Below, one piece after another: positions 1 to 64,000 of a stretch of 64,000 nucleotides of DNA. The stretch lies in the NCBI GenBank assembly GCA_009782215.1, contig WRKO01000006.1, positions 1 through 64,000 on the forward strand. Reading direction: 5' to 3'. The notes beneath the pieces are model-generated. The model made no database searches and was not told the origin of the DNA. It was given only the letters and a program-made list of their open reading frames with translations. The translations under genes were made by a program, and so were the position numbers. This DNA is from Oscillospiraceae bacterium (GTDB taxonomy: Bacteria > Bacillota > Clostridia > Oscillospirales > UBA929). Numbering within the stretch: the first letter of the stretch is position 1; each line of letters begins with the position of its first letter.

Positions 1-1
1 A

Positions 2-2167
2 ACGGATTTTCCAAGGCTTAACACACTAGATATGGCCTTTGTAGACAAAACTCAATGGGAAGAAATGTTTTTCCCGACGTTTACGAATATCATCGGCAAT
101 TATGCCGAGCGCGAAAACGAAATCATGCTGTCGCGGCATGTGTTAAACGCGATGGGGATTGCTCATCCGAGCATAGGCATGGAAATTCCGCTGTCATATA
201 CCGTAAACGGCTCGGACGAGGTATACGCCGAAACATTTATACTGTCGCAAATATACACGGAATACGCGCACAGCGGCATGGGCGGCGGCGGGTTTGTCGC
301 GGTATATACGTCACGCGCCTTTGCGGAAAGATACAATAAACTCACGCCGGACAATACGCCCGTCAACATTCTTTTCAAAGACGAAAAAAATGTCGGCGCA
401 AATGTTGAACGGCTTAAACAGGATTTATCCTTTGCGGAGAATCAGCCTTATATCATATCGCCGGCGTTTGAGACCCGTTACGGAAGCGGCACAACCTATA
501 TGGCATTGCTTATGATAACCGCGTTTTTAATGCTCACGGGGTATCTGCTCATTTATAACGTGATGGTTATATCCGTTGCGAAGGATGTGCGGTTCTTCGG
601 GTTGCTTAAAACAATCGGTACAACGCCGAAGCAGATACGGCGTATTGTACGCGGTCAGGTTCTGCGGCTTTGTGTCTTCGGATTGCCTCTTGGCTGTGCC
701 GCGGCGGCGGCGGTTTCGCTCTGGATTGTCCCCGCCGTTATCTCAAACAGCGGCATAGAAACAGGCGCTGTTGTATCGTTTTCGCCGCTTATATATGTAG
801 GCGCGACCATTTTCGCCCTCCTTACCGCATTGTTGGGAGCCGTGACCCCCGCGAAAAAAGCGGCGGACATTTCCCCCGTGGAAGCGTTGAAATACACAGA
901 GGGCGGGGTTCGCATATCAAGCGTTCGCTCGTCCGCAAACGGAAAGCCGCATAGAATGGCGCTCCGCAATATTTTCCGTGACCGCAAGCGGGCGATTGTC
1001 GTACTCCTATCCCTGTTTTTAAGTATCGTGGTGTTTACGTCCGTTATGACAATCATTAAGAGTATGGACATCGAACATCGCGTGCAGCGGGAATATGAGT
1101 TTGATTACGTAATCACGCCGAAATGGGGAAACGCGATTGAGCTGACGGACGATTTTGTAAGCAGTGTAACAGCATTAGAGGGCGTAACCGAATCGGGGAT
1201 AACTGCGCTTGGTACTGCTGAACTTATTTATTCAAGCGCACTCGATAAAATCATCGACTTCGACGCGGGGAATATCCTGTTTGTGGTCAAGGGTATAGAC
1301 CGATTAACGCTCGACCACATCAATCAAACCCTGCCCGCGCCGATTGACACGGCAGCCTTTGAACGCGGGGAAATCGCGCTCATCAGCACGAAAGGTACGG
1401 AGGAGCATATTATAGCCGCGCTTACACCCGGCTCTGTTCTGAACCTAAAAAGCGGCGGCGGCGAAATTCCTGTCACCGTTGCCAACGCTCCTGATATTCT
1501 GCTTCGGTCGTCCATTACAATTACATTCTCCGACACCCCCGGACTGGAACTGATTGTATCAAATTCTCTCCTGCGGCAAGTTTTTTCGCCCGGCGGAATA
1601 ATCCACGAACCTCAAATTGTCCGGCTTGATATGAATGTGGAAAAACACCTTGACGAGCAAATCTTTACCGTGATTGACAAGATGGCTGGCGCGGATGGAA
1701 CGGATGAAATTGAAATGGTTACGCGCCATGAAGCGCGTAACGCCATGCGGGACGCGGAAGTCATCATGTATGTCCTCGGCGGCGGCATTTCCGCAATCCT
1801 CGGATTTATCGGTATTTTTAACTATATAAACGTCATGTCGGTGGGCATTATGGCGCGCAAACGTGAACTGGCTACGCTTGAAAGCGTTGGCATGACAAAA
1901 CGTCAGATGCGCTCCATGTTATGCGGAGAAGGATTGGGTTACGCGGGTATAACGATTTTCTGCGCCTTGACCGTCGGCAATATGATGACCTATGGTCTGT
2001 TCCTGCTGTTTAAGCGTTTTGAGGAACACGCGCTGTTTACCTATCCCTTAGTGCAATGCGCGGCGGTGTTCGCCGTCATCATGCTTGTTTGCATTATGAC
2101 GCCCGGAATTGTGCATAAGGGCATCAGCAAAAACACGCTCGTCGAGCGGTTGAGGGAGGTTGAATGA
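2..2167 (+). CDS. FtsX-family ABC transporter permease, 5'-truncated by window edge
   Basis: Membrane subunit of an ABC exporter or mechanotransmission-type transporter; the ATPase is expected upstream, outside the window. The reading frame is open to the left edge. The first ATG (base 32) falls inside the extracellular loop that follows TM1 in the paralogous next gene, so roughly 100 residues are missing. Counting from that ATG, a first FtsX module has hydrophobic helices near residues 155-185, 210-235 and 250-272. A new N-terminal helix lies near 322-342, then an extracellular domain, then a second FtsX module with helices near 583-605, 640-660 and 672-695. The RKRELATLESVGMTKRQ stretch before the last helices is typical of the family. 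It overlaps the next permease by 4 nt, so the two probably form a heterodimer. Substrate unknown. Confidence 0.85.
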   Translation, partial: TDFPRLNTLDMAFVDKTQWEEMFFPTFTNIIGNYAERENEIMLSRHVLNAMGIAHPSIGMEIPLSYTVNGSDEVYAETFILSQIYTEYAHSGMGGGGFVAVYTSRAFAERYNKLTPDNTPVNILFKDEKNVGANVERLKQDLSFAENQPYIISPAFETRYGSGTTYMALLMITAFLMLTGYLLIYNVMVISVAKDVRFFGLLKTIGTTPKQIRRIVRGQVLRLCVFGLPLGCAAAAAVSLWIVPAVISNSGIETGAVVSFSPLIYVGATIFALLTALLGAVTPAKKAADISPVEALKYTEGGVRISSVRSSANGKPHRMALRNIFRDRKRAIVVLLSLFLSIVVFTSVMTIIKSMDIEHRVQREYEFDYVITPKWGNAIELTDDFVSSVTALEGVTESGITALGTAELIYSSALDKIIDFDAGNILFVVKGIDRLTLDHINQTLPAPIDTAAFERGEIALISTKGTEEHIIAALTPGSVLNLKSGGGEIPVTVANAPDILLRSSITITFSDTPGLELIVSNSLLRQVFSPGGIIHEPQIVRLDMNVEKHLDEQIFTVIDKMAGADGTDEIEMVTRHEARNAMRDAEVIMYVLGGGISAILGFIGIFNYINVMSVGIMARKRELATLESVGMTKRQMRSMLCGEGLGYAGITIFCALTVGNMMTYGLFLLFKRFEEHALFTYPLVQCAAVFAVIMLVCIMTPGIVHKGISKNTLVERLREVE

Positions 2168-4665
2168 CAATGAAGGTAGCCAACAAAGGCATTATCCGCA
2201 AGCTCACGGCGCGTTTTCTCAAATCGGGCAGAACGCGCAATATTGTGGCCATTGCCGCCATCGTATTAACGTCGGTGATGTTTACGAGCGTGTTTACCCT
2301 CGGGGTGAACATGATAACCACAATTCAAAACCAAACCATGCGCATGGTCGGCACAAGCGCCCACGGCGGCTTGAAGTATTTAACGCCGGAGCAGTATGAG
2401 CATATCGCGGATTCGCCGCTTTTGCGCGATATTTCGTATCTGAAAGCTCTCGGCGTCGCGGGCAACGCGGAATTGGAAAAGGAGTATACCGAATTGGGCT
2501 ATTCCGAGGCTCAAATGGCGGGCTGGCACTTCGCGCTGCCAAGCACGGGCAGGATGCCCCTCGCGTTTGACGAAATCGCGACCAGCACGATTGTGCTTGA
2601 CGCGCTGGGCGCCCCGCGCCAAATCGGCGCGCAGGTGAGCATTGAATACACCGTCGGCGGCGAAGAGGTTTCCGGCGTATTCACCCTCAGCGGGTATTGG
2701 GTGGGCGATACGGCAATCCCGGCGCAGCGCATCTGGCTGTCCGAAGCCTATGTGGACAGCATCGCCCCCCGTTACGACCCAGAAACCGATTTCATCGCCG
2801 GGGCGGTCATGGCGGATGTATGGTTTCATAACTCAATAAACGTGGAAAACAAAATCCTACGCTTGCTTGCGGAACGCGGTTACGCCGAAGGCGATATAGA
2901 CTATGGCGTAAACTGGGGCTATGGCTTTTCCGGCGACATTGAGCCGGGGACGGTCGCAATCGGGCTGCTCATTATTGTGCTGATTTTGCTTTCGGGATAT
3001 TTGATTATCTATTCCGTGTTCGCCATTTCCGTCAATACGGACATTCATTTTTACGGTCTGCTCAAAACAATCGGCACAACAGGCAAACAGCTTAGGCGGG
3101 TCGTTCGCGGACAGGCGCTCATCTTGTCGGCGCTCGGCATACCGATTGGACTGCTGCTCGGCTATATCTGCGGGGTACTGCTTATGCCGGTGCTGATGAA
3201 TACAATGAGCGGCGTAGATAGCGCGATTAGCGGCGCAAATCCGCTTATCTTTATTTTCGCGGGCGTTTTCAGTCTGCTGACGGTGTTCATGGGCTTACGC
3301 AAACCGGGGAAAATAGCGGCGCGGGTGTCGCCCGTGGAAGCCGTGAAATACAGCGGCGCCGGCGGCGGGAGTAATAAGAAATCGAAAAAGACACGGACGG
3401 TCACGCCGCTGTCGATGGCGTGGGCAAACATCACGCGGGAAAAGCGCAAGCTCTGCATCGTCGTCGTGTCGCTGTCGCTTGCGTTGATTCTGCTGAACAG
3501 CGCATTCTCCGCGTCGCGGAGCTTCGATATGGACGAGTATATGTCTGGATACGCGGCAAGCGACTTCGCCGTCGCCCACAGCTCACTGTTTAATAACGCC
3601 TACCCCAAAATAACAGACGGCCTCAGCCGTGATTTTCTTGACGAACTCACGGCGCAGGGCATTACGGAAATGGGCGTCACATATTACCGCGCCGACCATG
3701 AACACGAACTGTCGCCCAACGCACAGGCCAACTTCAAAGCGCAGTTTGAAGACGAACGCGCTGAGATAGAACGCTACTGGCGCTGGTCTATCACTGATTA
3801 TGAACGCCGCATTGCGGAGGGTATACTGCCAACACAAGTTTATGGTTTCGGGCAACTTCCGATGGACACCTTTTACCACGATTATGACAAGCTATCATCG
3901 GGTAACTACGCGCTCACGCAAACGCACAGCGACATAGCAGTTTACGGTGTGGGCGATGTAATCCTGCTGACGAATGACGCGGGAGAGAGTCGTGAGTTTG
4001 AAATCATCGGCGTTGTAAAGGATTTTTCCTATCACCTTTCCGCAAAATACGGAATGATACCCGGTCAGACCATCATGCTTGCGGACAATATATTTGCCGA
4101 ATTTTTCGCGCCGGAGGGCGCAATGCAGGTAAACTTTAACGTCGCGGAAGAAAGGACTGCCCAAATCGAATCATGGATTGCGGAATACACGACCCAAAAC
4201 ACTCCCATACTCGACTATATATCCCGCGATACGCTCAAAGCGGACTTTGCCGGATTGCAGACAACTTATCTACTCATGGGCGGTTCCATGTCGTTCATTT
4301 TCGCCTTGATTGGCATTTTGAACTTCGTCAACGCCGTCGTCGCGTCCGTCATCGCCCGCCGCCGCGAGTTTGCCATGCTCCAAAGCGTGGGCATGACGGG
4401 CAAGCAGCTACGGCGCACATTATTCCTTGAGGGCGTTTGCCACACCGCGCTTACGGCGGTGTTCACACTCACGGCAGGGTTGGGGTTAAGCTGGCTGATT
4501 GTCAGGGTGATGGCGGGGCAGACGTGGTTTTTCAAGCCCTACCTCACGGTCATGCCGTCCGTGGCAAGTCTTGTTCCGCTTCTTATCATCTGCGCCGCCG
4601 TGCCGATTGTTTGCTATGGATGGCTGACAAGGGACAGCTTGGTGGAGCGGTTGCGGGTGGAATAG
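2164..4665 (+). CDS. FtsX-family ABC transporter permease (833 aa)
   Basis: Partner permease of the preceding gene, translationally coupled to it through an ATGA overlap with a GGAGG site just upstream; a second ATG two codons in is an alternative start. The order is: N-terminal helix (about 22-45), extracellular domain, FtsX module (about 255-400), another single helix (about 425-447), a second extracellular domain, and a C-terminal FtsX module (about 700-820) with RRREFAMLQSVGMTGKQ before the last helices. This two-module layout is the usual one for long FtsX/MacB-like permeases in Clostridia, many of which export or sense antimicrobial peptides. That role is family knowledge and not visible here. 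The gene converges on lacZ with only 7 nt between the stop codons and no clear terminator. Confidence 0.88.
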   Translation: MTMKVANKGIIRKLTARFLKSGRTRNIVAIAAIVLTSVMFTSVFTLGVNMITTIQNQTMRMVGTSAHGGLKYLTPEQYEHIADSPLLRDISYLKALGVAGNAELEKEYTELGYSEAQMAGWHFALPSTGRMPLAFDEIATSTIVLDALGAPRQIGAQVSIEYTVGGEEVSGVFTLSGYWVGDTAIPAQRIWLSEAYVDSIAPRYDPETDFIAGAVMADVWFHNSINVENKILRLLAERGYAEGDIDYGVNWGYGFSGDIEPGTVAIGLLIIVLILLSGYLIIYSVFAISVNTDIHFYGLLKTIGTTGKQLRRVVRGQALILSALGIPIGLLLGYICGVLLMPVLMNTMSGVDSAISGANPLIFIFAGVFSLLTVFMGLRKPGKIAARVSPVEAVKYSGAGGGSNKKSKKTRTVTPLSMAWANITREKRKLCIVVVSLSLALILLNSAFSASRSFDMDEYMSGYAASDFAVAHSSLFNNAYPKITDGLSRDFLDELTAQGITEMGVTYYRADHEHELSPNAQANFKAQFEDERAEIERYWRWSITDYERRIAEGILPTQVYGFGQLPMDTFYHDYDKLSSGNYALTQTHSDIAVYGVGDVILLTNDAGESREFEIIGVVKDFSYHLSAKYGMIPGQTIMLADNIFAEFFAPEGAMQVNFNVAEERTAQIESWIAEYTTQNTPILDYISRDTLKADFAGLQTTYLLMGGSMSFIFALIGILNFVNAVVASVIARRREFAMLQSVGMTGKQLRRTLFLEGVCHTALTAVFTLTAGLGLSWLIVRVMAGQTWFFKPYLTVMPSVASLVPLLIICAAVPIVCYGWLTRDSLVERLRVE

Positions 4666-4672
4666 GGAAGCG

Positions 4673-8668
<3,996 letters not shown>

Positions 8669-8672
<4 letters not shown>

Positions 8673-9745
8673 TTCGCCACCCCGTATTCTCTTGCGTATT
8701 CAAACATCGTCAGAACATTCTCAATCGGCGTGATGGCCTGTACGTTATGGCACGGCGCTAAAATATACCCGGTGCTGTCGGAATACAGCGCGTCAATGCA
8801 CGCCCTGACCTCGGCCTTGACTTCCTCCGGGCCTTGAAAGGGCAGTACGAGCTGGTTGTCAACGCCGCCGTGGAAGCATAGCTTTTCACCATGCTCCGCT
8901 TTCAGTCTGTTCAAGTCCCATCCAGACAGATGCCATTGCAGGGGATTGAGGATATCGCAGCCCTTTCCGGCAATCCACGGCACAAGCTCCATGATGGCCC
9001 CGTCGTCATGGTGGAAGACCTTGGCGCCGAACGCTTTCGCCATTGCAATGTTGGAGTCGTAATACTTGCCTACATACCCCTCAATCATGGCCGGACTCAT
9101 CAGAAGCCCGTTCTGCCAGCCGAAATCGTCCGTCACCTGCGTGAGGTCAATCAAACCGTCTCCGGCTTCCAATATTTTTTGCGTATGGGCGGAGGCGAAC
9201 TCGTTGATTTTGAGCAGTATGTATTCCGCCAGCTCCGGGTCGCCGGCAAGATCAAGGAGCATCTGCTCGGTTCCGCGTATAATTTCATAAAAATAGGTAA
9301 GGGATATATACCCGCCCTCTACCGCAAATCCTTCGCGGTGATATAATTCGCACTGTTTTTTTATGTTTGAGTAATCAAACATATCGGTCGTCGGCCACTC
9401 GTAGCTGGCTTCAATCTCGTCGATTGTTTCATAGCCGCCAATCGGATGTCTGACCGGCTCGTCGTAAAACCCCGACCCGTCCGGTAACGGGATTTTTTTC
9501 ATCTCAACATCCCATTCGCCATGACGGCCGGGCTTCACCAAAAACCCGCCCACACCCATAGGACAGTCAAGATCCATCGCTTTTATCAAGTCGAGATGGC
9601 CGCGGACGCCGAAGTGTTTCATCAGCTTTTCGGTAAACTCCGGTACACCCCAGTAGTCCAGCGGCACTCTGTCGGTGGGCTGATGGTTGACTGCGGCCAG
9701 AAACCGCCCCCGATGCGTCATCTCAGGCTTTCTAATGTGGTTCAT
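8669..9745 (-). CDS. Uroporphyrinogen decarboxylase-like protein (358 aa)
   Basis: Second URO-D superfamily protein, only distantly similar to its neighbour. The N terminus (MTHRGRFLAAVNHQPTDRVP) is the characteristic opening of MtaA/CmuA-type URO-D proteins. Later segments GAKVFHHDDGAIMELVPWI and FHGGVDNQLVLPFQGPEEV match the conserved histidine/aspartate and glycine-rich regions of methylcobamide:CoM methyltransferase-like members. It is translationally coupled to the second homologue, which suggests a heteromeric enzyme or two successive steps. About 70 nt separate it from the upstream YesM-like kinase gene, so all are probably co-transcribed. I see no corrinoid protein in the window that would support a methyltransferase role. 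Confidence 0.75.
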
Positions 9746-9813
9746 TCCTTAATCCTCCGGTTCAGCAGGTTTTCCAATCCTCGGTTTTTTCCAAGGCCTT
9801 TTCCTGCTCGTAG

Positions 9814-11625
9814 TTACCAATATTTAATTTTTGGAATCAGGATATCGACTCGGGTTCCGATATCGAGCTCACTTGCGATGGTTACACCGTAATCAGCTCC
9901 AAATTGGAGTTTAATGCGTTCATTGACATTGGCCACGCCATAGCTGTCCGAGCTTTCTGCTCTCAACAGTCCTTCCAGCTTTTCGGGAGGGATTCCTACG
10001 CCGTCGTCTTGAACGGTAAACAATATATGTTTATCGGTTGACCGGATGGCAATCTGAATATTGATGACAGAATCGTCAAGCCGTAAGGCGTGCTCAAAAA
10101 TATTCTCAACAAACGGCTGTATGATGACCTTTAACGTATGATATGGCAGCGCGTTTTCATCTATGTTATAGGTTACGCTAAAGGTTTCGCCCTTGCGTAC
10201 GCGGAATATTTCCATATAAGCCTTGACTTGCGTCAGCTCATCCTCCACCGTGATGATTTCCCGTCCCTTGCTTAAAGTCATCCGGTAAAACTTCGCGAGG
10301 GCGTAAACCATGCATTTAATTTCATTTGTTTCGCCGGATTCAGCCAGACGCACGACAGCCGACAACGAATTGTACAGGAAATGCGGGTTAATTTGAGCCT
10401 GCAGCGCTTTTAACAACGCCTCTTTTTTATCGATGTTTGATTGGTAGTTGCATTCTATCAAGGTGGATATCTGCTCGGTCATATCATTAAAGATTTCCCC
10501 GAGCAAGCCAATCTCATCTTGCCCGACCCCGGAAATTTTTGCGTCAAAGTTTCCGGCTTTAAAGTGATGCATTTTTCTGGCAATAATATTGATTCGGTTT
10601 GCGAAGGAGTTTGACAGCAAAAAGGTCAATAAAAACAAAAGAATCCCCGAAAGCACAAAGGAGAGGATGATGATATTCGCCATGCTGGTTACATTGTCGG
10701 TGATGTGGGTCATAGGAAAGACGCTGACGATGTACCAGTCGTTGGCAAACGGTTCGCTTCTGAGAAGCAATAAGTCCGAGTTGTCGAGAATCGCTTCATT
10801 ATCGGAGCTTTCTGAGAAAGAACGCAGAAAGCTTTCATGCTTTTGAAAGAACGCGATTTTTTCCGGCTCCCCCGATAAAAGCTCCATTTGACTGTTGAAG
10901 ACCAAGTTAAAGCCTTTTTCGGCGCCGCTCATGTCTTCGCTGTAGAGGGTGTTGAACATAATCGTCAGTCTAAGCAGCCCGATGGCCTCTCTTGAAAAGC
11001 TGGCGGTGTCGGTGATTTCATGCAATAGCGATATATAGTTGTATTCGCTGTCATACCCAACCTGCGTCCATACGTTTCCGGGAAGCCGGTTCATCACCTC
11101 CTGAACCCACGGCAAGCCTTCAACCCGTCTGTAATTAACGATTTGGAACTGCTTTCTGCCGTCGTCTATATAATAATCTAAAAAGCGGACGCTGTCCAGA
11201 AGATTTTCAATATTGCCGGGGATAATTTCACTTTTAAGGTTATGATACCGTATCAGTTGTATATTGATTCCTGCCTCTGAAGCGTCGAGAATCGCGCGGA
11301 GCGTCGGATTGAGTAAGGTTATAATGGTTAGATATTCTTGATAGGGGTCGACATAGTTGTGTGAAATCAGCCTCTGGATGCCCGTGTTCCGGTAAATGGT
11401 ATTAGCAAGCAGCTCATATCGGTTGATGCTTCTGAGAATTTCCGCAACGGTGTTTTGCTGATACTGATTGATGATGTCATAGCTCTGTTTTTTCAGCGCG
11501 CTGGTTGAGGAAAGGTAGGAAACATACCCGACACACAGCACCAATATCAAAGGAACAAGAAAAAAAGACAAAAGAAGCTTGTGCTTAATCCGCAGATTAC
11601 CAATCAACCGTACCGGGTTCATCAT
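9814..11625 (-). CDS. Sensor histidine kinase, YesM family
   Basis: Membrane sensor kinase of the YesM/LytS class. It has a transmembrane helix near residues 15-37, an extracytoplasmic domain of about 260 residues, a second helix near 298-320, a HAMP region, then the His_kinase domain with the phospho-acceptor histidine in NPHFLYNSL near residue 412 and a C-terminal HATPase (DDGVGIPPEKLEGL). Family members sense extracellular carbohydrates or their binding proteins. Its start overlaps the end of the YesN-like regulator gene by 4 nt. Position between a beta-galactosidase branch and a divergent sugar-uptake locus makes control of both plausible. The ligand is not deducible. Confidence 0.93.
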   Translation of the reverse strand: MMNPVRLIGNLRIKHKLLLSFFLVPLILVLCVGYVSYLSSTSALKKQSYDIINQYQQNTVAEILRSINRYELLANTIYRNTGIQRLISHNYVDPYQEYLTIITLLNPTLRAILDASEAGINIQLIRYHNLKSEIIPGNIENLLDSVRFLDYYIDDGRKQFQIVNYRRVEGLPWVQEVMNRLPGNVWTQVGYDSEYNYISLLHEITDTASFSREAIGLLRLTIMFNTLYSEDMSGAEKGFNLVFNSQMELLSGEPEKIAFFQKHESFLRSFSESSDNEAILDNSDLLLLRSEPFANDWYIVSVFPMTHITDNVTSMANIIILSFVLSGILLFLLTFLLSNSFANRINIIARKMHHFKAGNFDAKISGVGQDEIGLLGEIFNDMTEQISTLIECNYQSNIDKKEALLKALQAQINPHFLYNSLSAVVRLAESGETNEIKCMVYALAKFYRMTLSKGREIITVEDELTQVKAYMEIFRVRKGETFSVTYNIDENALPYHTLKVIIQPFVENIFEHALRLDDSVINIQIAIRSTDKHILFTVQDDGVGIPPEKLEGLLRAESSDSYGVANVNERIKLQFGADYGVTIASELDIGTRVDILIPKIKYW

Positions 11626-13217
11626 GGTATCCTGCGCGCTCTGTATTCCGAGGGGGTTACGCCATGAATGGATTTGAAGTTTTTGATAAATGTCGGCATA
11701 TCCCTATAGCCTACAGACAGCGCGGCCTCAAGCACCTTGATTTTTCGTCCCCGAAGCATTTCCGCCGCTTTTTCTATCCGGTATTCGGTTAGATACTCGC
11801 TGAAATACCGGCCGGTTTCCTGTTTGAATACACTTCCGAGGTAGTTGGGTGTATAAAACAAACTTTTAGCGATAACATTCAAGGAAATATCCTCCTTATA
11901 TTTTGCCTCGACGACTCGAATAACCTCCCCGGCGATGATTCCGGCATGGCTTTTCCTTCTGACATCTAAATGCTGAATGGAGATGTGTACGATATTTTTC
12001 ATCCATTGCCGGATATCGAGTATGGTCTCAAATTTCAACAACTTTTCAATTAGATTGATTTTTCGGCCAAATAAACTTTCCGCCTGTACATTCAAGTCCC
12101 GCAATGTGATTTCCATCCTGCTGATAATGTTGATGCAGTGATATTGGATGGCGTACGGGTCGCTGCCCTTCCGCTGTTCAAAGTAATCGAACATATAATC
12201 AAGCAGATAGGTCGCTTTGGCCCAATCCAGCTTTGTCAGACAGTCCGCTATTTCATAGTCAATGGTCTGCAAATTATTGTCGGCGTCTTCCGTAGGGTCG
12301 CCGGCAAAACGCAAGACCTTTCCCTTGCCGTTGTACAGCTTGCTGAGAACGGCCTGTACGCTTTGGCTGTAAGAGCCGTTGAGGCCCCGGTAGTTTTCGA
12401 CCACATCTCCTATGCCGATGGTTACGCTGCAGAAAGGCGTCATAAGGCCCAACAGTTCCTCCGCCAAATCGATGATAACCCTCTCCATCTCCTGAAGAGG
12501 CATATGGATGCGCGCGTTGACCAAAACCGCCAGCCGTCCTCCTTCTATGCGCACCGACTCAAGCCCGTACGGGTCACGGGCCGGTAAAGAACAGATGATT
12601 TTCAGCAGTTCTCCCGTTTTTCGCTCGTTTTCTTCGGGAGACGCTTGGCGGTCGTCTATCTCAACAAGCAAAACGGCCATGAGGCCGGTCGCCAGCGGCA
12701 CATTTAATTCATTCATCCTGTCCTCAAATTGATTGCCTATGCCGAACAGAAGGTCGAGCATAAGCCGTTGCCGCAGCAATGGCAACCCCACGTTGGCCAT
12801 ACGAATCAGCTTGCTTCTCTCGTTTTGCTCCTGCCTTTCGGTTTGTATGCTATTGACCACGCCGGCAATACAGGCCGCCAAATCGTCGGTCTGCACCGGC
12901 TTCAAGAGATACTCGTAAGCGTTGAGTTGAATGGCGGACTTCATATATTCAAAGTCATCGTGCCCGCTGATAAAGATGATTTTGACCGACGGGTTGATTT
13001 GCCGCGCATGTTGGGCCAATTCGATGCCGGACATGGCCGGCATTTTCATATCGGTGAGCAGAATGTCGATGTCGTTCCTCCGAATGCTTTCAAGGGCGGC
13101 CGGGCCGTTTTTTTCCAAAAAGACGTCAACAATAGAATATTTTTCCCAATCCAGTTGCCTTGAAAGGCCTTCCCGGTCTAATTTCTCGTCATCAACGATC
13201 AATACTTTCAAGTTCAC
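11622..13217 (-). CDS. Response regulator with AraC-type DNA-binding domain, YesN family
   Basis: Cognate regulator of the downstream kinase. It has an N-terminal receiver domain (phospho-acceptor aspartate in LLTDMKMPAMSG near residue 56), a central linker of about 280 residues, and a C-terminal AraC pair of helix-turn-helix motifs (about 430-531, including IAKSLFYTPNYLGSVFKQ and GYRDMPTFIKNFK). It starts at GTG with AAGG upstream. It is transcribed divergently from the Lpl-type permease gene, with 219 nt between the two starts. This is the usual position for a YesN activator of a carbohydrate ABC operon, so it most likely activates the 13437-36385 locus. Confidence 0.93.
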   Translation of the reverse strand: MNLKVLIVDDEKLDREGLSRQLDWEKYSIVDVFLEKNGPAALESIRRNDIDILLTDMKMPAMSGIELAQHARQINPSVKIIFISGHDDFEYMKSAIQLNAYEYLLKPVQTDDLAACIAGVVNSIQTERQEQNERSKLIRMANVGLPLLRQRLMLDLLFGIGNQFEDRMNELNVPLATGLMAVLLVEIDDRQASPEENERKTGELLKIICSLPARDPYGLESVRIEGGRLAVLVNARIHMPLQEMERVIIDLAEELLGLMTPFCSVTIGIGDVVENYRGLNGSYSQSVQAVLSKLYNGKGKVLRFAGDPTEDADNNLQTIDYEIADCLTKLDWAKATYLLDYMFDYFEQRKGSDPYAIQYHCINIISRMEITLRDLNVQAESLFGRKINLIEKLLKFETILDIRQWMKNIVHISIQHLDVRRKSHAGIIAGEVIRVVEAKYKEDISLNVIAKSLFYTPNYLGSVFKQETGRYFSEYLTEYRIEKAAEMLRGRKIKVLEAALSVGYRDMPTFIKNFKSIHGVTPSEYRARRIP

Positions 13218-13436
13218 GACAGCACCTTCTTTCCTCCCTTACACCTTCTATATACAGCATAAATCCACGTCCGCTTTCAGTCAATGAATTCCGTTCAACA
13301 TCGTTGTTTTGCAATAACAAATCGATGATACGCCATATTTTGTTGTGTCCGGGAATGCTGTACAATAAACACATCAGTAGAGAGAATCGAAAAATCTATT
13401 TTGTTGTCGACTGAACAACTGGAAGGAGAGGTAAGC

Positions 13437-14396
13437 ATGGAAGGCTCTATTGGCGCCCGGCGTGCGCGAAAACCGTTTCAGCAGCATTTGCGCGAACTTT
13501 GGCGGCAGCGGGACTTGCAGGTGATGATTTTTCCTTGGATGCTTTTGGTCATCGTTTTCGCTTACATACCGTTGTACGGGCTGATTATTGCCTTTCAAGA
13601 TTACCGATTGGGCGACGCGATTGGGTTCAGCCGCTGGGCTGGGCTTGAAAATTTCAGGATGTTTTTCAATTCCCCTGACTTCTGGCCCATTATGCGGAAT
13701 ACATTCGCCATCAGCTTTTTGAAAATGCTTTTCGCGTTTCCCGCCCCCATCATACTGGCGCTCATGCTCAACGAGGTGCGGGGCATCAAGTTCAAAAGGT
13801 CGGTGCAGACGATTTCCTATTTGCCCTACTTCATTTCTTGGGTCGTTGTCGCAGGGCTTACGCTTGACTTCTTAAAACCCGACGGTTCCATCAACTCCCT
13901 TCTTATGAGCCTGAACATAATCGACTCGCCCATCGCGTTTATGAACGAGGCCAAGTATTTTTGGGGCGTCATTGTCGTCACGGATATCTGGAAAGGCATC
14001 GGCTGGAACGCCATTATTTATATCGCGGCTATCGCGTCCATCAACCCCGAGCTTTATCAGGCGGCAGATATCGACGGCGCCGGCCGGATGAGGAAGGTGT
14101 GGCACATTACGATGTCGGGCATCAAGCCAACGGTCGTCATCCTGCTGATTCTCACAACGGGCAGCATCATACAGTCCAGCTTTGACCAAGTCATGCTGCT
14201 GACGAACAATCTGCAGAACACGCTTGTTTATGAGCGCTCTGAGATTCTTGATACGCATATTCTGCGGGTCGGCATGAGAAATATGAGGTATTCCTATGCG
14301 ACCGCCGCCGGGCTGTTCAGGTCTTTTGTCAGTGTGGCGCTGCTCTTGTCCGCCAACTTCACGGCAAAAAAACTCAGCGACGAGAGCTTATTTTAG
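13437..14396 (+). CDS. Carbohydrate ABC transporter permease, LplB/YteP type
   Basis: First inner-membrane subunit of an oligosaccharide importer. It has about six hydrophobic helices and the EAA-type loop YQAADIDGAGRMRKVWHIT in the C-terminal half that docks the ATPase. I place the start at the ATG at 13437 because AAGGAGAGG ends 6 nt upstream; an in-frame TTG at 13401 has no such site. It begins the plus-strand locus divergent from the YesN-like regulator. No ATPase gene is present in the window, as is common for this class, which shares an MsmK-like ATPase encoded elsewhere. Confidence 0.93.
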   Translation: MEGSIGARRARKPFQQHLRELWRQRDLQVMIFPWMLLVIVFAYIPLYGLIIAFQDYRLGDAIGFSRWAGLENFRMFFNSPDFWPIMRNTFAISFLKMLFAFPAPIILALMLNEVRGIKFKRSVQTISYLPYFISWVVVAGLTLDFLKPDGSINSLLMSLNIIDSPIAFMNEAKYFWGVIVVTDIWKGIGWNAIIYIAAIASINPELYQAADIDGAGRMRKVWHITMSGIKPTVVILLILTTGSIIQSSFDQVMLLTNNLQNTLVYERSEILDTHILRVGMRNMRYSYATAAGLFRSFVSVALLLSANFTAKKLSDESLF

Positions 14397-14417
14397 AGGA
14401 AGGGCGGGGCTTTAGTA

Positions 14418-15314
14418 GTGTATTACCGCAGAAAGATGTCGGACTGGGTTCTTGATCTATTGATTTATGTGCTGCTGTGCGTGCTGGTGATTGCGACGCT
14501 CTATCCTTTTATGAATGCGCTCGCCATATCGCTCAACGAAGCCGCCGACACCACGCGGGGGGGGATTACCATCTTCCCCAGAAAGTTCACGATAGAAAAC
14601 TACAGAACGATTGCGCAGAATCAAGCGCTGTACCGAGGGTTCATTGTCAGTGCCCTGCGAACCGTGATTGGCACGTTCGCCGGGGTTTTGATAACGGGGA
14701 TGATGGCTTACGCCCTGTCGAAAAAGTCCCTGAAAGGGCGGAATATTTACATGACGCTGTGCGTGGTCACGATGTATTTCAGCGGCGGGTTGATTCCTTA
14801 TTTTCTGTTGCTTAGATCCATCAATTTGCTCAACAGCTTCTGGGTCTATATATTGCCTAACCTTGTGAATGTATGGAACATGATTATTATGAGAACCTAT
14901 TTCAAAAGCCTGCCGGAGGCTTTGGAGGAATCGGCGAGGATTGACGGCGCGTCAACCTTCAAGGTGTTTTTCAGGATTATTCTGCCGACGTCAGCCCCCA
15001 TCATCGCCACCATTGCCTTGTTTTGCGGGGTGTTCCAGTGGAATTCATGGTTCGACGCCGCGGTATTTGTCACCAGAAGAGAATTAAAGCCGGTGCAGTC
15101 GATTCTGAATGAAATAATCAACAGCAGCCGGTTTGCAGAAGAAATCGCGAAAGCGGGGCCGGGCGCGACGCGGTTGGGCAGAATGAATGTCATCAACCCA
15201 CGTTCCATCACAATGGCGACCATGATTGCCGTCATTGTCCCGATTATCTTGGTCTATCCGTTTATCCAAAAATACTTCGCCAAGGGCTTGATGATTGGCT
15301 CGATAAAAGACTGA
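14418..15314 (+). CDS. Carbohydrate ABC transporter permease, YtcP/LplC type
   Basis: Second permease of the importer, MalG-like topology with about six helices and the EAA loop LEESARIDGASTFKVFFRI. Likely start is GTG at 14418, with a purine-rich AGGAAGGGCGGGG upstream; ATG at 14433 is an alternative five codons in. It lies 21 nt after the first permease and 64 nt before the binding-protein gene. A small hairpin (15329-15342) sits in that second gap. Together with its neighbours it imports an oligosaccharide released at the cell surface. Confidence 0.93.
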   Translation: MYYRRKMSDWVLDLLIYVLLCVLVIATLYPFMNALAISLNEAADTTRGGITIFPRKFTIENYRTIAQNQALYRGFIVSALRTVIGTFAGVLITGMMAYALSKKSLKGRNIYMTLCVVTMYFSGGLIPYFLLLRSINLLNSFWVYILPNLVNVWNMIIMRTYFKSLPEALEESARIDGASTFKVFFRIILPTSAPIIATIALFCGVFQWNSWFDAAVFVTRRELKPVQSILNEIINSSRFAEEIAKAGPGATRLGRMNVINPRSITMATMIAVIVPIILVYPFIQKYFAKGLMIGSIKD

Positions 15315-15378
15315 CGCCGCGGTTATAGCAGGGGAGACCCTGTTGTAATAAATTTATACTTTATTAGGAGGAAGAAAA

Positions 15379-17031
15379 ATGAAAAGTCGCAAACTACTGT
15401 CCTTGGCCCTCGCCTGTCTGATGCTTCTCGCGCTTGCTGCCGGCTGCACCGGAGACAGCCCTTCGCCGAGTGAACCCGGCACGCAGACCCCGGGCGGGAA
15501 CGATACTCCGAGCGGAAACGGCGGAACGGACACATCGCCTGCGGGAACAGACCCGTACACCTTCACGTACTACTGGAACTATGACTGGGCAGACACATCT
15601 CTGATATGGGGCGAAGACGCCGTCTCCGCCTATATGAGGGACAGGTTCAACACAACGGTTGTGATGGATAAGCCCGGTACGTCCCCCGAAGAGCAAATCG
15701 GACTCTTTTTCGCGATGGATCAATTCCCCGACGTTATGATGATTGAACGGGATTCCACCTACCAACAGCTTATAGAGCAAGGCAAGCTGCTGGCGCTGGA
15801 CGATTTGCTTGCGGGCTCTAAGTATGCCGAGCTTCTCAGCGAAGGCACCGTCAATATGTCCCGCGCCGCCGACGGCAAGGTGTACGGGCTTCTCAACTGG
15901 GCCACCAGTCAGCCGACCGGGAATAACGGCTGGGCCATCAACAAGAAAATTTGGGAAGAAATGGGTTCTCCGTCGCTCAACACCACCAACGACCTGTACA
16001 ACTATCTGGTCGCCGTCCGAGACGCGAATCTGACCGTCGGCGGCATGTCCGTCGTCCCGCTCCAGTTTTCTTCCGGCGCGGATATCATCGCCGACCAGAT
16101 GCTGGCGTCCTTCGGCGTCCGCCGCATCAGCGGCGTTGCCGAGGTGGGCGGAGAGCTGAAGCTCCATTACACGGCCCCCGGCGCGGAAGACGCGTTCCTG
16201 TTCCTGAACAGGCTGTGGAATGAAGACCTGATTAACTCCGACGCTTTCGCGGAAACCACTGAGCAAATAAGGGAAAAACTGTCGGTAGGCCGCGTGGCCG
16301 TATACTGCGGGAACGACATCACCTCCGCGCTGGCCACTGAAGTCCGTCCCGTCTTAATCGCGAACGACCCGGGCAACGATTACATCGCCATCCCCTCGCC
16401 TCGGGCTTCGGGCGTTACCGATGTATGGAACTCCGTCTGGTACAGCCTTGGCTGGAACGTCATCGTCATCACGAAAGACGCTGAGAATCCAGAGCGTATC
16501 TTTGAGCTGATTGACTTCGTCCATTCCAATGAAGGTTCCCTTCTGGTCAGCTACGGCCCGCAGGGCGTGCTTTGGGATGAAATGGACGCCAACAGCTTCC
16601 CCATCCTGTCGCGGGCGCTGAACTCGCTTACCTCGGAAGAAAATGACGAACTCGGCGCCAACGGAAGATGGACTCTTTTGGGGAACGCGCCCTATGCGGA
16701 TCAATCTAAGGTGGCCATCAACGCCCGTCTGCCGGCCGACGAGCAGGACTGGGTGACCAACGCCCAGACCAACATCACTTGGAGACACAGCATGTATGCC
16801 GACGCCTACCTGAATATCTCCACCAATCCGCAGGAGCCGGAAGGCATAGCTTTCAGCAACTTTGAGCTTCAAGACTCAATTTTCATCCCGCGTATCATCA
16901 CCGCTCCGAATGAAGCCGCCGCCGCGGCCGCTCTGCGGGAGGCCGTCGACACCATTTACGGCCAAGACTTTGCTTTGGTGGAAGCGTATAAAACCGCTGT
17001 GTTCCAAGCCAACCAAGCACTTCTCAGGTAA
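15379..17031 (+). CDS. Extracellular solute-binding lipoprotein, LplA type
   Basis: Substrate-binding component of the importer. A lipoprotein signal peptide ends in LLALAAGC (lipid-modified Cys near residue 23) and is followed by a Ser/Thr/Gly/Pro-rich tether of about 35 residues. The mature domain of about 490 residues matches the large group of sugar-binding proteins that pair with LplB/YtcP permeases. The ribosome binding site AGGAGG is 9 nt before the ATG. It is held at the outer face of the membrane and delivers oligosaccharide to the permeases. The ligand cannot be read from the sequence; neighbouring enzymes point to galactosidic or hexosamine-containing saccharides. Confidence 0.93.
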   Translation: MKSRKLLSLALACLMLLALAAGCTGDSPSPSEPGTQTPGGNDTPSGNGGTDTSPAGTDPYTFTYYWNYDWADTSLIWGEDAVSAYMRDRFNTTVVMDKPGTSPEEQIGLFFAMDQFPDVMMIERDSTYQQLIEQGKLLALDDLLAGSKYAELLSEGTVNMSRAADGKVYGLLNWATSQPTGNNGWAINKKIWEEMGSPSLNTTNDLYNYLVAVRDANLTVGGMSVVPLQFSSGADIIADQMLASFGVRRISGVAEVGGELKLHYTAPGAEDAFLFLNRLWNEDLINSDAFAETTEQIREKLSVGRVAVYCGNDITSALATEVRPVLIANDPGNDYIAIPSPRASGVTDVWNSVWYSLGWNVIVITKDAENPERIFELIDFVHSNEGSLLVSYGPQGVLWDEMDANSFPILSRALNSLTSEENDELGANGRWTLLGNAPYADQSKVAINARLPADEQDWVTNAQTNITWRHSMYADAYLNISTNPQEPEGIAFSNFELQDSIFIPRIITAPNEAAAAAALREAVDTIYGQDFALVEAYKTAVFQANQALLR

Positions 17032-17042
17032 TTGCGACGCTT

Positions 17043-17070
17043 GTGGGGGCGCGGGTTTCCGCGTCCCCGC
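17043..17070 (+). other. Intercistronic GC-rich hairpin after the binding-protein gene
   Basis: A 12-bp stem (with two G-T wobbles) and a GTTT loop lie between the binding-protein and foldase genes. No T-run follows, so it is more likely an mRNA-stabilising or differential-expression element than a full terminator. It would favour a higher level of the upstream binding-protein message. Confidence 0.5.
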
Positions 17071-17112
17071 AGACAACTTGGCGAAAACTTTTTATACCCG
17101 TGGGTGGTGTAA

Positions 17113-18186
17113 ATGAAAAATCAAAAAAAGCCGGCAAAGAAAAAAAAGAAAGCCGAAAAGACGGTGTGGTGGATTGTCGCCGCGGGCATTTTGATTGTCG
17201 CGGCTTCCACCGTTATCGCGTATTTCGGGATGGCGCGTCCCGAGATTGAGGATCCTGTTGTGGCTACCGTCAACGGGGAGCCGGTCACCTTTGACGAAAT
17301 GACTATGGTCATGGGGAATTTCAGGGTTGAAACGGCCGCGTATTTTTTCAGCAGATACGGCCTTGAATTTACGCAAGGGTTTTGGGAGACGGAGGTTGAC
17401 GGAACCACTCCGTTAGAATACATCAAGGAAAAAGCCCTTGATTTCCTCGTTGAGAAGAAGGTTCAGCAGCAGTTTATCCGCCGCCGCGGCCTCATCGGGG
17501 ATTTTTCCCACAGCGCGTTCCTGAAGGCGCTTGAAACCGAAAACGCGCGCAGGGGGGAGACCATCGCTCAAGGCGGCGTTGTATACGGTGTGGAGCGGTT
17601 TGACCCGATGACCTACTACGACTATCTGTTTATCAACCAAGTGCAGAGCTTGCTGACGGAAAGGGGCGACGAGCTTTTTCCCGTCTCATATAGTGATATC
17701 GAAAGATTCTATGAAGAAAACAAGTCAAATTTCAAATTACCCGACAATCTTTTTCTCGACGCGATTATCATCCCCCTCAACACGGCGGATGAAGACCCGT
17801 ACGAAAAAGCCCTGAGAGCTGAACAAGCCTTGCTCGAAGGCAGGGACTTTGACAGCGTTATGCGGGAGTTTAACCCGGACAATGAGCCGTACCGCGTGGA
17901 CTTATCAGGCGTAGACGCGCAGAGAGCATACGACGGAATTTTTGCCGACATGGCATGGGGCCTGTCGGAAGGTGAAGTAAGTGTGATTTTTGAATGGAGA
18001 GGCACGTGGGTCATCCTTAAATGCGCGGAACGGATACCCGGAGGATATACAGGAATAGAAGGGCGTGAACATTCCATTCTGGTCGAGGTCAGATGGGAAA
18101 TGTACGACGCCTTCGCGGAACAATTAAAAAAGGAGGCGAGGGTGCGGATCCAAAACAAAGCGTTTGACCAGTTAACCATGATATAG
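17113..18186 (+). CDS. Membrane-anchored PrsA/SurA-like peptidyl-prolyl isomerase
   Basis: A likely extracytoplasmic foldase. A lysine-rich N terminus is followed by one hydrophobic helix (about residues 19-41) that acts as an uncleaved anchor. Next comes a SurA_N-like region starting VVATVNGEPVTFDEM and a C-terminal parvulin-like region (about 205-330). The parvulin motif is divergent: the GDLG-type and isomerase-signature segments are not clear, so it may be a chaperone only. It sits 45 nt upstream of the 3436-residue surface protein, which suggests dedicated help in folding that protein after export. Confidence 0.75.
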   Translation: MKNQKKPAKKKKKAEKTVWWIVAAGILIVAASTVIAYFGMARPEIEDPVVATVNGEPVTFDEMTMVMGNFRVETAAYFFSRYGLEFTQGFWETEVDGTTPLEYIKEKALDFLVEKKVQQQFIRRRGLIGDFSHSAFLKALETENARRGETIAQGGVVYGVERFDPMTYYDYLFINQVQSLLTERGDELFPVSYSDIERFYEENKSNFKLPDNLFLDAIIIPLNTADEDPYEKALRAEQALLEGRDFDSVMREFNPDNEPYRVDLSGVDAQRAYDGIFADMAWGLSEGEVSVIFEWRGTWVILKCAERIPGGYTGIEGREHSILVEVRWEMYDAFAEQLKKEARVRIQNKAFDQLTMI

Positions 18187-18231
18187 CGTGAAACGAAAAC
18201 CAAAATGCAAAAAAACAAGGAGTGGGTACAA

Positions 18232-21200
18232 ATGTCTAGCAGTAAAATTTTACGCGTTTCCAAAAAATCTTTGAGTCTGTTTCTGGCGGTCGTGATGCTG
18301 CTAAGCTGCATCGCGGTAACAGGCGTAGCCCCGGCGGCTTTCGCGGACACCGTGGGAGCGCTGTCCGTCAGTTTGGCCGACGCCGACGACGTTGACGACG
18401 GCAAGATTCGGCCGGTCGTCGAAGACGACACGGGCACGTTGCATTTTTCGCTCTCCCTGTCGGAGGGTACGACGCCGCAGGTAGGCGCCAAAATCACCGA
18501 TTTGCCCGCTCCGGGGCCCGCCCCTCTCTCAGGAGACGTCGAGGGTGCAGTCCCGGGCCAGTGGCTGCGCGTATATGATGTCGATGCGAGCGGCAATATC
18601 ACCGGCTACGGCGCGGTACAGATTACATGGGACAAAATCGGGAATCGAATGGCGACACACAGCGGAGGATCACCGTTCACAACGAGTTTTAACTTAGGCA
18701 ATGATACTTGGACTGACTACATAGTAGAGTGGTCAATGAAGTTGTCTGATGACGCTTCAGGCTGGGTAAGCACTTTGTACCTGTACTTCCGGCGTAATAA
18801 TGCCGGAAACCAATGGTACCGAGCGGATTTTCAGCAAAATGATAACTGGATTCCGTTTTTTGTTGATAATCAAAACTGGGGCAATGATAATTACCGGGGC
18901 GGATGGGATTACGTCCCCGGAAGTACAGATAGGTATATCACATATGATTTTCGCCTAGTCGTTGAGGGAAACGACATTGCATTATGGGCAAAAACAGAAT
19001 TGGAAACAAGCTATACTCTGAGGAGTATGACTGTTAATGCATCTTCGACAGCTCCGCAAAGAAATAGCGGTGGAGTTAGGTTTGAAATCCAAGGAACCAG
19101 CACAACGAACATCACCGATGTAATCGTCCGTTCCATCCGCTCGGCTCCTACGGGTACCCCCGTCACAGACGTAACAATCGGCGAAAGCGGAACCACGCTT
19201 TCTGCGAATGTAACGCCGGACGAGGCGACTGTTATGTATGAGTGGTCGATTGAGGACGAGACTCTCGGCAGCGTAATCCTCGGTACGGGCGCAGCACTGC
19301 TGAACGCGCCGCTAGACGAAGAAATCACCTTGACCGTCCTCGGAACCGGGACTTATACCGGCACGCAAAGTCGTATACGGTCTGCCAGTTCCGGCGGCGG
19401 CGGCGGCGAATACACCGTTACCGTAACCAATGGGACTTCGGATAAAGCCACAGCCGACGCGAGCGACGAAGTGACCGTCACCGCCGGCACGGCTGCGCCG
19501 GGCAAGGTTTTTGACAAATGGGAGGCGACCGGCATTACGCTGACGCCACAGCAGGAAGCCACCAACCCTCTGACGTTCACCATGCCGGCGGTCAACGTTT
19601 CCTTTACCGCGACGTATAAGGATAGCGACGGCCCGCCCAGCGTCCCGGGCGGCACGCCGGGCACCGGCTCGGAGGAATTTCCGCGCCCGACGGCGACGAG
19701 GACATTCTACATAGACGGCAACGCCGCAACCAACGGCGACGGCTCCGAAGGCTCGCCTTGGAATACCCTTGCGCCAATCGGCGGCGGCGGCGGGCATACC
19801 GTTCAGGCCGGCGACCACTTTTACATCAAAGCCGGCTCAATTTTCCAAGGGACGAACGCCAGAATCACCACCGACACGAACGGCACAGCCGCGGCGCCCA
19901 TTGTGGTGGATATGTACGACCCGGATGACACGGGCGTGAAGCCCGTAATCAACGGCTATGTCAACGCCACAAATACGGGGACTCTGGTTGCGATCAACCG
20001 CGACTACTGGGAGTTCCGCAACCTGAAGCTTACTTGGTGGGACGGCTCGACCTTCGACGGCATCAGCGGCACACGTCAGGCGTTCGGCATCTCGGGCGGC
20101 AGAAACCATGTGTACATCCTTGACTGCGATGTTTACAACATGGACTCCAACAAGTCACACACAACCGGCATAGGCGTCGCCAACTCGGGGGTGACAAAGG
20201 ATCTTGTCATCGCCGGAAACACCTTTATAGGGGTCAGCCGGACGGCTCTGCGTATCGCCGGCGGCAGCAACAACAACAATATGAATTGGCAAGCGGATCT
20301 TTCCCATGAGACGGCGATGGAAACGAACAAAACCACCGCGCTCATCAAAAACAACTTCTTTGACCGGATTGGCGGAGACGTCTTTATCAATGACTACACC
20401 TACGGTACGGTCTTTGAATACAACACGGCGCTCCGCGCCTGCCACGACCTGCCGCAGGTATCCACCGGGAATCCGGGTGAGAACATGTTCAGCGCCGGGA
20501 TTTGGGGCTGGCACTCCGTCAACGCTATCTACCAATACAATGAAGTAGCCTACATCCGCGACGGCGGCGTTGGCGACCGCAGCGCCTTCGACTTCGACAG
20601 CAACTGCACCGGATACACTGTCTTTCAATACAACTACACCCACCACAACTCCGGCGGCCAAATGCTGTACTGCGCGGCCGGGCGCACCGCCAGCGACAAC
20701 AATCCGGGAAGCGGATACATTCAGGATACCCGCATCATCCGCTACAACGTATCGGCGTTCGAGTCGGTAAGCTGCGGCCCTTCCGACACCGCAGAGCTTA
20801 CCTTCGTGTATAACAACATCTATTACAAATCCACCCCCGGCAGAACCAACGCCGCTATGAACCAAGGCTGGGATACCAACATCTATGACGATGCAGCAAG
20901 AAGTTCCGGCGAGCCTTGGGACGATTGGGCGGTTTCTCCCCTCGGGCATATGCAGAACATGACCTTCGGCAACTATATCTTCAACAACATCTTCTACGAA
21001 TGTGAGCGCATTACCATCAACAGCGCCACCAGCTTCAGCAACGGCGGCAGGAATTTCACCTTGATTCACACCTTCAACAACAACATCGTTTACAACACGC
21101 CTATTTATCAAATCAACAACACCACCACCCCGGTGGCGGAAGGTGTGCTGACAGGCTCTACCGGGCTTATCAGAGACAACATCCTCGCCAACCCGAAGTT

Positions 21201-24200
21201 CTTGGGCGACATCGATCCAAGGAACGCCGACGGCTTCGCCGTGCTGGAAGCCCTGCGGGTCGCCCACGACTCCCCCGCGAAAGACAACGGAATCACCATC
21301 CCGGCTATGCTCTCTTTTATTGAGGAGCAAATAGGCGTTGCCAACGCGGCGGCGGGGGGCGGCCGCTGGGCGCTTAATTACGCCCATATCAACCAGCGTG
21401 TATTTGACTATAACATTTCCAGAAGCATCGCCCCCACCGTGGATTTCTTCGGCAATCCGGTGGATGCGACCTCAAACTTCATCGGTATCGCCGCTCCTGA
21501 AATAACGACGGGGCTGCCTCTCATCTTGGATCTTGACATATCACCCCGGCGTATTGTCATGGAGCATGACGAAGACCTCACCGACTATACGGATGACGTT
21601 ACCGTCACCGTTACCGGCGAGAACTTGGTGGGGAATGAAGTGCTGACCGTCTTCGGCAAAGAGTTCAGCTTTACCAGCGGGACGCCGATTACCATCGACT
21701 TGAGTGACTCGGAGCTTGACCTGACTGTCGGCTTGCGCCACTACGCCTCTGTTGAGGCGGCCGACGGCTCCCTGATGAAAATCAGTTGGATGGGGTTGTT
21801 CCAAGAGGAACCGCCGTATGTTGAGCCCATCATACCGGGCCTGATTCTCAACCTCAAAGACGACGCGATGATGGGAACGGTCTCCGTCAAGTCGGCCCAC
21901 GAGGTCGGCGACCCCGGTGACAACCTCTACTACGTACTGGCCATGAGCGAGGGGACGCGCCCGGAGGACGGGGCCAACATCAGTGACTTCCCCACAGCGG
22001 CTCTGCTGACCATAGGGGCCGAGCTGGAAGTTCCCTCCTATGAAGACTTTTGGCTGCGCATCTACACAGCAAATTCCAGCGGTCTGATTACCGATTTTGC
22101 CTCCGCGCAGATCAAGTGGGCGAATGTCGGAAATCTGCTGCACAGGTCGCAGCCTGGCAGGGTTGTGGGTAATGGCCAGTTTGTCGCGATTGGCGACGAG
22201 GAGTGGTCTGACTACAGGCTGGAGTTCGATATGCAGCGAGTTTCGGGCAGCGGAACAGTAAATTTCTATTTTCACCATCTCGGCACCGGCTCCGGCTCCG
22301 GAAGCTCTTGGTGGAGGATTCCCATTACTCTTAGCAACGCAGGTGATTGGTATGATTTGGGAAGCAGAACTCCCGCAGGGACGGAACGTAGTGGCGCTTC
22401 CGGCTGGTGGCATTCTTTTATGGAAGACCCGGAGGAAAACCTGCACTATCGAATCGTTTCGGCTGGGAATAATAGGGGTAATACCTCAACCGCTGAGGAG
22501 TGGGACATACCCGCCATGTATACGAGGGGCGTACAGTTTGATGTGGAGCCGGTCAACGCCACAAGGGCGGCGGACGGCTCAAGGCAGTACAGCTTCTTTG
22601 GCAGTGCCAAGGGTAACTACGGCGCTGCGGTAACCGGCATCACAAGCGGCAAAACCGGCTACAGCATCCCAACCGGAACCACGGTTGATCTCTACAACTG
22701 GAGCATACATAAAGACCTCGCCGACACCTACGCCTCCCGGACGCCGCTACCCTCCACCGGCGTCGGGATTGCCGCCTTGGCGGCGAAGGAAACCCTGTTC
22801 GCGGTGACGCCCGATACCCTTCAGGTGGCCTACGAGTGGTCGTATGAAGACGCTGACCTCGGCAGCGTTGTCCTCGGCTATGATTGGCAGCTCGAGGTTC
22901 CCACTGGCGTGGACGCCGACGACGTCATTCTGACCGTCGCCGGCATGGGGACGCACAAGGGGACGGTTGTTGTCAATACCATTGACATTGTAACCGTAGA
23001 ACCTGACGACCCGGCCAAAGCGCTTGCCGAACATCAACTGGAAGAAGCCATCACAACCGCGAAAGGCTTGACGCAAAACGACTATATGGCGGCGGGATGG
23101 TCTAACCTCCAGACGGCCATCGGCGTAGCCGAAGACATACTGACCGACGCCGCCAACAAAACCGCAGGCGATCTCGACGATGCGCGGGGTGCCTTAGAAC
23201 TGGTCGTCGGCGCATTAGTGGAAACCTACACCGTCACCTTCAACGCAGGCGGCGGCAGTGTGTCGCCTGCGAGCGCGCGGGTGCGGCCGGACGGCACGCT
23301 GGCAAGCTGGCCCACGCCGACCAACGCGGATTGGTTTACGTTCGACGGCTGGTTTGCCGCGGCAAGCGGCGGAACGGCGCTGCTGGCAACCCATGTGTTC
23401 ACCGGCAATACGACGGTGTTCGCCCAATGGGAACAGACCGGCGAGCCGCCCACAATCACCGGCGGCGGCCCCCCGAACGGCAACACGATAAACACTTGGA
23501 GCACTCCCGGCAGTGGGCAGTGGCCGAATATAACGATTGGCATGTTGGATTACATCTTGGAGTTTGACGTGGTATTTACCACCAATAATACCGACTTCAA
23601 CCTATTCTTGAGAAGAGCTAACAACACCGACACGATTCCTCAAAACAACAATCAACTCAATATCAGGGCGGGCAGAACGAGCGCCGCTCGGTTCCAAGAA
23701 ACGGGCAACCAGACATTTACCGAGCTCGCGCAGAATGTAACGCATCGGTTCCGCCTCGTCGTACAGGACACGGGAACATCCGCTTACGCCGTGGACGTCT
23801 ATGTGAACAGAAACGGGACGACCGAGTGGGTTCTCGTCGGCACACGCACCGCCACGGGAGCCAACTACCGCACCGGCATCGAGCTCGGTTTTGGCTTCAA
23901 CAATCTCACCGCGCAGACCATCTCCAACATCGTCGCTTACGAAATCGGCGAGATTGTGACCGACCCCAGAGAAGAGCTGGAAGGCTTGGTTCAAACGGCG
24001 GAAGGGCTGCTGCAAAACGATTACATGGCGGCTCAATGGGGCGCGTTTACGCAAGCGCTCGAGGCCGCGCAGACCCTTCTGCTTGACGCGTTAGCCGACG
24101 AGGGCGCCTTGGAACAGGCGTACACCGACCTCGACGACGCGATGAAAGCGCTGGTGCAGACCTATACCGTCACCTTCAACCCCCAAGGCGGCACAGTCGA

Positions 24201-27200
24201 TCCCACCACCGCGCGGGTGCGGCCGGACGGCACGCTGGCAAGCTGGCCCACCGCGGACAGGGGAACCACCCATGAGTTTGACGGCTGGTTTGCCGCGGCA
24301 AGCGGCGGAACGGCGCTGCCGACGAGCCATGTGTTCACCGGCAATACGACGGTACACGCGCAGTGGACGGAAGCCCCGTCGTCCGACTTCCCCGGCATAC
24401 CGTTAGACCGCACCGAAGCCCGCAGCTTCTACATCGACTCCATCGGCGGCAGCGACGATAACCCGGGCACGGAGGCCCTGCCGCTGAAGACGCTGGGCTT
24501 CATCAGCACCAACAGAGTCCTGCCGGGCGACAAGTTCTTCCTCAAAGCCGGCTCAATCTTCATGGCGCAAAACATCAGGCCCTTGGTCAGCGGCGCGGAC
24601 GGCAAGCCCGTTGTCGTCGACAGCTACGGCTCCGGCCCCAAACCCGTCATCAACCCGCAGGGAATGACGCCGACGCCGAATGAAGACAATATCTCTCTGA
24701 ACAACGACAGGGGGATGAACGGCGGCTACCTCGCGGCGGTCGACCTGCAAAACATCTCTTACTGGGAATTCCGCAATCTGCATATCTCCAACTTCGACCC
24801 CACGCTGAACAACGGAATCGCGCATAACACCACACAGCCGACCTTCAACAACAACGCCGGAGGTCAGGCAAGCGCGACGCCCCCGAACAACACCGTGAAG
24901 CGGCTGGGCTTCGTCGTCTCGGCAGACAACCCGTACTGGGATTACTGGGGACAGTCGCACACCGGAGGTATGGGGAGCAACAGTATGCCCAATGACCTAA
25001 CCAGCCGCGCGGGCGTGTGGCCCCTGCGCGACGTAATCAATCCCGAAACCGGGAAACCCTACAAAGATTTGGTGAATTACCGGCACATCTACATCATCGG
25101 CTGCGACATCCATGACATCGACGGCAACCAGAGCGAAAAGGACAACGGCGGCATCATCTTCCTGCTGCAGGATGAAGACGTGAAATACTCCCACGTCCGC
25201 ATCGAAAACAACTCCCTGCGGCGGATCAACCGGATGGGTCTCCAAATGGCCTACAACTGGGTGCATGAGTTCTACTTCCACGGAAGCGACACAGACCCGC
25301 ACCCGCAGTGGGCCAACGGCAAACTGACGGAGTGGGAGATGGGCGACGAGGCCGATTACTACTCCAACGACATCATCATCCGCAACAACTTCTTCGACGA
25401 AATCGGCGGCGACGGCATCGACCTCACCATGACGGTGGGCGCGCTGGTTGAGTACAACACCTTGTACCGTATGTGCCACACCCTGCCGACCGCAAACAAC
25501 GCTCTCGGCCGGCCGAGCGACGGCCATTTCAGCGCCGGCGTCTGGACATGGAGCTCCCGCGACGCCATGTTCCAGTTCAACGAGGTCGCCTTCATCCGCG
25601 ACGGCGGCACCGGCGACAAGAGCGCCTTCGACTTCGACAGCCAGAACACCGGCTACACCATCTACCAGTACAACTACACCCACCACAACGCCGGCGGTCA
25701 GTTGCTCACCTGCTCGGTCGGACGCGAGGAAAACTATACGATGGAGCGGTACTACCTCGACACCCGAATCGTGCGCTACAACGTCTCGGCCTACGAGCCG
25801 CTCGCGCAGGGTCAGTCCAACTCCACCACCAGCGGGTTCCTGTACAACAACGTGTACTATAAGTCAATCAACGATACGCGCCCGATTTTTGACAGCGTCG
25901 ATCCGATGTGGCATATCCAAGGGATGGGTACCAACGCCGGCGACTCCGTCCTCTTCTCCAACTATGTCTTCAACAACATCTTCTACGAGGGCGAGCGTAT
26001 CACGATTGATAACAACACTGTCCGAAGCCATAGCAGCAGGAACTTCGTCTTGCACAGCCTGTTTACCAACAACCTAATCATTGATACGCCGGTACGGCTG
26101 AGAACCGGCGGCAGCGGAACAGACCTGACCAAAGCAGCTCTGGAGGCCGGGGGCGTTATTTCCGGCGCCAACGCCTACGTGGATATGCTCAACGGCAACA
26201 CCGTTATGACGGTGGCGGAGTTTGAAGCCGCAGGCGGGTTTGTCGGCGAGATTCTCCCCGGCTTAGACGCCAGAGGCTGGGAACATGTCTATGAAGTGAT
26301 GGTTCCCGAAACCAACACGGCGGCTGTGGGCCAAGGCATCTCCATCGCGGACGTCCTTACGTGGATTGAAACGGACATGACACGCGCCAATAATGCCGCC
26401 ACGACGACCCCGTTCCAAGGCGACAGAGGCCGGCTGATTTACTCCGAACTGGATATGAGGCCGTTCCTCGCCAGCACCCCGACGCTCCCCACCGACCTCA
26501 ACATGGATCATCTGGTCATCACCGAGGATATCGCCGGAAACCCGATAAACGAGGTCACTCCAAATATCGGCGTCGGCATTGTTCCCGCCGCGGCCATCTC
26601 GGAAGCCGACGCGTTTAGGAGCGCCCATGCCACCGTCCTGTCACTGACAGAGGGCACCGTAGCCATCGGCAACAAGACCGCCGTGCAAAACGCGCAGAGC
26701 GCATTTGACTTACTGAGCGGCGGCGCAAAGGCGTTGTTATTAACGGAAGATTCGATCAACGCCGCGTTCTTCACGGAACTGCTGGCCAAAATCGCCGAGC
26801 TGGAGGACGAACTGGAGGTCACCGCGTTCAAGAGCGCCCATGCCACCGTCCTGTCACTGACAGAGGGCACCGTAGCCATCGGCAACAAGACCGCTGTGCA
26901 AAACGCGCAGAGCGCATTTGACTTACTGAGCGGTGGCGCAAAAGCGGTGCTGCTGGCGGAAGATTCCATCAACGCCGCCTTCTTCACAGAACTGCTGGCC
27001 AAAATCGCCGAGCTGGAGGACGAACAGGCGGCCGCCGCGTTCAAGAGTGCCCACGCCGCCGTCCTGTCACTGACAGAGGGCACCGTAGCCATCGGCAACA
27101 AGACCGCCGTGCAAAACGCGCAGAGCGCGTACAACGGATTGAGCGCCGGCGTAAAAGAGGTGCTGCTGGCGGAAGATTCCATCAACGCCGCGTTCTTCAC

Positions 27201-28542
27201 AGAGCTGCTGGCCAAAATCGCCGAGCTGGAGGCGCTGGAGGACGAAGATCAGCCCCTGCTTCCGCCCATCCCCCCGCCGACAGAGCCTGAGCCGGAACCC
27301 GACCCCGAGCCTGAAGACCCCACTCCGGTAGAGCTTCCCCCAACGGAAGCAACCGTGGACGAAGACGGCGTAGCGTCTGCCGAGATTGATGAAAAGGAAC
27401 TCAACGACGCGATTGACGAGCTTCTGGAACTGCTGGATGACGATGAAGACGGCGTCGCCAATGAAATCGTCATCACCGTCAATCTACCGGACGACGTCAC
27501 ATTGGAAGACGTGGAAAGCGTAGAGGCCGTCATCCCGTCCGAGGCGGTTCAGCGAATGGCGGAAGAAACCACAGCCGACCTAACCGTTGTGCTGGCGGAG
27601 GTAGCCATCACCTTTGACCATACCGCCGTTGAGACAATCGCGGCGGGCGCGGGCGAAGAGGAAGAAGGCGTTGTCATCAGCGCCGCCCTCGTAGCCGCCG
27701 CGGACATTCCCGAAGAATACGCGGACATCATAGGCGACAGGCCGGTATTTGAGTTCAGCGTGACAAACGGCGGCTCGGAAATCTCCTTCTTTGGCGGCGG
27801 ATACGCCACCGTATCCATCCCGTATGAGCTGCGTGACGATGACAGAAACCCCAACGCCATCATCGTCTACTACATCAACAGCGACGGGAACCTAGTGGTT
27901 GTCCGCGGACACTACGACAGCGAAACAAAAAGCGTCATCATCAGAACCGGCCACTTCTCGCAATTCGCCATCGGCTACAACTATGTGAAATTTGACGATG
28001 TCGATGGAAGCCATCCAAACTATGACGCCATTGTGTTCATCGCGGCGCGCGAGATTACGGCAGGCATCGGCGACAACCTGTTCGGGCCGGAGTACAATTT
28101 GACCCGCGCCGAGCTGTTGGTGTTGATTATGAAAGCGTTCGGCATAGACGTCGAAGAGGGACTTGAGGACTATAAGTTTGACGACGTCGAAGGCACATGG
28201 TATGACGACTGGACGGCTACGGCCAGAAAGCTGGGCATCACAGCGGGTATAGGCGATAACCAATTCGGCGCAAACGAGGCCGTGACCCGCGAGCAGATGC
28301 TGCTGATGGTGTACAACACGCTGAAAGCCATCGGCGAACTGCCGGAAACCGAAGACGGGATAACCTTGGGTGACTTCGCCGACGCCGACAGCTTCTCGGC
28401 TTGGGTTGACGCTGACGGCAACGCGGATAAGATTGCCGCAGTCCTGTCATGGGGCGTCTACGCCGAAGCCTCCCTCAACCCGCAGGACAGCTACGAGCGC
28501 GCGCTCATGGCGCAAATGCTGTATCTCCTGCTGATTATGTAA
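18232..28542 (+). CDS. Giant SLH-anchored surface protein with two beta-helix domains (3436 aa)
   Basis: Secreted cell-surface protein, probably a polysaccharide-binding or degrading factor. The start is the ATG at 18232 (AAGGAG 9 nt upstream), not the ATG at 18205. A signal peptide ends near AFA (about base 18350). In order: lectin-like domain (to about 19140); Ig-like segment; divergent InlB-type repeat (19400-19620); beta-helix 1 (19690-21500); second lectin-like domain (21830-22650); FIVAR-like helices (23000-23220); InlB B-repeat (23225-23440); third lectin-like domain (23480-23950); FIVAR-like (23950-24160); InlB B-repeat (24165-24370); beta-helix 2 (24400-26580); three 71-residue repeats; Pro/Glu linker (27250-27350); a domain often found before SLH; and about three SLH modules (27985-28540). 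Both helices share DGG.GD.SAFDFDS and YNYTHHN.GGQ, perhaps the active or binding face. The catalytic class is unknown. Confidence 0.9.
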   Translation: MSSSKILRVSKKSLSLFLAVVMLLSCIAVTGVAPAAFADTVGALSVSLADADDVDDGKIRPVVEDDTGTLHFSLSLSEGTTPQVGAKITDLPAPGPAPLSGDVEGAVPGQWLRVYDVDASGNITGYGAVQITWDKIGNRMATHSGGSPFTTSFNLGNDTWTDYIVEWSMKLSDDASGWVSTLYLYFRRNNAGNQWYRADFQQNDNWIPFFVDNQNWGNDNYRGGWDYVPGSTDRYITYDFRLVVEGNDIALWAKTELETSYTLRSMTVNASSTAPQRNSGGVRFEIQGTSTTNITDVIVRSIRSAPTGTPVTDVTIGESGTTLSANVTPDEATVMYEWSIEDETLGSVILGTGAALLNAPLDEEITLTVLGTGTYTGTQSRIRSASSGGGGGEYTVTVTNGTSDKATADASDEVTVTAGTAAPGKVFDKWEATGITLTPQQEATNPLTFTMPAVNVSFTATYKDSDGPPSVPGGTPGTGSEEFPRPTATRTFYIDGNAATNGDGSEGSPWNTLAPIGGGGGHTVQAGDHFYIKAGSIFQGTNARITTDTNGTAAAPIVVDMYDPDDTGVKPVINGYVNATNTGTLVAINRDYWEFRNLKLTWWDGSTFDGISGTRQAFGISGGRNHVYILDCDVYNMDSNKSHTTGIGVANSGVTKDLVIAGNTFIGVSRTALRIAGGSNNNNMNWQADLSHETAMETNKTTALIKNNFFDRIGGDVFINDYTYGTVFEYNTALRACHDLPQVSTGNPGENMFSAGIWGWHSVNAIYQYNEVAYIRDGGVGDRSAFDFDSNCTGYTVFQYNYTHHNSGGQMLYCAAGRTASDNNPGSGYIQDTRIIRYNVSAFESVSCGPSDTAELTFVYNNIYYKSTPGRTNAAMNQGWDTNIYDDAARSSGEPWDDWAVSPLGHMQNMTFGNYIFNNIFYECERITINSATSFSNGGRNFTLIHTFNNNIVYNTPIYQINNTTTPVAEGVLTGSTGLIRDNILANPKFLGDIDPRNADGFAVLEALRVAHDSPAKDNGITIPAMLSFIEEQIGVANAAAGGGRWALNYAHINQRVFDYNISRSIAPTVDFFGNPVDATSNFIGIAAPEITTGLPLILDLDISPRRIVMEHDEDLTDYTDDVTVTVTGENLVGNEVLTVFGKEFSFTSGTPITIDLSDSELDLTVGLRHYASVEAADGSLMKISWMGLFQEEPPYVEPIIPGLILNLKDDAMMGTVSVKSAHEVGDPGDNLYYVLAMSEGTRPEDGANISDFPTAALLTIGAELEVPSYEDFWLRIYTANSSGLITDFASAQIKWANVGNLLHRSQPGRVVGNGQFVAIGDEEWSDYRLEFDMQRVSGSGTVNFYFHHLGTGSGSGSSWWRIPITLSNAGDWYDLGSRTPAGTERSGASGWWHSFMEDPEENLHYRIVSAGNNRGNTSTAEEWDIPAMYTRGVQFDVEPVNATRAADGSRQYSFFGSAKGNYGAAVTGITSGKTGYSIPTGTTVDLYNWSIHKDLADTYASRTPLPSTGVGIAALAAKETLFAVTPDTLQVAYEWSYEDADLGSVVLGYDWQLEVPTGVDADDVILTVAGMGTHKGTVVVNTIDIVTVEPDDPAKALAEHQLEEAITTAKGLTQNDYMAAGWSNLQTAIGVAEDILTDAANKTAGDLDDARGALELVVGALVETYTVTFNAGGGSVSPASARVRPDGTLASWPTPTNADWFTFDGWFAAASGGTALLATHVFTGNTTVFAQWEQTGEPPTITGGGPPNGNTINTWSTPGSGQWPNITIGMLDYILEFDVVFTTNNTDFNLFLRRANNTDTIPQNNNQLNIRAGRTSAARFQETGNQTFTELAQNVTHRFRLVVQDTGTSAYAVDVYVNRNGTTEWVLVGTRTATGANYRTGIELGFGFNNLTAQTISNIVAYEIGEIVTDPREELEGLVQTAEGLLQNDYMAAQWGAFTQALEAAQTLLLDALADEGALEQAYTDLDDAMKALVQTYTVTFNPQGGTVDPTTARVRPDGTLASWPTADRGTTHEFDGWFAAASGGTALPTSHVFTGNTTVHAQWTEAPSSDFPGIPLDRTEARSFYIDSIGGSDDNPGTEALPLKTLGFISTNRVLPGDKFFLKAGSIFMAQNIRPLVSGADGKPVVVDSYGSGPKPVINPQGMTPTPNEDNISLNNDRGMNGGYLAAVDLQNISYWEFRNLHISNFDPTLNNGIAHNTTQPTFNNNAGGQASATPPNNTVKRLGFVVSADNPYWDYWGQSHTGGMGSNSMPNDLTSRAGVWPLRDVINPETGKPYKDLVNYRHIYIIGCDIHDIDGNQSEKDNGGIIFLLQDEDVKYSHVRIENNSLRRINRMGLQMAYNWVHEFYFHGSDTDPHPQWANGKLTEWEMGDEADYYSNDIIIRNNFFDEIGGDGIDLTMTVGALVEYNTLYRMCHTLPTANNALGRPSDGHFSAGVWTWSSRDAMFQFNEVAFIRDGGTGDKSAFDFDSQNTGYTIYQYNYTHHNAGGQLLTCSVGREENYTMERYYLDTRIVRYNVSAYEPLAQGQSNSTTSGFLYNNVYYKSINDTRPIFDSVDPMWHIQGMGTNAGDSVLFSNYVFNNIFYEGERITIDNNTVRSHSSRNFVLHSLFTNNLIIDTPVRLRTGGSGTDLTKAALEAGGVISGANAYVDMLNGNTVMTVAEFEAAGGFVGEILPGLDARGWEHVYEVMVPETNTAAVGQGISIADVLTWIETDMTRANNAATTTPFQGDRGRLIYSELDMRPFLASTPTLPTDLNMDHLVITEDIAGNPINEVTPNIGVGIVPAAAISEADAFRSAHATVLSLTEGTVAIGNKTAVQNAQSAFDLLSGGAKALLLTEDSINAAFFTELLAKIAELEDELEVTAFKSAHATVLSLTEGTVAIGNKTAVQNAQSAFDLLSGGAKAVLLAEDSINAAFFTELLAKIAELEDEQAAAAFKSAHAAVLSLTEGTVAIGNKTAVQNAQSAYNGLSAGVKEVLLAEDSINAAFFTELLAKIAELEALEDEDQPLLPPIPPPTEPEPEPDPEPEDPTPVELPPTEATVDEDGVASAEIDEKELNDAIDELLELLDDDEDGVANEIVITVNLPDDVTLEDVESVEAVIPSEAVQRMAEETTADLTVVLAEVAITFDHTAVETIAAGAGEEEEGVVISAALVAAADIPEEYADIIGDRPVFEFSVTNGGSEISFFGGGYATVSIPYELRDDDRNPNAIIVYYINSDGNLVVVRGHYDSETKSVIIRTGHFSQFAIGYNYVKFDDVDGSHPNYDAIVFIAAREITAGIGDNLFGPEYNLTRAELLVLIMKAFGIDVEEGLEDYKFDDVEGTWYDDWTATARKLGITAGIGDNQFGANEAVTREQMLLMVYNTLKAIGELPETEDGITLGDFADADSFSAWVDADGNADKIAAVLSWGVYAEASLNPQDSYERALMAQMLYLLLIM
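26611..27249 (+). repeat. Three tandem 213-bp (71-residue) coding repeats
   Basis: Units begin at 26611, 26824 and 27037, exactly 213 bp apart, in frame. Each encodes AFKSAHATVLSLTEG followed by a helical segment ending LLAKIAELED. Long stretches are identical at the nucleotide level, which indicates recent duplication or gene conversion. They form a helical stalk between beta-helix 2 and the SLH anchor. Copy number could vary by recombination. Confidence 0.95.
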
Positions 28543-28581
28543 CCTGTTTGCCGAAAAGGCAGCCGTACGGCGCCAAAACAT

Positions 28582-28623
28582 GGAGGGGCCGACCCATAAC
28601 AAACAATAAGGGTCAGCCCCTCC
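28582..28623 (+). other. Strong intercistronic hairpin between giant surface protein and GH130 genes
   Basis: Two 14-nt arms (28582-28595 and 28610-28623) pair at 13 of 14 positions around an A-rich 14-nt loop. No T-run follows, so it is probably an RNA-processing or stability element and not a full terminator. It could separate expression of the surface-protein message from the cytoplasmic enzyme genes that follow. Confidence 0.6.
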
Positions 28624-28658
28624 CGCAATACCAAAATCAAATACTGGAGGTAAATGCC

Positions 28659-29609
28659 ATGCTGGACGCAACAAAAATTATGAAGCGCCATCCGAAAAAC
28701 CCGCTGATAACCCCGGATTGCATCCCGGGAACATATGCCGTATTCAATCCCAGCCCGGTGATGTACCAAGACAAAACAATCCTTGCGCTCTCCATTTATC
28801 CGCATGATATGAGAAAATTCGAGGCCGGCGGCATCTATATCGCGGCCAGTGACGACGGCATTCACTTCGATATCCGGCATGAGAAGCCCTTTATCGACAT
28901 TTCGTCATGCGAATACCCGTTCAGCCTCATCAAAGGGATCTTCATAGACTGCCGCATTACCAAAATCGAAGATACTTACTATATCCTGACGCCAATGAGC
29001 ATAGACGGGGAAGGCCCCTTCGCCGTGATGGGGTCGACGAAAGATTTTGAAACCTATACCCCGATTGAAATCGTTTCCCTCCCATCCAACAGAGGGTCGT
29101 CTCTGTTCCCAGAGAAAATCAACGGCCAATATTATCGCCTTGAGCGCCCGACCGCGGATTCCAATCATCCGGGCTCCATATGGATATCCTCCTCCCCCGA
29201 TTTAATCCACTGGGGATGCTATAGACCCATTCTGCAGCCCGGCTACAGTATTTGGAACATCATCAAGATTGGGCCGACGCCGCCGATTAAAACAAAAGAC
29301 GGCTGGCTGGTGGTTATTCACGGCGTGACGTCTTGGATGCACAGCGACTATCATTATCACATCGGCGCGGTTCTGCTGGATTTAGAGAACCCCAATAAGG
29401 TGATTGGCCGCACGCGCAGCTATTTGCTCGCGCCTGAAACGGACTATGAAATCAATGGTATCGTCGATAACGTATGCTTCCCCTGCGGGGCGATTGGCGA
29501 CCTTGAAAAAGACGAGCTGAGGATTTACTACGGCGGGGCTGATAAATGCATTTGCTTGGCTGCCGGCGCATTAAGCGAAGTGGTTGAGGCCTGCAAGCGT
29601 GAGCTATAG
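28659..29609 (+). CDS. GH130-family glycoside phosphorylase/hydrolase
   Basis: Five-bladed beta-propeller enzyme of family GH130, whose members phosphorolyse or hydrolyse beta-linked manno-oligosaccharides and related glycans. Blade-type motifs seen are FNPSPVMYQDK, GIYIAASDDGIHF, DCRITKIEDTYYILTP, GSSLFPEKINGQYYRLERP, GSIWISSSPDLIHWG and a closing LRIYYGGADKCICLA. Start is ATG at 28659 (GGAGG 8 nt upstream); the frame stays open further upstream into the SLH gene but without a site. At 316 residues it has usual family length, and no signal peptide means cytoplasmic action on imported sugars. Whether it is a phosphorylase or a hydrolase depends on phosphate-binding residues I cannot resolve. 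Confidence 0.85.
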   Translation: MLDATKIMKRHPKNPLITPDCIPGTYAVFNPSPVMYQDKTILALSIYPHDMRKFEAGGIYIAASDDGIHFDIRHEKPFIDISSCEYPFSLIKGIFIDCRITKIEDTYYILTPMSIDGEGPFAVMGSTKDFETYTPIEIVSLPSNRGSSLFPEKINGQYYRLERPTADSNHPGSIWISSSPDLIHWGCYRPILQPGYSIWNIIKIGPTPPIKTKDGWLVVIHGVTSWMHSDYHYHIGAVLLDLENPNKVIGRTRSYLLAPETDYEINGIVDNVCFPCGAIGDLEKDELRIYYGGADKCICLAAGALSEVVEACKREL

Positions 29610-29665
29610 GGGTTATCGCAAAGGAAGAGCGAACGGGTTCGTCAAAATATCGGGAGGGTTATACG

Positions 29666-31144
29666 ATGCCGCTTGAATTGTTGATGGGCGTTGATATCGG
29701 CACCACGAACACGCGCTGCGTCCTCTACTCCCCAAACGCCGAGCCGGTTGCCGTGAGTATGTGCGGTTCACAGGAAGCGCTGGCCGAAGATGGCTCTGTT
29801 GACGGAGATTTGCTTTTTGCCGCCGTGCTGCGTGTATGCCGGGAAGTGCTGGAAAAACCGGAGAAACCCTTTCATCTGCACGGGATCGCGGTTGCCTGTG
29901 TAGGCACAAGGCATATCCTTGTGGATAAAGATAACCGGCAAATCCGCTTGCATCCACGCCGTGATGCCGTTATGGACACCTTCAACAAGTTTATGGAAAA
30001 CCGGGACTCTGCCGATTACTTTAATACAACAGGTTACCCGCCGATTCCAGATTTCCCGGGGTTCTTGCTTTCAGCGGCGGCACGGAACGGCGAAAGCAAG
30101 AGCGTGGACGCCATGCTTTCGGTGGCGGACTATGTAAACCTGCGCTTGACGGGGATTCGGAGCAGGGAATACAGCACCGCGTGTTCAATGGCGTTATGGA
30201 ATCATAAAGCGGATGACTGGTGGGACGACATACTGCGTTTTGCGGAGATTGACCGGCGTGTGCTTGGGTCGCCGACGGACAGCGCAAAACCGATTGGCCC
30301 TGTTTTAAGCAGCATTTGTGCCGCCGCCGGAATCCCGGAGGGAACGATGGTATATACGGGCGGCCATGATTTTCTGTGCGCTTCCGTTGCCGGAAACTGC
30401 CGGAACGATTTTTTGAATATGTGCGGCACCTATGACCTGATTGTTTCATTTCAAGATAAGCCCTTCCAAAAAAGCCCGGGCGACTTGACCCATTGCTACG
30501 CGGACAGGCACATGATTCCCGGCAGGTTCAGCTTGCAGTATGAATCGGCCGGGGCCGGGCAGACGGAATTGCTTAGGAAACATTTTTTCCGCGCCTCAAA
30601 CGCCGAATGGGATGTGTGCTTTGCTAAAATGAACGCCTCGGCGTATATCGCTCCGGGAAAAACGCTGTTCATACCAAACGCGAAGGGCGAGTTTTTCCGT
30701 TCAGACAAGACCTTCGTGAAGACGGTTGGATTGCGCGGCGGCGCCAGCCGGCCGGTCCTGCTGAGTGCCATGATTGAGTCTCTGTCGTATAAAGCCCGCC
30801 GGATGCTGGAACGCCAGCAAAAAGCCTTGGGCACAAACGCAGCCCGGCTGATGATGCTCGGCGGCGGCAGCAGAAGCTCCCGATGGGCGCAGATAAGGGC
30901 GAACATCTTCGGGATTCCGGTGATTGTTCCCAGAGTTTTGGAAGCGACCGCGCTTGGCGCCGCCTTGATGGCCGGTATCGGCGCATCCGTCTATACGGGG
31001 TTTGAAGACGCCATGAGGCAAGCGGCTTTGCGGGGGACGACGGTATACGAGCCGGATTTGAAAATGACGGAGCAATACGCTGAAATATATAAGACGTATC
31101 TTAAAGAGTACGGCATGGAATATGCCGAATATGGACGGCCATGA
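29666..31144 (+). CDS. FGGY-family carbohydrate kinase
   Basis: ATP-dependent sugar kinase of the xylulokinase/gluconokinase superfamily. It opens with the phosphate-binding segment MGVDIGTTNTRCVLYSP and has the C-terminal nucleotide-binding stretch MLGGGSRSSRWAQIRANIFG followed by EATALGAALMAG. At 492 residues it has normal length. GGGAGG precedes the ATG. It is 13 nt upstream of the GH4 gene and in one operon with AgaS-like and GatZ-like proteins. A ketose such as tagatose or fructose is therefore an attractive substrate, which is inference from context alone. Confidence 0.9.
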   Translation: MPLELLMGVDIGTTNTRCVLYSPNAEPVAVSMCGSQEALAEDGSVDGDLLFAAVLRVCREVLEKPEKPFHLHGIAVACVGTRHILVDKDNRQIRLHPRRDAVMDTFNKFMENRDSADYFNTTGYPPIPDFPGFLLSAAARNGESKSVDAMLSVADYVNLRLTGIRSREYSTACSMALWNHKADDWWDDILRFAEIDRRVLGSPTDSAKPIGPVLSSICAAAGIPEGTMVYTGGHDFLCASVAGNCRNDFLNMCGTYDLIVSFQDKPFQKSPGDLTHCYADRHMIPGRFSLQYESAGAGQTELLRKHFFRASNAEWDVCFAKMNASAYIAPGKTLFIPNAKGEFFRSDKTFVKTVGLRGGASRPVLLSAMIESLSYKARRMLERQQKALGTNAARLMMLGGGSRSSRWAQIRANIFGIPVIVPRVLEATALGAALMAGIGASVYTGFEDAMRQAALRGTTVYEPDLKMTEQYAEIYKTYLKEYGMEYAEYGRP

Positions 31145-31157
31145 AGGGGGATTGACC

Positions 31158-32432
31158 ATGTCAGACGCTTTGAAAATCGGCGTTATTGGGGGCGGAAGCC
31201 TTTTCACGCCGGAGCTTGTAGAGCTCTTTGCGTCAAACACCGGCATAACCGGCCCGGTTGAAATCAAGCTGATGGATACCGACAGGGAGCGGGTGCGCGT
31301 TGTCGGAGGGTTTTGCGAAAGAATCCTGAAAAGGGCAGGCCGCCCCCTTACCCTTACATATGCGGATACATATGCGGACGCGGTAAAAGGCTCCGACTTT
31401 ATCCTCATACAATTCCGCGTGGGCGGCGAAAAAAGCCGGGTGGGCGACGACAGGCTGGGGTTAAAATATAAGATACCGTTTGTAGAAACCGTCACGGTTT
31501 GCGGGCTAGCTTCTTTTTTGCGCACATATTACCAAATGGAGATGATCGCTGAACTGGTCGGGAAATACGCCCCCAATGCTTGGGTGATGAATTTTTCCAA
31601 TCCCTCCGGGATGCTGACCGAGGCGCTGTATAAACTGGGATGCAAGAAGACAGTCGGCATTTGCAACGGCTCCCTGAGCCTGCTGGAGGGTCTGGCGAAA
31701 AAGCTGGGCGCAAAGCCGCAGGATATGTTTATGAACTGGCGCGGCTTGAACCATCTCACGATCGTAGACTATATCTCATATAAAGGCGAAAACGTCTATG
31801 ACCAAGTCGTCGAACAGCTTGGCGAAGAGAGCGATGAACTGACTCCGTTTCCTAAAAGGCTGATACAAAATCTTGGCTTCATACCCAATCCTTATTTGCG
31901 GTTTAACTATCTGAAGGAAGAAGCAACCGATAGGCTGCAAAAAGAAGAAAAAACGCGCGCGGAGACAGTTTGCGAGGTAAACGCGGAGCTTTTAGACATA
32001 TACAAGGATGAAACATTAGATACCTTGCCCGAACTGCTGAAACGGCGGGGAGGCTTTGGCTACGCGTATTCGGTTGTCAATTTGATTCGAGGGATGGTCG
32101 CGAATGAGCGGACAATCCATTACGCGCAAATACCAAACATATCGCTGTTCCGCGATTTGCCTCCCGACGCTTTTGTGGAAGTCCCCGTGCTGTCTATGGA
32201 AAACGAGGTGCGGGCCATTCAAGTGGAAGACCTCCCGGAGGTGGTGAAACCGCTCATTATTTCAATGAAAAAATATGAGCAGTTGCTGATTGATGCCGCG
32301 ATGAACCGGAGCCGCCGGGGAATGTATAACGCCATGCTCGCCAATCCCCTGTTTGGTTCCGACTGCCTGTCGAAACCCCTTTTGGAGGATGTGCTTTCCA
32401 TGAACCGCGCGTTTTTGCCTGAGATTAACTGA
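31158..32432 (+). CDS. GH4-family NAD-dependent glycosidase (6-phospho-beta-glucosidase-like)
   Basis: GH4 enzymes cleave (phospho)glycosides by an NAD+ and divalent-metal redox-elimination mechanism. Seen: the Rossmann motif IGVIGGGSLFTPEL at the N terminus, NFSNPSG (family NFTNPSG), the metal-binding cysteine in VGICNG, and the metal-binding histidine in WRGLNHL; the last resembles phospho-beta-glucosidase members more than alpha-galactosidases. Start is ATG 31158 with AAGGGGG upstream; upstream in-frame codons overlap the kinase gene. No PTS is present in the window, so the substrate may be a non-phosphorylated or kinase-generated glycoside. Confidence 0.9.
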   Translation: MSDALKIGVIGGGSLFTPELVELFASNTGITGPVEIKLMDTDRERVRVVGGFCERILKRAGRPLTLTYADTYADAVKGSDFILIQFRVGGEKSRVGDDRLGLKYKIPFVETVTVCGLASFLRTYYQMEMIAELVGKYAPNAWVMNFSNPSGMLTEALYKLGCKKTVGICNGSLSLLEGLAKKLGAKPQDMFMNWRGLNHLTIVDYISYKGENVYDQVVEQLGEESDELTPFPKRLIQNLGFIPNPYLRFNYLKEEATDRLQKEEKTRAETVCEVNAELLDIYKDETLDTLPELLKRRGGFGYAYSVVNLIRGMVANERTIHYAQIPNISLFRDLPPDAFVEVPVLSMENEVRAIQVEDLPEVVKPLIISMKKYEQLLIDAAMNRSRRGMYNAMLANPLFGSDCLSKPLLEDVLSMNRAFLPEIN

Positions 32433-32479
32433 TTAAATATATTGCATCTAACGGTAATGAAGTAAAGAGAGGGAAAACA

Positions 32480-33661
32480 ATGTGCAGCGATAAAAGGTTT
32501 TTTGGACAGGAAGACGCTTACTTCGAGGAAAAATCCTGCATACTCACGAGTGCCGAAATAGCGGGGCAGCCTACACTGTGGAAACGGCTGGCAGAGGAGC
32601 TGCAAGCCAAAAAAACAATGATTTTAGACTTTCTTCATAAAATCGGCGATTTACGAGAGCTAAGGATTGTCTTAACGGGCGCCGGAAGCTCCGCCTTTGT
32701 CGGGGAAGCGCTGGCGGGTTTTGCCGCCTTGAGCGCCGGCTTGGCCTGCGAAGCGATACACACAACAGATATTGTGTCCGCCCCCGAAACCGTGTTGTTT
32801 CCTGAAAAACCCACCCTCCTGATTTCGTTCGCCCGATCGGGCAACAGCCCTGAATCAGTGGGGGCGGTTCAATACGCGCGGAGCAGGGTGAAGAACCTGT
32901 TTGAAATAGCGGTTGTTTGTGACGGAACCAGCGAATTATACCATACCACGCTGGAATCAAAAAACAGTCTCGCTCTGGTGATGCCGGAGGGCTCCTGCGA
33001 TAAAGGGTTTGCCATGACCTCAAGCGTCACCTGTATGCTGCTGGCAGGATACGCGGTACTTAACCCGTCAGAGATAGACCGTCTCGCGCGGGATATACAT
33101 ATCCTTTCGGAGAACGTCGCAAGGAGCGGTTCGGACTTATCGGAAAAAGCGTTGGAAATCGCCAAAAAACCTTTCGACAGAGCGGTGTATTTGGGCAGCG
33201 GGGCGTATAAAGGGCTGGTTCACGAGGGCGCGCTTAAAATGATGGAGCTGTCCAATGGGGCTGTTGCCGCGAGTTATGACAGCGCGGCGGGATTCCGGCA
33301 TGGCCCCAAAACGGTGATTAAGAGCAATACCATCACATTTCACCTGATTTCTAATAATCCCTTCACCGCGAAATATGATATCGACTTATTGAATGAGCTG
33401 TACCGCGAACGCGATACAAACCGTGTCTTTGCCTGCTGTCCAGACTCGGCGGATACCCTCAAAGCCGACGGTGTGCTTGTCGTCCCTTCCGGCGGCTACA
33501 GCGTTGCGGCCGACCTTTGCGCAGGGATTCACGCGCTGGTATTCTTTCAAACCCTGTCTATGTACAAATCGTTGGAATTAGGCGTCCCCACCGACAACCC
33601 CTCCCCCGGGGGACAGGTAAACCGTGTGGTCAAGGGCGTGACCGTATATCCCCTTGTATGA
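32480..33661 (+). CDS. agaS: SIS-domain sugar isomerase/deaminase, AgaS type
   Basis: Two sugar-isomerase domains as in AgaS and GlmS. Domain 1 has the phosphate-binding segment LTGAGSSAFVGEAL and SFARSGNSPESV; domain 2 has YLGSGAYKGLVHEGALKMMEL and the GPKTVIKSNT loop. At 393 residues it matches AgaS, which converts galactosamine-6-phosphate to tagatose-6-phosphate with release of ammonia. A GatZ-family gene downstream fits that product. It overlaps the HAD gene by 4 nt. Assignment as galactosamine-6-phosphate deaminase is by family and context; other phosphosugars remain possible. Confidence 0.85.
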   Translation: MCSDKRFFGQEDAYFEEKSCILTSAEIAGQPTLWKRLAEELQAKKTMILDFLHKIGDLRELRIVLTGAGSSAFVGEALAGFAALSAGLACEAIHTTDIVSAPETVLFPEKPTLLISFARSGNSPESVGAVQYARSRVKNLFEIAVVCDGTSELYHTTLESKNSLALVMPEGSCDKGFAMTSSVTCMLLAGYAVLNPSEIDRLARDIHILSENVARSGSDLSEKALEIAKKPFDRAVYLGSGAYKGLVHEGALKMMELSNGAVAASYDSAAGFRHGPKTVIKSNTITFHLISNNPFTAKYDIDLLNELYRERDTNRVFACCPDSADTLKADGVLVVPSGGYSVAADLCAGIHALVFFQTLSMYKSLELGVPTDNPSPGGQVNRVVKGVTVYPLV

Positions 33662-34284
33662 TTCACACCGTTATTTTTGACGTAGACGGAACCCTTGCCG
33701 ACTCGGCTGTACTGACCGTCGCCGCGCTTGCCCGTTTCGCGCCGGAGTATGGGCTTCCCGTACCGGCGAAGGATGCGGTGAAAAGAGCTACAGGGTATCA
33801 AAACCCCGAATTCTATTATAGATTATTTCCAGACGCGCCCAGAGATATTGTAGATATTGTAGGCGCTTTGGTTGAGCAAGAGGAGCTGCGGCTGCTGCCG
33901 TCCGTCAGCGGCAGCCTCCTGTTTAAGGATTGCCGCGAACTGTTGGAAGGCTTGAGGAAGAGGGGCGTTCGTCTATATATTGCCAGCACCGGCAGCTATG
34001 AGCATATCCACTCAATCCTTGCCGTAACAGGCATCGCCGGCTTGTTCGAGCAAGTCTGCTGCGGCCGTCCCGATAAAGTTGAAATGCTGCGGGAACTGAG
34101 TCGGGAAGGCGGCAAAGACGGGTATATCATGGTGGGGGATATGAAGAAAGACTGTGATGGCGCGCGCGCCAATGGAATGACCTCCGTGGGGGCCTGCTGG
34201 GGATACTGCTTGCGGGAACAGACCGCTTTCGACCTATACGCCGGCAGTCCGCCGGAGCTGTTGAAAATGATGGATACCTTATGA
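33658..34284 (+). CDS. HAD-superfamily hydrolase (beta-phosphoglucomutase/phosphatase-like)
   Basis: Small HAD phosphatase. The nucleophile motif is FDVDGTLADS at residues 7-16, motif II is LYIASTG, and the acidic motif is IMVGDMKKDCDGA, with a helical cap domain between motifs I and II. The start ATG at 33658 overlaps the AgaS stop by 4 nt, so translation is coupled; the frame is open upstream but inside agaS. It probably dephosphorylates a sugar phosphate of this pathway. Replacement of the usual D in motif IV (GD-x3-D) is not seen, so it should be active. Confidence 0.88.
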   Translation: MIHTVIFDVDGTLADSAVLTVAALARFAPEYGLPVPAKDAVKRATGYQNPEFYYRLFPDAPRDIVDIVGALVEQEELRLLPSVSGSLLFKDCRELLEGLRKRGVRLYIASTGSYEHIHSILAVTGIAGLFEQVCCGRPDKVEMLRELSREGGKDGYIMVGDMKKDCDGARANGMTSVGACWGYCLREQTAFDLYAGSPPELLKMMDTL

Positions 34285-34309
34285 TTCCGATAGCAGGGAG
34301 GAGGATGTT

Positions 34310-35545
34310 ATGTCTGCGTATGATCTGGCTCGTCATCTGGCCCAAGGCCGCCCCGTCTGCTCCGCTTGCACCTCTCATCCGTTAGCGGCGGAAGCTGTCC
34401 TCGAGTATGCTAGGGATACAGCCACCGTTGCGTTAATTGAGGCCACGGCCAATCAAGTCAATCAGTATGGCGGCTATACCGGGATGACCCCTAAAGATTA
34501 CATGAATTTTATCTGTGCGCTTGCGGAAAAAACAGGAAACACATCGTTTGTTTTGGGCGGCGACCATCTTGGCCCCTTGGTATGGACGCACCTGCCGGAG
34601 CGGGACGCGATGGCGGAAGCGGCTGAGCTGATAACCCAATACGCTGCGGCGGGCTTTGGCAAGATACACATTGACACTTCGATGCGCTTGGCAAACGACC
34701 CGCCGCGCCTGACAAACGACATCATTGCCCGCCGCGCCGCCGAACTGTGTAAAGCGGCCGAAAGGGCGGCGAAGGCTCGGCCGCCCCTGTATGTGATTGG
34801 CTCTGAGGTTCCCGTGCCGGGAGGCTCCGCGGAAAGCGGGGACGGCGTTTCGGTTACAAAGCCGGAGGATTTTCTTGAAGCGATCAAAACATTTAAGCAA
34901 ATCTTTTACGCCGAAGGCCTGCACGGCGCTTGGGAGCGGGTCGTCGCGTTTGTGGTGCAGCCCGGGGTAGAGTTCAATGACAGCCGGGTGTTTGCGTATC
35001 ATCCAAACAAAGCAAAAAAACTGATTGAAGCTCTGTCTGCCTTTGCGCCGCTGGTTTTTGAAGGACATTCCACAGATTATCAAATGCCCGAATCGCTGCG
35101 AAGCATGGCCGACGACGGCATATCCATCCTAAAAGTCGGCCCGGCGTTGACCTTTGCCCTGCGGGAGGGGCTGTTTGCCCTGTGCGAAATGGAAAAGCAT
35201 CTTGTACACAGCCCTCGTTCGGATTTTGCGGAGGTTCTCGACAAGAGTATGCTGGACAACCCGGAGAATTGGCAAAAGCATTACCGCGGCACACCGGAGG
35301 AACAGGCGTTTAAGCGCAAGTTCAGCTATTCCGACCGGGCGCGGTATTATCTCTCGGTTCCCGAAGCAGAGAGGTCTATGCAGCGCTTGATGGCCAATAT
35401 AAACAATAATCCGCCGCCGCTAACCCTGTTAAGCCAATATATGCCGGAGCAATATCGGAGAGTCCGCGAGGGGGCTATCGAGTTGACCGCAGAAGCGCTG
35501 GTGAAAGACCGAATCAAGGATTGCCTGCGGACATACCCGCGGTAG
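34310..35545 (+). CDS. GatZ/KbaZ-family protein (tagatose-bisphosphate aldolase subunit-like or tagatose-6-phosphate epimerase)
   Basis: Barrel protein of the GatZ/KbaZ family, recognised by CSACTSHPLAAEAVLEYA, IEATANQVNQYGGYTGMTP, FVLGGDHLGP, HIDTSMRLA and YVIGSEVPVPGG. In E. coli GatZ/KbaZ supports the catalytic aldolase GatY/KbaY, but no GatY/KbaY gene is in this window. As I recall, some GatZ homologues act alone as tagatose-6-phosphate 4-epimerases. With AgaS upstream supplying tagatose-6-phosphate, that role would yield fructose-6-phosphate directly. GGAGGAGG precedes the ATG. Confidence 0.88.
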   Translation: MSAYDLARHLAQGRPVCSACTSHPLAAEAVLEYARDTATVALIEATANQVNQYGGYTGMTPKDYMNFICALAEKTGNTSFVLGGDHLGPLVWTHLPERDAMAEAAELITQYAAAGFGKIHIDTSMRLANDPPRLTNDIIARRAAELCKAAERAAKARPPLYVIGSEVPVPGGSAESGDGVSVTKPEDFLEAIKTFKQIFYAEGLHGAWERVVAFVVQPGVEFNDSRVFAYHPNKAKKLIEALSAFAPLVFEGHSTDYQMPESLRSMADDGISILKVGPALTFALREGLFALCEMEKHLVHSPRSDFAEVLDKSMLDNPENWQKHYRGTPEEQAFKRKFSYSDRARYYLSVPEAERSMQRLMANINNNPPPLTLLSQYMPEQYRRVREGAIELTAEALVKDRIKDCLRTYPR

Positions 35546-35623
35546 GATTTCAAAGAAGGGCTTCGGCATACGCCTCCACAGCCTGTATGCCTAGAATCAA
35601 AAAAATAAGGAATGGTGACGAGT

Positions 35624-36385
35624 ATGCAAAAAGCGATTGAATTTGTTTGTGACAACCTTACATTGAGAGGAACGGCGCATATACCGGATACCCATAAGGG
35701 GAAGTATCCGTTTGTTATCATGTATCACGGCTTCACGGGCGACAAAACGGAAGTGCATTGGATGTTTACGCGGCTTTCAAGGGAATTGGAAAAGCTCGAA
35801 ATTGGCAGCATCCGTTTCGATTTTTCGGGAAGCGGCGAAAGCGACGGCTTCTTTTATAACACGACGATAGCGAGTGAACTGCGTGAAGCGCTGTCTATCT
35901 ACCGATTTGCCTTGGCCTTGGACTACGTGGATGCCGACAGGCTTTTTATGTTAGGAATGAGCGTCGGAGGCCTGATTGCCGGCCTGACCGCGCCTAAAGC
36001 CGAAAAGCTGAAAGGCCTGATTCTGTGGGCCCCGGGGGGCAACATACTGGAGTATGTTATCAATATGCGGAAAAGAGAACCTGCGGACAGGGCGGGAAGA
36101 ATTGATATGGGCGGCTTTTTGTTAAGCCCGGACTTTGAGCGCTGCCTGTACGATATAGATATCTATCAAACCGCCTCCGCGTTTCAGGGGAATGTATTGA
36201 TTGTTCATGGCGACGGCGACGAAACCGTACCCTTTGACATTGGCCTCCGGTATAAGAAAATCTATGGGGAACGGGCAGAGCTGCTGAATATAGAAGGCGC
36301 CAATCATGGCTTCTCACGTCCCGCGTGGAAGGACGCCCTGATGGAGGCGACAAAGACGTTTCTGTTAAGGGAGCTGGGCGCTTAA
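35624..36385 (+). CDS. Alpha/beta-hydrolase family esterase/peptidase
   Basis: Serine hydrolase of about 253 residues. Oxyanion/HG region is MYHGFTGDKTEVHWMF, nucleophile serine is in GMSVGG (GxSxG), acid is in HGDGDETVPFD, and histidine is in GANHGF. The ATG at 35624 is preferred over that at 35612 because the AAGGA element ends only 1 nt before 35612. It closes the locus before a terminator. Plausible role is removal of acetyl or other ester decorations from imported saccharides; no signal peptide is present. Confidence 0.82.
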   Translation: MQKAIEFVCDNLTLRGTAHIPDTHKGKYPFVIMYHGFTGDKTEVHWMFTRLSRELEKLEIGSIRFDFSGSGESDGFFYNTTIASELREALSIYRFALALDYVDADRLFMLGMSVGGLIAGLTAPKAEKLKGLILWAPGGNILEYVINMRKREPADRAGRIDMGGFLLSPDFERCLYDIDIYQTASAFQGNVLIVHGDGDETVPFDIGLRYKKIYGERAELLNIEGANHGFSRPAWKDALMEATKTFLLRELGA

Positions 36386-36415
36386 CCGCGCATTGGCGTC
36401 CGTTGAAGGGAAAGC

Positions 36416-36440
36416 AAAAAGCCGCCTATGGCGGCTTTTT
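36416..36440. terminator. Bidirectional intrinsic terminator
   Basis: Perfect 6-bp GC stem (36421-36426 with 36430-36435), TAT loop, flanked by A5 on the left and T5 on the right. It can therefore stop the plus-strand sugar locus and the convergent minus-strand MerR gene. Confidence 0.9.
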
Positions 36441-36455
36441 CGCGCTTGCGCCGTG

Positions 36456-37274
36456 TTACTTTTTTGTCACGGGATAGCAGACCTCCGTCACCCATTTCTC
36501 TGGGTTCGGGTCATGGCCGGGGCTGACATGGTAAATGTTGAACATCGCGCCGTTAAAATCATACCCGTTGGCGGCCACCCAGCTCGCAACGGTTTCGCTG
36601 ATGGCGGCAATCTGCTCAAAGCCGCCGTTGAACGTAACGGAAACCATCGGTATAGGCGGCACGGTCTTGAACTTTATGTTCTCCGTGTCCTTGTATTCGC
36701 CGACGACCGACATTTGAATCTCTACGTCCACGTCTTGGTTCACATGCGCCGGGTCATGGAATATGGCGATGCAGTATTCGGGATTCGCCGGCCGTATGGC
36801 AAGCGGCTCGGATTCCTCGGCGTACTGCTTCCACAGCACCCCCTCGCATTCGTAATTGGGAATGATTTTGCGCACGCTTGCCACCGTCCGCCGCGGCATT
36901 TCCTTCAGGATAACATCGTATTTCATTGCATCTTCGTCCTTTCCGAGATTTTTGATGGTTGTCTCCAGTAAAAGCATCTGCCGGCTTGCCGTCGCCGCCT
37001 GTTCCTTGATTTCCTCTAATTTGAGCGCAAGATACGTCTTCAGGGTTTCCCGATTGTCATATTCTTTTAGAATCTCTGTAATCGCGGTGAGGCTGAACCC
37101 CATACTCTTTAAGGCGCTTATGCGATTGGCAAGCGGAAGCTGGGCCGCGCTGTAATAGCGATAGCCCGTGAAATCGTCAATGCTGACCGGAATAAGCAGG
37201 CCGATTTCATTGTAATGCCTGAGCATACGGATACTGATTCTTGAGAGCTTTGAAAAGTCGCCGATTTTAATCAT
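36456..37274 (-). CDS. MerR-family regulator with GyrI-like effector-binding domain
   Basis: Multidrug-type MerR activator. N-terminal winged helix (IGDFSKLSRISIRMLRHYNEIGLL, then DDFTGYRYYSAAQL), coiled dimerisation helix (about 85-115), and a C-terminal GyrI/BltR-like ligand-binding domain (about 125-272). Start is ATG 37274 with AAAGGGGG 8 nt upstream; an in-frame GTG six codons earlier lies in that site. Its own promoter has the 19-bp spacer expected for MerR control. No efflux pump is adjacent, so its target may be itself or a distant gene. Confidence 0.9.
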   Translation of the reverse strand: MIKIGDFSKLSRISIRMLRHYNEIGLLIPVSIDDFTGYRYYSAAQLPLANRISALKSMGFSLTAITEILKEYDNRETLKTYLALKLEEIKEQAATASRQMLLLETTIKNLGKDEDAMKYDVILKEMPRRTVASVRKIIPNYECEGVLWKQYAEESEPLAIRPANPEYCIAIFHDPAHVNQDVDVEIQMSVVGEYKDTENIKFKTVPPIPMVSVTFNGGFEQIAAISETVASWVAANGYDFNGAMFNIYHVSPGHDPNPEKWVTEVCYPVTKK

Positions 37275-37316
37275 GGCCGTTCCCCCTTTCACATATGATT
37301 TTTGAATTCCATCCTT

Positions 37317-37347
37317 ATTGTAAAGTATACCACAATGAGAGAGTCAA
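37317..37347 (-). promoter_or_regulatory. MerR-type promoter with 19-bp spacer
   Basis: On the minus strand, TTGACT (37347-37342) and TACAAT (37322-37317) are separated by 19 bp. This over-long spacing is the hallmark of promoters activated by MerR proteins, and it lies about 43 nt upstream of the MerR start. Confidence 0.7.
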
Positions 37348-37424
37348 TAGGGCCTGAAAAAAATTTTTCGAGAGGCGTTGTCCGGGTGCGGAAACCTAGC
37401 GGCCGCGCGGCGCGGCGCGGGAAG

Positions 37425-37438
37425 GGAAAACGCTTTCG
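37425..37438 (+). promoter_or_regulatory. LacI/CcpA-type operator (cre-like)
   Basis: A 14-nt near-palindrome, GGAAAACGCTTTCG, matches the cre consensus at all but the outermost bases. It sits 11 nt upstream of the -35 element of the maltodextrin promoter. Either CcpA or the LacI-type protein encoded at 43455-44477 could bind it. Confidence 0.5.
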
Positions 37439-37448
37439 CATTATTTTC

Positions 37449-37477
37449 TTGACACGCTTCTCCTTTTCTCCTAAAAT
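37449..37477 (+). promoter_or_regulatory. Vegetative promoter of the maltodextrin operon
   Basis: Consensus TTGACA (37449-37454), 17-bp spacer, TAAAAT (37472-37477). Predicted transcription start is near 37484, about 45 nt before the ATG of the CBM26 protein. Confidence 0.8.
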
Positions 37478-37530
37478 TAGGATGTAGAGGCTCTGTGGGA
37501 ATTTTTAGAATTTAGGAGGAGGTTGTCAAA

Positions 37531-38703
37531 ATGAAAAAAACAATCGCATTGTCCGCGGCGCTGCTCATCTTCGTGTCGGCAATGGTTTTCAGCCCGCAAA
37601 CGGCCCTCGCGAACCCGGACGGAATGGTTGTCGTCTACGTCCATGTCCCCGATGATTGGGAAGCGCCGCACCTTTGGGCGTGGGACGACGCGGGGAACGG
37701 CGCTTTCAGCTCATGGCCCGGCGGCGAAGCCGAAGCAGACCCGAACAACCCCGGATGGTACTACTGCTATCTGCCGAACTGGGCTGTCAACATCATCGTC
37801 AACGCCAATGACGGCGCCATTCAAACGGACGCGCTGAGCTCGGACGGCGGCGACATTTGGATAACGGTCGCGTCCCCCGAAGAAGCCGGCATTGCCTACG
37901 CCGCCTTAACCTCCGGCGAAGCGCCCGCGTATGTGGAAAAGATAACGGTCTACGCGAGAGTGCCCGCCGATTGGGACGCCCCCTGCCTGTGGGCGTGGCT
38001 CGACCCGGACGGCGCCAACGCGTTTGCCGCGTGGCCCGGCGGCGAGATGAAGGCGGGCGGCGAATGGTACAGCGTCAGGGCGCCGAGCTGGATTAACTCC
38101 GTCATTGTCAACGCCAACGAAGGCACGGTGCAGACCTCGGACTACAAAGACTTGGTTCAAGGCAAGGATATCTGGGTCGTTGTCGCCGACGACCTCACCG
38201 CGGCAATCTATTATGAAAACCCCGACTTGATGGTGCCCAATATCACTGTCCGCGTCCAAGTCCCCGCCGATTGGGAGAATCCCCACCTGTGGGCATGGCT
38301 CGACCCGGACGGCACCAACGCGTTTGCCTCATGGCCCGGCGACCCGTTTGAGCGAAACGGCGATTGGTATGAGCTTGCGCTTCCCGGCTGGGTCAACTCC
38401 CTGATTGTCAACGCCAACGGCGGCGCGGTGCAGACCGGCGACATGAAAGGCCTTGACGTGGGGAAGGATGTATGGATTGTCGTCACGGACGCTGAAACCT
38501 ATACGTACGACTATGCGGAAATAGCGTCGTCCGGGACGGGCGAAACGGCGCCGCCCCCCGCGGCCGCGTCGCCCGACCGCTCGCCCGCGCCTGTGGACGA
38601 CGAGCCGGACAGCGGCAATGCCGTTCTGTGGATTGTGCTGGGCGCCGCGGCCGTTGCGGCCGCCGTCATCGTCGTCGCGGTGGTTGCAAAAAGGAAAAAA
38701 TAA
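37531..38703 (+). CDS. Membrane-anchored surface protein with three CBM26-like starch-binding modules
   Basis: Signal peptide (cleavage near ALA-NPDG, about residue 29), then three homologous modules at about bases 37630-37910, 37935-38220 and 38240-38515. Each opens with a V.VP.DWE.P.LWAW pattern, continues with a SWPGG segment, and ends in a tryptophan/asparagine-rich strand (VNANDGAIQT-like); these are marks of CBM26 starch-binding domains. A Pro/Ala linker and a single C-terminal helix followed by KRKK anchor it in the membrane. No catalytic domain is present, so its likely job is to hold starch or maltodextrin at the cell surface for the MalE-type protein downstream. Confidence 0.85.
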   Translation: MKKTIALSAALLIFVSAMVFSPQTALANPDGMVVVYVHVPDDWEAPHLWAWDDAGNGAFSSWPGGEAEADPNNPGWYYCYLPNWAVNIIVNANDGAIQTDALSSDGGDIWITVASPEEAGIAYAALTSGEAPAYVEKITVYARVPADWDAPCLWAWLDPDGANAFAAWPGGEMKAGGEWYSVRAPSWINSVIVNANEGTVQTSDYKDLVQGKDIWVVVADDLTAAIYYENPDLMVPNITVRVQVPADWENPHLWAWLDPDGTNAFASWPGDPFERNGDWYELALPGWVNSLIVNANGGAVQTGDMKGLDVGKDVWIVVTDAETYTYDYAEIASSGTGETAPPPAAASPDRSPAPVDDEPDSGNAVLWIVLGAAAVAAAVIVVAVVAKRKK

Positions 38704-38714
38704 CGGTATGCCGT

Positions 38715-38748
38715 AAAGGGCGGGGTTCGATGATGTCCCCGCCCTTTT
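38715..38748 (+). terminator. Intercistronic terminator-like hairpin
   Basis: Perfect 11-bp stem (38715-38725 with 38737-38747), 11-nt loop, closing in TTTT. It lies between the CBM26 protein and the MalE-type gene and probably gives partial termination, so the surface binding protein is made in excess. Confidence 0.65.
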
Positions 38749-38772
38749 GATTCAATGGCAGGAGGCTTGATG

Positions 38773-39990
38773 ATGAAGCGTTTATGGCTGGCTCTGGCCG
38801 CAGCTATATTCATAATTCTCCCCTCGTGCGATTCCGCCGTCGTCCCGACCGGCGAACAGGACGGGCCGGTGGAGCTGACGATTTGGCACGACAAGGAGGA
38901 AGACGTCGCCGCCGTTTTGCAGGAGGCGCTGGACAGGCTCCAGCCCGGCGTCGCCGTGCGGCTGGAACGGAAAAGCGGGCTGACGGAAGCCTTGAAGCTG
39001 GTTGGCAACAATCCGGGAGCCGCGCCCGATTTATATTTCTTCGCCCATGATAAAATGGGCGTATACGCCGAAATGGGCATCCTTGCCCCGATTACCGGCT
39101 TTGTGGACGCCGAAGACTTAAACGGGTTTCTGCCCATGACGCTTGAGGCGGTCACCTACAAGGGCGCTATATATCAGTTGCCGATATACTTTGAAACGCT
39201 GCTGTTCATGTACAACCGCGCTCTGATGAACGACAGCCAAGTCCCCGCCACCACGGAAGACCTGTATCAGTTTATGGCAAGCGGGGCGGGCGGCAGATTC
39301 GGCTTTATCGAGCAGCACAGCACCGCGTATTACAGCGCCGGCTGGATACACGGGTTTGGCGGGGGCATTGTGGCGGACGACGGAACGCCGCTGCTGAACA
39401 CGCCGGAAACCATTGCCGCGCTTGAATATCACTTAAAATTCGTCAAGCGGATGCCCGGCGAGGGCGAGTACGCGACGGTCAATACGCTGTTCCGTGAAGG
39501 CAGGGCGGCGTCCACCATCGGCGGGCCGTGGCTTATCCCGGCCGTGCGGCAAAGCGGGATTGATTTGGGTCTTGCCAAGATGCCGGCCGTCGCCGAAACC
39601 GGCTTGCCCCTCGCGCCCTACTCCGGCGTCCAAGGGCTTCATGTGCTGCGGGTGGCGGCTGAAAACCCGGCCAAAAGCGCCGCCGTCAAGGAGGTGCTGG
39701 CCCTGCTGCTGAATCCCAATCTCGGGATTGCGATGGCGAAAGCCAGCGGCTGCGCCCCGGCGCTCCTCACCAGCTACGACGATGACGAGGTGAAAAACGA
39801 CGAAATGGTCATGCTGATGCGCGAAACCGCTGAAAGCGCCGTCCCCATGCCGAACATCCCGGAGATGGACGTCATGTGGAACGTCGTGGGCAACCTGCTC
39901 GCGGATGTGAACATGCGCGGGCGGGATGTGTCCGAAGCCGCCGCCGACGCGCAGAAGCAGGCGGAGGCCTTAATTCTGGCAATGAGGTAA
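38773..39990 (+). CDS. Maltodextrin-binding lipoprotein, MalE type
   Basis: Solute-binding lipoprotein of an ABC importer. The signal peptide ends in IILPSC, and the mature part starts ELTIWHDKEEDVAAVLQ, with the MalE-like motifs YQLPIYFETLLFMYNRALM and AASTIGGPWLIPA. Of three clustered in-frame ATGs (38755, 38770, 38773) I choose 38773, 7 nt after GGAGG. The adjoining MalF/MalG permeases, CBM26 protein and GH13 enzyme all support maltodextrin as the ligand. 405 residues is normal length. Confidence 0.9.
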   Translation: MKRLWLALAAAIFIILPSCDSAVVPTGEQDGPVELTIWHDKEEDVAAVLQEALDRLQPGVAVRLERKSGLTEALKLVGNNPGAAPDLYFFAHDKMGVYAEMGILAPITGFVDAEDLNGFLPMTLEAVTYKGAIYQLPIYFETLLFMYNRALMNDSQVPATTEDLYQFMASGAGGRFGFIEQHSTAYYSAGWIHGFGGGIVADDGTPLLNTPETIAALEYHLKFVKRMPGEGEYATVNTLFREGRAASTIGGPWLIPAVRQSGIDLGLAKMPAVAETGLPLAPYSGVQGLHVLRVAAENPAKSAAVKEVLALLLNPNLGIAMAKASGCAPALLTSYDDDEVKNDEMVMLMRETAESAVPMPNIPEMDVMWNVVGNLLADVNMRGRDVSEAAADAQKQAEALILAMR

Positions 39991-40046
39991 ACGGAAGCCC
40001 TGTAGGGGCGCGGCGGACAGCCGCCCCCGCCGCGAGGAGGTGTCCT

Positions 40047-40943
40047 ATGGGCAAACGAAGATACGGCGCGCTTTACGCGTGGCTTGCCCTCGCTCCGGCG
40101 CTGGCGCTTATCGGGCTGATTGTGGTCTTTCCGATACTGTACACCGGCTATATCTCCCTGACGAATATGAACATCTATCACTGGTTCACGTTCAGGATTA
40201 TCGGCTTGAGAAACTATATCAACGCCCTGTTTGTCTTTGATTCGGGCTTTCTGTCCGCGCTGGGCGTCACGGCGCTGTGGACGGCGCTGAATATGGTCTT
40301 TCAGCTTACCGTCGCGTTTGTCATGGCGTCGCTGCTCAATATCGAAAAGCTGAGATACCGCAAGGTGTACAAAACCCTGCTCATGTTCCCGTGGGCCATG
40401 CCGGGGTATGTTTCTATTCTGCTTTGGAGAAACGGCATGTTCAATTCCCAGTTCGGGCTGCTCAACCAATGGATGGAGCGCTTGGGGCTGGAGCCGGTGC
40501 GCTGGCTGTCCGGCGACGTTTCCGCGTTTTTAAGCAGTATGTTTGTCAATCTGTGGCTGGCGCTGCCGTTTATGATCCTGATTATGGACGGCGCCCTGCA
40601 AAGCGTTGACAGGAGCTACTATGAAAGCGCCGTCATAGAGGGCGCCGGGTGGTTTAAGCGCTCCGTCAGCCTGACCATCCCGGCGATAAAGCCGATAATC
40701 GCCCCCGCCGTCGTCATCACGCTGTTTACAACCTTCAAGCAGTTCGACGTGATTTACCTGCTGACGCGGCAGGCGGGCGCGAGGACGGGGGCAAACCTCC
40801 ACACCGTGCTGACCTACGCCTATGAAAACGCCTTTGTCACCAATAACTACGGGTTTTCGTCAGCCGTCTCCATGATTCTGTTCTTCCTGCTCATCGGCTT
40901 TTCCCTGACGACGAAGCTCCGGGCAAGGAGGGCTGCCCAATGA
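40047..40943 (+). CDS. Maltodextrin ABC transporter permease, MalF type
   Basis: Six predicted helices and the EAA loop YESAVIEGAGWFKRSVSLTI. It lacks the extra N-terminal helices and periplasmic loop of E. coli MalF, as is usual for Gram-positive versions (298 residues). Start is ATG 40047 with GAGGAGG 6 nt upstream; the frame is open further upstream, inside the malE-like gene. The 56-nt gap after malE contains an imperfect GC-rich hairpin. It overlaps the MalG-type gene by 4 nt. Confidence 0.92.
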   Translation: MGKRRYGALYAWLALAPALALIGLIVVFPILYTGYISLTNMNIYHWFTFRIIGLRNYINALFVFDSGFLSALGVTALWTALNMVFQLTVAFVMASLLNIEKLRYRKVYKTLLMFPWAMPGYVSILLWRNGMFNSQFGLLNQWMERLGLEPVRWLSGDVSAFLSSMFVNLWLALPFMILIMDGALQSVDRSYYESAVIEGAGWFKRSVSLTIPAIKPIIAPAVVITLFTTFKQFDVIYLLTRQAGARTGANLHTVLTYAYENAFVTNNYGFSSAVSMILFFLLIGFSLTTKLRARRAAQ

Positions 40944-41779
40944 ACAAAACCGCCAAACGCGCGGGACTCTTGCTGCTGAATGTGTTTTTCATCGCCGTCT
41001 GCTTCGGCGTGCTGGTTCCGATTCTCTATGCCTTTTCGGTTTCGCTGAACGCGCAGAACAGCATCCTCGGAACGGATTTCAGCTTCATTCCGAGAGCGCT
41101 GACGCTGGAAAACTACCGCGCCGTCCTATTCGACCGGCCCGTCCTGCTTTGGCTGGGCAACACCGTCACGCTTGCCCTGTCCAGCGTCTGCATTGCCATG
41201 CTGGTCGCCGTGCCGGGCGCGTACAGCCTGTCCAGACTTCGGTTCAAGGGCCGGAAAAGCGTCTTCAACGGCCTGATATTATTGTACTCCTTCCCCGCGA
41301 TACTGTCCATGTTCGCCATCTACAGGCTGCTCTCCCCGATAGGGCTGATCAACACAAAAGCCGGGCTGATTATAGTATACGTCGGCACAATGGCCGTTTT
41401 TGGGCTGCTCAACCTCAAGGGCTATTTTGACAGCGTCCCCGTCGAGATTGAGGAAGCGGCTCAAATCGACGGCGCGAACGGCCTTCAGACCGTGATGCTG
41501 ATCCTCCTGCCGCTGGCCAAGCCCGCGCTGATTGTCACGGGGATGATGGTGCTGATCTATGTGTGGAACGAGTATATCTACGCCATTACCTTTATGACGG
41601 GGGCGGACAACTACACGCTGGCGGCGGGGCTGTATTCCCTGCAAGCGACTGAAATGAGCGGGAGCTGGCCGGTCTTCGCGGCGGCTTCGATTGTGGTGTC
41701 GCTGCCCATACTGGCCGTATTCTTCGCGACGCAGCGCTTTATGGTTTCCGGCCTGACCGCGGGCGGGGTGAAAGGTTGA
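40940..41779 (+). CDS. Maltodextrin ABC transporter permease, MalG type
   Basis: Partner permease of 279 residues with about six helices and the EAA loop EIEEAAQIDGANGLQTVMLI. Coupled to the MalF-type gene by an ATGA overlap. No ATPase follows, so the importer must use a shared MsmK/MalK-type ATPase encoded elsewhere. Confidence 0.92.
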   Translation: MNKTAKRAGLLLLNVFFIAVCFGVLVPILYAFSVSLNAQNSILGTDFSFIPRALTLENYRAVLFDRPVLLWLGNTVTLALSSVCIAMLVAVPGAYSLSRLRFKGRKSVFNGLILLYSFPAILSMFAIYRLLSPIGLINTKAGLIIVYVGTMAVFGLLNLKGYFDSVPVEIEEAAQIDGANGLQTVMLILLPLAKPALIVTGMMVLIYVWNEYIYAITFMTGADNYTLAAGLYSLQATEMSGSWPVFAAASIVVSLPILAVFFATQRFMVSGLTAGGVKG

Positions 41780-41784
41780 AAAAG

Positions 41785-43449
41785 ATGAACAAAGAGGCGA
41801 TTTTGCATATCCCCATGTCCGAATACGCCCATGCCGTGAGCGAAACGCGGGTGCTGTTCCGCCTGCGCTCCGCCAAAGGCGGCTTAACCGCCTGCACCCT
41901 ATGGATTGGCGACCGCGCCAGCCGCCGGAACCCCGTGGTTTTTGCCCCCGCGGCCATGTCGGTCGCGTACAGCGATTTGCTGTTTGATTGGTGGGAAATA
42001 GAGCTGGACGCGCCGTTCCGCAGGATGTGCTATTACTTCGAGCTGGACGGCGGACGGGAGAAAACGCTGTATTACGCGGACATGTTTACCGATACGGTTT
42101 CGCCGGAGCGTTCGGAGTTTTACCAACTGCCCTATGTCCATCGCGCCGACGTCGCCAAAGCGCCGGACTGGGCGCGGGACGCCGTCATCTACAATATCTT
42201 CCCCGACAGCTTCGCCACAGGCAGACGCGCCATAAGCCGGAAGCCGGCTGAAAAGGAATGGAACGGCGAGGTGACGCGCGGCAAGCACGGCGGGACAATC
42301 CGCGGCGTCACGGAAAACGCGGATTACTTGCTGGAGCTGGGCGTCAACTGCATCTACATCAACCCGCTGTTTGCCGCGGGCGAGTACCACAAATACGACC
42401 TGCTGGATTATTACCATGTAGACCCGTGCTTCGGAACCGACGCCGACTTCGCCGAAATGACGGAAACCTTGCATAAAAACGGCATCCGCGTAATGATTGA
42501 CGGGGTATTCAACCATTGCGGATGGCGGTTTTTCGCCTTTGACGATGTGGTCAGAAACGGAAAAAGCTCAAAATACGCGGACTGGTTTTACAGGCTGGAA
42601 TATCCCGTCATCCGGCCGGACAACGGCGACGACATCCCGGGATATGAATGCTTCGCGTATGAGCGGCTGATGCCCAAGCTGGACACCGCCAACCCGGAGG
42701 TCGCCGCGTATTTCTGCGATGTGTGCCGGCACTGGCTGCGTGAGTACAAGATTGACGGCTGGCGGCTGGATGTGGTGGACGAAACGAACAATGCCTTCTG
42801 GCGGGCGTTCAGGAGCGCGGCGTTAGAGGTAAACCCCGACGCGTTTCTCATCGGGGAGATATGGGTAAACGCGAACCACTGGCTCGACGGCTCCATGTTC
42901 CACTCCGCGATGAACTATGATTTTCGCAAGCATTGCCGCGATTTTTTCGCAAAGGGCGCCATCGGGGCCGAGATGTTCAGCGCGCGCGTGACCAATATGC
43001 TGACGCGGTACCGCAAAAACTTGACGTATACGCAACTGAATTTGCTGGACAGCCATGACGTGAGCCGTTTTCTCTCCCTCTGCGGCGGCGATACGCGGAG
43101 ATTGAAGCTGGCGCTGCTGTTTCAGATGTGCTTTGTCGGCGTCCCCTGCGTGTATTACGGTGACGAGCAGGGCTTGCAGGGCCTCTTGGAGGAGGAATAC
43201 CGGCAGCCGATGAGATGGGACGGAGATGGGGAGCTGTTTGCGTTTTACCAATGGGCAATCAGGCTGCGCAGGGACAATCCGGCGCTTACCCGCGGTGATT
43301 TCAAGACCGTTTGCGCGGACGGAGGGCTGTTTGTCTTCCGGCGCGCCTATGAGGACAGCCGTGTGACCGTCGCCATCAACGCGGGCGGCAGCCCTGTCCG
43401 TTATGAAGACAGTGAGCTTGAGGCTTATGAATTCAAGGTATGGAGGTAA
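41785..43449 (+). CDS. GH13 maltodextrin hydrolase (cyclomaltodextrinase/neopullulanase-like)
   Basis: Intracellular alpha-amylase-family enzyme acting on imported maltodextrins. A CBM34-like N-terminal domain (about residues 1-115) points to subfamily 20 (neopullulanase, maltogenic amylase). Barrel motifs: DGVFNHCG; GWRLDVVDE with the nucleophile aspartate near residue 328; FLIGEIW with the acid/base glutamate near 358; and DSHD near 422. No signal peptide. I prefer ATG 41785 (GAAAGG 9 nt upstream) to TTG 41776, which overlaps the MalG stop. A short C-terminal beta domain closes the protein at 43449. Confidence 0.9.
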   Translation: MNKEAILHIPMSEYAHAVSETRVLFRLRSAKGGLTACTLWIGDRASRRNPVVFAPAAMSVAYSDLLFDWWEIELDAPFRRMCYYFELDGGREKTLYYADMFTDTVSPERSEFYQLPYVHRADVAKAPDWARDAVIYNIFPDSFATGRRAISRKPAEKEWNGEVTRGKHGGTIRGVTENADYLLELGVNCIYINPLFAAGEYHKYDLLDYYHVDPCFGTDADFAEMTETLHKNGIRVMIDGVFNHCGWRFFAFDDVVRNGKSSKYADWFYRLEYPVIRPDNGDDIPGYECFAYERLMPKLDTANPEVAAYFCDVCRHWLREYKIDGWRLDVVDETNNAFWRAFRSAALEVNPDAFLIGEIWVNANHWLDGSMFHSAMNYDFRKHCRDFFAKGAIGAEMFSARVTNMLTRYRKNLTYTQLNLLDSHDVSRFLSLCGGDTRRLKLALLFQMCFVGVPCVYYGDEQGLQGLLEEEYRQPMRWDGDGELFAFYQWAIRLRRDNPALTRGDFKTVCADGGLFVFRRAYEDSRVTVAINAGGSPVRYEDSELEAYEFKVWR

Positions 43450-43454
43450 AGGCA

Positions 43455-44477
43455 ATGCCGGTGACAATCCATGACGTGGCAAGGGAAGCGGGAACCACCA
43501 TCGGGACGGTTTCCAAGGCGCTGAACAATTCCCATTCTATTTCCGGCGAGAGAACCGTCCAAATCAAGACGATTGCCGAGCGGCTGGGGTACCGTCCCAA
43601 CGCGCGCGCGCAGACGTTCGCGAGGCAAGCAAACAGGGAGATTGTCTTTTTGACGGGCTTGCCGCGCGACATTGCGTTTGCAAACCCGCATATGTTTGAA
43701 ATCCTTGCGGGCGCGGAAGCGGCGCTGACCTCGAAGGGCTATGGGCTGAAGCTGCGCGGATGCGGTGCGGACACCGTATGCTCAATGATGAAGGACGTCA
43801 TGGAGCGAAAGCTCGCGGACGGCTTATTGCTGCACGCGTCCATCGTGACGCGCGAGCTGGCCGTTCATGTCACGCATACGGAAACGCCGCACCTTGTAAT
43901 CGGAAAGCCGGGCTTTTCCAGCTCTCTGTGCTGGATTGACAACAACAATCAACTGGCCGGCGAATTGGCGGCGGGGTATCTGCTGGATTCCGGGAAAAGA
44001 AAAATCGCGTATATCGGCGGCGGCGACGAGGACAGGATATCGCAGGACAGGCTGGAAGGCGTGAAGGTCAGGATAAAAGAGAGCAGGATGTGCCTTGACC
44101 CGTCGCTTGTCTTTAAGGGGGAGTCTACGATGGCCGAGGGAACAAGAATCACAAACGGGCTTCTCAGCCGCGTGCCGGACGCCGCCTTTGATTCCGTGAT
44201 ATGCGCCAACAACCTGCTGGCCTTCGGCTGCCTAAACGCGTTGCAGGCGCGCGGCGTCAGGGTGCCGGAGGACATCGCCCTCATTACCTTTGACGACCAT
44301 CCCCTCGCGCAGCTAACAAACCCGATGATGACGACGGTAAGCATTGATATGTACGACCTTGGAGAGCAAGCCGGAAAACTCCTGCTAAGCAAGATTCGGA
44401 AGCCGCAAATGCAAATCCAGACGTACACCACCATCCCGCGCTTGGTCGTCCGGGGAAGCACCGCGTCAGCCCCCTGA
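43455..44477 (+). CDS. LacI-family transcriptional regulator
   Basis: N-terminal LacI helix-turn-helix (MPVTIHDVAREAGTTIGTVSKALN, then GYRPNARAQTFARQ) and a periplasmic-binding-protein-like effector domain ending in the dimer-interface signature ITFDDHPLAQLTNPMMTTVSID. ATG 43455 has GGAGG 8 nt upstream. Last gene of the maltodextrin operon, 5 nt after the GH13 gene, so it is probably a MalR-type repressor that releases DNA on binding a maltose derivative. A candidate operator lies at 37425-37438. It meets the convergent LuxR-type gene with a 4-nt gap. Confidence 0.92.
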   Translation: MPVTIHDVAREAGTTIGTVSKALNNSHSISGERTVQIKTIAERLGYRPNARAQTFARQANREIVFLTGLPRDIAFANPHMFEILAGAEAALTSKGYGLKLRGCGADTVCSMMKDVMERKLADGLLLHASIVTRELAVHVTHTETPHLVIGKPGFSSSLCWIDNNNQLAGELAAGYLLDSGKRKIAYIGGGDEDRISQDRLEGVKVRIKESRMCLDPSLVFKGESTMAEGTRITNGLLSRVPDAAFDSVICANNLLAFGCLNALQARGVRVPEDIALITFDDHPLAQLTNPMMTTVSIDMYDLGEQAGKLLLSKIRKPQMQIQTYTTIPRLVVRGSTASAP

Positions 44478-44481
44478 CCCG

Positions 44482-47061
44482 TCAGTTGACAAGGCCGGCA
44501 TGGCCCTCCCCGGGCGAGAGCGCGCCCAGCTCCTTGATTTTCATAATCGCCTCGTCGCTGTTCATCACGTCGAGTTTCTTGTAAATAAGCTCCATATGGG
44601 TTTTCACGCCGTTTGGCGTGAGCCCCATCCGCTCCGCGATGGCGTTTCGGCTGCATCCCTCGCACATCAGGCGCATGACGGTTTTTTGCTTGTCTGTGAA
44701 GGTCAGGTTTTGAGGCGCCAGACCGCCTGTAAGCCCTTTGGTTCGTTTGGATTCGGAGAGCGCCGCGATATACAGCGTTTTGATGAAGGTGCCGGAAAGT
44801 CCTCTGGCGTGTTCCTTTTGAACGGCGCGTTTTTGCAGCTTGTGCAGCATATTGACAAGCTCGGCGCCCTCGCCCGCGAACACCTGCGTATACCCGTATT
44901 CATGCGCCGCCGCCACGGCCCGCTCCAAATAATCCATCGCGACAGAAAGGCCTCCCCGGCCTTTTTTCCAATAAGCGACGGCGAGCAGAATCTGGGCTTC
45001 AATCACATCAAGGGGCCGCCTGTAACGCTCGCTCAGCTTCAGCAGCTTTTGAAGATGCAATACCGCGTGGTTATAATCCCCTATGACGATATAGGCCCTC
45101 GCGGTGGTAAAATTTTGATATAATTTGTAAAAAGTAATGGTATCATAAATATTCCCGGTGTGGTCTTTCAGCCATTCCTCCGCGGCCGCCCGTTCGCCGT
45201 TTGTCAGCTTGAGCCTGCACAGGTAGGCCCGCAAGTTTGATTTCAGATAAAAGGCCTTGTCATGCTCAATCATGCTGGTTATCTTGCCCAATATCTTTTC
45301 GGCTTCGGTTTGCCGGTTGTCCGCCATCAAAGCCGCCGTCAAAATCATCATGGCGCAAAACTTTATTTCGGGCGAACAGCCCTCCGGGATATTCGCGCAC
45401 GCCGCCAGCGCGTATTCGCAAGCCTTGTCATGGCTGCCCTTTTCATAATGAAAGCCGGCATACAGGCAATGCCGCAGAACAGAAAACTCGGCGCCCATGA
45501 CAAGGCCGAACGTCTTCTCCGCCAGCGACAACTGTTTCTCCGCATCATCAACCGTCAATTCGGAAAAATCCCTAAGCGAGCGGTGGCAGAACGGCATGTT
45601 GATGGTAACGCTCGGCGTATAGGCCTTGATGCTTCCCTTGAAAATGCCTTTCAGGGGAACCTTGCGTATGGCGCCGCAGACGTCGGCAAAATTCTGCCTG
45701 TAGTCCAAGGCGGGCAGAATCATGTGAATAATCGCCGAACGCGGGTTTTGCAGGACGATTTTCGAGAACATACCGTGATAGGTGTCCAAGTACCGCTCAA
45801 AATCCTTGGCGCGTCCCTCCACATAAGCCGCCCAAGCCTGAACCTCCAAAAGAAAGGGATATTTTTCCACAATAGAATCGTTGACCGACATATGAATGGC
45901 GTACAGCGTATCCTCAATAGACGCGTAAGGGGAATTGTAATCGTACATACAATAAAGCGATTCCGCCACACCGCCGTCGTTCTTGCCTTTTAAGTAATAC
46001 TCCAAGGAGCGGAAGCAATCCTTTTTGTTGAAATAATAATCACCCGCCCTGTTCCATTGCGCGGCGGCCGCCCGCTCTCCGCGCGCCTCCAGCATATGCA
46101 GCAGGAAATCGCGGAACAAATCGTGAAAGCGGTATGTATCGGCGCCCGTTTTCCTCAAAAAGGCGTTTTCGCGTGTGAGCTTTGCCAATAGCTCCGCGCC
46201 GGACGCCTTTTTCAGCGTCTTTTCGTCCGCGGCAAGCCATTCGCACAGCTCCGGGGTAAGCTCGCTCGCCACCGACACAAGCGTCATAAAGCTCTTGGTG
46301 CGGTCGTCCCACCGCGTCCATACATGGGTTTTCAGAAAATTCTGCAAATACTGCCCGGTCAGGTCGATGTTGCAGGATTCCTCGTCCGACAGCAGCAGGG
46401 CGCGGATGCCGATGGCCCAGCCGCCGGTGGACGCCAGAATCTCGCCGGCTTGCCGGCTTGTAAGGGAGCGCCCGTTCCGGTTGAAAAAAATCTTAATCTC
46501 CTCGCTTGTAAACTGCAAATACTCCGCGTCCACCACGGCCAGCTCGCCTTTGGCCACCGCCTCCGAAAAACTGTCCGGCGGCGCGGCGCGGCTGAGAAGC
46601 ATGACCATACAGCTCCCGGGCAGCCGTTTAATGAACGTCGGCAGCAGGGTCAGCAGCTCCTCGTTTTTGATGACGTGCAAATCGTCCAAAACGAGGACGG
46701 ACGGGGTCTGCCGCTCGGTAAAGATACGCAGGGCCTGTAGGGTGAACTCGACGGGAGCTGTGCCGAAGCCGGGATGCGAGACAAGCTCCCGCAGGGCGGC
46801 GTTCTCCGGCTGAAGGCCCAAGAGGGCGGACACAAACCGCTTGCAAAATTCGGCGGTTTTATTGTCATGCTCGTCAAGGCTGATCCATGACTGCTCCAGC
46901 TTGGCCGCCGCGCTTCTGTGTTCCAGCCACAGCAGGGCGGATACGGTTTTGCCGAAACCGGCCGGCGCGTGGATATAGACGACCTGCTTTTCCGACAGCC
47001 CGTCCAGCAATTTCATCATCGTCGTTCTCGGCGCGTGCGCCTTCAGGATTGTTTGCTCCAT
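44482..47061 (-). CDS. MalT-like LuxR-family ATP-dependent transcriptional regulator
   Basis: Large STAND-type activator of 859 residues. An N-terminal P-loop (HAPAGFGKT, near residue 32) and a Walker B-like SVLVLDDLHVI mark the NTPase; a winged-helix region and a long helical TPR-like sensor follow; the C terminus is a LuxR helix-turn-helix (FTDKQKTVMRLMCEGCSRN). ATG 47061 lies 8 nt after GAGG; ATG 47067 is too close to the site. MalT itself controls maltose genes, and the maltodextrin operon lies just downstream, so that target cannot be excluded. However, it is divergent from the vanX operon and shares its control region, which makes that operon the likelier target. The inducer is unknown. 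Confidence 0.88.
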   Translation of the reverse strand: MEQTILKAHAPRTTMMKLLDGLSEKQVVYIHAPAGFGKTVSALLWLEHRSAAAKLEQSWISLDEHDNKTAEFCKRFVSALLGLQPENAALRELVSHPGFGTAPVEFTLQALRIFTERQTPSVLVLDDLHVIKNEELLTLLPTFIKRLPGSCMVMLLSRAAPPDSFSEAVAKGELAVVDAEYLQFTSEEIKIFFNRNGRSLTSRQAGEILASTGGWAIGIRALLLSDEESCNIDLTGQYLQNFLKTHVWTRWDDRTKSFMTLVSVASELTPELCEWLAADEKTLKKASGAELLAKLTRENAFLRKTGADTYRFHDLFRDFLLHMLEARGERAAAAQWNRAGDYYFNKKDCFRSLEYYLKGKNDGGVAESLYCMYDYNSPYASIEDTLYAIHMSVNDSIVEKYPFLLEVQAWAAYVEGRAKDFERYLDTYHGMFSKIVLQNPRSAIIHMILPALDYRQNFADVCGAIRKVPLKGIFKGSIKAYTPSVTINMPFCHRSLRDFSELTVDDAEKQLSLAEKTFGLVMGAEFSVLRHCLYAGFHYEKGSHDKACEYALAACANIPEGCSPEIKFCAMMILTAALMADNRQTEAEKILGKITSMIEHDKAFYLKSNLRAYLCRLKLTNGERAAAEEWLKDHTGNIYDTITFYKLYQNFTTARAYIVIGDYNHAVLHLQKLLKLSERYRRPLDVIEAQILLAVAYWKKGRGGLSVAMDYLERAVAAAHEYGYTQVFAGEGAELVNMLHKLQKRAVQKEHARGLSGTFIKTLYIAALSESKRTKGLTGGLAPQNLTFTDKQKTVMRLMCEGCSRNAIAERMGLTPNGVKTHMELIYKKLDVMNSDEAIMKIKELGALSPGEGHAGLVN

Positions 47062-47089
47062 GTTCATAACCTCACAGCCGTTATAAGTG

Positions 47090-47118
47090 ATTATATCAGA
47101 CCCGTGAGACAATGTCAC
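47090..47118 (-). promoter_or_regulatory. Promoter of the MalT-like regulator
   Basis: Minus strand: GTGACA (47118-47113), 17-bp spacer, TATAAT (47095-47090), with an upstream TG that makes it an extended -10. The -35 element abuts the palindrome at 47119-47134, which would allow autoregulation. Confidence 0.7.
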
Positions 47119-47145
47119 TTGAAAAATTTTTCAAACTACACCACC
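47119..47145 (+). promoter_or_regulatory. Palindrome plus direct box: candidate activator site in the divergent promoter
   Basis: A perfect 16-nt palindrome, TTGAAAAATTTTTCAA (47119-47134), runs into AACTACACCACC (47134-47145). The same 12-nt box recurs at 59637-59648, after a similar A/T dyad and at the same distance from a -10 element. Relative to the predicted vanX start it covers about -70 to -44, where an activator would bind. Confidence 0.65.
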
Positions 47146-47173
47146 ACCGGCGTTCTTTCGCCGCGAAAAACTA

Positions 47174-47182
47174 TGCTATACT
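47174..47182 (+). promoter_or_regulatory. Extended -10 promoter of the vanX-to-exporter operon
   Basis: TGCTATACT, an extended -10 with TATACT at 47177-47182. No TTGACA-like -35 lies 16-18 bp upstream (47154-47159 is TCTTTC), which suggests an activator-dependent promoter. Predicted start is near 47189. Confidence 0.6.
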
Positions 47183-47188
47183 GCCTTT

Positions 47189-47938
47189 ATGTACAAAAAA
47201 AGGAAGAGAGGATGTGAACAAAACAAGATGTTCACCATATCACGCCGGAGATTATTCATCGCTCTGACGCTTGTCCTGCTGCTGTTCGCGGGATGCGCGG
47301 GACAGACGGACACCCAAGACGCGGACGCGCTGCCGGACGGCTTTGTCTACCTGACCGACGTTGTCCCGGACGCAATCCTTGAAATCCGCTACTACAGCAC
47401 ATACAACTTTGTCGGCGCGCGGGTTGACGGCTACCTCGCGCCCACCGCCGTCATCAGCCAACCGGCGGCGGAAGCGCTGAAGCAGGTGAGCGAGGCTTTA
47501 TGGGCGCGGGGCTACGCAATCAAGGTCTTTGACGCGTACCGGCCGCAGAGCGCGGTCAACCACTTCGTGCGCTGGGCGGCGGACGCGGGCGACGTATCCG
47601 CAAAGGCCTATTTTTACCCGGACATAGCCAAAGACCGCATCATCCCCGACGGGTATATCATGGAGCGGTCGGGTCATTCCCGCGGCAGCACGGTGGACTT
47701 AACCCTCGTCGAGCTGCTGACGGGCAGGGAGGTCGATATGGGAACCCCCTTTGATTTCTTCGGGCTGGCGTCCCACCACGGCTCCGATTTAATCACGGCG
47801 GAGCAGACGGCAAACCGTCTGATTCTCAAAGACGCAATGGAGAAAGCGGGGTTTAACCTATACGACGAGGAATGGTGGCACTACACCCTGCGGGATGAAC
47901 CCTATCCCGACACGTACTTTACGTTTCCCGTGAAATAA
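47189..47938 (+). CDS. VanX-type D-alanyl-D-alanine dipeptidase (lipoprotein)
   Basis: Zinc metallopeptidase of family M15D that cleaves D-Ala-D-Ala. Seen: a lipoprotein signal (LLLLFAGC) that puts it outside the membrane; the ILEIRYYSTYNFVGARVDGY and VFDAYRPQSA segments; zinc ligands in SGHSRGSTVD (His, Asp) and the catalytic Glu plus zinc His in EEWWHY. The start is uncertain: ATG 47189 coincides with the predicted transcription start, so ATG 47228 behind AGAGAGG may be used. Classical VanX is cytoplasmic and lowers D-Ala-D-Ala pools; an extracellular form would act on released wall peptides. It is the first gene of the long operon, 31 nt before the STAS gene. No vanA/vanH is present. Confidence 0.88.
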   Translation: MYKKRKRGCEQNKMFTISRRRLFIALTLVLLLFAGCAGQTDTQDADALPDGFVYLTDVVPDAILEIRYYSTYNFVGARVDGYLAPTAVISQPAAEALKQVSEALWARGYAIKVFDAYRPQSAVNHFVRWAADAGDVSAKAYFYPDIAKDRIIPDGYIMERSGHSRGSTVDLTLVELLTGREVDMGTPFDFFGLASHHGSDLITAEQTANRLILKDAMEKAGFNLYDEEWWHYTLRDEPYPDTYFTFPVK

Positions 47939-47969
47939 CCAACAAAATAAAGAACAAGGAGAGCTGAGT

Positions 47970-48269
47970 ATGGAAATCGAGAAAACACTAAGCGGAGAGA
48001 CCTGCGCCTTAGCGCTGACCGGGCGAATTGACACCGTCACGTCGCCGAAGCTGCAAGAAGCCCTGATGGAAGCCATTTCGTCGGCCGCGACCACCGAGCT
48101 GGATTTCGCGCGGATAGACTACGTGTCGTCGGCGGGCTTGCGCGTCCTGCTGCTGGGCGAAAAAAACGCCAAAGCGTCCGGCAGGAGCGTGACGCTCAAA
48201 AACGTATCGCCCGAGGTGATGGAGGTCTTTGAAATCACCGGCTTTTCGGGCATTTTAACCATCGTGTAA
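47970..48269 (+). CDS. STAS-domain anti-sigma factor antagonist (SpoIIAA/RsbV-like)
   Basis: Single STAS domain of 99 residues. The phospho-acceptor serine is in IDYVSSAGLRVLLLG, in the usual place, and the fold pattern (EKTLSGETCALALTGRID at the N terminus) fits. Such proteins bind HATPase-type anti-sigma kinases and are switched by phosphorylation. No sigma factor is encoded here; instead two degenerate HATPase-like partners follow (48292-48867 and the end of 51866-52927), so it may control the transporter and not a sigma factor. Confidence 0.9.
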   Translation: MEIEKTLSGETCALALTGRIDTVTSPKLQEALMEAISSAATTELDFARIDYVSSAGLRVLLLGEKNAKASGRSVTLKNVSPEVMEVFEITGFSGILTIV

Positions 48270-48291
48270 GTCAATACGGGAGGGAAAGAAA

Positions 48292-48867
48292 ATGAAATCG
48301 GATATCTACACCGAAGAACACGGAATGGAAACCATCCTTGCGGAAATGGACAGAATCGGGCAGTTTTGCAAGCTGTCCCGCCTATCCGCGCGCAGGCTCC
48401 GGCTCATCGCGGAGGAAATGCTGAGCCTGACCGTGCGCCTGTTCGACAACCTGAAATACGAGTTTTACGCGGAAAACAACGAAAAGCATTTTACGCTGAA
48501 CCTCACGGCCGAAACGGCTGTCACGCAAAGCAAAAAGGACAAGATGCTCTCCCTTTCCACCAGCGGCAAAAACAAAGCGGCGCAGGGCCTGTTCGGCAAA
48601 ATCAGCAGCGTTTTTGAAAGCCTGCTTGTGGACGGCGGCGGCCATGACCCAATCTATGTCCCGTATTACGACAGCATAGGGATGGCGACCTATTTCTCCC
48701 TGTCCGCCTACCGCGACGCAATCAACGAGACGCCCTACGCGTCGGCGGAAGAGAAGCAGGAGCAATGGGACGGGCTGGAAAAATCCATCATAGCCACTCT
48801 CGCGAAGGACGTCGTCATCGGCGTGAGAAGCAGCAAGGTAGAAATGATTGTCGCCATAGAGCTTTGA
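48292..48867 (+). CDS. Degenerate HATPase (RsbW-like) protein, probable STAS partner
   Basis: 191 residues, no membrane segment. Residues about 23-55 (KLSRLSARRLRLIAEEMLSLTVRL) resemble the N-box helix of RsbW/SpoIIAB kinases, where E-E-x-L lies before a normally conserved Asn that is absent here. The G1/G2 ATP-lid boxes are not clear. A central SKKDKMLSLSTSGKNKAAQG stretch is lysine/serine-rich. I infer a non-catalytic or altered anti-sigma-like partner from its place 22 nt after the STAS gene; the fold is not certain. Confidence 0.5.
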   Translation: MKSDIYTEEHGMETILAEMDRIGQFCKLSRLSARRLRLIAEEMLSLTVRLFDNLKYEFYAENNEKHFTLNLTAETAVTQSKKDKMLSLSTSGKNKAAQGLFGKISSVFESLLVDGGGHDPIYVPYYDSIGMATYFSLSAYRDAINETPYASAEEKQEQWDGLEKSIIATLAKDVVIGVRSSKVEMIVAIEL

Positions 48868-48911
48868 GTGCCGCCGTCAAGCCGGGGCGCGGATAGGGGG
48901 AACGGGAGAAG

Positions 48912-51869
48912 ATGCGTAGAAAAACGCTGCTTTTGGGTGTGATATCAGCGATCCTTCTGCTGCCGGCGCTGGCGGGCTGCTCCGAGCAGCGGCAGCAAAG
49001 CGCCGGGGCGGTCACATCCCTCGCGCAGTTAAGCGAAGCCGGAATGAAAATCGGCGTCCCGACCGGGGCCAAATCGGACGAGGTCGCCCGGGAACGCTTT
49101 CCCGATACCGGAATCGTGCAGTACAGGGATTTGGGAGACGGCTTTATCGCGCTTAAAACGGGGAAAATCGACGGGTTTTGCTTTACGAAAAACATCATGC
49201 AGGTTGTTGTGAACCAAAACCCCGACCTAACCCTCCTTGACGAGGTCATTGACAAAAACGACTTGGCCCTCGGCGCGAGATTGGGCGATACCGCCCTGAT
49301 CGCCGAGATAAACGCTGCGATACAAGCCTTTCACGCCAACGGCCAGAGCGCGGAGATGGAAGCCAGATGGCTGGGAACGGACATGAATCCGGTGATGCCG
49401 TACATAGAACCCGCCGCGAACCCGTCGAAAACGCTCGTTGTGGGCATTGCCAACGACGAGCAGCCGATGGGCTACCTTGACGCGGACGGCCGTCCGACCG
49501 GCTTTGACTCGGAGTATATTCAGCGGCTGGCCAAGGAGCTGAACTTTGCCGTTGATTTGCGCCCGATGGAGTTTAACGCGCTCATACCCTCCCTGCAATC
49601 GGGCAGAATCGACCTGATTATAGCCAACCTGAATATCACGGAGGAGCGGCGGCAGAGCCTGCTGTTCTCAGACGTTTACATGACGACGGATATTGTGATG
49701 ATGGTCAGGAAGCCGGACGACGGCGCGCAGGCCTATTTCCGCGCCGGGGATTTCGCGGGAAAATCCTTTGCCATCATCACGGGGTCTATCTGGGATACGG
49801 TTCTGGCGGCAAACATCCCCGACGCGAGGCAGGTGCATTTCAATTCCATCTCGGAAACGGTCATGGCGCTCAAGCAGGGAAAGGTGGACGCCACCCTTAC
49901 GGGCGTCGCGCTGGCCAAAAGGTTTGGCGTGATATACCCCGACTTGGAGCTGCTTTACCCGCCGATTCTGGAGGCCGACACCGCGTTTATCTTCGGCAAG
50001 GAAAACCTCTGGCTCCGGGAGACCTTCAACGGCTTTCTGCGGGAGCTTCACGCAAACGGCGTCTACGCGGACATGGAACAGCGCTGGATGAATACGGTTG
50101 ACCCGCCCGATATGCCGGATATCGGCGGCACGGGCGAAAACGGCAAGCTCATCTTCGCCACAACCGGGACAAGCGACGTCTTTTCCTTCGTTCAAAACGG
50201 GAAGCCCGCGGGCTTTGAGGTTGAAATGGCGTACCGTTTCGCGCGGTATGCGGGGATGGAGCTTGAGATTCAGCTCATGGACTTCGCCGGCATCATTCCC
50301 GCCGTTCATGCGGGCCGGGCCGACTTCGCCGGCGCCAGCTTCGCCGTCACCGAAGAACGCAGGCAGTCCGTCGATTTTTCCGACACGGTCTACTCCGACG
50401 GAATCGCCGTCACGGTACGCAAGGAAAGCGGTTTGGGCGCGAAGGCGCCCGAAATCTTCCGCGCGGAGGATTGGGCGGGGAAGAAAATCTCCGTCCTCAC
50501 GGGAACGGTCTTCGACCAAATCATAGCGGAGTGGGTTCCCGGCGCGGAGCCGGTCTATTTCAACACCGTCGCCGACGGAATCGAAGCGCTGAAAAACGGC
50601 AGGGCAGACGGCATCATGGGGGACGACACGGTTTTGCGGCTCCACACCGCGAAGCATCCGGGGCTTGTCATGCTGGAACCCTTTGTAACCTCCGATGCGT
50701 TCGGCGCCGCCGTATCCAAGGAACAGCCTGAACTGCTGAATCAGATAAACGCCTTTATCGCGCAGATTAAGGCGGACGGAATCCTTGACGATATGATGGC
50801 CCGATGGCTGGACGGGGAGGAGCCGCCGCCCATGCCCGCGATTCCCGAGGGCAGCGGAGAAACGCTGCGGTTCGGCACCACCGATATTGTGGACGGCTTT
50901 TCCTATATCTCGCACGGCGAGCTGACGGGCTTTGACATTGAGTTTGTCAAGCGCTTCGCGGCGTATGCGGACAGGAAGCTGGAGATTTCCGCCGTAAGCG
51001 ACCACGGCGCGTTGATTATGGGCGTGCAGACCGGCGTTTACGACATGGCGGCGTCGCTGTTCACCATCACCGAGGAGCGCGGGCAGAGCGTCAATTTCAC
51101 CGACCCGTACTACATAGGCGGCTCGGCGGTGGCCGTGTTTGACCGTTCATCGGCGGCCCAAGCCGACGGGAACGGAGGCTTTTGGAACAGCTTGAAAACC
51201 AGCTTCGAGCGCAACCTTCTCCATGAAAACCGCTGGGAAATGATTGTCGAAGGCTTGCGGGTCAGCATCATCATCACGCTTTTGGCGTTCGCGCTGGCGA
51301 CCTTGCTGGGCTTCGGCGTCTGCGGCCTGAGAATGAGCGGGAACCCGCTGCTCAGAGCCGCCGGTCAAATCTACATTACCGTCCTGCGCGGCACGCCGAT
51401 TGTCGTGCTGCTGATGATTACGTTTTACGTCATCTTCGCCAAAAGCGGCGTCAGCGGGACGATGGTCGCGGTGATTGCGTTCGGGGCCAACGGCGCGGCG
51501 TTTATCGGCGAAATCATCCGCAGCGCCATTCTGACGGTGGACAAGGGGCAGGTTGAAGCGGCGCGGAGCATGGGCTTCTCCAAAATCGGCGCGTTCTTCA
51601 CCGTGACCTTTCCGCAGGCTGTCCGGGTGGCGTTCCCGGTGTATATGTCCGAGTTTATCGCGCTGTTCAAAATGACCTCGGTGGTGGGGTATATCGCCGT
51701 CGTGGATTTGACCAAAGCGGGCGATATCATCCGCAGCCGCACATACGACGCGTTCTTCCCGCTGCTGTTCGTCGCGCTGGTGTACTTGGCGGCGGCCTCG
51801 CTGATGATTTGGCTGTTTGGAACGGCGGAGCGCATGACCAATAAGCGCCTGAGGAGGAGAGCGAGATGA
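48912..51869 (+). CDS. Fused amino-acid-type ABC binding protein/permease with split and tandem binding domains (985 aa)
   Basis: A GlnP-like fusion. Lipoprotein-type signal ending LLLPALAGC. Residues about 35-155 match only the second half of an SBP_bac_3 domain (lobe 2 plus C-terminal return). Two full SBP_bac_3 domains follow (about 168-400 and 409-645), each with GF(D/E).E....A and TEERRQSx.FSD. Residues about 648-745 match only the first half of such a domain. Then comes a HisM/GlnQ-type permease (about 770-985) with the EAA loop [21 protein letters not shown]. The two half-domains at the ends could together make a third, permuted binding domain. Substrate is presumably a polar amino acid or a cell-wall/peptide-derived amino acid. 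Overlaps the ATPase gene by 4 nt. Confidence 0.88.
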
Positions 51870-52927
51870 TTTCAATCAAAAACCTGCAAAAGAGCTACGG
51901 CAGCCTTGCGGTCATCAGGGACATCACCACCACCATCGAAAAAGGCGAGGTCATAACGATCATCGGCCCGTCGGGAACGGGCAAAAGCACCTTCCTCCGC
52001 GCCTTGAATATGCTCGACCCGCCCACGGGCGGCACGATTGAGTTTGAGGGGCAAAGCCTCACGGATAAAAAGACCGACCTCAACCATATCCGCAAGAAGA
52101 TGGGCATGGTGTTTCAAAACTTCAATCTGTTCGCCCACATGAGCGTCTTGGACAACCTCTGCGTCGGGCCGACCAAGCTGCTGGGCGTCTCCCGCGCCGA
52201 AGCTGAAAAAACCGCGCGGGAGCTGCTGGCGACGGTGGGGCTTGCCGAAAAAGCGGACGCTTACCCCGACGAGCTGTCCGGCGGGCAGAAGCAGCGCGTC
52301 GCCATCGCCCGCTGCCTGTCGATGAAGCCGGACATCATGCTCTTTGACGAGCCGACCAGCGCCCTTGACCCGACGATGGTGGGCGAGGTCACGGCGGTCA
52401 TCAGGCGTCTGGCGCAGAGCGGCATGACGATGGCGATTGTCACCCATGAGATGGAGTTTGCCAAAAACGTATCCACACGGATTATTTATATGGACGAGGG
52501 CGGCATCTATGAGGAAGGCCCGCCGGACGTTATCTTCGGCGCGCCCAAGCGGGAAAAGACGCGGGCGTTTATCAGGCGCGTCAAGAGCTTCCGGTATGAG
52601 ATACGCTCGGAGGCGTTCGATTTCATCGGGCTTACCAACAGCCTGCTGAACTTCTGCGCGGCAAACGCGCTGTCAAAGTCCGACACAAACAAAGCGGGGC
52701 TGATGTCCGAAGAGCTGACGGTAAACCTCATTGACAAGAAGGACTTGCTCGGCCTGCATTTCAGCTTCCCGGACAGTCTGGAATCCTTTGAGCTTACCGT
52801 CACATACGGCGGCGAGGCGCGGGACGTGACCCGAACCGGCGGCATGGAAGCCGATATCATCCGGGGGCTTGCCGGCAGCGTGACCCATGATTACGACGGG
52901 GTAAACCGTCTTTGCCTAAAGTGGTAA
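51866..52927 (+). CDS. GlnQ-type ABC ATPase with C-terminal HATPase-like extension
   Basis: Residues 1-240 are a complete amino-acid-transporter ATPase: Walker [10 protein letters not shown]-loop VFQNFNLF, signature [15 protein letters not shown], Walker [13 protein letters not shown], switch His in VTHEME. GlnQ proteins normally end there; this one has about 110 more residues. In that tail, [27 protein letters not shown] and [21 protein letters not shown] recall the N-box and the closing helix of RsbW/SpoIIAB anti-sigma kinases. The extension could be a docking site for the STAS protein encoded upstream. The ATPase is firm; the extension is inference. Confidence 0.9.
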
Positions 52928-52941
52928 AAAAGGAGATTATG

Positions 52942-54441
52942 ATGATGAAACGGAAATTCTTATCCCTTACCCTCGCGGCCGTCCTCACGCTCTCGCCGGC
53001 GGCGGTCTTTCCGCAGACGGCGTTGTCGTTGGAGAATACGGTACATATCCCGGCGGCAAGCGAAGGCATGAGCATCGTCGTACCGGCGGCGCTTCAGCCG
53101 GGCGACAAGGTGGGAATCGTCGCGCCGGCCAACCCCGCGACGGCCGAGAGGCTGGAGCTTGCCATAGAGCTTTTGGAGGAAAGAGGGTTTGAGGTCGTCG
53201 TCTCCGACAATATTGATGTTACTACCGAATACGGGCTCGGCGACGGCAGTGAGCAAATACGCGCCGACGCCTTTAACAAACTCGCCCGCGACCCTGATAT
53301 CAAGGCGCTTTTCTGCCTGCGCGGCGGATACGGCGCTATGCACTTGCTGCCGCTTATAGATTATGAAGCGCTAAGGCGAAACAGGCCAATCATCGTCGGC
53401 TACAGCGACATCACCGCAATGCAGATTGCGATTTTGCAGAACGCGGGGCTTGTCACCTTCCACGGCCCCATGCTCTCCTCCAACTACGGGCAGGATGAGG
53501 CTTTCGACTGGCTGTTTGATATGCTGATGAACCCGAGCGATGAATTTCCTCTTAAAAACATAGACGGCACAGAGTTTTCCGTCATCAACGAAGGGACGGC
53601 GGAAGGGATTGTCGTCGGCGGCAATTTGACGCTAATCAGCGTACTGATGGGCACGGAATATGAGCTGGACTTGAAAGACAAAGTGCTGTTTATCGAGGAA
53701 TTGAACGAGGCCCCGTATAAGCTGCATCGGTATATCTGGCAGCTTAAACTGGCGGGCAAGCTAGACGACGCGGCGGCGATTGTGATTGGCGATATCTTGC
53801 CGGACAGAGAGTATGACGACCCCGAAATCTCACTCAAGGTAATCTTTGAGGCGTTGAAGGACGTAACCGTGCCCATATTGTATAACGTCCGCGCCGGACA
53901 TGGCGCAAATCCCTTTACCATCCCCATAGGCGCCACGGTTAGAATTGAGGGAAACGAAATAACGGTCGCGCAAAGCGTTGTGGAAGACCCGGATGAAGCA
54001 AAAAACAACAGGATTGTTACCCGCGCCGAATTTACCGCGATGATGATGGACGCGCTGGACGGCAATCTGGACAATATCGGGATGGCGGAGCCGTTTGACG
54101 ATGTTCCCCAAAATTCACTGTATTACGCTCCGGTGACCAATGCCCGGGCGCTGGGCCTTGTATCCGGCGCGGGAAACAACAAATTCATGCCGGACGCGGC
54201 CCTGACAGTTCAGGATATGCTTGTGATGGTCTATAACGCGCTGGATAAAACCGGCAGACTCCCCGCTTTTCAATCAGACAGGTGGGTCGAGTTTGACGAC
54301 TGGGACGAGGTGGCGGAGTATGCCGGAGGCCCGATACAAGCATTGGCGAAAATGTATGAACTCAGCGGCGCTTTGAATCCAAGAAAGCCCGTTGCCTATG
54401 CGGAAAGCGTGGTCTGGATATGGAGAATGACAAATGGATAA
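52942..54441 (+). CDS. SLH-anchored LD-carboxypeptidase (family S66, LdcA/MccF-like)
   Basis: Secreted serine peptidase. Signal peptide (residues 1 to about 30), then an S66 domain (about 45-340): nucleophile Ser in VGYSDITAM (near residue 153), Glu in FIEELNEAPYKLHR (near 251) and His in RAGHGANPF (near 318). Two to three SLH-like modules (about 355-500: FDDVPQNSLYYAPVTNARALGLVSG) tether it to the wall. S66 members either trim murein tetrapeptides or, as MccF, give self-immunity to peptide antibiotics. Start ATG 52942 is 6 nt after AAGGAG. It overlaps the first NHLP exporter gene by 8 nt, so it is made together with the exporter. Confidence 0.9.
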   Translation: MMKRKFLSLTLAAVLTLSPAAVFPQTALSLENTVHIPAASEGMSIVVPAALQPGDKVGIVAPANPATAERLELAIELLEERGFEVVVSDNIDVTTEYGLGDGSEQIRADAFNKLARDPDIKALFCLRGGYGAMHLLPLIDYEALRRNRPIIVGYSDITAMQIAILQNAGLVTFHGPMLSSNYGQDEAFDWLFDMLMNPSDEFPLKNIDGTEFSVINEGTAEGIVVGGNLTLISVLMGTEYELDLKDKVLFIEELNEAPYKLHRYIWQLKLAGKLDDAAAIVIGDILPDREYDDPEISLKVIFEALKDVTVPILYNVRAGHGANPFTIPIGATVRIEGNEITVAQSVVEDPDEAKNNRIVTRAEFTAMMMDALDGNLDNIGMAEPFDDVPQNSLYYAPVTNARALGLVSGAGNNKFMPDAALTVQDMLVMVYNALDKTGRLPAFQSDRWVEFDDWDEVAEYAGGPIQALAKMYELSGALNPRKPVAYAESVVWIWRMTNG

Positions 54442-55012
54442 CAAACTGTTTAGAAAGAGCGCGCTGGACAAGATTTCGTCGCCGGAGCAGCTCAACGAGT
54501 ATATGAAGGTCGCCGGCCCGGGTGTGTGGTGCGTACTGGCGGCCTTGGCGGTGACGTTCGCGGCGTTTTTCGCGTGGGGCGCGCTGGGTTCAATCCCGGA
54601 AACGGTGGAGCTTACGGGTACAGCGCTCGCGCCGGAGGGCTCGCCGATGGCGGTTTACTGCTTCCTGCCGATCGACGAAACCAAGCCACTGGCCGTCGGC
54701 ATGAGCGTCCGCGTTTCACCGGGCTATGCCCCGAGGGAGCAATACGGCTACATATACGGGACGGTGCAAAGCATAGGCCGCTCGCCGGTTACGGCCGAAC
54801 AGCTCCAAGAGACGCTCGGGGGAGACCTCGAGCTAATCTTTCTGCCCCCCGGCAATGTGATTGAGGTCGTCGTCGGGCTGGAAATGGTGAGCGGCGGCAG
54901 ACCGCGATGGTCAACGTCCAAGGGCGCGTCGGTGGATGTGACGGTCGGCTCGGCCTGCGTTTTGACCGTTGTCACGGCGGAGCGGAAACCGTATGAGCTG
55001 ATGTTCCGATAG
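54434..55012 (+). CDS. NHLP-type peptide export accessory protein (HlyD-like)
   Basis: 192 residues: short cytoplasmic N terminus (LFRKSALDKISSPEQLNEYMK), one transmembrane helix (about 30-52), and a small HlyD-like barrel domain (IPETVELTGTALAPEGSPMAVYCFLP). This layout is that of the NHLP bacteriocin-system secretion protein, which bridges the exporter to the outside. The start lies inside the S66 gene (8-nt overlap), and 12 nt separate it from the peptidase-containing ABC protein. Confidence 0.85.
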   Translation: MDNKLFRKSALDKISSPEQLNEYMKVAGPGVWCVLAALAVTFAAFFAWGALGSIPETVELTGTALAPEGSPMAVYCFLPIDETKPLAVGMSVRVSPGYAPREQYGYIYGTVQSIGRSPVTAEQLQETLGGDLELIFLPPGNVIEVVVGLEMVSGGRPRWSTSKGASVDVTVGSACVLTVVTAERKPYELMFR

Positions 55013-55024
55013 GGGGCTGACGGA

Positions 55025-57166
55025 TTGGCTAAGGTAGAAAAGGTACCCTTTATCATGCAGATGGAAGCGCTGGAATGCGGGGCGGCTTCGCTCTGCATGG
55101 TCTTGGCGTATTACAAAAAGTGGATTCCGCTGGAGCAGGTGCGCGCCGACTGCGGCGTGTCCCGTGACGGCTGCAACGCCCGCAATATCTACCGCGCCGC
55201 CGTCTCCTACGGGCTGAAGCCCACGGCATACCGCATGGAGCCTGCGGAACTCAGAGGCATCAAGCTCCCCGCCGTCATCCATTGGAATTTCAACCATTTC
55301 GTGGTTCTGAACGGCTTTAAGAAGAAATGCGCCGTCATCAACGACCCCGGCAGGGGTACGACCGAGGTGTCGCTTGAGGAGTTTGACAAAGCGTTCACCG
55401 GGATTGTCATTACCTTTGAAACAACGCCGGAGTTTGTCCCCGAGGGCAGGCCGAGGAGCGTGCTGGGCTTTGCCATGAAGCGGATGAAGGGCACTCTGAC
55501 GGCGTTTGTCTTCGTCTTCCTGATGGGCGCCTTCGCGTCGCTGATTGACATATTAAATCCGGTATTCACCCGCGTCTTCATGGACGATATCCTGTCCGGG
55601 CGGACGCGGTCGTGGCTGATTCCGTTTATTCTGGCCATGCTGGCCGCGCTGTTGGTCAGGCTGATTTTGTCGGTCGTCAACGCCATATACCGGCTCCGCA
55701 TGGAAGGCAAGTTCGCCGTCACCGCCAACGCGGAGTTTTTATGGCACGTTCTGCGGCTGCCGATGGAGTTTTTCTCCCAGCGTTACGCGGGCGATATCAT
55801 CATGCGGCAAAGCTCGAACGAGGGCATCGCGAGTATGCTCATTTCCCAGCTATCGCCCATCTTCATCAACATGGGCCTGATGGTGTTTTATTTCATCATG
55901 CTCTTGCAGTACAACCCGATTTTGACGGTCATCGGAATCACCTCGGCGGTGCTGAATATGGCGCTGTCGCAGTACATGGCGAAGAAAAGCGTCGCCTTTG
56001 CCAGACTGTCCCAAGCGTCGGGCGGCAACCTCGGCTCGATTACCCTGTCCAGCATCGACATGATTGAAACCATCAAAGCCAGCGGCGCCGAGGGCGGCGT
56101 CTTCGAGCGTTACGCCGGGTATTTGGCCAAGCAGCACAACGCGGGCATGGAGGGGCAGCGGTTTCAGATGAAATTCGGGCTGATTCCTCAGATTATCGAG
56201 CAAATCCTGAGCATCACCGTGATGATGATTGGCGTTATGTTCATCATGGACGGGCATATGACCATCGGCACAATGGCGGCGTTTCAGGGCTTCCTCGGCT
56301 CGTTCCTCGCGCCCGTCGGGCAGCTTTCGGGCGTCGCGCAGAGCTTCACCATAATGCGAACCAACATGGAGCGGGTGGAGGACGTGATGAACTACAAGAC
56401 AATTGACAATGGACAATTGACAATGGACAATTATTGTTTTGGGAAGTTGTCGGGTTCCCTCAAAATTGACAATATTACGTTTGGGTATAACAAGCTTTCA
56501 CCTCCATTGATTAAGAATTTTTCGCTGGAATTGGCGCCGGGCAAATCGGTTGCGATTGTGGGCGCGTCCGGGTCGGGCAAGTCAACCCTTGCCAAGCTGA
56601 TCACCGGGCTGTATGAGCCGTGGGAAGGGGAGATCACCTTCGGCGGCAAGCGGCGGGTGGAGATAGACGAGTATTCCTTCCGCAGCTCGGTGTCTATGGT
56701 AGACCAAGAGGTCACGCTGTTTGAAGACACCGTCGCCGAAAACATCCGCATGTGGGATCCGTCCATCGAGGACTTCGCGGTCATTCTCGCGGCGCGGGAC
56801 GCGGACATTCACGAAACCATCGTGACGCGTCAGGGCGGGTATCAGCAGATTGTGGCGGAAAACGGCAAGAACTTCTCCGGCGGTCAGCGCCAGCGGCTGG
56901 AAATAGCGCGGGTGCTGGCGCAGGAGCCGGTGATTGCCGTGCTGGACGAGGCCACCAGCGCGCTGGACGCGAAAACCGAGGAAACGGTGATGAACAATAT
57001 CCGAAAGGTCGGCTGCTCCTGCGTCGTCATCGCGCACAGGCTGTCCACCGTGCGGGACTGCGACGAGATTATCGTGCTGGAAAAGGGCGACGTGGTTGAA
57101 CGCGGAACCCATGAGGAGCTGTATGGCAAAGGCGGCAAGTATACGGAGCTTGTCGCCACAGAGTAG
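55025..57166 (+). CDS. NHLP-family peptide exporter with C39 peptidase, permease and ATPase domains
   Basis: Cleaves GG-type leaders and exports the cores. C39 domain (about residues 1-130) with catalytic Cys18 in MEALECGAAS, His in HWNFNHFVVLNG and Asp in INDPGRG. Six-helix ABC membrane domain (about 155-440). ATPase (about 480-713): GASGSGKS, SGGQRQRLEIARVLA, VLDEATSALD. Start is TTG at 55025, 9 nt after AGGGGG. A short in-frame heptamer-repeat insertion (56399-56433) sits in the linker just before the ATPase; the frame stays open and all motifs are intact. It works with the accessory protein and with the second ABC protein. Confidence 0.93.
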   Translation: MAKVEKVPFIMQMEALECGAASLCMVLAYYKKWIPLEQVRADCGVSRDGCNARNIYRAAVSYGLKPTAYRMEPAELRGIKLPAVIHWNFNHFVVLNGFKKKCAVINDPGRGTTEVSLEEFDKAFTGIVITFETTPEFVPEGRPRSVLGFAMKRMKGTLTAFVFVFLMGAFASLIDILNPVFTRVFMDDILSGRTRSWLIPFILAMLAALLVRLILSVVNAIYRLRMEGKFAVTANAEFLWHVLRLPMEFFSQRYAGDIIMRQSSNEGIASMLISQLSPIFINMGLMVFYFIMLLQYNPILTVIGITSAVLNMALSQYMAKKSVAFARLSQASGGNLGSITLSSIDMIETIKASGAEGGVFERYAGYLAKQHNAGMEGQRFQMKFGLIPQIIEQILSITVMMIGVMFIMDGHMTIGTMAAFQGFLGSFLAPVGQLSGVAQSFTIMRTNMERVEDVMNYKTIDNGQLTMDNYCFGKLSGSLKIDNITFGYNKLSPPLIKNFSLELAPGKSVAIVGASGSGKSTLAKLITGLYEPWEGEITFGGKRRVEIDEYSFRSSVSMVDQEVTLFEDTVAENIRMWDPSIEDFAVILAARDADIHETIVTRQGGYQQIVAENGKNFSGGQRQRLEIARVLAQEPVIAVLDEATSALDAKTEETVMNNIRKVGCSCVVIAHRLSTVRDCDEIIVLEKGDVVERGTHEELYGKGGKYTELVATE
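56399..56433 (+). repeat. Five-unit heptamer repeat inserted in the exporter gene
   Basis: Five consecutive heptamers, alternating ACAATTG and ACAATGG and ending ACAATTA. They are AT-rich in GC-rich surroundings and encode TIDNGQLTMDN in the flexible linker between membrane and ATPase domains. This resembles the short dispersed tandem repeats found between genes in many bacteria, here captured inside a coding sequence. Confidence 0.9.
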
Positions 57167-57180
57167 AGGGGGCCGGGCAG

Positions 57181-59343
57181 ATGAAGGAACTCAACATATT
57201 TGACGAGCAGCTTGAAACGCGCAAGACCGGCGACGAGATGATGTTCGAGAACGCCTTTGACGATTTGATGTCGATTCTGTATAAAAACCCAAAGACGAAA
57301 GAGTCGGACGTCACCGACGCGGTCAGCGCCATCTTAAAGCACCTCGGCCTGAAGGTGGTGGAAACGCCCGAAGCCGTCGCCGGCGCCGAAGCGCGGATTG
57401 AGTATATGCTGCGCCCGTCGGGCGCCATGCGGCGGCGGGTCGAGCTGAAGGGCGAGTGGTGGAAGGCGTCGGTTGACCCGTTCTTCGGCTGTACCGCCGA
57501 CGGCGAGCCGGTGGCGCTGCTGCCGGGCAAAACGGGCGGCTACATATACAGGGACAAAGACGGCAGGAAGGTGAAAATCAACAAAGAAACGGCGAAAGGC
57601 ATCGCCGAGGACGCCTTTTTGTTTTATAAGCCGTTTGCGCTGAAAAAGCTCAGGCTGGCGGATTTGGCGCTCTTCATGGCGAAAAATCTGCGCGTCTCCG
57701 ACTTCGTCTATGTCATGGTCATTAGCCTGATTGTGTCCCTGCTCGGGCTGGCCACGCCGTATGTCAACAGCCAGCTTTACGGCACGGTCATCCCCTCCGG
57801 CATCAAGACCAACATACTGGCCGTCGGGTTTCTGCTCGGCGGCACGGCGGTTGGCTCCCTCCTGTTCGGGCTGGCCAGAAGCCTTGTGCTGACCCGGTTT
57901 TCCATGCTGTTTATCAAGGTGCAGAACGCGGCCATGATGCGGGTGCTGTCTCTGCCGGTGGCGTTCTTCAAGGACTACGCCGCGGGCGAGGTGGCCAGCC
58001 GGATGCAGAGCCTGACCAGCCTGTGCCAAACCATATCGAACACCGTCATGTCAACCGGGCTGACGGCGCTCTTCTCCTTTGTCTATCTGTTTCAGATGAA
58101 CCGATACGCGCCGGCGATGGTGGGCCCGGCCTTCCTGATTATCGCCGTCATGCTCACGGTGTCTGTCCTGACGACGGTGTGGCAGATGAAAATCTCCCGC
58201 AGGCGGATGAAAGCGTCGGCCAAGCTGTCGGCGCTGCTGTTCGCGCTGATATCCGGCATACAGAAAATCAAGCTGACCGGCGCGCAGAAGCGGGCGTTTG
58301 CCAAATGGGCGGGCAGCTACAAGGAAATCGGGCAGCTCACCTATTCGCCGCCCATGTTTTTACGTCTGCTGGAGCCGATAAACCTTGTCATTTCGCTCGG
58401 CGGCTCCATCCTGCTCTATTACGCGGCGGGGGCGTCCGGCATCGGCGCGGCGGATTATCTTGCGTTTATGGCGGCTTACGGCGCGCTGTCCGGCGCGATT
58501 ATGATGCTGTCGGGGCTGGCGAGTACCTTCTCGGACATCAGGGTCAACCTTGAAATGGTGCGCCCGCTGATGGAGACGGAGCCGGAAGCGCTGGAAAACA
58601 AAAAGCAAATCACCGCGCTGTCGGGGCGGATGGAGATGAACAACATATCGTTCCGCTACGCGGAGGACGGGCCTCTGATTTTAGACAACATCAGCCTGAA
58701 AATCCGCCCGGGCGAATACGTGGCGATTGTGGGGAAAACCGGCTGCGGAAAATCCACCCTTCTGCGGCTGCTGCTCGGCTTTGAGAAGCCCGAAACGGGC
58801 GCGATTTATTACGACGGGCACAGCTTGGAAAGCCTTGACCTCCGCGCCCTGCGGCAGTGCATCGGCGTGGATTTGCAAAACGGCAAGCTGATGGCCGGCT
58901 CGATTTTTGCCAACATCGTCGTCACCGCGCCGTGGAAAACGCTCGACGACGCGTGGGAAGCGGCCGAGATGGCGGGCATTGCCCAAGACATCCGGGAAAT
59001 GCCGATGGGGATGCACACCATGATTGCCGAGGGCGGCGGCGGCGTGTCCGGCGGTCAGCGCCAGCGGCTGCTCATCGCCAGAGCGCTCATTTCCAAGCCC
59101 AAGCTGATTTTCTTCGACGAGGCCACCAGCGCGCTGGACAACATCACGCAGAAGCACGTCGCCGACTCGGTGGCGTCCCTCAAGGCGACCCGCGTCATCA
59201 TCGCCCACAGGCTTTCCACCATCAAGGGCTGCGACAAGGTCGTCGTGCTGGACGCGGGCAAAATCGTCGAGCAGGGCGGGTACGACGAGCTGATGGAGAA
59301 ACGGGGCGAGTTTTATGAGCTGGTGAGGCGGCAGACGGTATGA
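57181..59343 (+). CDS. NHLP-family peptide export ABC permease/ATPase (720 aa)
   Basis: Second ABC half-transporter of the NHLP system. A cytoplasmic N-terminal domain of about 160 residues (no C39 Cys/His pair) is followed by an ABC membrane domain (about 175-450) and an ATPase (about 485-720): GKTGCGKS, GGGVSGGQRQRLLIARALI, LIFFDEATSALD. In known NHLP loci this protein pairs with the peptidase-containing ABC protein. 14 nt separate it from that gene and 30 nt from the first precursor gene, so all belong to one operon. Confidence 0.92.
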   Translation: MKELNIFDEQLETRKTGDEMMFENAFDDLMSILYKNPKTKESDVTDAVSAILKHLGLKVVETPEAVAGAEARIEYMLRPSGAMRRRVELKGEWWKASVDPFFGCTADGEPVALLPGKTGGYIYRDKDGRKVKINKETAKGIAEDAFLFYKPFALKKLRLADLALFMAKNLRVSDFVYVMVISLIVSLLGLATPYVNSQLYGTVIPSGIKTNILAVGFLLGGTAVGSLLFGLARSLVLTRFSMLFIKVQNAAMMRVLSLPVAFFKDYAAGEVASRMQSLTSLCQTISNTVMSTGLTALFSFVYLFQMNRYAPAMVGPAFLIIAVMLTVSVLTTVWQMKISRRRMKASAKLSALLFALISGIQKIKLTGAQKRAFAKWAGSYKEIGQLTYSPPMFLRLLEPINLVISLGGSILLYYAAGASGIGAADYLAFMAAYGALSGAIMMLSGLASTFSDIRVNLEMVRPLMETEPEALENKKQITALSGRMEMNNISFRYAEDGPLILDNISLKIRPGEYVAIVGKTGCGKSTLLRLLLGFEKPETGAIYYDGHSLESLDLRALRQCIGVDLQNGKLMAGSIFANIVVTAPWKTLDDAWEAAEMAGIAQDIREMPMGMHTMIAEGGGGVSGGQRQRLLIARALISKPKLIFFDEATSALDNITQKHVADSVASLKATRVIIAHRLSTIKGCDKVVVLDAGKIVEQGGYDELMEKRGEFYELVRRQTV

Positions 59344-59373
59344 ACAGGATGTGTATGAAAGGAGCGGTTTTTT

Positions 59374-59652
59374 ATGAAACGGCATGAGCCAGTCCAGATA
59401 AACGAAACGGAACTGCACGCGGTCACGGGCGGCGGCGGGAACGATTACTACGACCCGATTCAATGCTTCCTGCCAAAGCCGGACAGCCGGTGCCGCATCA
59501 GAAACGGCGGCCTCCGCTGCCTTCATATGAGAATCGAAACGATGATGGCCGGCGCGTCTGAAAAATATCGCTATATCTGCGCGAAAGGCTGCTTTGATTA
59601 TCTGTCAGACTGCAAATTGCATGAAAATAATTTTCCAACTACACCACCGTAG
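59374..59652 (+). CDS. Precursor peptide 1: 20-residue GG leader and Cys-rich core
   Basis: 92 residues. The leader ends INETELHAVTGG at residue 20, the C39-type double-glycine site. The core of about 72 residues has six cysteines, a YDPIQC motif shared with precursors 2 and 3, and ends in YICAKGCFDYLSDC plus a proline-rich tail. AAAGGAG lies 9 nt before the ATG. It directly follows the exporter genes. The last codons (PTTPP, stop) are read from the promoter box of the next unit, so this 3' end and the regulatory site overlap. Function as an exported peptide (bacteriocin, signal) is inferred. Confidence 0.8.
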   Translation: MKRHEPVQINETELHAVTGGGGNDYYDPIQCFLPKPDSRCRIRNGGLRCLHMRIETMMAGASEKYRYICAKGCFDYLSDCKLHENNFPTTPP

Positions 59653-59685
59653 GTGCTTACTATGACGTGAAATGTCTGATATGCT
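59622..59685 (+). promoter_or_regulatory. Second copy of the activator-box promoter, driving precursors 2-5
   Basis: An A/T dyad (59622-59637), then AACTACACCACC (59637-59648), then an extended -10 TGATATGCT with TATGCT at 59680-59685. The box-to-hexamer distance is 31 nt, identical to the vanX promoter. There is no -35 hexamer (TTACTA at 59657-59662). Predicted start is near 59692. Confidence 0.6.
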
Positions 59686-59796
59686 TGAAAAAAATCGGGA
59701 ATCGAACGTGACATAGGGGGTTTGAAAATGGGCGATGATGAACAACTGCGCGAGGCAAACAACGGAAACACAAAAAATAATGGGGAGGATATCAAA

Positions 59797-60066
59797 ATGA
59801 ATGAGCGGAAAACAGACGAACTGACAGAAACAGAACTGGACGCCGTCGCGGGCGGGGCCACGACAAACCGTTACAATCCGGCGGAATGCTCTAAGCACAA
59901 TGACGTCCACTACAACTGCGTCGGCTTTTTGTCGGGCAACTGGTGCGACCACTACAGGCGAACCATTGATAACTCCAGCGAGTGGGAAACGAAGATTTAC
60001 AGACGGTGCGTCATGGGCTTCTTTGACGTTACCGAAACCCAAGCAAAAGACCCCGGCCTGACATAA
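59797..60066 (+). CDS. Precursor peptide 2: short GG leader and WCDHY-type Cys core
   Basis: 89 residues from ATG 59797 (GGGGAGG 8 nt upstream). An upstream in-frame ATG at 59728 also has a good site (AGGGGG, 7 nt) and would add 23 residues; I prefer 59797 because it gives a 20-residue leader, equal to precursor 1, ending ELTETELDAVAGG. The core contains NRYNPAEC, NCVGFLSGNWCDHY and YRRCVMGFFD, with four cysteines. The same core type occurs in precursor 3 behind an unrelated leader. Confidence 0.8.
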   Translation: MNERKTDELTETELDAVAGGATTNRYNPAECSKHNDVHYNCVGFLSGNWCDHYRRTIDNSSEWETKIYRRCVMGFFDVTETQAKDPGLT

Positions 60067-60106
60067 CCCAAGGCGGCCCCAAACGGAACACAAGGAGGAA
60101 ATGAAA

Positions 60107-60523
60107 ATGAACCAAATGCAAGCGTTTATCGAAAAAGCCAGAAGTGACAAGGACTTGATGGCACGGCTTGACGCCCTTGGCGCAAGCGGCGCGGAAATGG
60201 AAAAGGTCGTGGCCCTAGCCGCTGAGTACGGCTTCACCGTCACGGAGGAAGACTGCCGGCAAGCCGCCGCCCGGGCGTGTCCGCATAAAGCGGGAAAGCT
60301 GGCGGAGGAGGACTTAGAAGCTGTGGCGGGGGCATTTGGCACCGAAAACCGCTACGACCCGGCTGTCTGCGGACAGTATACCAGAGTGCATTTTAACTGC
60401 GTCGGCTTTTTGGGCGGACACTGGTGTGACCATTACGTGCAGAAAACCATCAAAAGCGGTCATTGCCGATACAAATGCAATATGGGCTATTATGAGTATG
60501 AGTTGATCGGCGCCGGACATTAA
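60107..60523 (+). CDS. Precursor peptide 3: Nif11-type leader and WCDHY-type Cys core
   Basis: 138 residues. The N-terminal 76 residues are a Nif11-like leader (MNQMQAFIEKARSDKDLMAR..., then AAEYGFTVTEED) that ends EEDLEAVAGA, a GA rather than GG cleavage site. The core repeats precursor 2: ENRYDPAVC, NCVGFLGGHWCDHY and YKCNMGYYEYE, with five cysteines. ATG 60107 lies 8 nt after AAGGAGG, so it is preferred to ATG 60101. No modification enzyme is encoded nearby. Confidence 0.85.
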   Translation: MNQMQAFIEKARSDKDLMARLDALGASGAEMEKVVALAAEYGFTVTEEDCRQAAARACPHKAGKLAEEDLEAVAGAFGTENRYDPAVCGQYTRVHFNCVGFLGGHWCDHYVQKTIKSGHCRYKCNMGYYEYELIGAGH

Positions 60524-60550
60524 ACAGGGCGAAATAAGGAGGCTTACAAA

Positions 60551-60782
60551 ATGAACCAAATGAAAGCGTTCATCGAAAAAGCGAGGAATGACAGCAAGCT
60601 GGCGGTTGAGCTTACCGCGCTCGGCATCACCGGCGCGGAGCCGGACGAAATCGTCGCCGTAGCCGCCGAACACGGCTTCACCATCACGGCCGAAGACCTC
60701 CGGCAAGCCGCCACGGGGGGATAGCGAGCCGTTCCTGCACATATGCGCCAAGGGCTGTTTTTATTACGAAACGGACAATTAG
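60551..60782 (+). pseudogene. Precursor peptide 4: Nif11-type leader, core out of frame after a G6 run
   Basis: ATG 60551 opens a Nif11 leader nearly identical to precursor 3 (MNQMKAFIEKARNDSK..., AAEHGFTITAEDLRQAA) but stops at 60722-60724, after 57 residues, just past a run of six G (60715-60720). In the +1 frame the sequence continues SEPFLHICAKGCFYYETDN to a stop at 60780-60782, and ICAKGCF.Y matches the core end of precursor 1. Loss of one G would restore a fused leader-core peptide, though still without a GG site. It is a decayed gene, a phase-variable gene or a sequencing error. Confidence 0.7.
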
Positions 60783-60852
60783 GAGCGGTTAAGAAATATG
60801 GAACATATGCACGCGCCGAAAAAAACAACGTATGAAAGGAAGAATTGAAACC

Positions 60853-61176
60853 ATGTCAAAGATGAAATTAACCAAAGAGGAAGTCAACGTAAAGCTCAAC
60901 GAGGCGATGAAGGCCGGGAAGCTGCAAAAATCGGGGAAAACGGCGGAGCTTTCCGCCGAACAGCTCGAAGGGGTCACCGGCGGGGTGGGCGCGTGGGCGT
61001 TTGAACACGAAGGCGACGTCTGGTCTGTGGTGTGCAACAAAAACGAAACGACAAACGCGCTGCTGGAAAACTGCCTCGTCTACGAAAAAGCGTGCCAATA
61101 CGCCAGCCCCGGCGCAACGTCCTGCTTCAACTGCCAGCATTTCTACATAGGCAATCTGGGGATAAGGACGGAGTAA
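60853..61176 (+). CDS. Precursor peptide 5: GG leader and five-Cys core
   Basis: 107 residues from ATG 60853 (AAAGGAAG about 10 nt upstream; ATG 60832 overlaps that region). The leader is lysine-rich and helical and ends LSAEQLEGVTGG near residue 44. The core of about 63 residues has five cysteines (VVC, ENC, KAC, SCFNC) and no similarity to the WCDHY cores. It is the last gene of the precursor run and is followed by a GC-rich hairpin. Confidence 0.78.
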   Translation: MSKMKLTKEEVNVKLNEAMKAGKLQKSGKTAELSAEQLEGVTGGVGAWAFEHEGDVWSVVCNKNETTNALLENCLVYEKACQYASPGATSCFNCQHFYIGNLGIRTE

Positions 61177-61220
61177 GGGCCTTTCGTCCCTACGGGGGGC
61201 TTTGTTGGTTGGCCTTTCTG

Positions 61221-61245
61221 CCTCTCCCGCCGAAGGCGGGAGAGG
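61221..61245 (+). terminator. GC-rich hairpin after the precursor genes
   Basis: Perfect 11-bp stem (61221-61231 with 61235-61245) and GAA loop. It lies 44 nt after the last precursor and before the next promoter. It lacks a T-run, so termination would be weak or factor-dependent; it could equally be a dispersed intergenic repeat. Confidence 0.45.
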
Positions 61246-61338
61246 CTCGATTAGGCCGCCGGGGGGCTTGACAAGCCATAATTTCGGGGTGGAATGGGAA
61301 CTTTTTGAGAGGGTTTTCAAATATTTTTCAAAAAAGAC

Positions 61339-61367
61339 TTGACATGATAGTAACAAAGCTGTAAAAT
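61339..61367 (+). promoter_or_regulatory. Vegetative promoter of the two-component system
   Basis: TTGACA (61339-61344), 17-bp spacer, TAAAAT (61362-61367). Predicted start is near 61374, leaving a leader of about 100 nt before the kinase gene. An A/T-rich inverted repeat lies just upstream. Confidence 0.8.
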
Positions 61368-61393
61368 GGTATCCTAGGAGAATAACGCTCATC

Positions 61394-61420
61394 GGGAACC
61401 GGGCTTTTGCGCCGGTTCCC
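61394..61420 (+). other. Leader-RNA hairpin before the kinase gene
   Basis: Perfect 9-bp stem (61394-61402 with 61412-61420) inside the predicted 5' untranslated leader, followed by CGCCTTTT. It could act as a weak attenuator. Confidence 0.4.
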
Positions 61421-61476
61421 CGCCTTTTGGGAGACGGGCGGCCGGGGACGGGACGCCCTTACGGGAGCGGGTAGGG

Positions 61477-62544
61477 ATGCAGAAGCTGACTGATAAGCTG
61501 GTTTTGTTCGGGATGTGCCTGCTGGCGCTGTCATTTTCCGAGCTTGGATGGCGGTCTGTCATGGCGATGCTGCTGGCGGTGGCCGTCAGCTCGCTCTCGG
61601 GATATCTTGAAAACAAAGTCTCCGCCGGCCTGTGCGTGGGATATATCGGCGCGTGCCTGTTTGTCCCGGCCTTCATCCCGTTCATGCCGCTGATTGTGTA
61701 TGACAGCGCCGGGCTGCGGTGGCGTCCGCTCCGTTTTGTCTGGGCGGCGGCGCTGACGGTCTGCTTTTTTGCCGTTCCCCCGCAGGTTTCGCTCATCATC
61801 GCGCTGGCCTCCGGCGCGGCGTTCCTGCTGCACGTCAGGACGGCGGCGCAGCTAAAAGCCCGCGCCGAGCTGTTCGCGGCGCTGGACAGCGCCAAGGAGC
61901 GCACCGCGCTGCTGGAGCTGAAAAACCGCGAGCTGATGGAAAAGCAGGACTATGAGGTCAGGCTGGCGACGCTGTCGGAGCGCAACCGCATCGCGCGCGA
62001 AATCCACGACAACGTCGGGCATCTGCTGACGCGCTCCCTGCTGCAAATCGGGGCGCTGCGCGTGACGCGCGCCGGCGACGGCGGTCTGGCAAACGAGCTG
62101 GACTGGGTGAAGGGCACGCTGTCGGACGCGATGGACAGCATCCGCAGCAGCGTCCACGACCTGCACGGCGAATCGTTCGACCTCAAAGACCGGCTGGAGA
62201 CGATGGCAAGCGGGTTTACCTTCTGCCCCGTCAAGCTGAGCTATGACGCCGGGGATTTGCCCGCCGAGGTGAAATACTGCTTCACGGCCATTGTGCGCGA
62301 GGCCCTCAGCAACATCGCGCGGCACAGCGACGCGTCCGGGGCGTCGGTCACCGTGACGGAGCATCCCGCGTTCTGCCGCCTTCTGATCGCGGACAACGGG
62401 ACGGTTAAGCCGGACAAAGGCCCGAAAGGAATCGGCCTGCAAAACATGGCCGACCGCGTGGAATCCCTCGGCGGCATCTTCCGGGCGGAATACGACAAGG
62501 GGTTCAGGATATTCATATCGGTTCCCAAGGGAGGGGTTTTGTGA
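61477..62544 (+). CDS. Sensor histidine kinase, NarL/DesK type (HisKA_3)
   Basis: 355 residues: about five hydrophobic helices in the first 120 residues with no large extracellular domain, a coiled linker, then a HisKA_3 domain with the phospho-acceptor His in AREIHDNVGHLLTRSL (near residue 178). The HATPase contains REALSNIARHSDASG (N-box), LLIADNG and KGIGLQNMADRVESLGG. Few extracellular loops suggest sensing within the membrane, as in DesK/LiaS-type kinases that respond to envelope stress. It overlaps its response regulator gene by 4 nt. Confidence 0.92.
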   Translation: MQKLTDKLVLFGMCLLALSFSELGWRSVMAMLLAVAVSSLSGYLENKVSAGLCVGYIGACLFVPAFIPFMPLIVYDSAGLRWRPLRFVWAAALTVCFFAVPPQVSLIIALASGAAFLLHVRTAAQLKARAELFAALDSAKERTALLELKNRELMEKQDYEVRLATLSERNRIAREIHDNVGHLLTRSLLQIGALRVTRAGDGGLANELDWVKGTLSDAMDSIRSSVHDLHGESFDLKDRLETMASGFTFCPVKLSYDAGDLPAEVKYCFTAIVREALSNIARHSDASGASVTVTEHPAFCRLLIADNGTVKPDKGPKGIGLQNMADRVESLGGIFRAEYDKGFRIFISVPKGGVL

Positions 62545-63167
62545 AAATCATCATCATCGACGACGACAGCTTCATCTGCGCCTCGCTCAAGACCATTTTG
62601 CAGGCCGACCCCGGCATCGAGGTGGCCGCCTCCGGCACAAGCGGCGAGGAGGCCATCGCGCTGTATGACAGCGTCCGCCCGGACATTTTGCTGATGGATA
62701 TTCAGATGGGCGGCGTCAGCGGGCTGGAGGCGGGCGAACGGATTCTGCAAAAGCACCCGGACGCGAAAATCCTGCTGCTGACCACCTTTTCAGACAGCGA
62801 ATACATCATAAAGGCGCTGCGCATGGGCGCGAAGGGGTATCTGATTAAGGAAAACGCCGAGGCCATCGCTCCGGCGCTCAAGGCCGTGATGTCGGGGCAG
62901 AGCGTGTTCGGAAGCGAAATCGTGGCGAAGCTGCCGGGGTTTTTAGACAGCCACCGGAAGCCCGACCTGTCCGGCCGCAGCATCGGCGGGCGCGAGACGG
63001 ACATCATAGAGCTGGTGGCAAAGGGGCTGAACAACAAGGAGATTGCGGACGCCCTTTTCCTGAGCGAGGGCACGGTGCGGAATTACCTCAGCATCATCCT
63101 TGAAAAGCTGGATTTGAGGGACAGGACGCAGTTGGCGGTGTATTACCTCAATCTGCCAGCGTCCTGA
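62541..63167 (+). CDS. Response regulator, NarL/LiaR type
   Basis: Receiver domain with the phospho-acceptor aspartate in DILLMDIQMGGVSG (near residue 53) and a C-terminal LuxR helix-turn-helix (IGGRETDIIELVAKGLNN, then SEGTVRNYL). Translationally coupled to the kinase. It could regulate the adjacent peptide/export region, but neither of the two activator-box promoters lies directly in front of it. Its end overlaps the convergent nucleoside hydrolase gene by 20 nt. Confidence 0.93.
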   Translation: MKIIIIDDDSFICASLKTILQADPGIEVAASGTSGEEAIALYDSVRPDILLMDIQMGGVSGLEAGERILQKHPDAKILLLTTFSDSEYIIKALRMGAKGYLIKENAEAIAPALKAVMSGQSVFGSEIVAKLPGFLDSHRKPDLSGRSIGGRETDIIELVAKGLNNKEIADALFLSEGTVRNYLSIILEKLDLRDRTQLAVYYLNLPAS

Positions 63168-63999
63168 ACAAATCGGTGAAAATCGCGTCCCGGTCTACGC
63201 GCTCGATGACCCGGCACGGCCGCCGGCTCTCGTCAAACGTATAGGTGTGATTGTACCCGCAAATGGGGGAGGGGACAATCCGCCCGTCCATAAACGCCGG
63301 GTCGGTGAACCACGCGACGGCGGCGACGTCCCAAATCACCCGGCTCCACGCCGTCCCGCCCGCGTAGCCGGCCACCTCGTCGCCGACATGGCTCACCAGA
63401 TAGTCGCACAGCGCGTTTTTCCCGCGCAGCCAGCAGTCCAGCTCGGGGCCCGTGGTGCGAAGCTCCGACACCACGCCCATGCAGGGGAGCTGGATGACCG
63501 GGGCGCCGGAATCAAAGACGGCGCGCGCCGCGGCCACGTCCTGCTGCATATTGAACTCCCGCGTATCCGGCCAGTGTCTGGCGTGACCGCCCAGCCAGAC
63601 GACGGCGCACCGCTCCGCCATAGACGGATCCAGCAGCAGCGCCGAGGCGACGTTGGTAATCGCGCCGATGGCGATGATATACAGCAGCCCGTCCTCCGGC
63701 CCGGCTTTGGAAAGCCGAACCAGCTCCCTCGCGGCGGGACTGACGACCGGGGTCGCTTCGTCGGGCAGATACGTCTCGGAGCCTTCAAACACGGGAATCT
63801 CCCCGCGGCCCGTCAGACGCAGAATGTGCAGAATTTCCTCATAGCTCAGGCGCATCCCTTCCGCGGGGCTTTTGGACTTCTCGTTGTGGAACGGCGCGGC
63901 CGTCAGCGCCGGAATGTCGAATATCTCCGGCTTTTTGAGCATATACGCCAGCGCGAACTGGTCGTCGATTTCGTTGTACGCGTCTGTGTCAAGCACGGC
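63148..63999 (-). CDS. Nucleoside hydrolase-like protein, 5'-truncated by window edge
   Basis: Inosine-uridine-preferring nucleoside hydrolase family. The calcium/ribose-binding motif near the N terminus, LDTDAYNEIDDQFALAYML, is of the variant DxDxxxxxDD form. Later family marks are IIAIGAITNVASAL, the VVWLGG segment, EFNMQQDVAAARAVF and DVAAVAWFTDP. The frame stays open to the right edge, and the first visible start (GTG at 63996) directly precedes the motif, so a few N-terminal residues are missing. It would hydrolyse ribonucleosides or a related N-glycoside. Convergent with the response regulator. Confidence 0.85.
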   Translation of the reverse strand, partial: AVLDTDAYNEIDDQFALAYMLKKPEIFDIPALTAAPFHNEKSKSPAEGMRLSYEEILHILRLTGRGEIPVFEGSETYLPDEATPVVSPAARELVRLSKAGPEDGLLYIIAIGAITNVASALLLDPSMAERCAVVWLGGHARHWPDTREFNMQQDVAAARAVFDSGAPVIQLPCMGVVSELRTTGPELDCWLRGKNALCDYLVSHVGDEVAGYAGGTAWSRVIWDVAAVAWFTDPAFMDGRIVPSPICGYNHTYTFDESRRPCRVIERVDRDAIFTDLFRTLAD

Positions 64000-64000
64000 G

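Follow-up and report, generated by a model that had tools for sequence, protein, structure and literature searches.

The same putative activator site occurs at two predicted promoters in the peptide-export cluster of a gut bacterium, and on sequence grounds we take the pair to form a genuine regulatory circuit whose type is broadly known. In our reading, to which we assign a probability of about 0.8, the LAL protein encoded divergently from the first promoter would activate the NHLP operon (promoter 1) and boost the precursor-peptide genes (promoter 2), by a class-II mechanism at sigma-70 promoters. An LAL regulator is favoured because regulator and promoter co-occur in another genome (G021) and because the same promoter layout recurs beside other LAL genes. 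All coordinates refer to the window, i.e. the whole stretch of 64,000 nt that was analysed, and the main features are collected in Table 1.

Table 1. Predicted regulatory elements and genes of the two-promoter cluster in the window.
Feature	Position	Strand	Remarks
859-aa LAL/MalT-like activator gene	44482..47061	-	proposed regulator of both promoters
Regulator's own promoter	47090..47118	-	GTGACA-17-TATAAT with TG, 11/12 matches; consensus match only; no operator needed
A/T palindrome TTGAAAAATTTTTCAA, 16 nt, perfect	47119..47134		UP-element-like tract, about -70 to -55
Operator 1, AACTACACC-N6-GGCGTTCTT	47134..47157	+	putative; centre ~-43; upstream half identical with the 12-nt box
Extended -10 TGCTATACT, promoter 1	47174..47182	+	predicted start ~47189, from the usual spacing
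Likely promoter 1 operon	47228..59343	+	cotranscription inferred from tight spacing
92-aa precursor-like ORF (..VTGGGG..)	59374..59652	+	upstream half of operator 2 lies within its last codons
A/T tract GAAAATAATTTTC, imperfect dyad, upstream of operator 2	59623..59635
Operator 2, AACTACACC-N6-GGTGCTTAC	59637..59660	+	putative
Extended -10 TGATATGCT, promoter 2	59677..59685	+	predicted start ~59692
Precursor-peptide genes downstream of promoter 2	59728..61176	+

Gene content of the cluster

The first part of the operon encodes a VanX-like lipoprotein, a STAS protein, a 191-aa protein and a triple SBP-permease fusion; the rest encodes an ABC ATPase, an S66 peptidase-SLH protein, an NHLM HlyD-like protein and the transporters NHLM ABC1 and NHLM ABC2. 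The NHLM transporters score above their cut-offs (TIGR03796, 887 bits with a cut-off of 853; TIGR03797, 724 bits with a cut-off of 709), which places the cluster in the NHLP type. Behind promoter 2, the stretch 60101-60523 matches the Nif11-like leader family (TIGR03798, E 6e-13), i.e. a leader of the Nif11 type is present.

In the 985-aa protein of the NHLP operon (48912-51869) three family-3 solute-binding stretches are fused to an ABC permease. The window also contains a starch/maltose-like operon (37531-44477, with CBM26, solute-binding protein, permease, amylase and LacI regulator), which is convergent with the MalT-like gene and lacks the box, and a 3445-aa SLH-domain surface protein with List-Bact repeats (18205-28542).

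Two copies of a rare element

The box AACTACACCACC occurs twice in the 2.36-Mb genome, both times inside the window (47134-47145 and 59637-59648), and a preliminary description of this DNA had located the two identical copies exactly. They lie on one strand and within one gene cluster, and the number expected genome-wide from the base composition of the window is 0.26. A genome-wide search for the box, of the kind proposed there, returned it at the two window promoters only. These counts, together with the likeness that stops at the element, bear out the earlier view that chance recurrence is unlikely. Identity between the two copies drops to chance level on either side, over 48 nt before the A/T tract and 41 nt after the -10; since the similarity ends at the element, the copies are not a duplicated segment. 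Copy 1 is intergenic and copy 2 overlaps the final codons of the 92-aa ORF (..FPTTPP and the stop), so that protein conservation cannot account for the pair. The copies in the window and in G021 sit in stop-free frames of 248-277 codons.

The gap between the box and the extended -10 is 28 nt in each copy. The 31 nt given originally is right as the distance to the hexamer and wrong as the gap before TGN; a search for the box plus N31 plus TGNTATNCT, as had been suggested, would miss both copies, N28 being the correct spacing.

Promoter architecture

A consensus scan of promoters 1 and 2 paired no -35 with either -10, in agreement with the preliminary description. The A/T dyad said to precede each box is a perfect 16-nt palindrome at copy 1, and at copy 2 only the imperfect GAAAATAATTTTC is found. 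This dyad belongs to a conserved A/T tract that probably acts as a UP element: in 17 family promoters, A/T makes up 89% of the ten positions directly before the operator.

The box itself had been placed at about -55 to -44, where an activator contacts polymerase. The activator-type layout stands; the box does not stand alone, but forms an imperfect dyad centred at about -42.5 with a less conserved downstream half, which agrees at 4-6 of 9 positions only. With respect to the predicted start sites, a dyad near -42.5 in the absence of a -35 corresponds to the class-II arrangement. We interpret the box as the stronger half of a putative class-II operator because the family motif recovered de novo (see below) matches both promoters. 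The predicted leaders are alike in length, 39 nt for promoter 1 and 36 nt for promoter 2. We note that the predicted start of promoter 1 (47189) coincides with an in-frame ATG; the likelier start codon (47228) comes 39 nt further downstream.

A third instance in another family

The pattern consisting of the box, N27-29 and TGNTATRNT was scanned over 84,980 species. Only one of the 14 matches agrees beyond the pattern itself, namely that in G021, an Oscillospiraceae MAG (Th196P3bin6); the third copy is in a different family. Here agreement extends to 8 of the 12 nt that follow the box, and an A/T tract precedes the box. This promoter (G021:C33, AAAACTACACCACCATCGGTATTCTCTGCGCGCGAAATTTTTTGCTATACT) is the only other case among 57 relatives in which the box is accompanied by the rest of the promoter. 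It sits past the stop codon of an FkbM-like gene (a name judged by eye). The contig ends within the gene behind it, and the regulator of G021 is found on a different contig. Among 394 genomes of the order, G021 is also the only one outside the window genome that has a relative of the regulator of at least 60% (65%).

The other 13 GTDB matches to the box plus -10, as well as 17 in IMG/VR, show no likeness to the promoter outside the pattern; most of these other pattern matches appear to be coding, with most of the GTDB ones in longer open frames, and open-frame length did not discriminate. Exact or near box matches in 57 and 295 relatives likewise fall mostly in coding-like sequence, and the DNA around them does not resemble the promoter.

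In the congener G001 the transporter set is orthologous (ABC1 86%), the best regulator reaches 51%, and the promoter is absent, as read from a short contig of a genome that is 91% complete. We treat this pattern as supporting evidence only.

The layout is shared by promoters of related regulators

Motifs were searched de novo by EM from random starts upstream of 22 other MalT-like (LAL) genes, with the window and G021 promoters excluded. The same register was recovered in about 13 loci, i.e. an A/T tract, an imperfect dyad at about -42.5 and a -10. Applied to the plus strand of the window, the motif of width 61 scored promoter 1 highest, with promoter 2 in second or third place; the two came 2nd and 4th at width 51 and were missing from the top hits at width 50, where the motif was overfitted. 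Comparable divergent promoters with other sequences are AAAACCTCACCCTTGGGGGATTTAC (G003), AAAACCTCATACCGGATGATTT (G762) and, in the window genome itself, AAAATACACCCCCAAGGATG (C39).

With a PWM built from 13 promoters of other regulators, the two window promoters take the top two places when both strands are scanned, at 24.1 and 21.7; the next independent site in the window scores 13.2. The operator columns alone failed to single out the two promoters within the window. Mean dyad symmetry is maximal 30-31 nt before the -10, i.e. at about -42 to -42.5. Leave-one-out tests combined by Fisher's method gave p of about 1e-14 when the operator was scored with the -10 and 1e-8 when it was scored alone, values that are optimistic because the registers were set by hand. 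Sixteen further LAL loci, unused in the model, were also scored. The floor of p=0.003 was reached by 4 of 6 closer relatives, one of which (G482) is also terminator-like, and by none of the 10 more distant loci. A clear site was not found at the LAL homologues L056, L044, L046, L049 and L058.

Some clostridial relatives have CATCC/GGATG-like arms with a shorter gap. The perfect palindrome AAACTATACCCGGTATAGTTT lies between two divergent LAL genes (L110 ~6360-6500, G000:C7), is flanked by TTGACA/TTTAAT and resembles a repressor operator. It was rejected as a perfect version of the half-site, its arms being 1 nt apart rather than 6 and its position being between -35 and -10.

The regulator and its proposed action

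A Walker A motif (APAGFGKT at aa 32) and a Walker B-like motif (VLVLDD at aa 122) characterise the 859-aa protein as a P-loop NTPase. Residues 12-324 match the N-terminal structure of MalT (8bob, E 2e-18), and AAA_16 is below the Pfam cut-off. The middle region is a MalT-like TPR domain (TPR_MalT, Pfam E 4e-22; 1hz4, E 4e-5), and the C terminus carries a GerE HTH (aa 787-840, Pfam E 6.5e-11), a feature of LAL proteins. With 207.9 bits, the protein falls below the cut-off of 537 for the MalT equivalog (NCBIfam NF003420, PRK04841). The divergent LuxR/MalT-like product had been named as the first candidate, and its candidacy is strengthened by the co-occurrence across genomes and by the promoter architecture of the same family. 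Because its own promoter, on the other strand, is near consensus, the regulator could be constitutive and switched by its ligand or ATP state. MalT is known to be switched by ligand or ATP state.

From these features we infer binding, activation, the extent of the operon and the role of the A/T tract. A dimer of the LAL protein would bind the imperfect inverted repeat AACTACACC-N6-GGYG.. at about -42.5 through its C-terminal LuxR-type HTH, thereby replacing the -35. The bound protein would recruit RNA polymerase, helped by the A/T-rich, UP-like tract just upstream. Promoter 1 would then drive the NHLP operon, and promoter 2, inside the 3' end of the first precursor ORF, would add transcription of the precursor peptides.

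In an alignment of 16 homologues, the recognition-helix motif PNGVK is common to the window protein (TPNGVKTH) and the G021 protein (KPNGVKSH) only, in keeping with a site that serves this pair alone; the remaining homologues diverge more than the paralogues in the window genome (C10, 72%; C7, 65%), which carry PSGVK. One of these paralogues might be the main binder, or all three proteins might share the site, given that the HTH regions of the paralogues are 75-77% identical to that of the local regulator. We consider this improbable in view of the difference in the recognition helix and of the genome's only two boxes, which are in the cluster of the local regulator and not beside the paralogues. 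It is quite improbable, too, that both boxes are bound by the NarL-type response regulator (62541-63167, with a histidine kinase at 61477-62544). It is encoded directly downstream of the cluster and has a GerE HTH as well; however, G021, where the same promoter occurs, yielded no homologue at E 1e-15, and in other genomes the promoter layout is found next to LAL genes.

As the site extends into the -35 region, a protein bound there could instead block the polymerase and act as a repressor. This is very unlikely because neither promoter has a -35 and the -10 is extended; moreover, relatives of the same geometry, i.e. the lux box at -42.5 (PMC4471428) and MalT of Actinoplanes (PMC7567727), are activators. 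A reading in which the recurrence is due to chance or to segment duplication and means nothing for regulation, with which the overlap of copy 2 with coding sequence would agree, can practically be dismissed, given the sharp limits of the likeness, the two boxes in one cluster against the 0.26 expected, and the third copy in a different family, accompanied by a close regulator.

A possible signal input

The 191-aa protein (48292-48867), whose gene follows the STAS gene, has no Pfam or PDB match, and its AlphaFold model (pLDDT 49.5) was too poor for a fold search. By eye, it is possibly a degenerate GHKL partner-switch protein. A 66% relative is encoded immediately downstream of the LAL gene in G021 (L106:3804-4370), and a 34% relative is found in G031 between STAS-like genes, the STAS assignment being by eye (L148:6915-7502); otherwise there are distant relatives only. 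A partner-switching input is conceivable because relatives of the 191-aa protein adjoin the LAL gene in G021 and STAS-like genes in G031 and in the window. Regulator, 191-aa protein and operator might then form one travelling module in which a partner-switching pair of the STAS and 191-aa proteins controls the LAL ATPase, a proposal that we regard as rather doubtful. To our knowledge, a signal input of this kind is not known for the LAL class of regulators. In G001, the orthologous transporter genes are preceded by what appears by eye to be the end of a SpoIIE-type phosphatase (C45, L134:1-363), which would also fit partner switching.

Significance and comparison with known systems

The proposed circuit links one regulator with both of its promoters in an NHLP peptide cluster, and it provides an exact target for binding tests. 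The family layout may allow the operator and the target of uncharacterised clostridial LAL regulators to be predicted from the divergent intergenic region alone, and it points to a way of turning on peptide clusters of this type in laboratory hosts. A literature search for LuxR with NHLP clusters found no paper, and a related search yielded nothing relevant.

The lux box of LuxR-type activators, a 20-bp dyad centred at -42.5 (PMC4471428), is a general precedent: the position of the dyad and the GerE-type HTH are common to both systems, whereas the window protein has a LAL ATPase and no autoinducer domain. E. coli MalT has the same domain order as the window protein, which scores under the MalT cut-off, and the site is near -35 in both. 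The E. coli boxes, as cited in PMC7567727, are asymmetric (GGGGA(T/G)GAGG) and form a direct repeat, in contrast to the imperfect inverted repeat in the window. The closest experimental parallel is MalT of Actinoplanes sp. SE50/110, where the palindrome TCATCC-5nt-GGATGA overlaps the -35 at many promoters of one large gene region, its 3' end being 34.4 +/- 1.0 nt from the start site and its centre at about -43 (PMC7567727). This site differs from the AACTACACC-N6-GGYG of the window in sequence and spacing. In other respects the two systems are alike, i.e. a MalT-type LAL activator, a similar position of the site and several promoters in one region.
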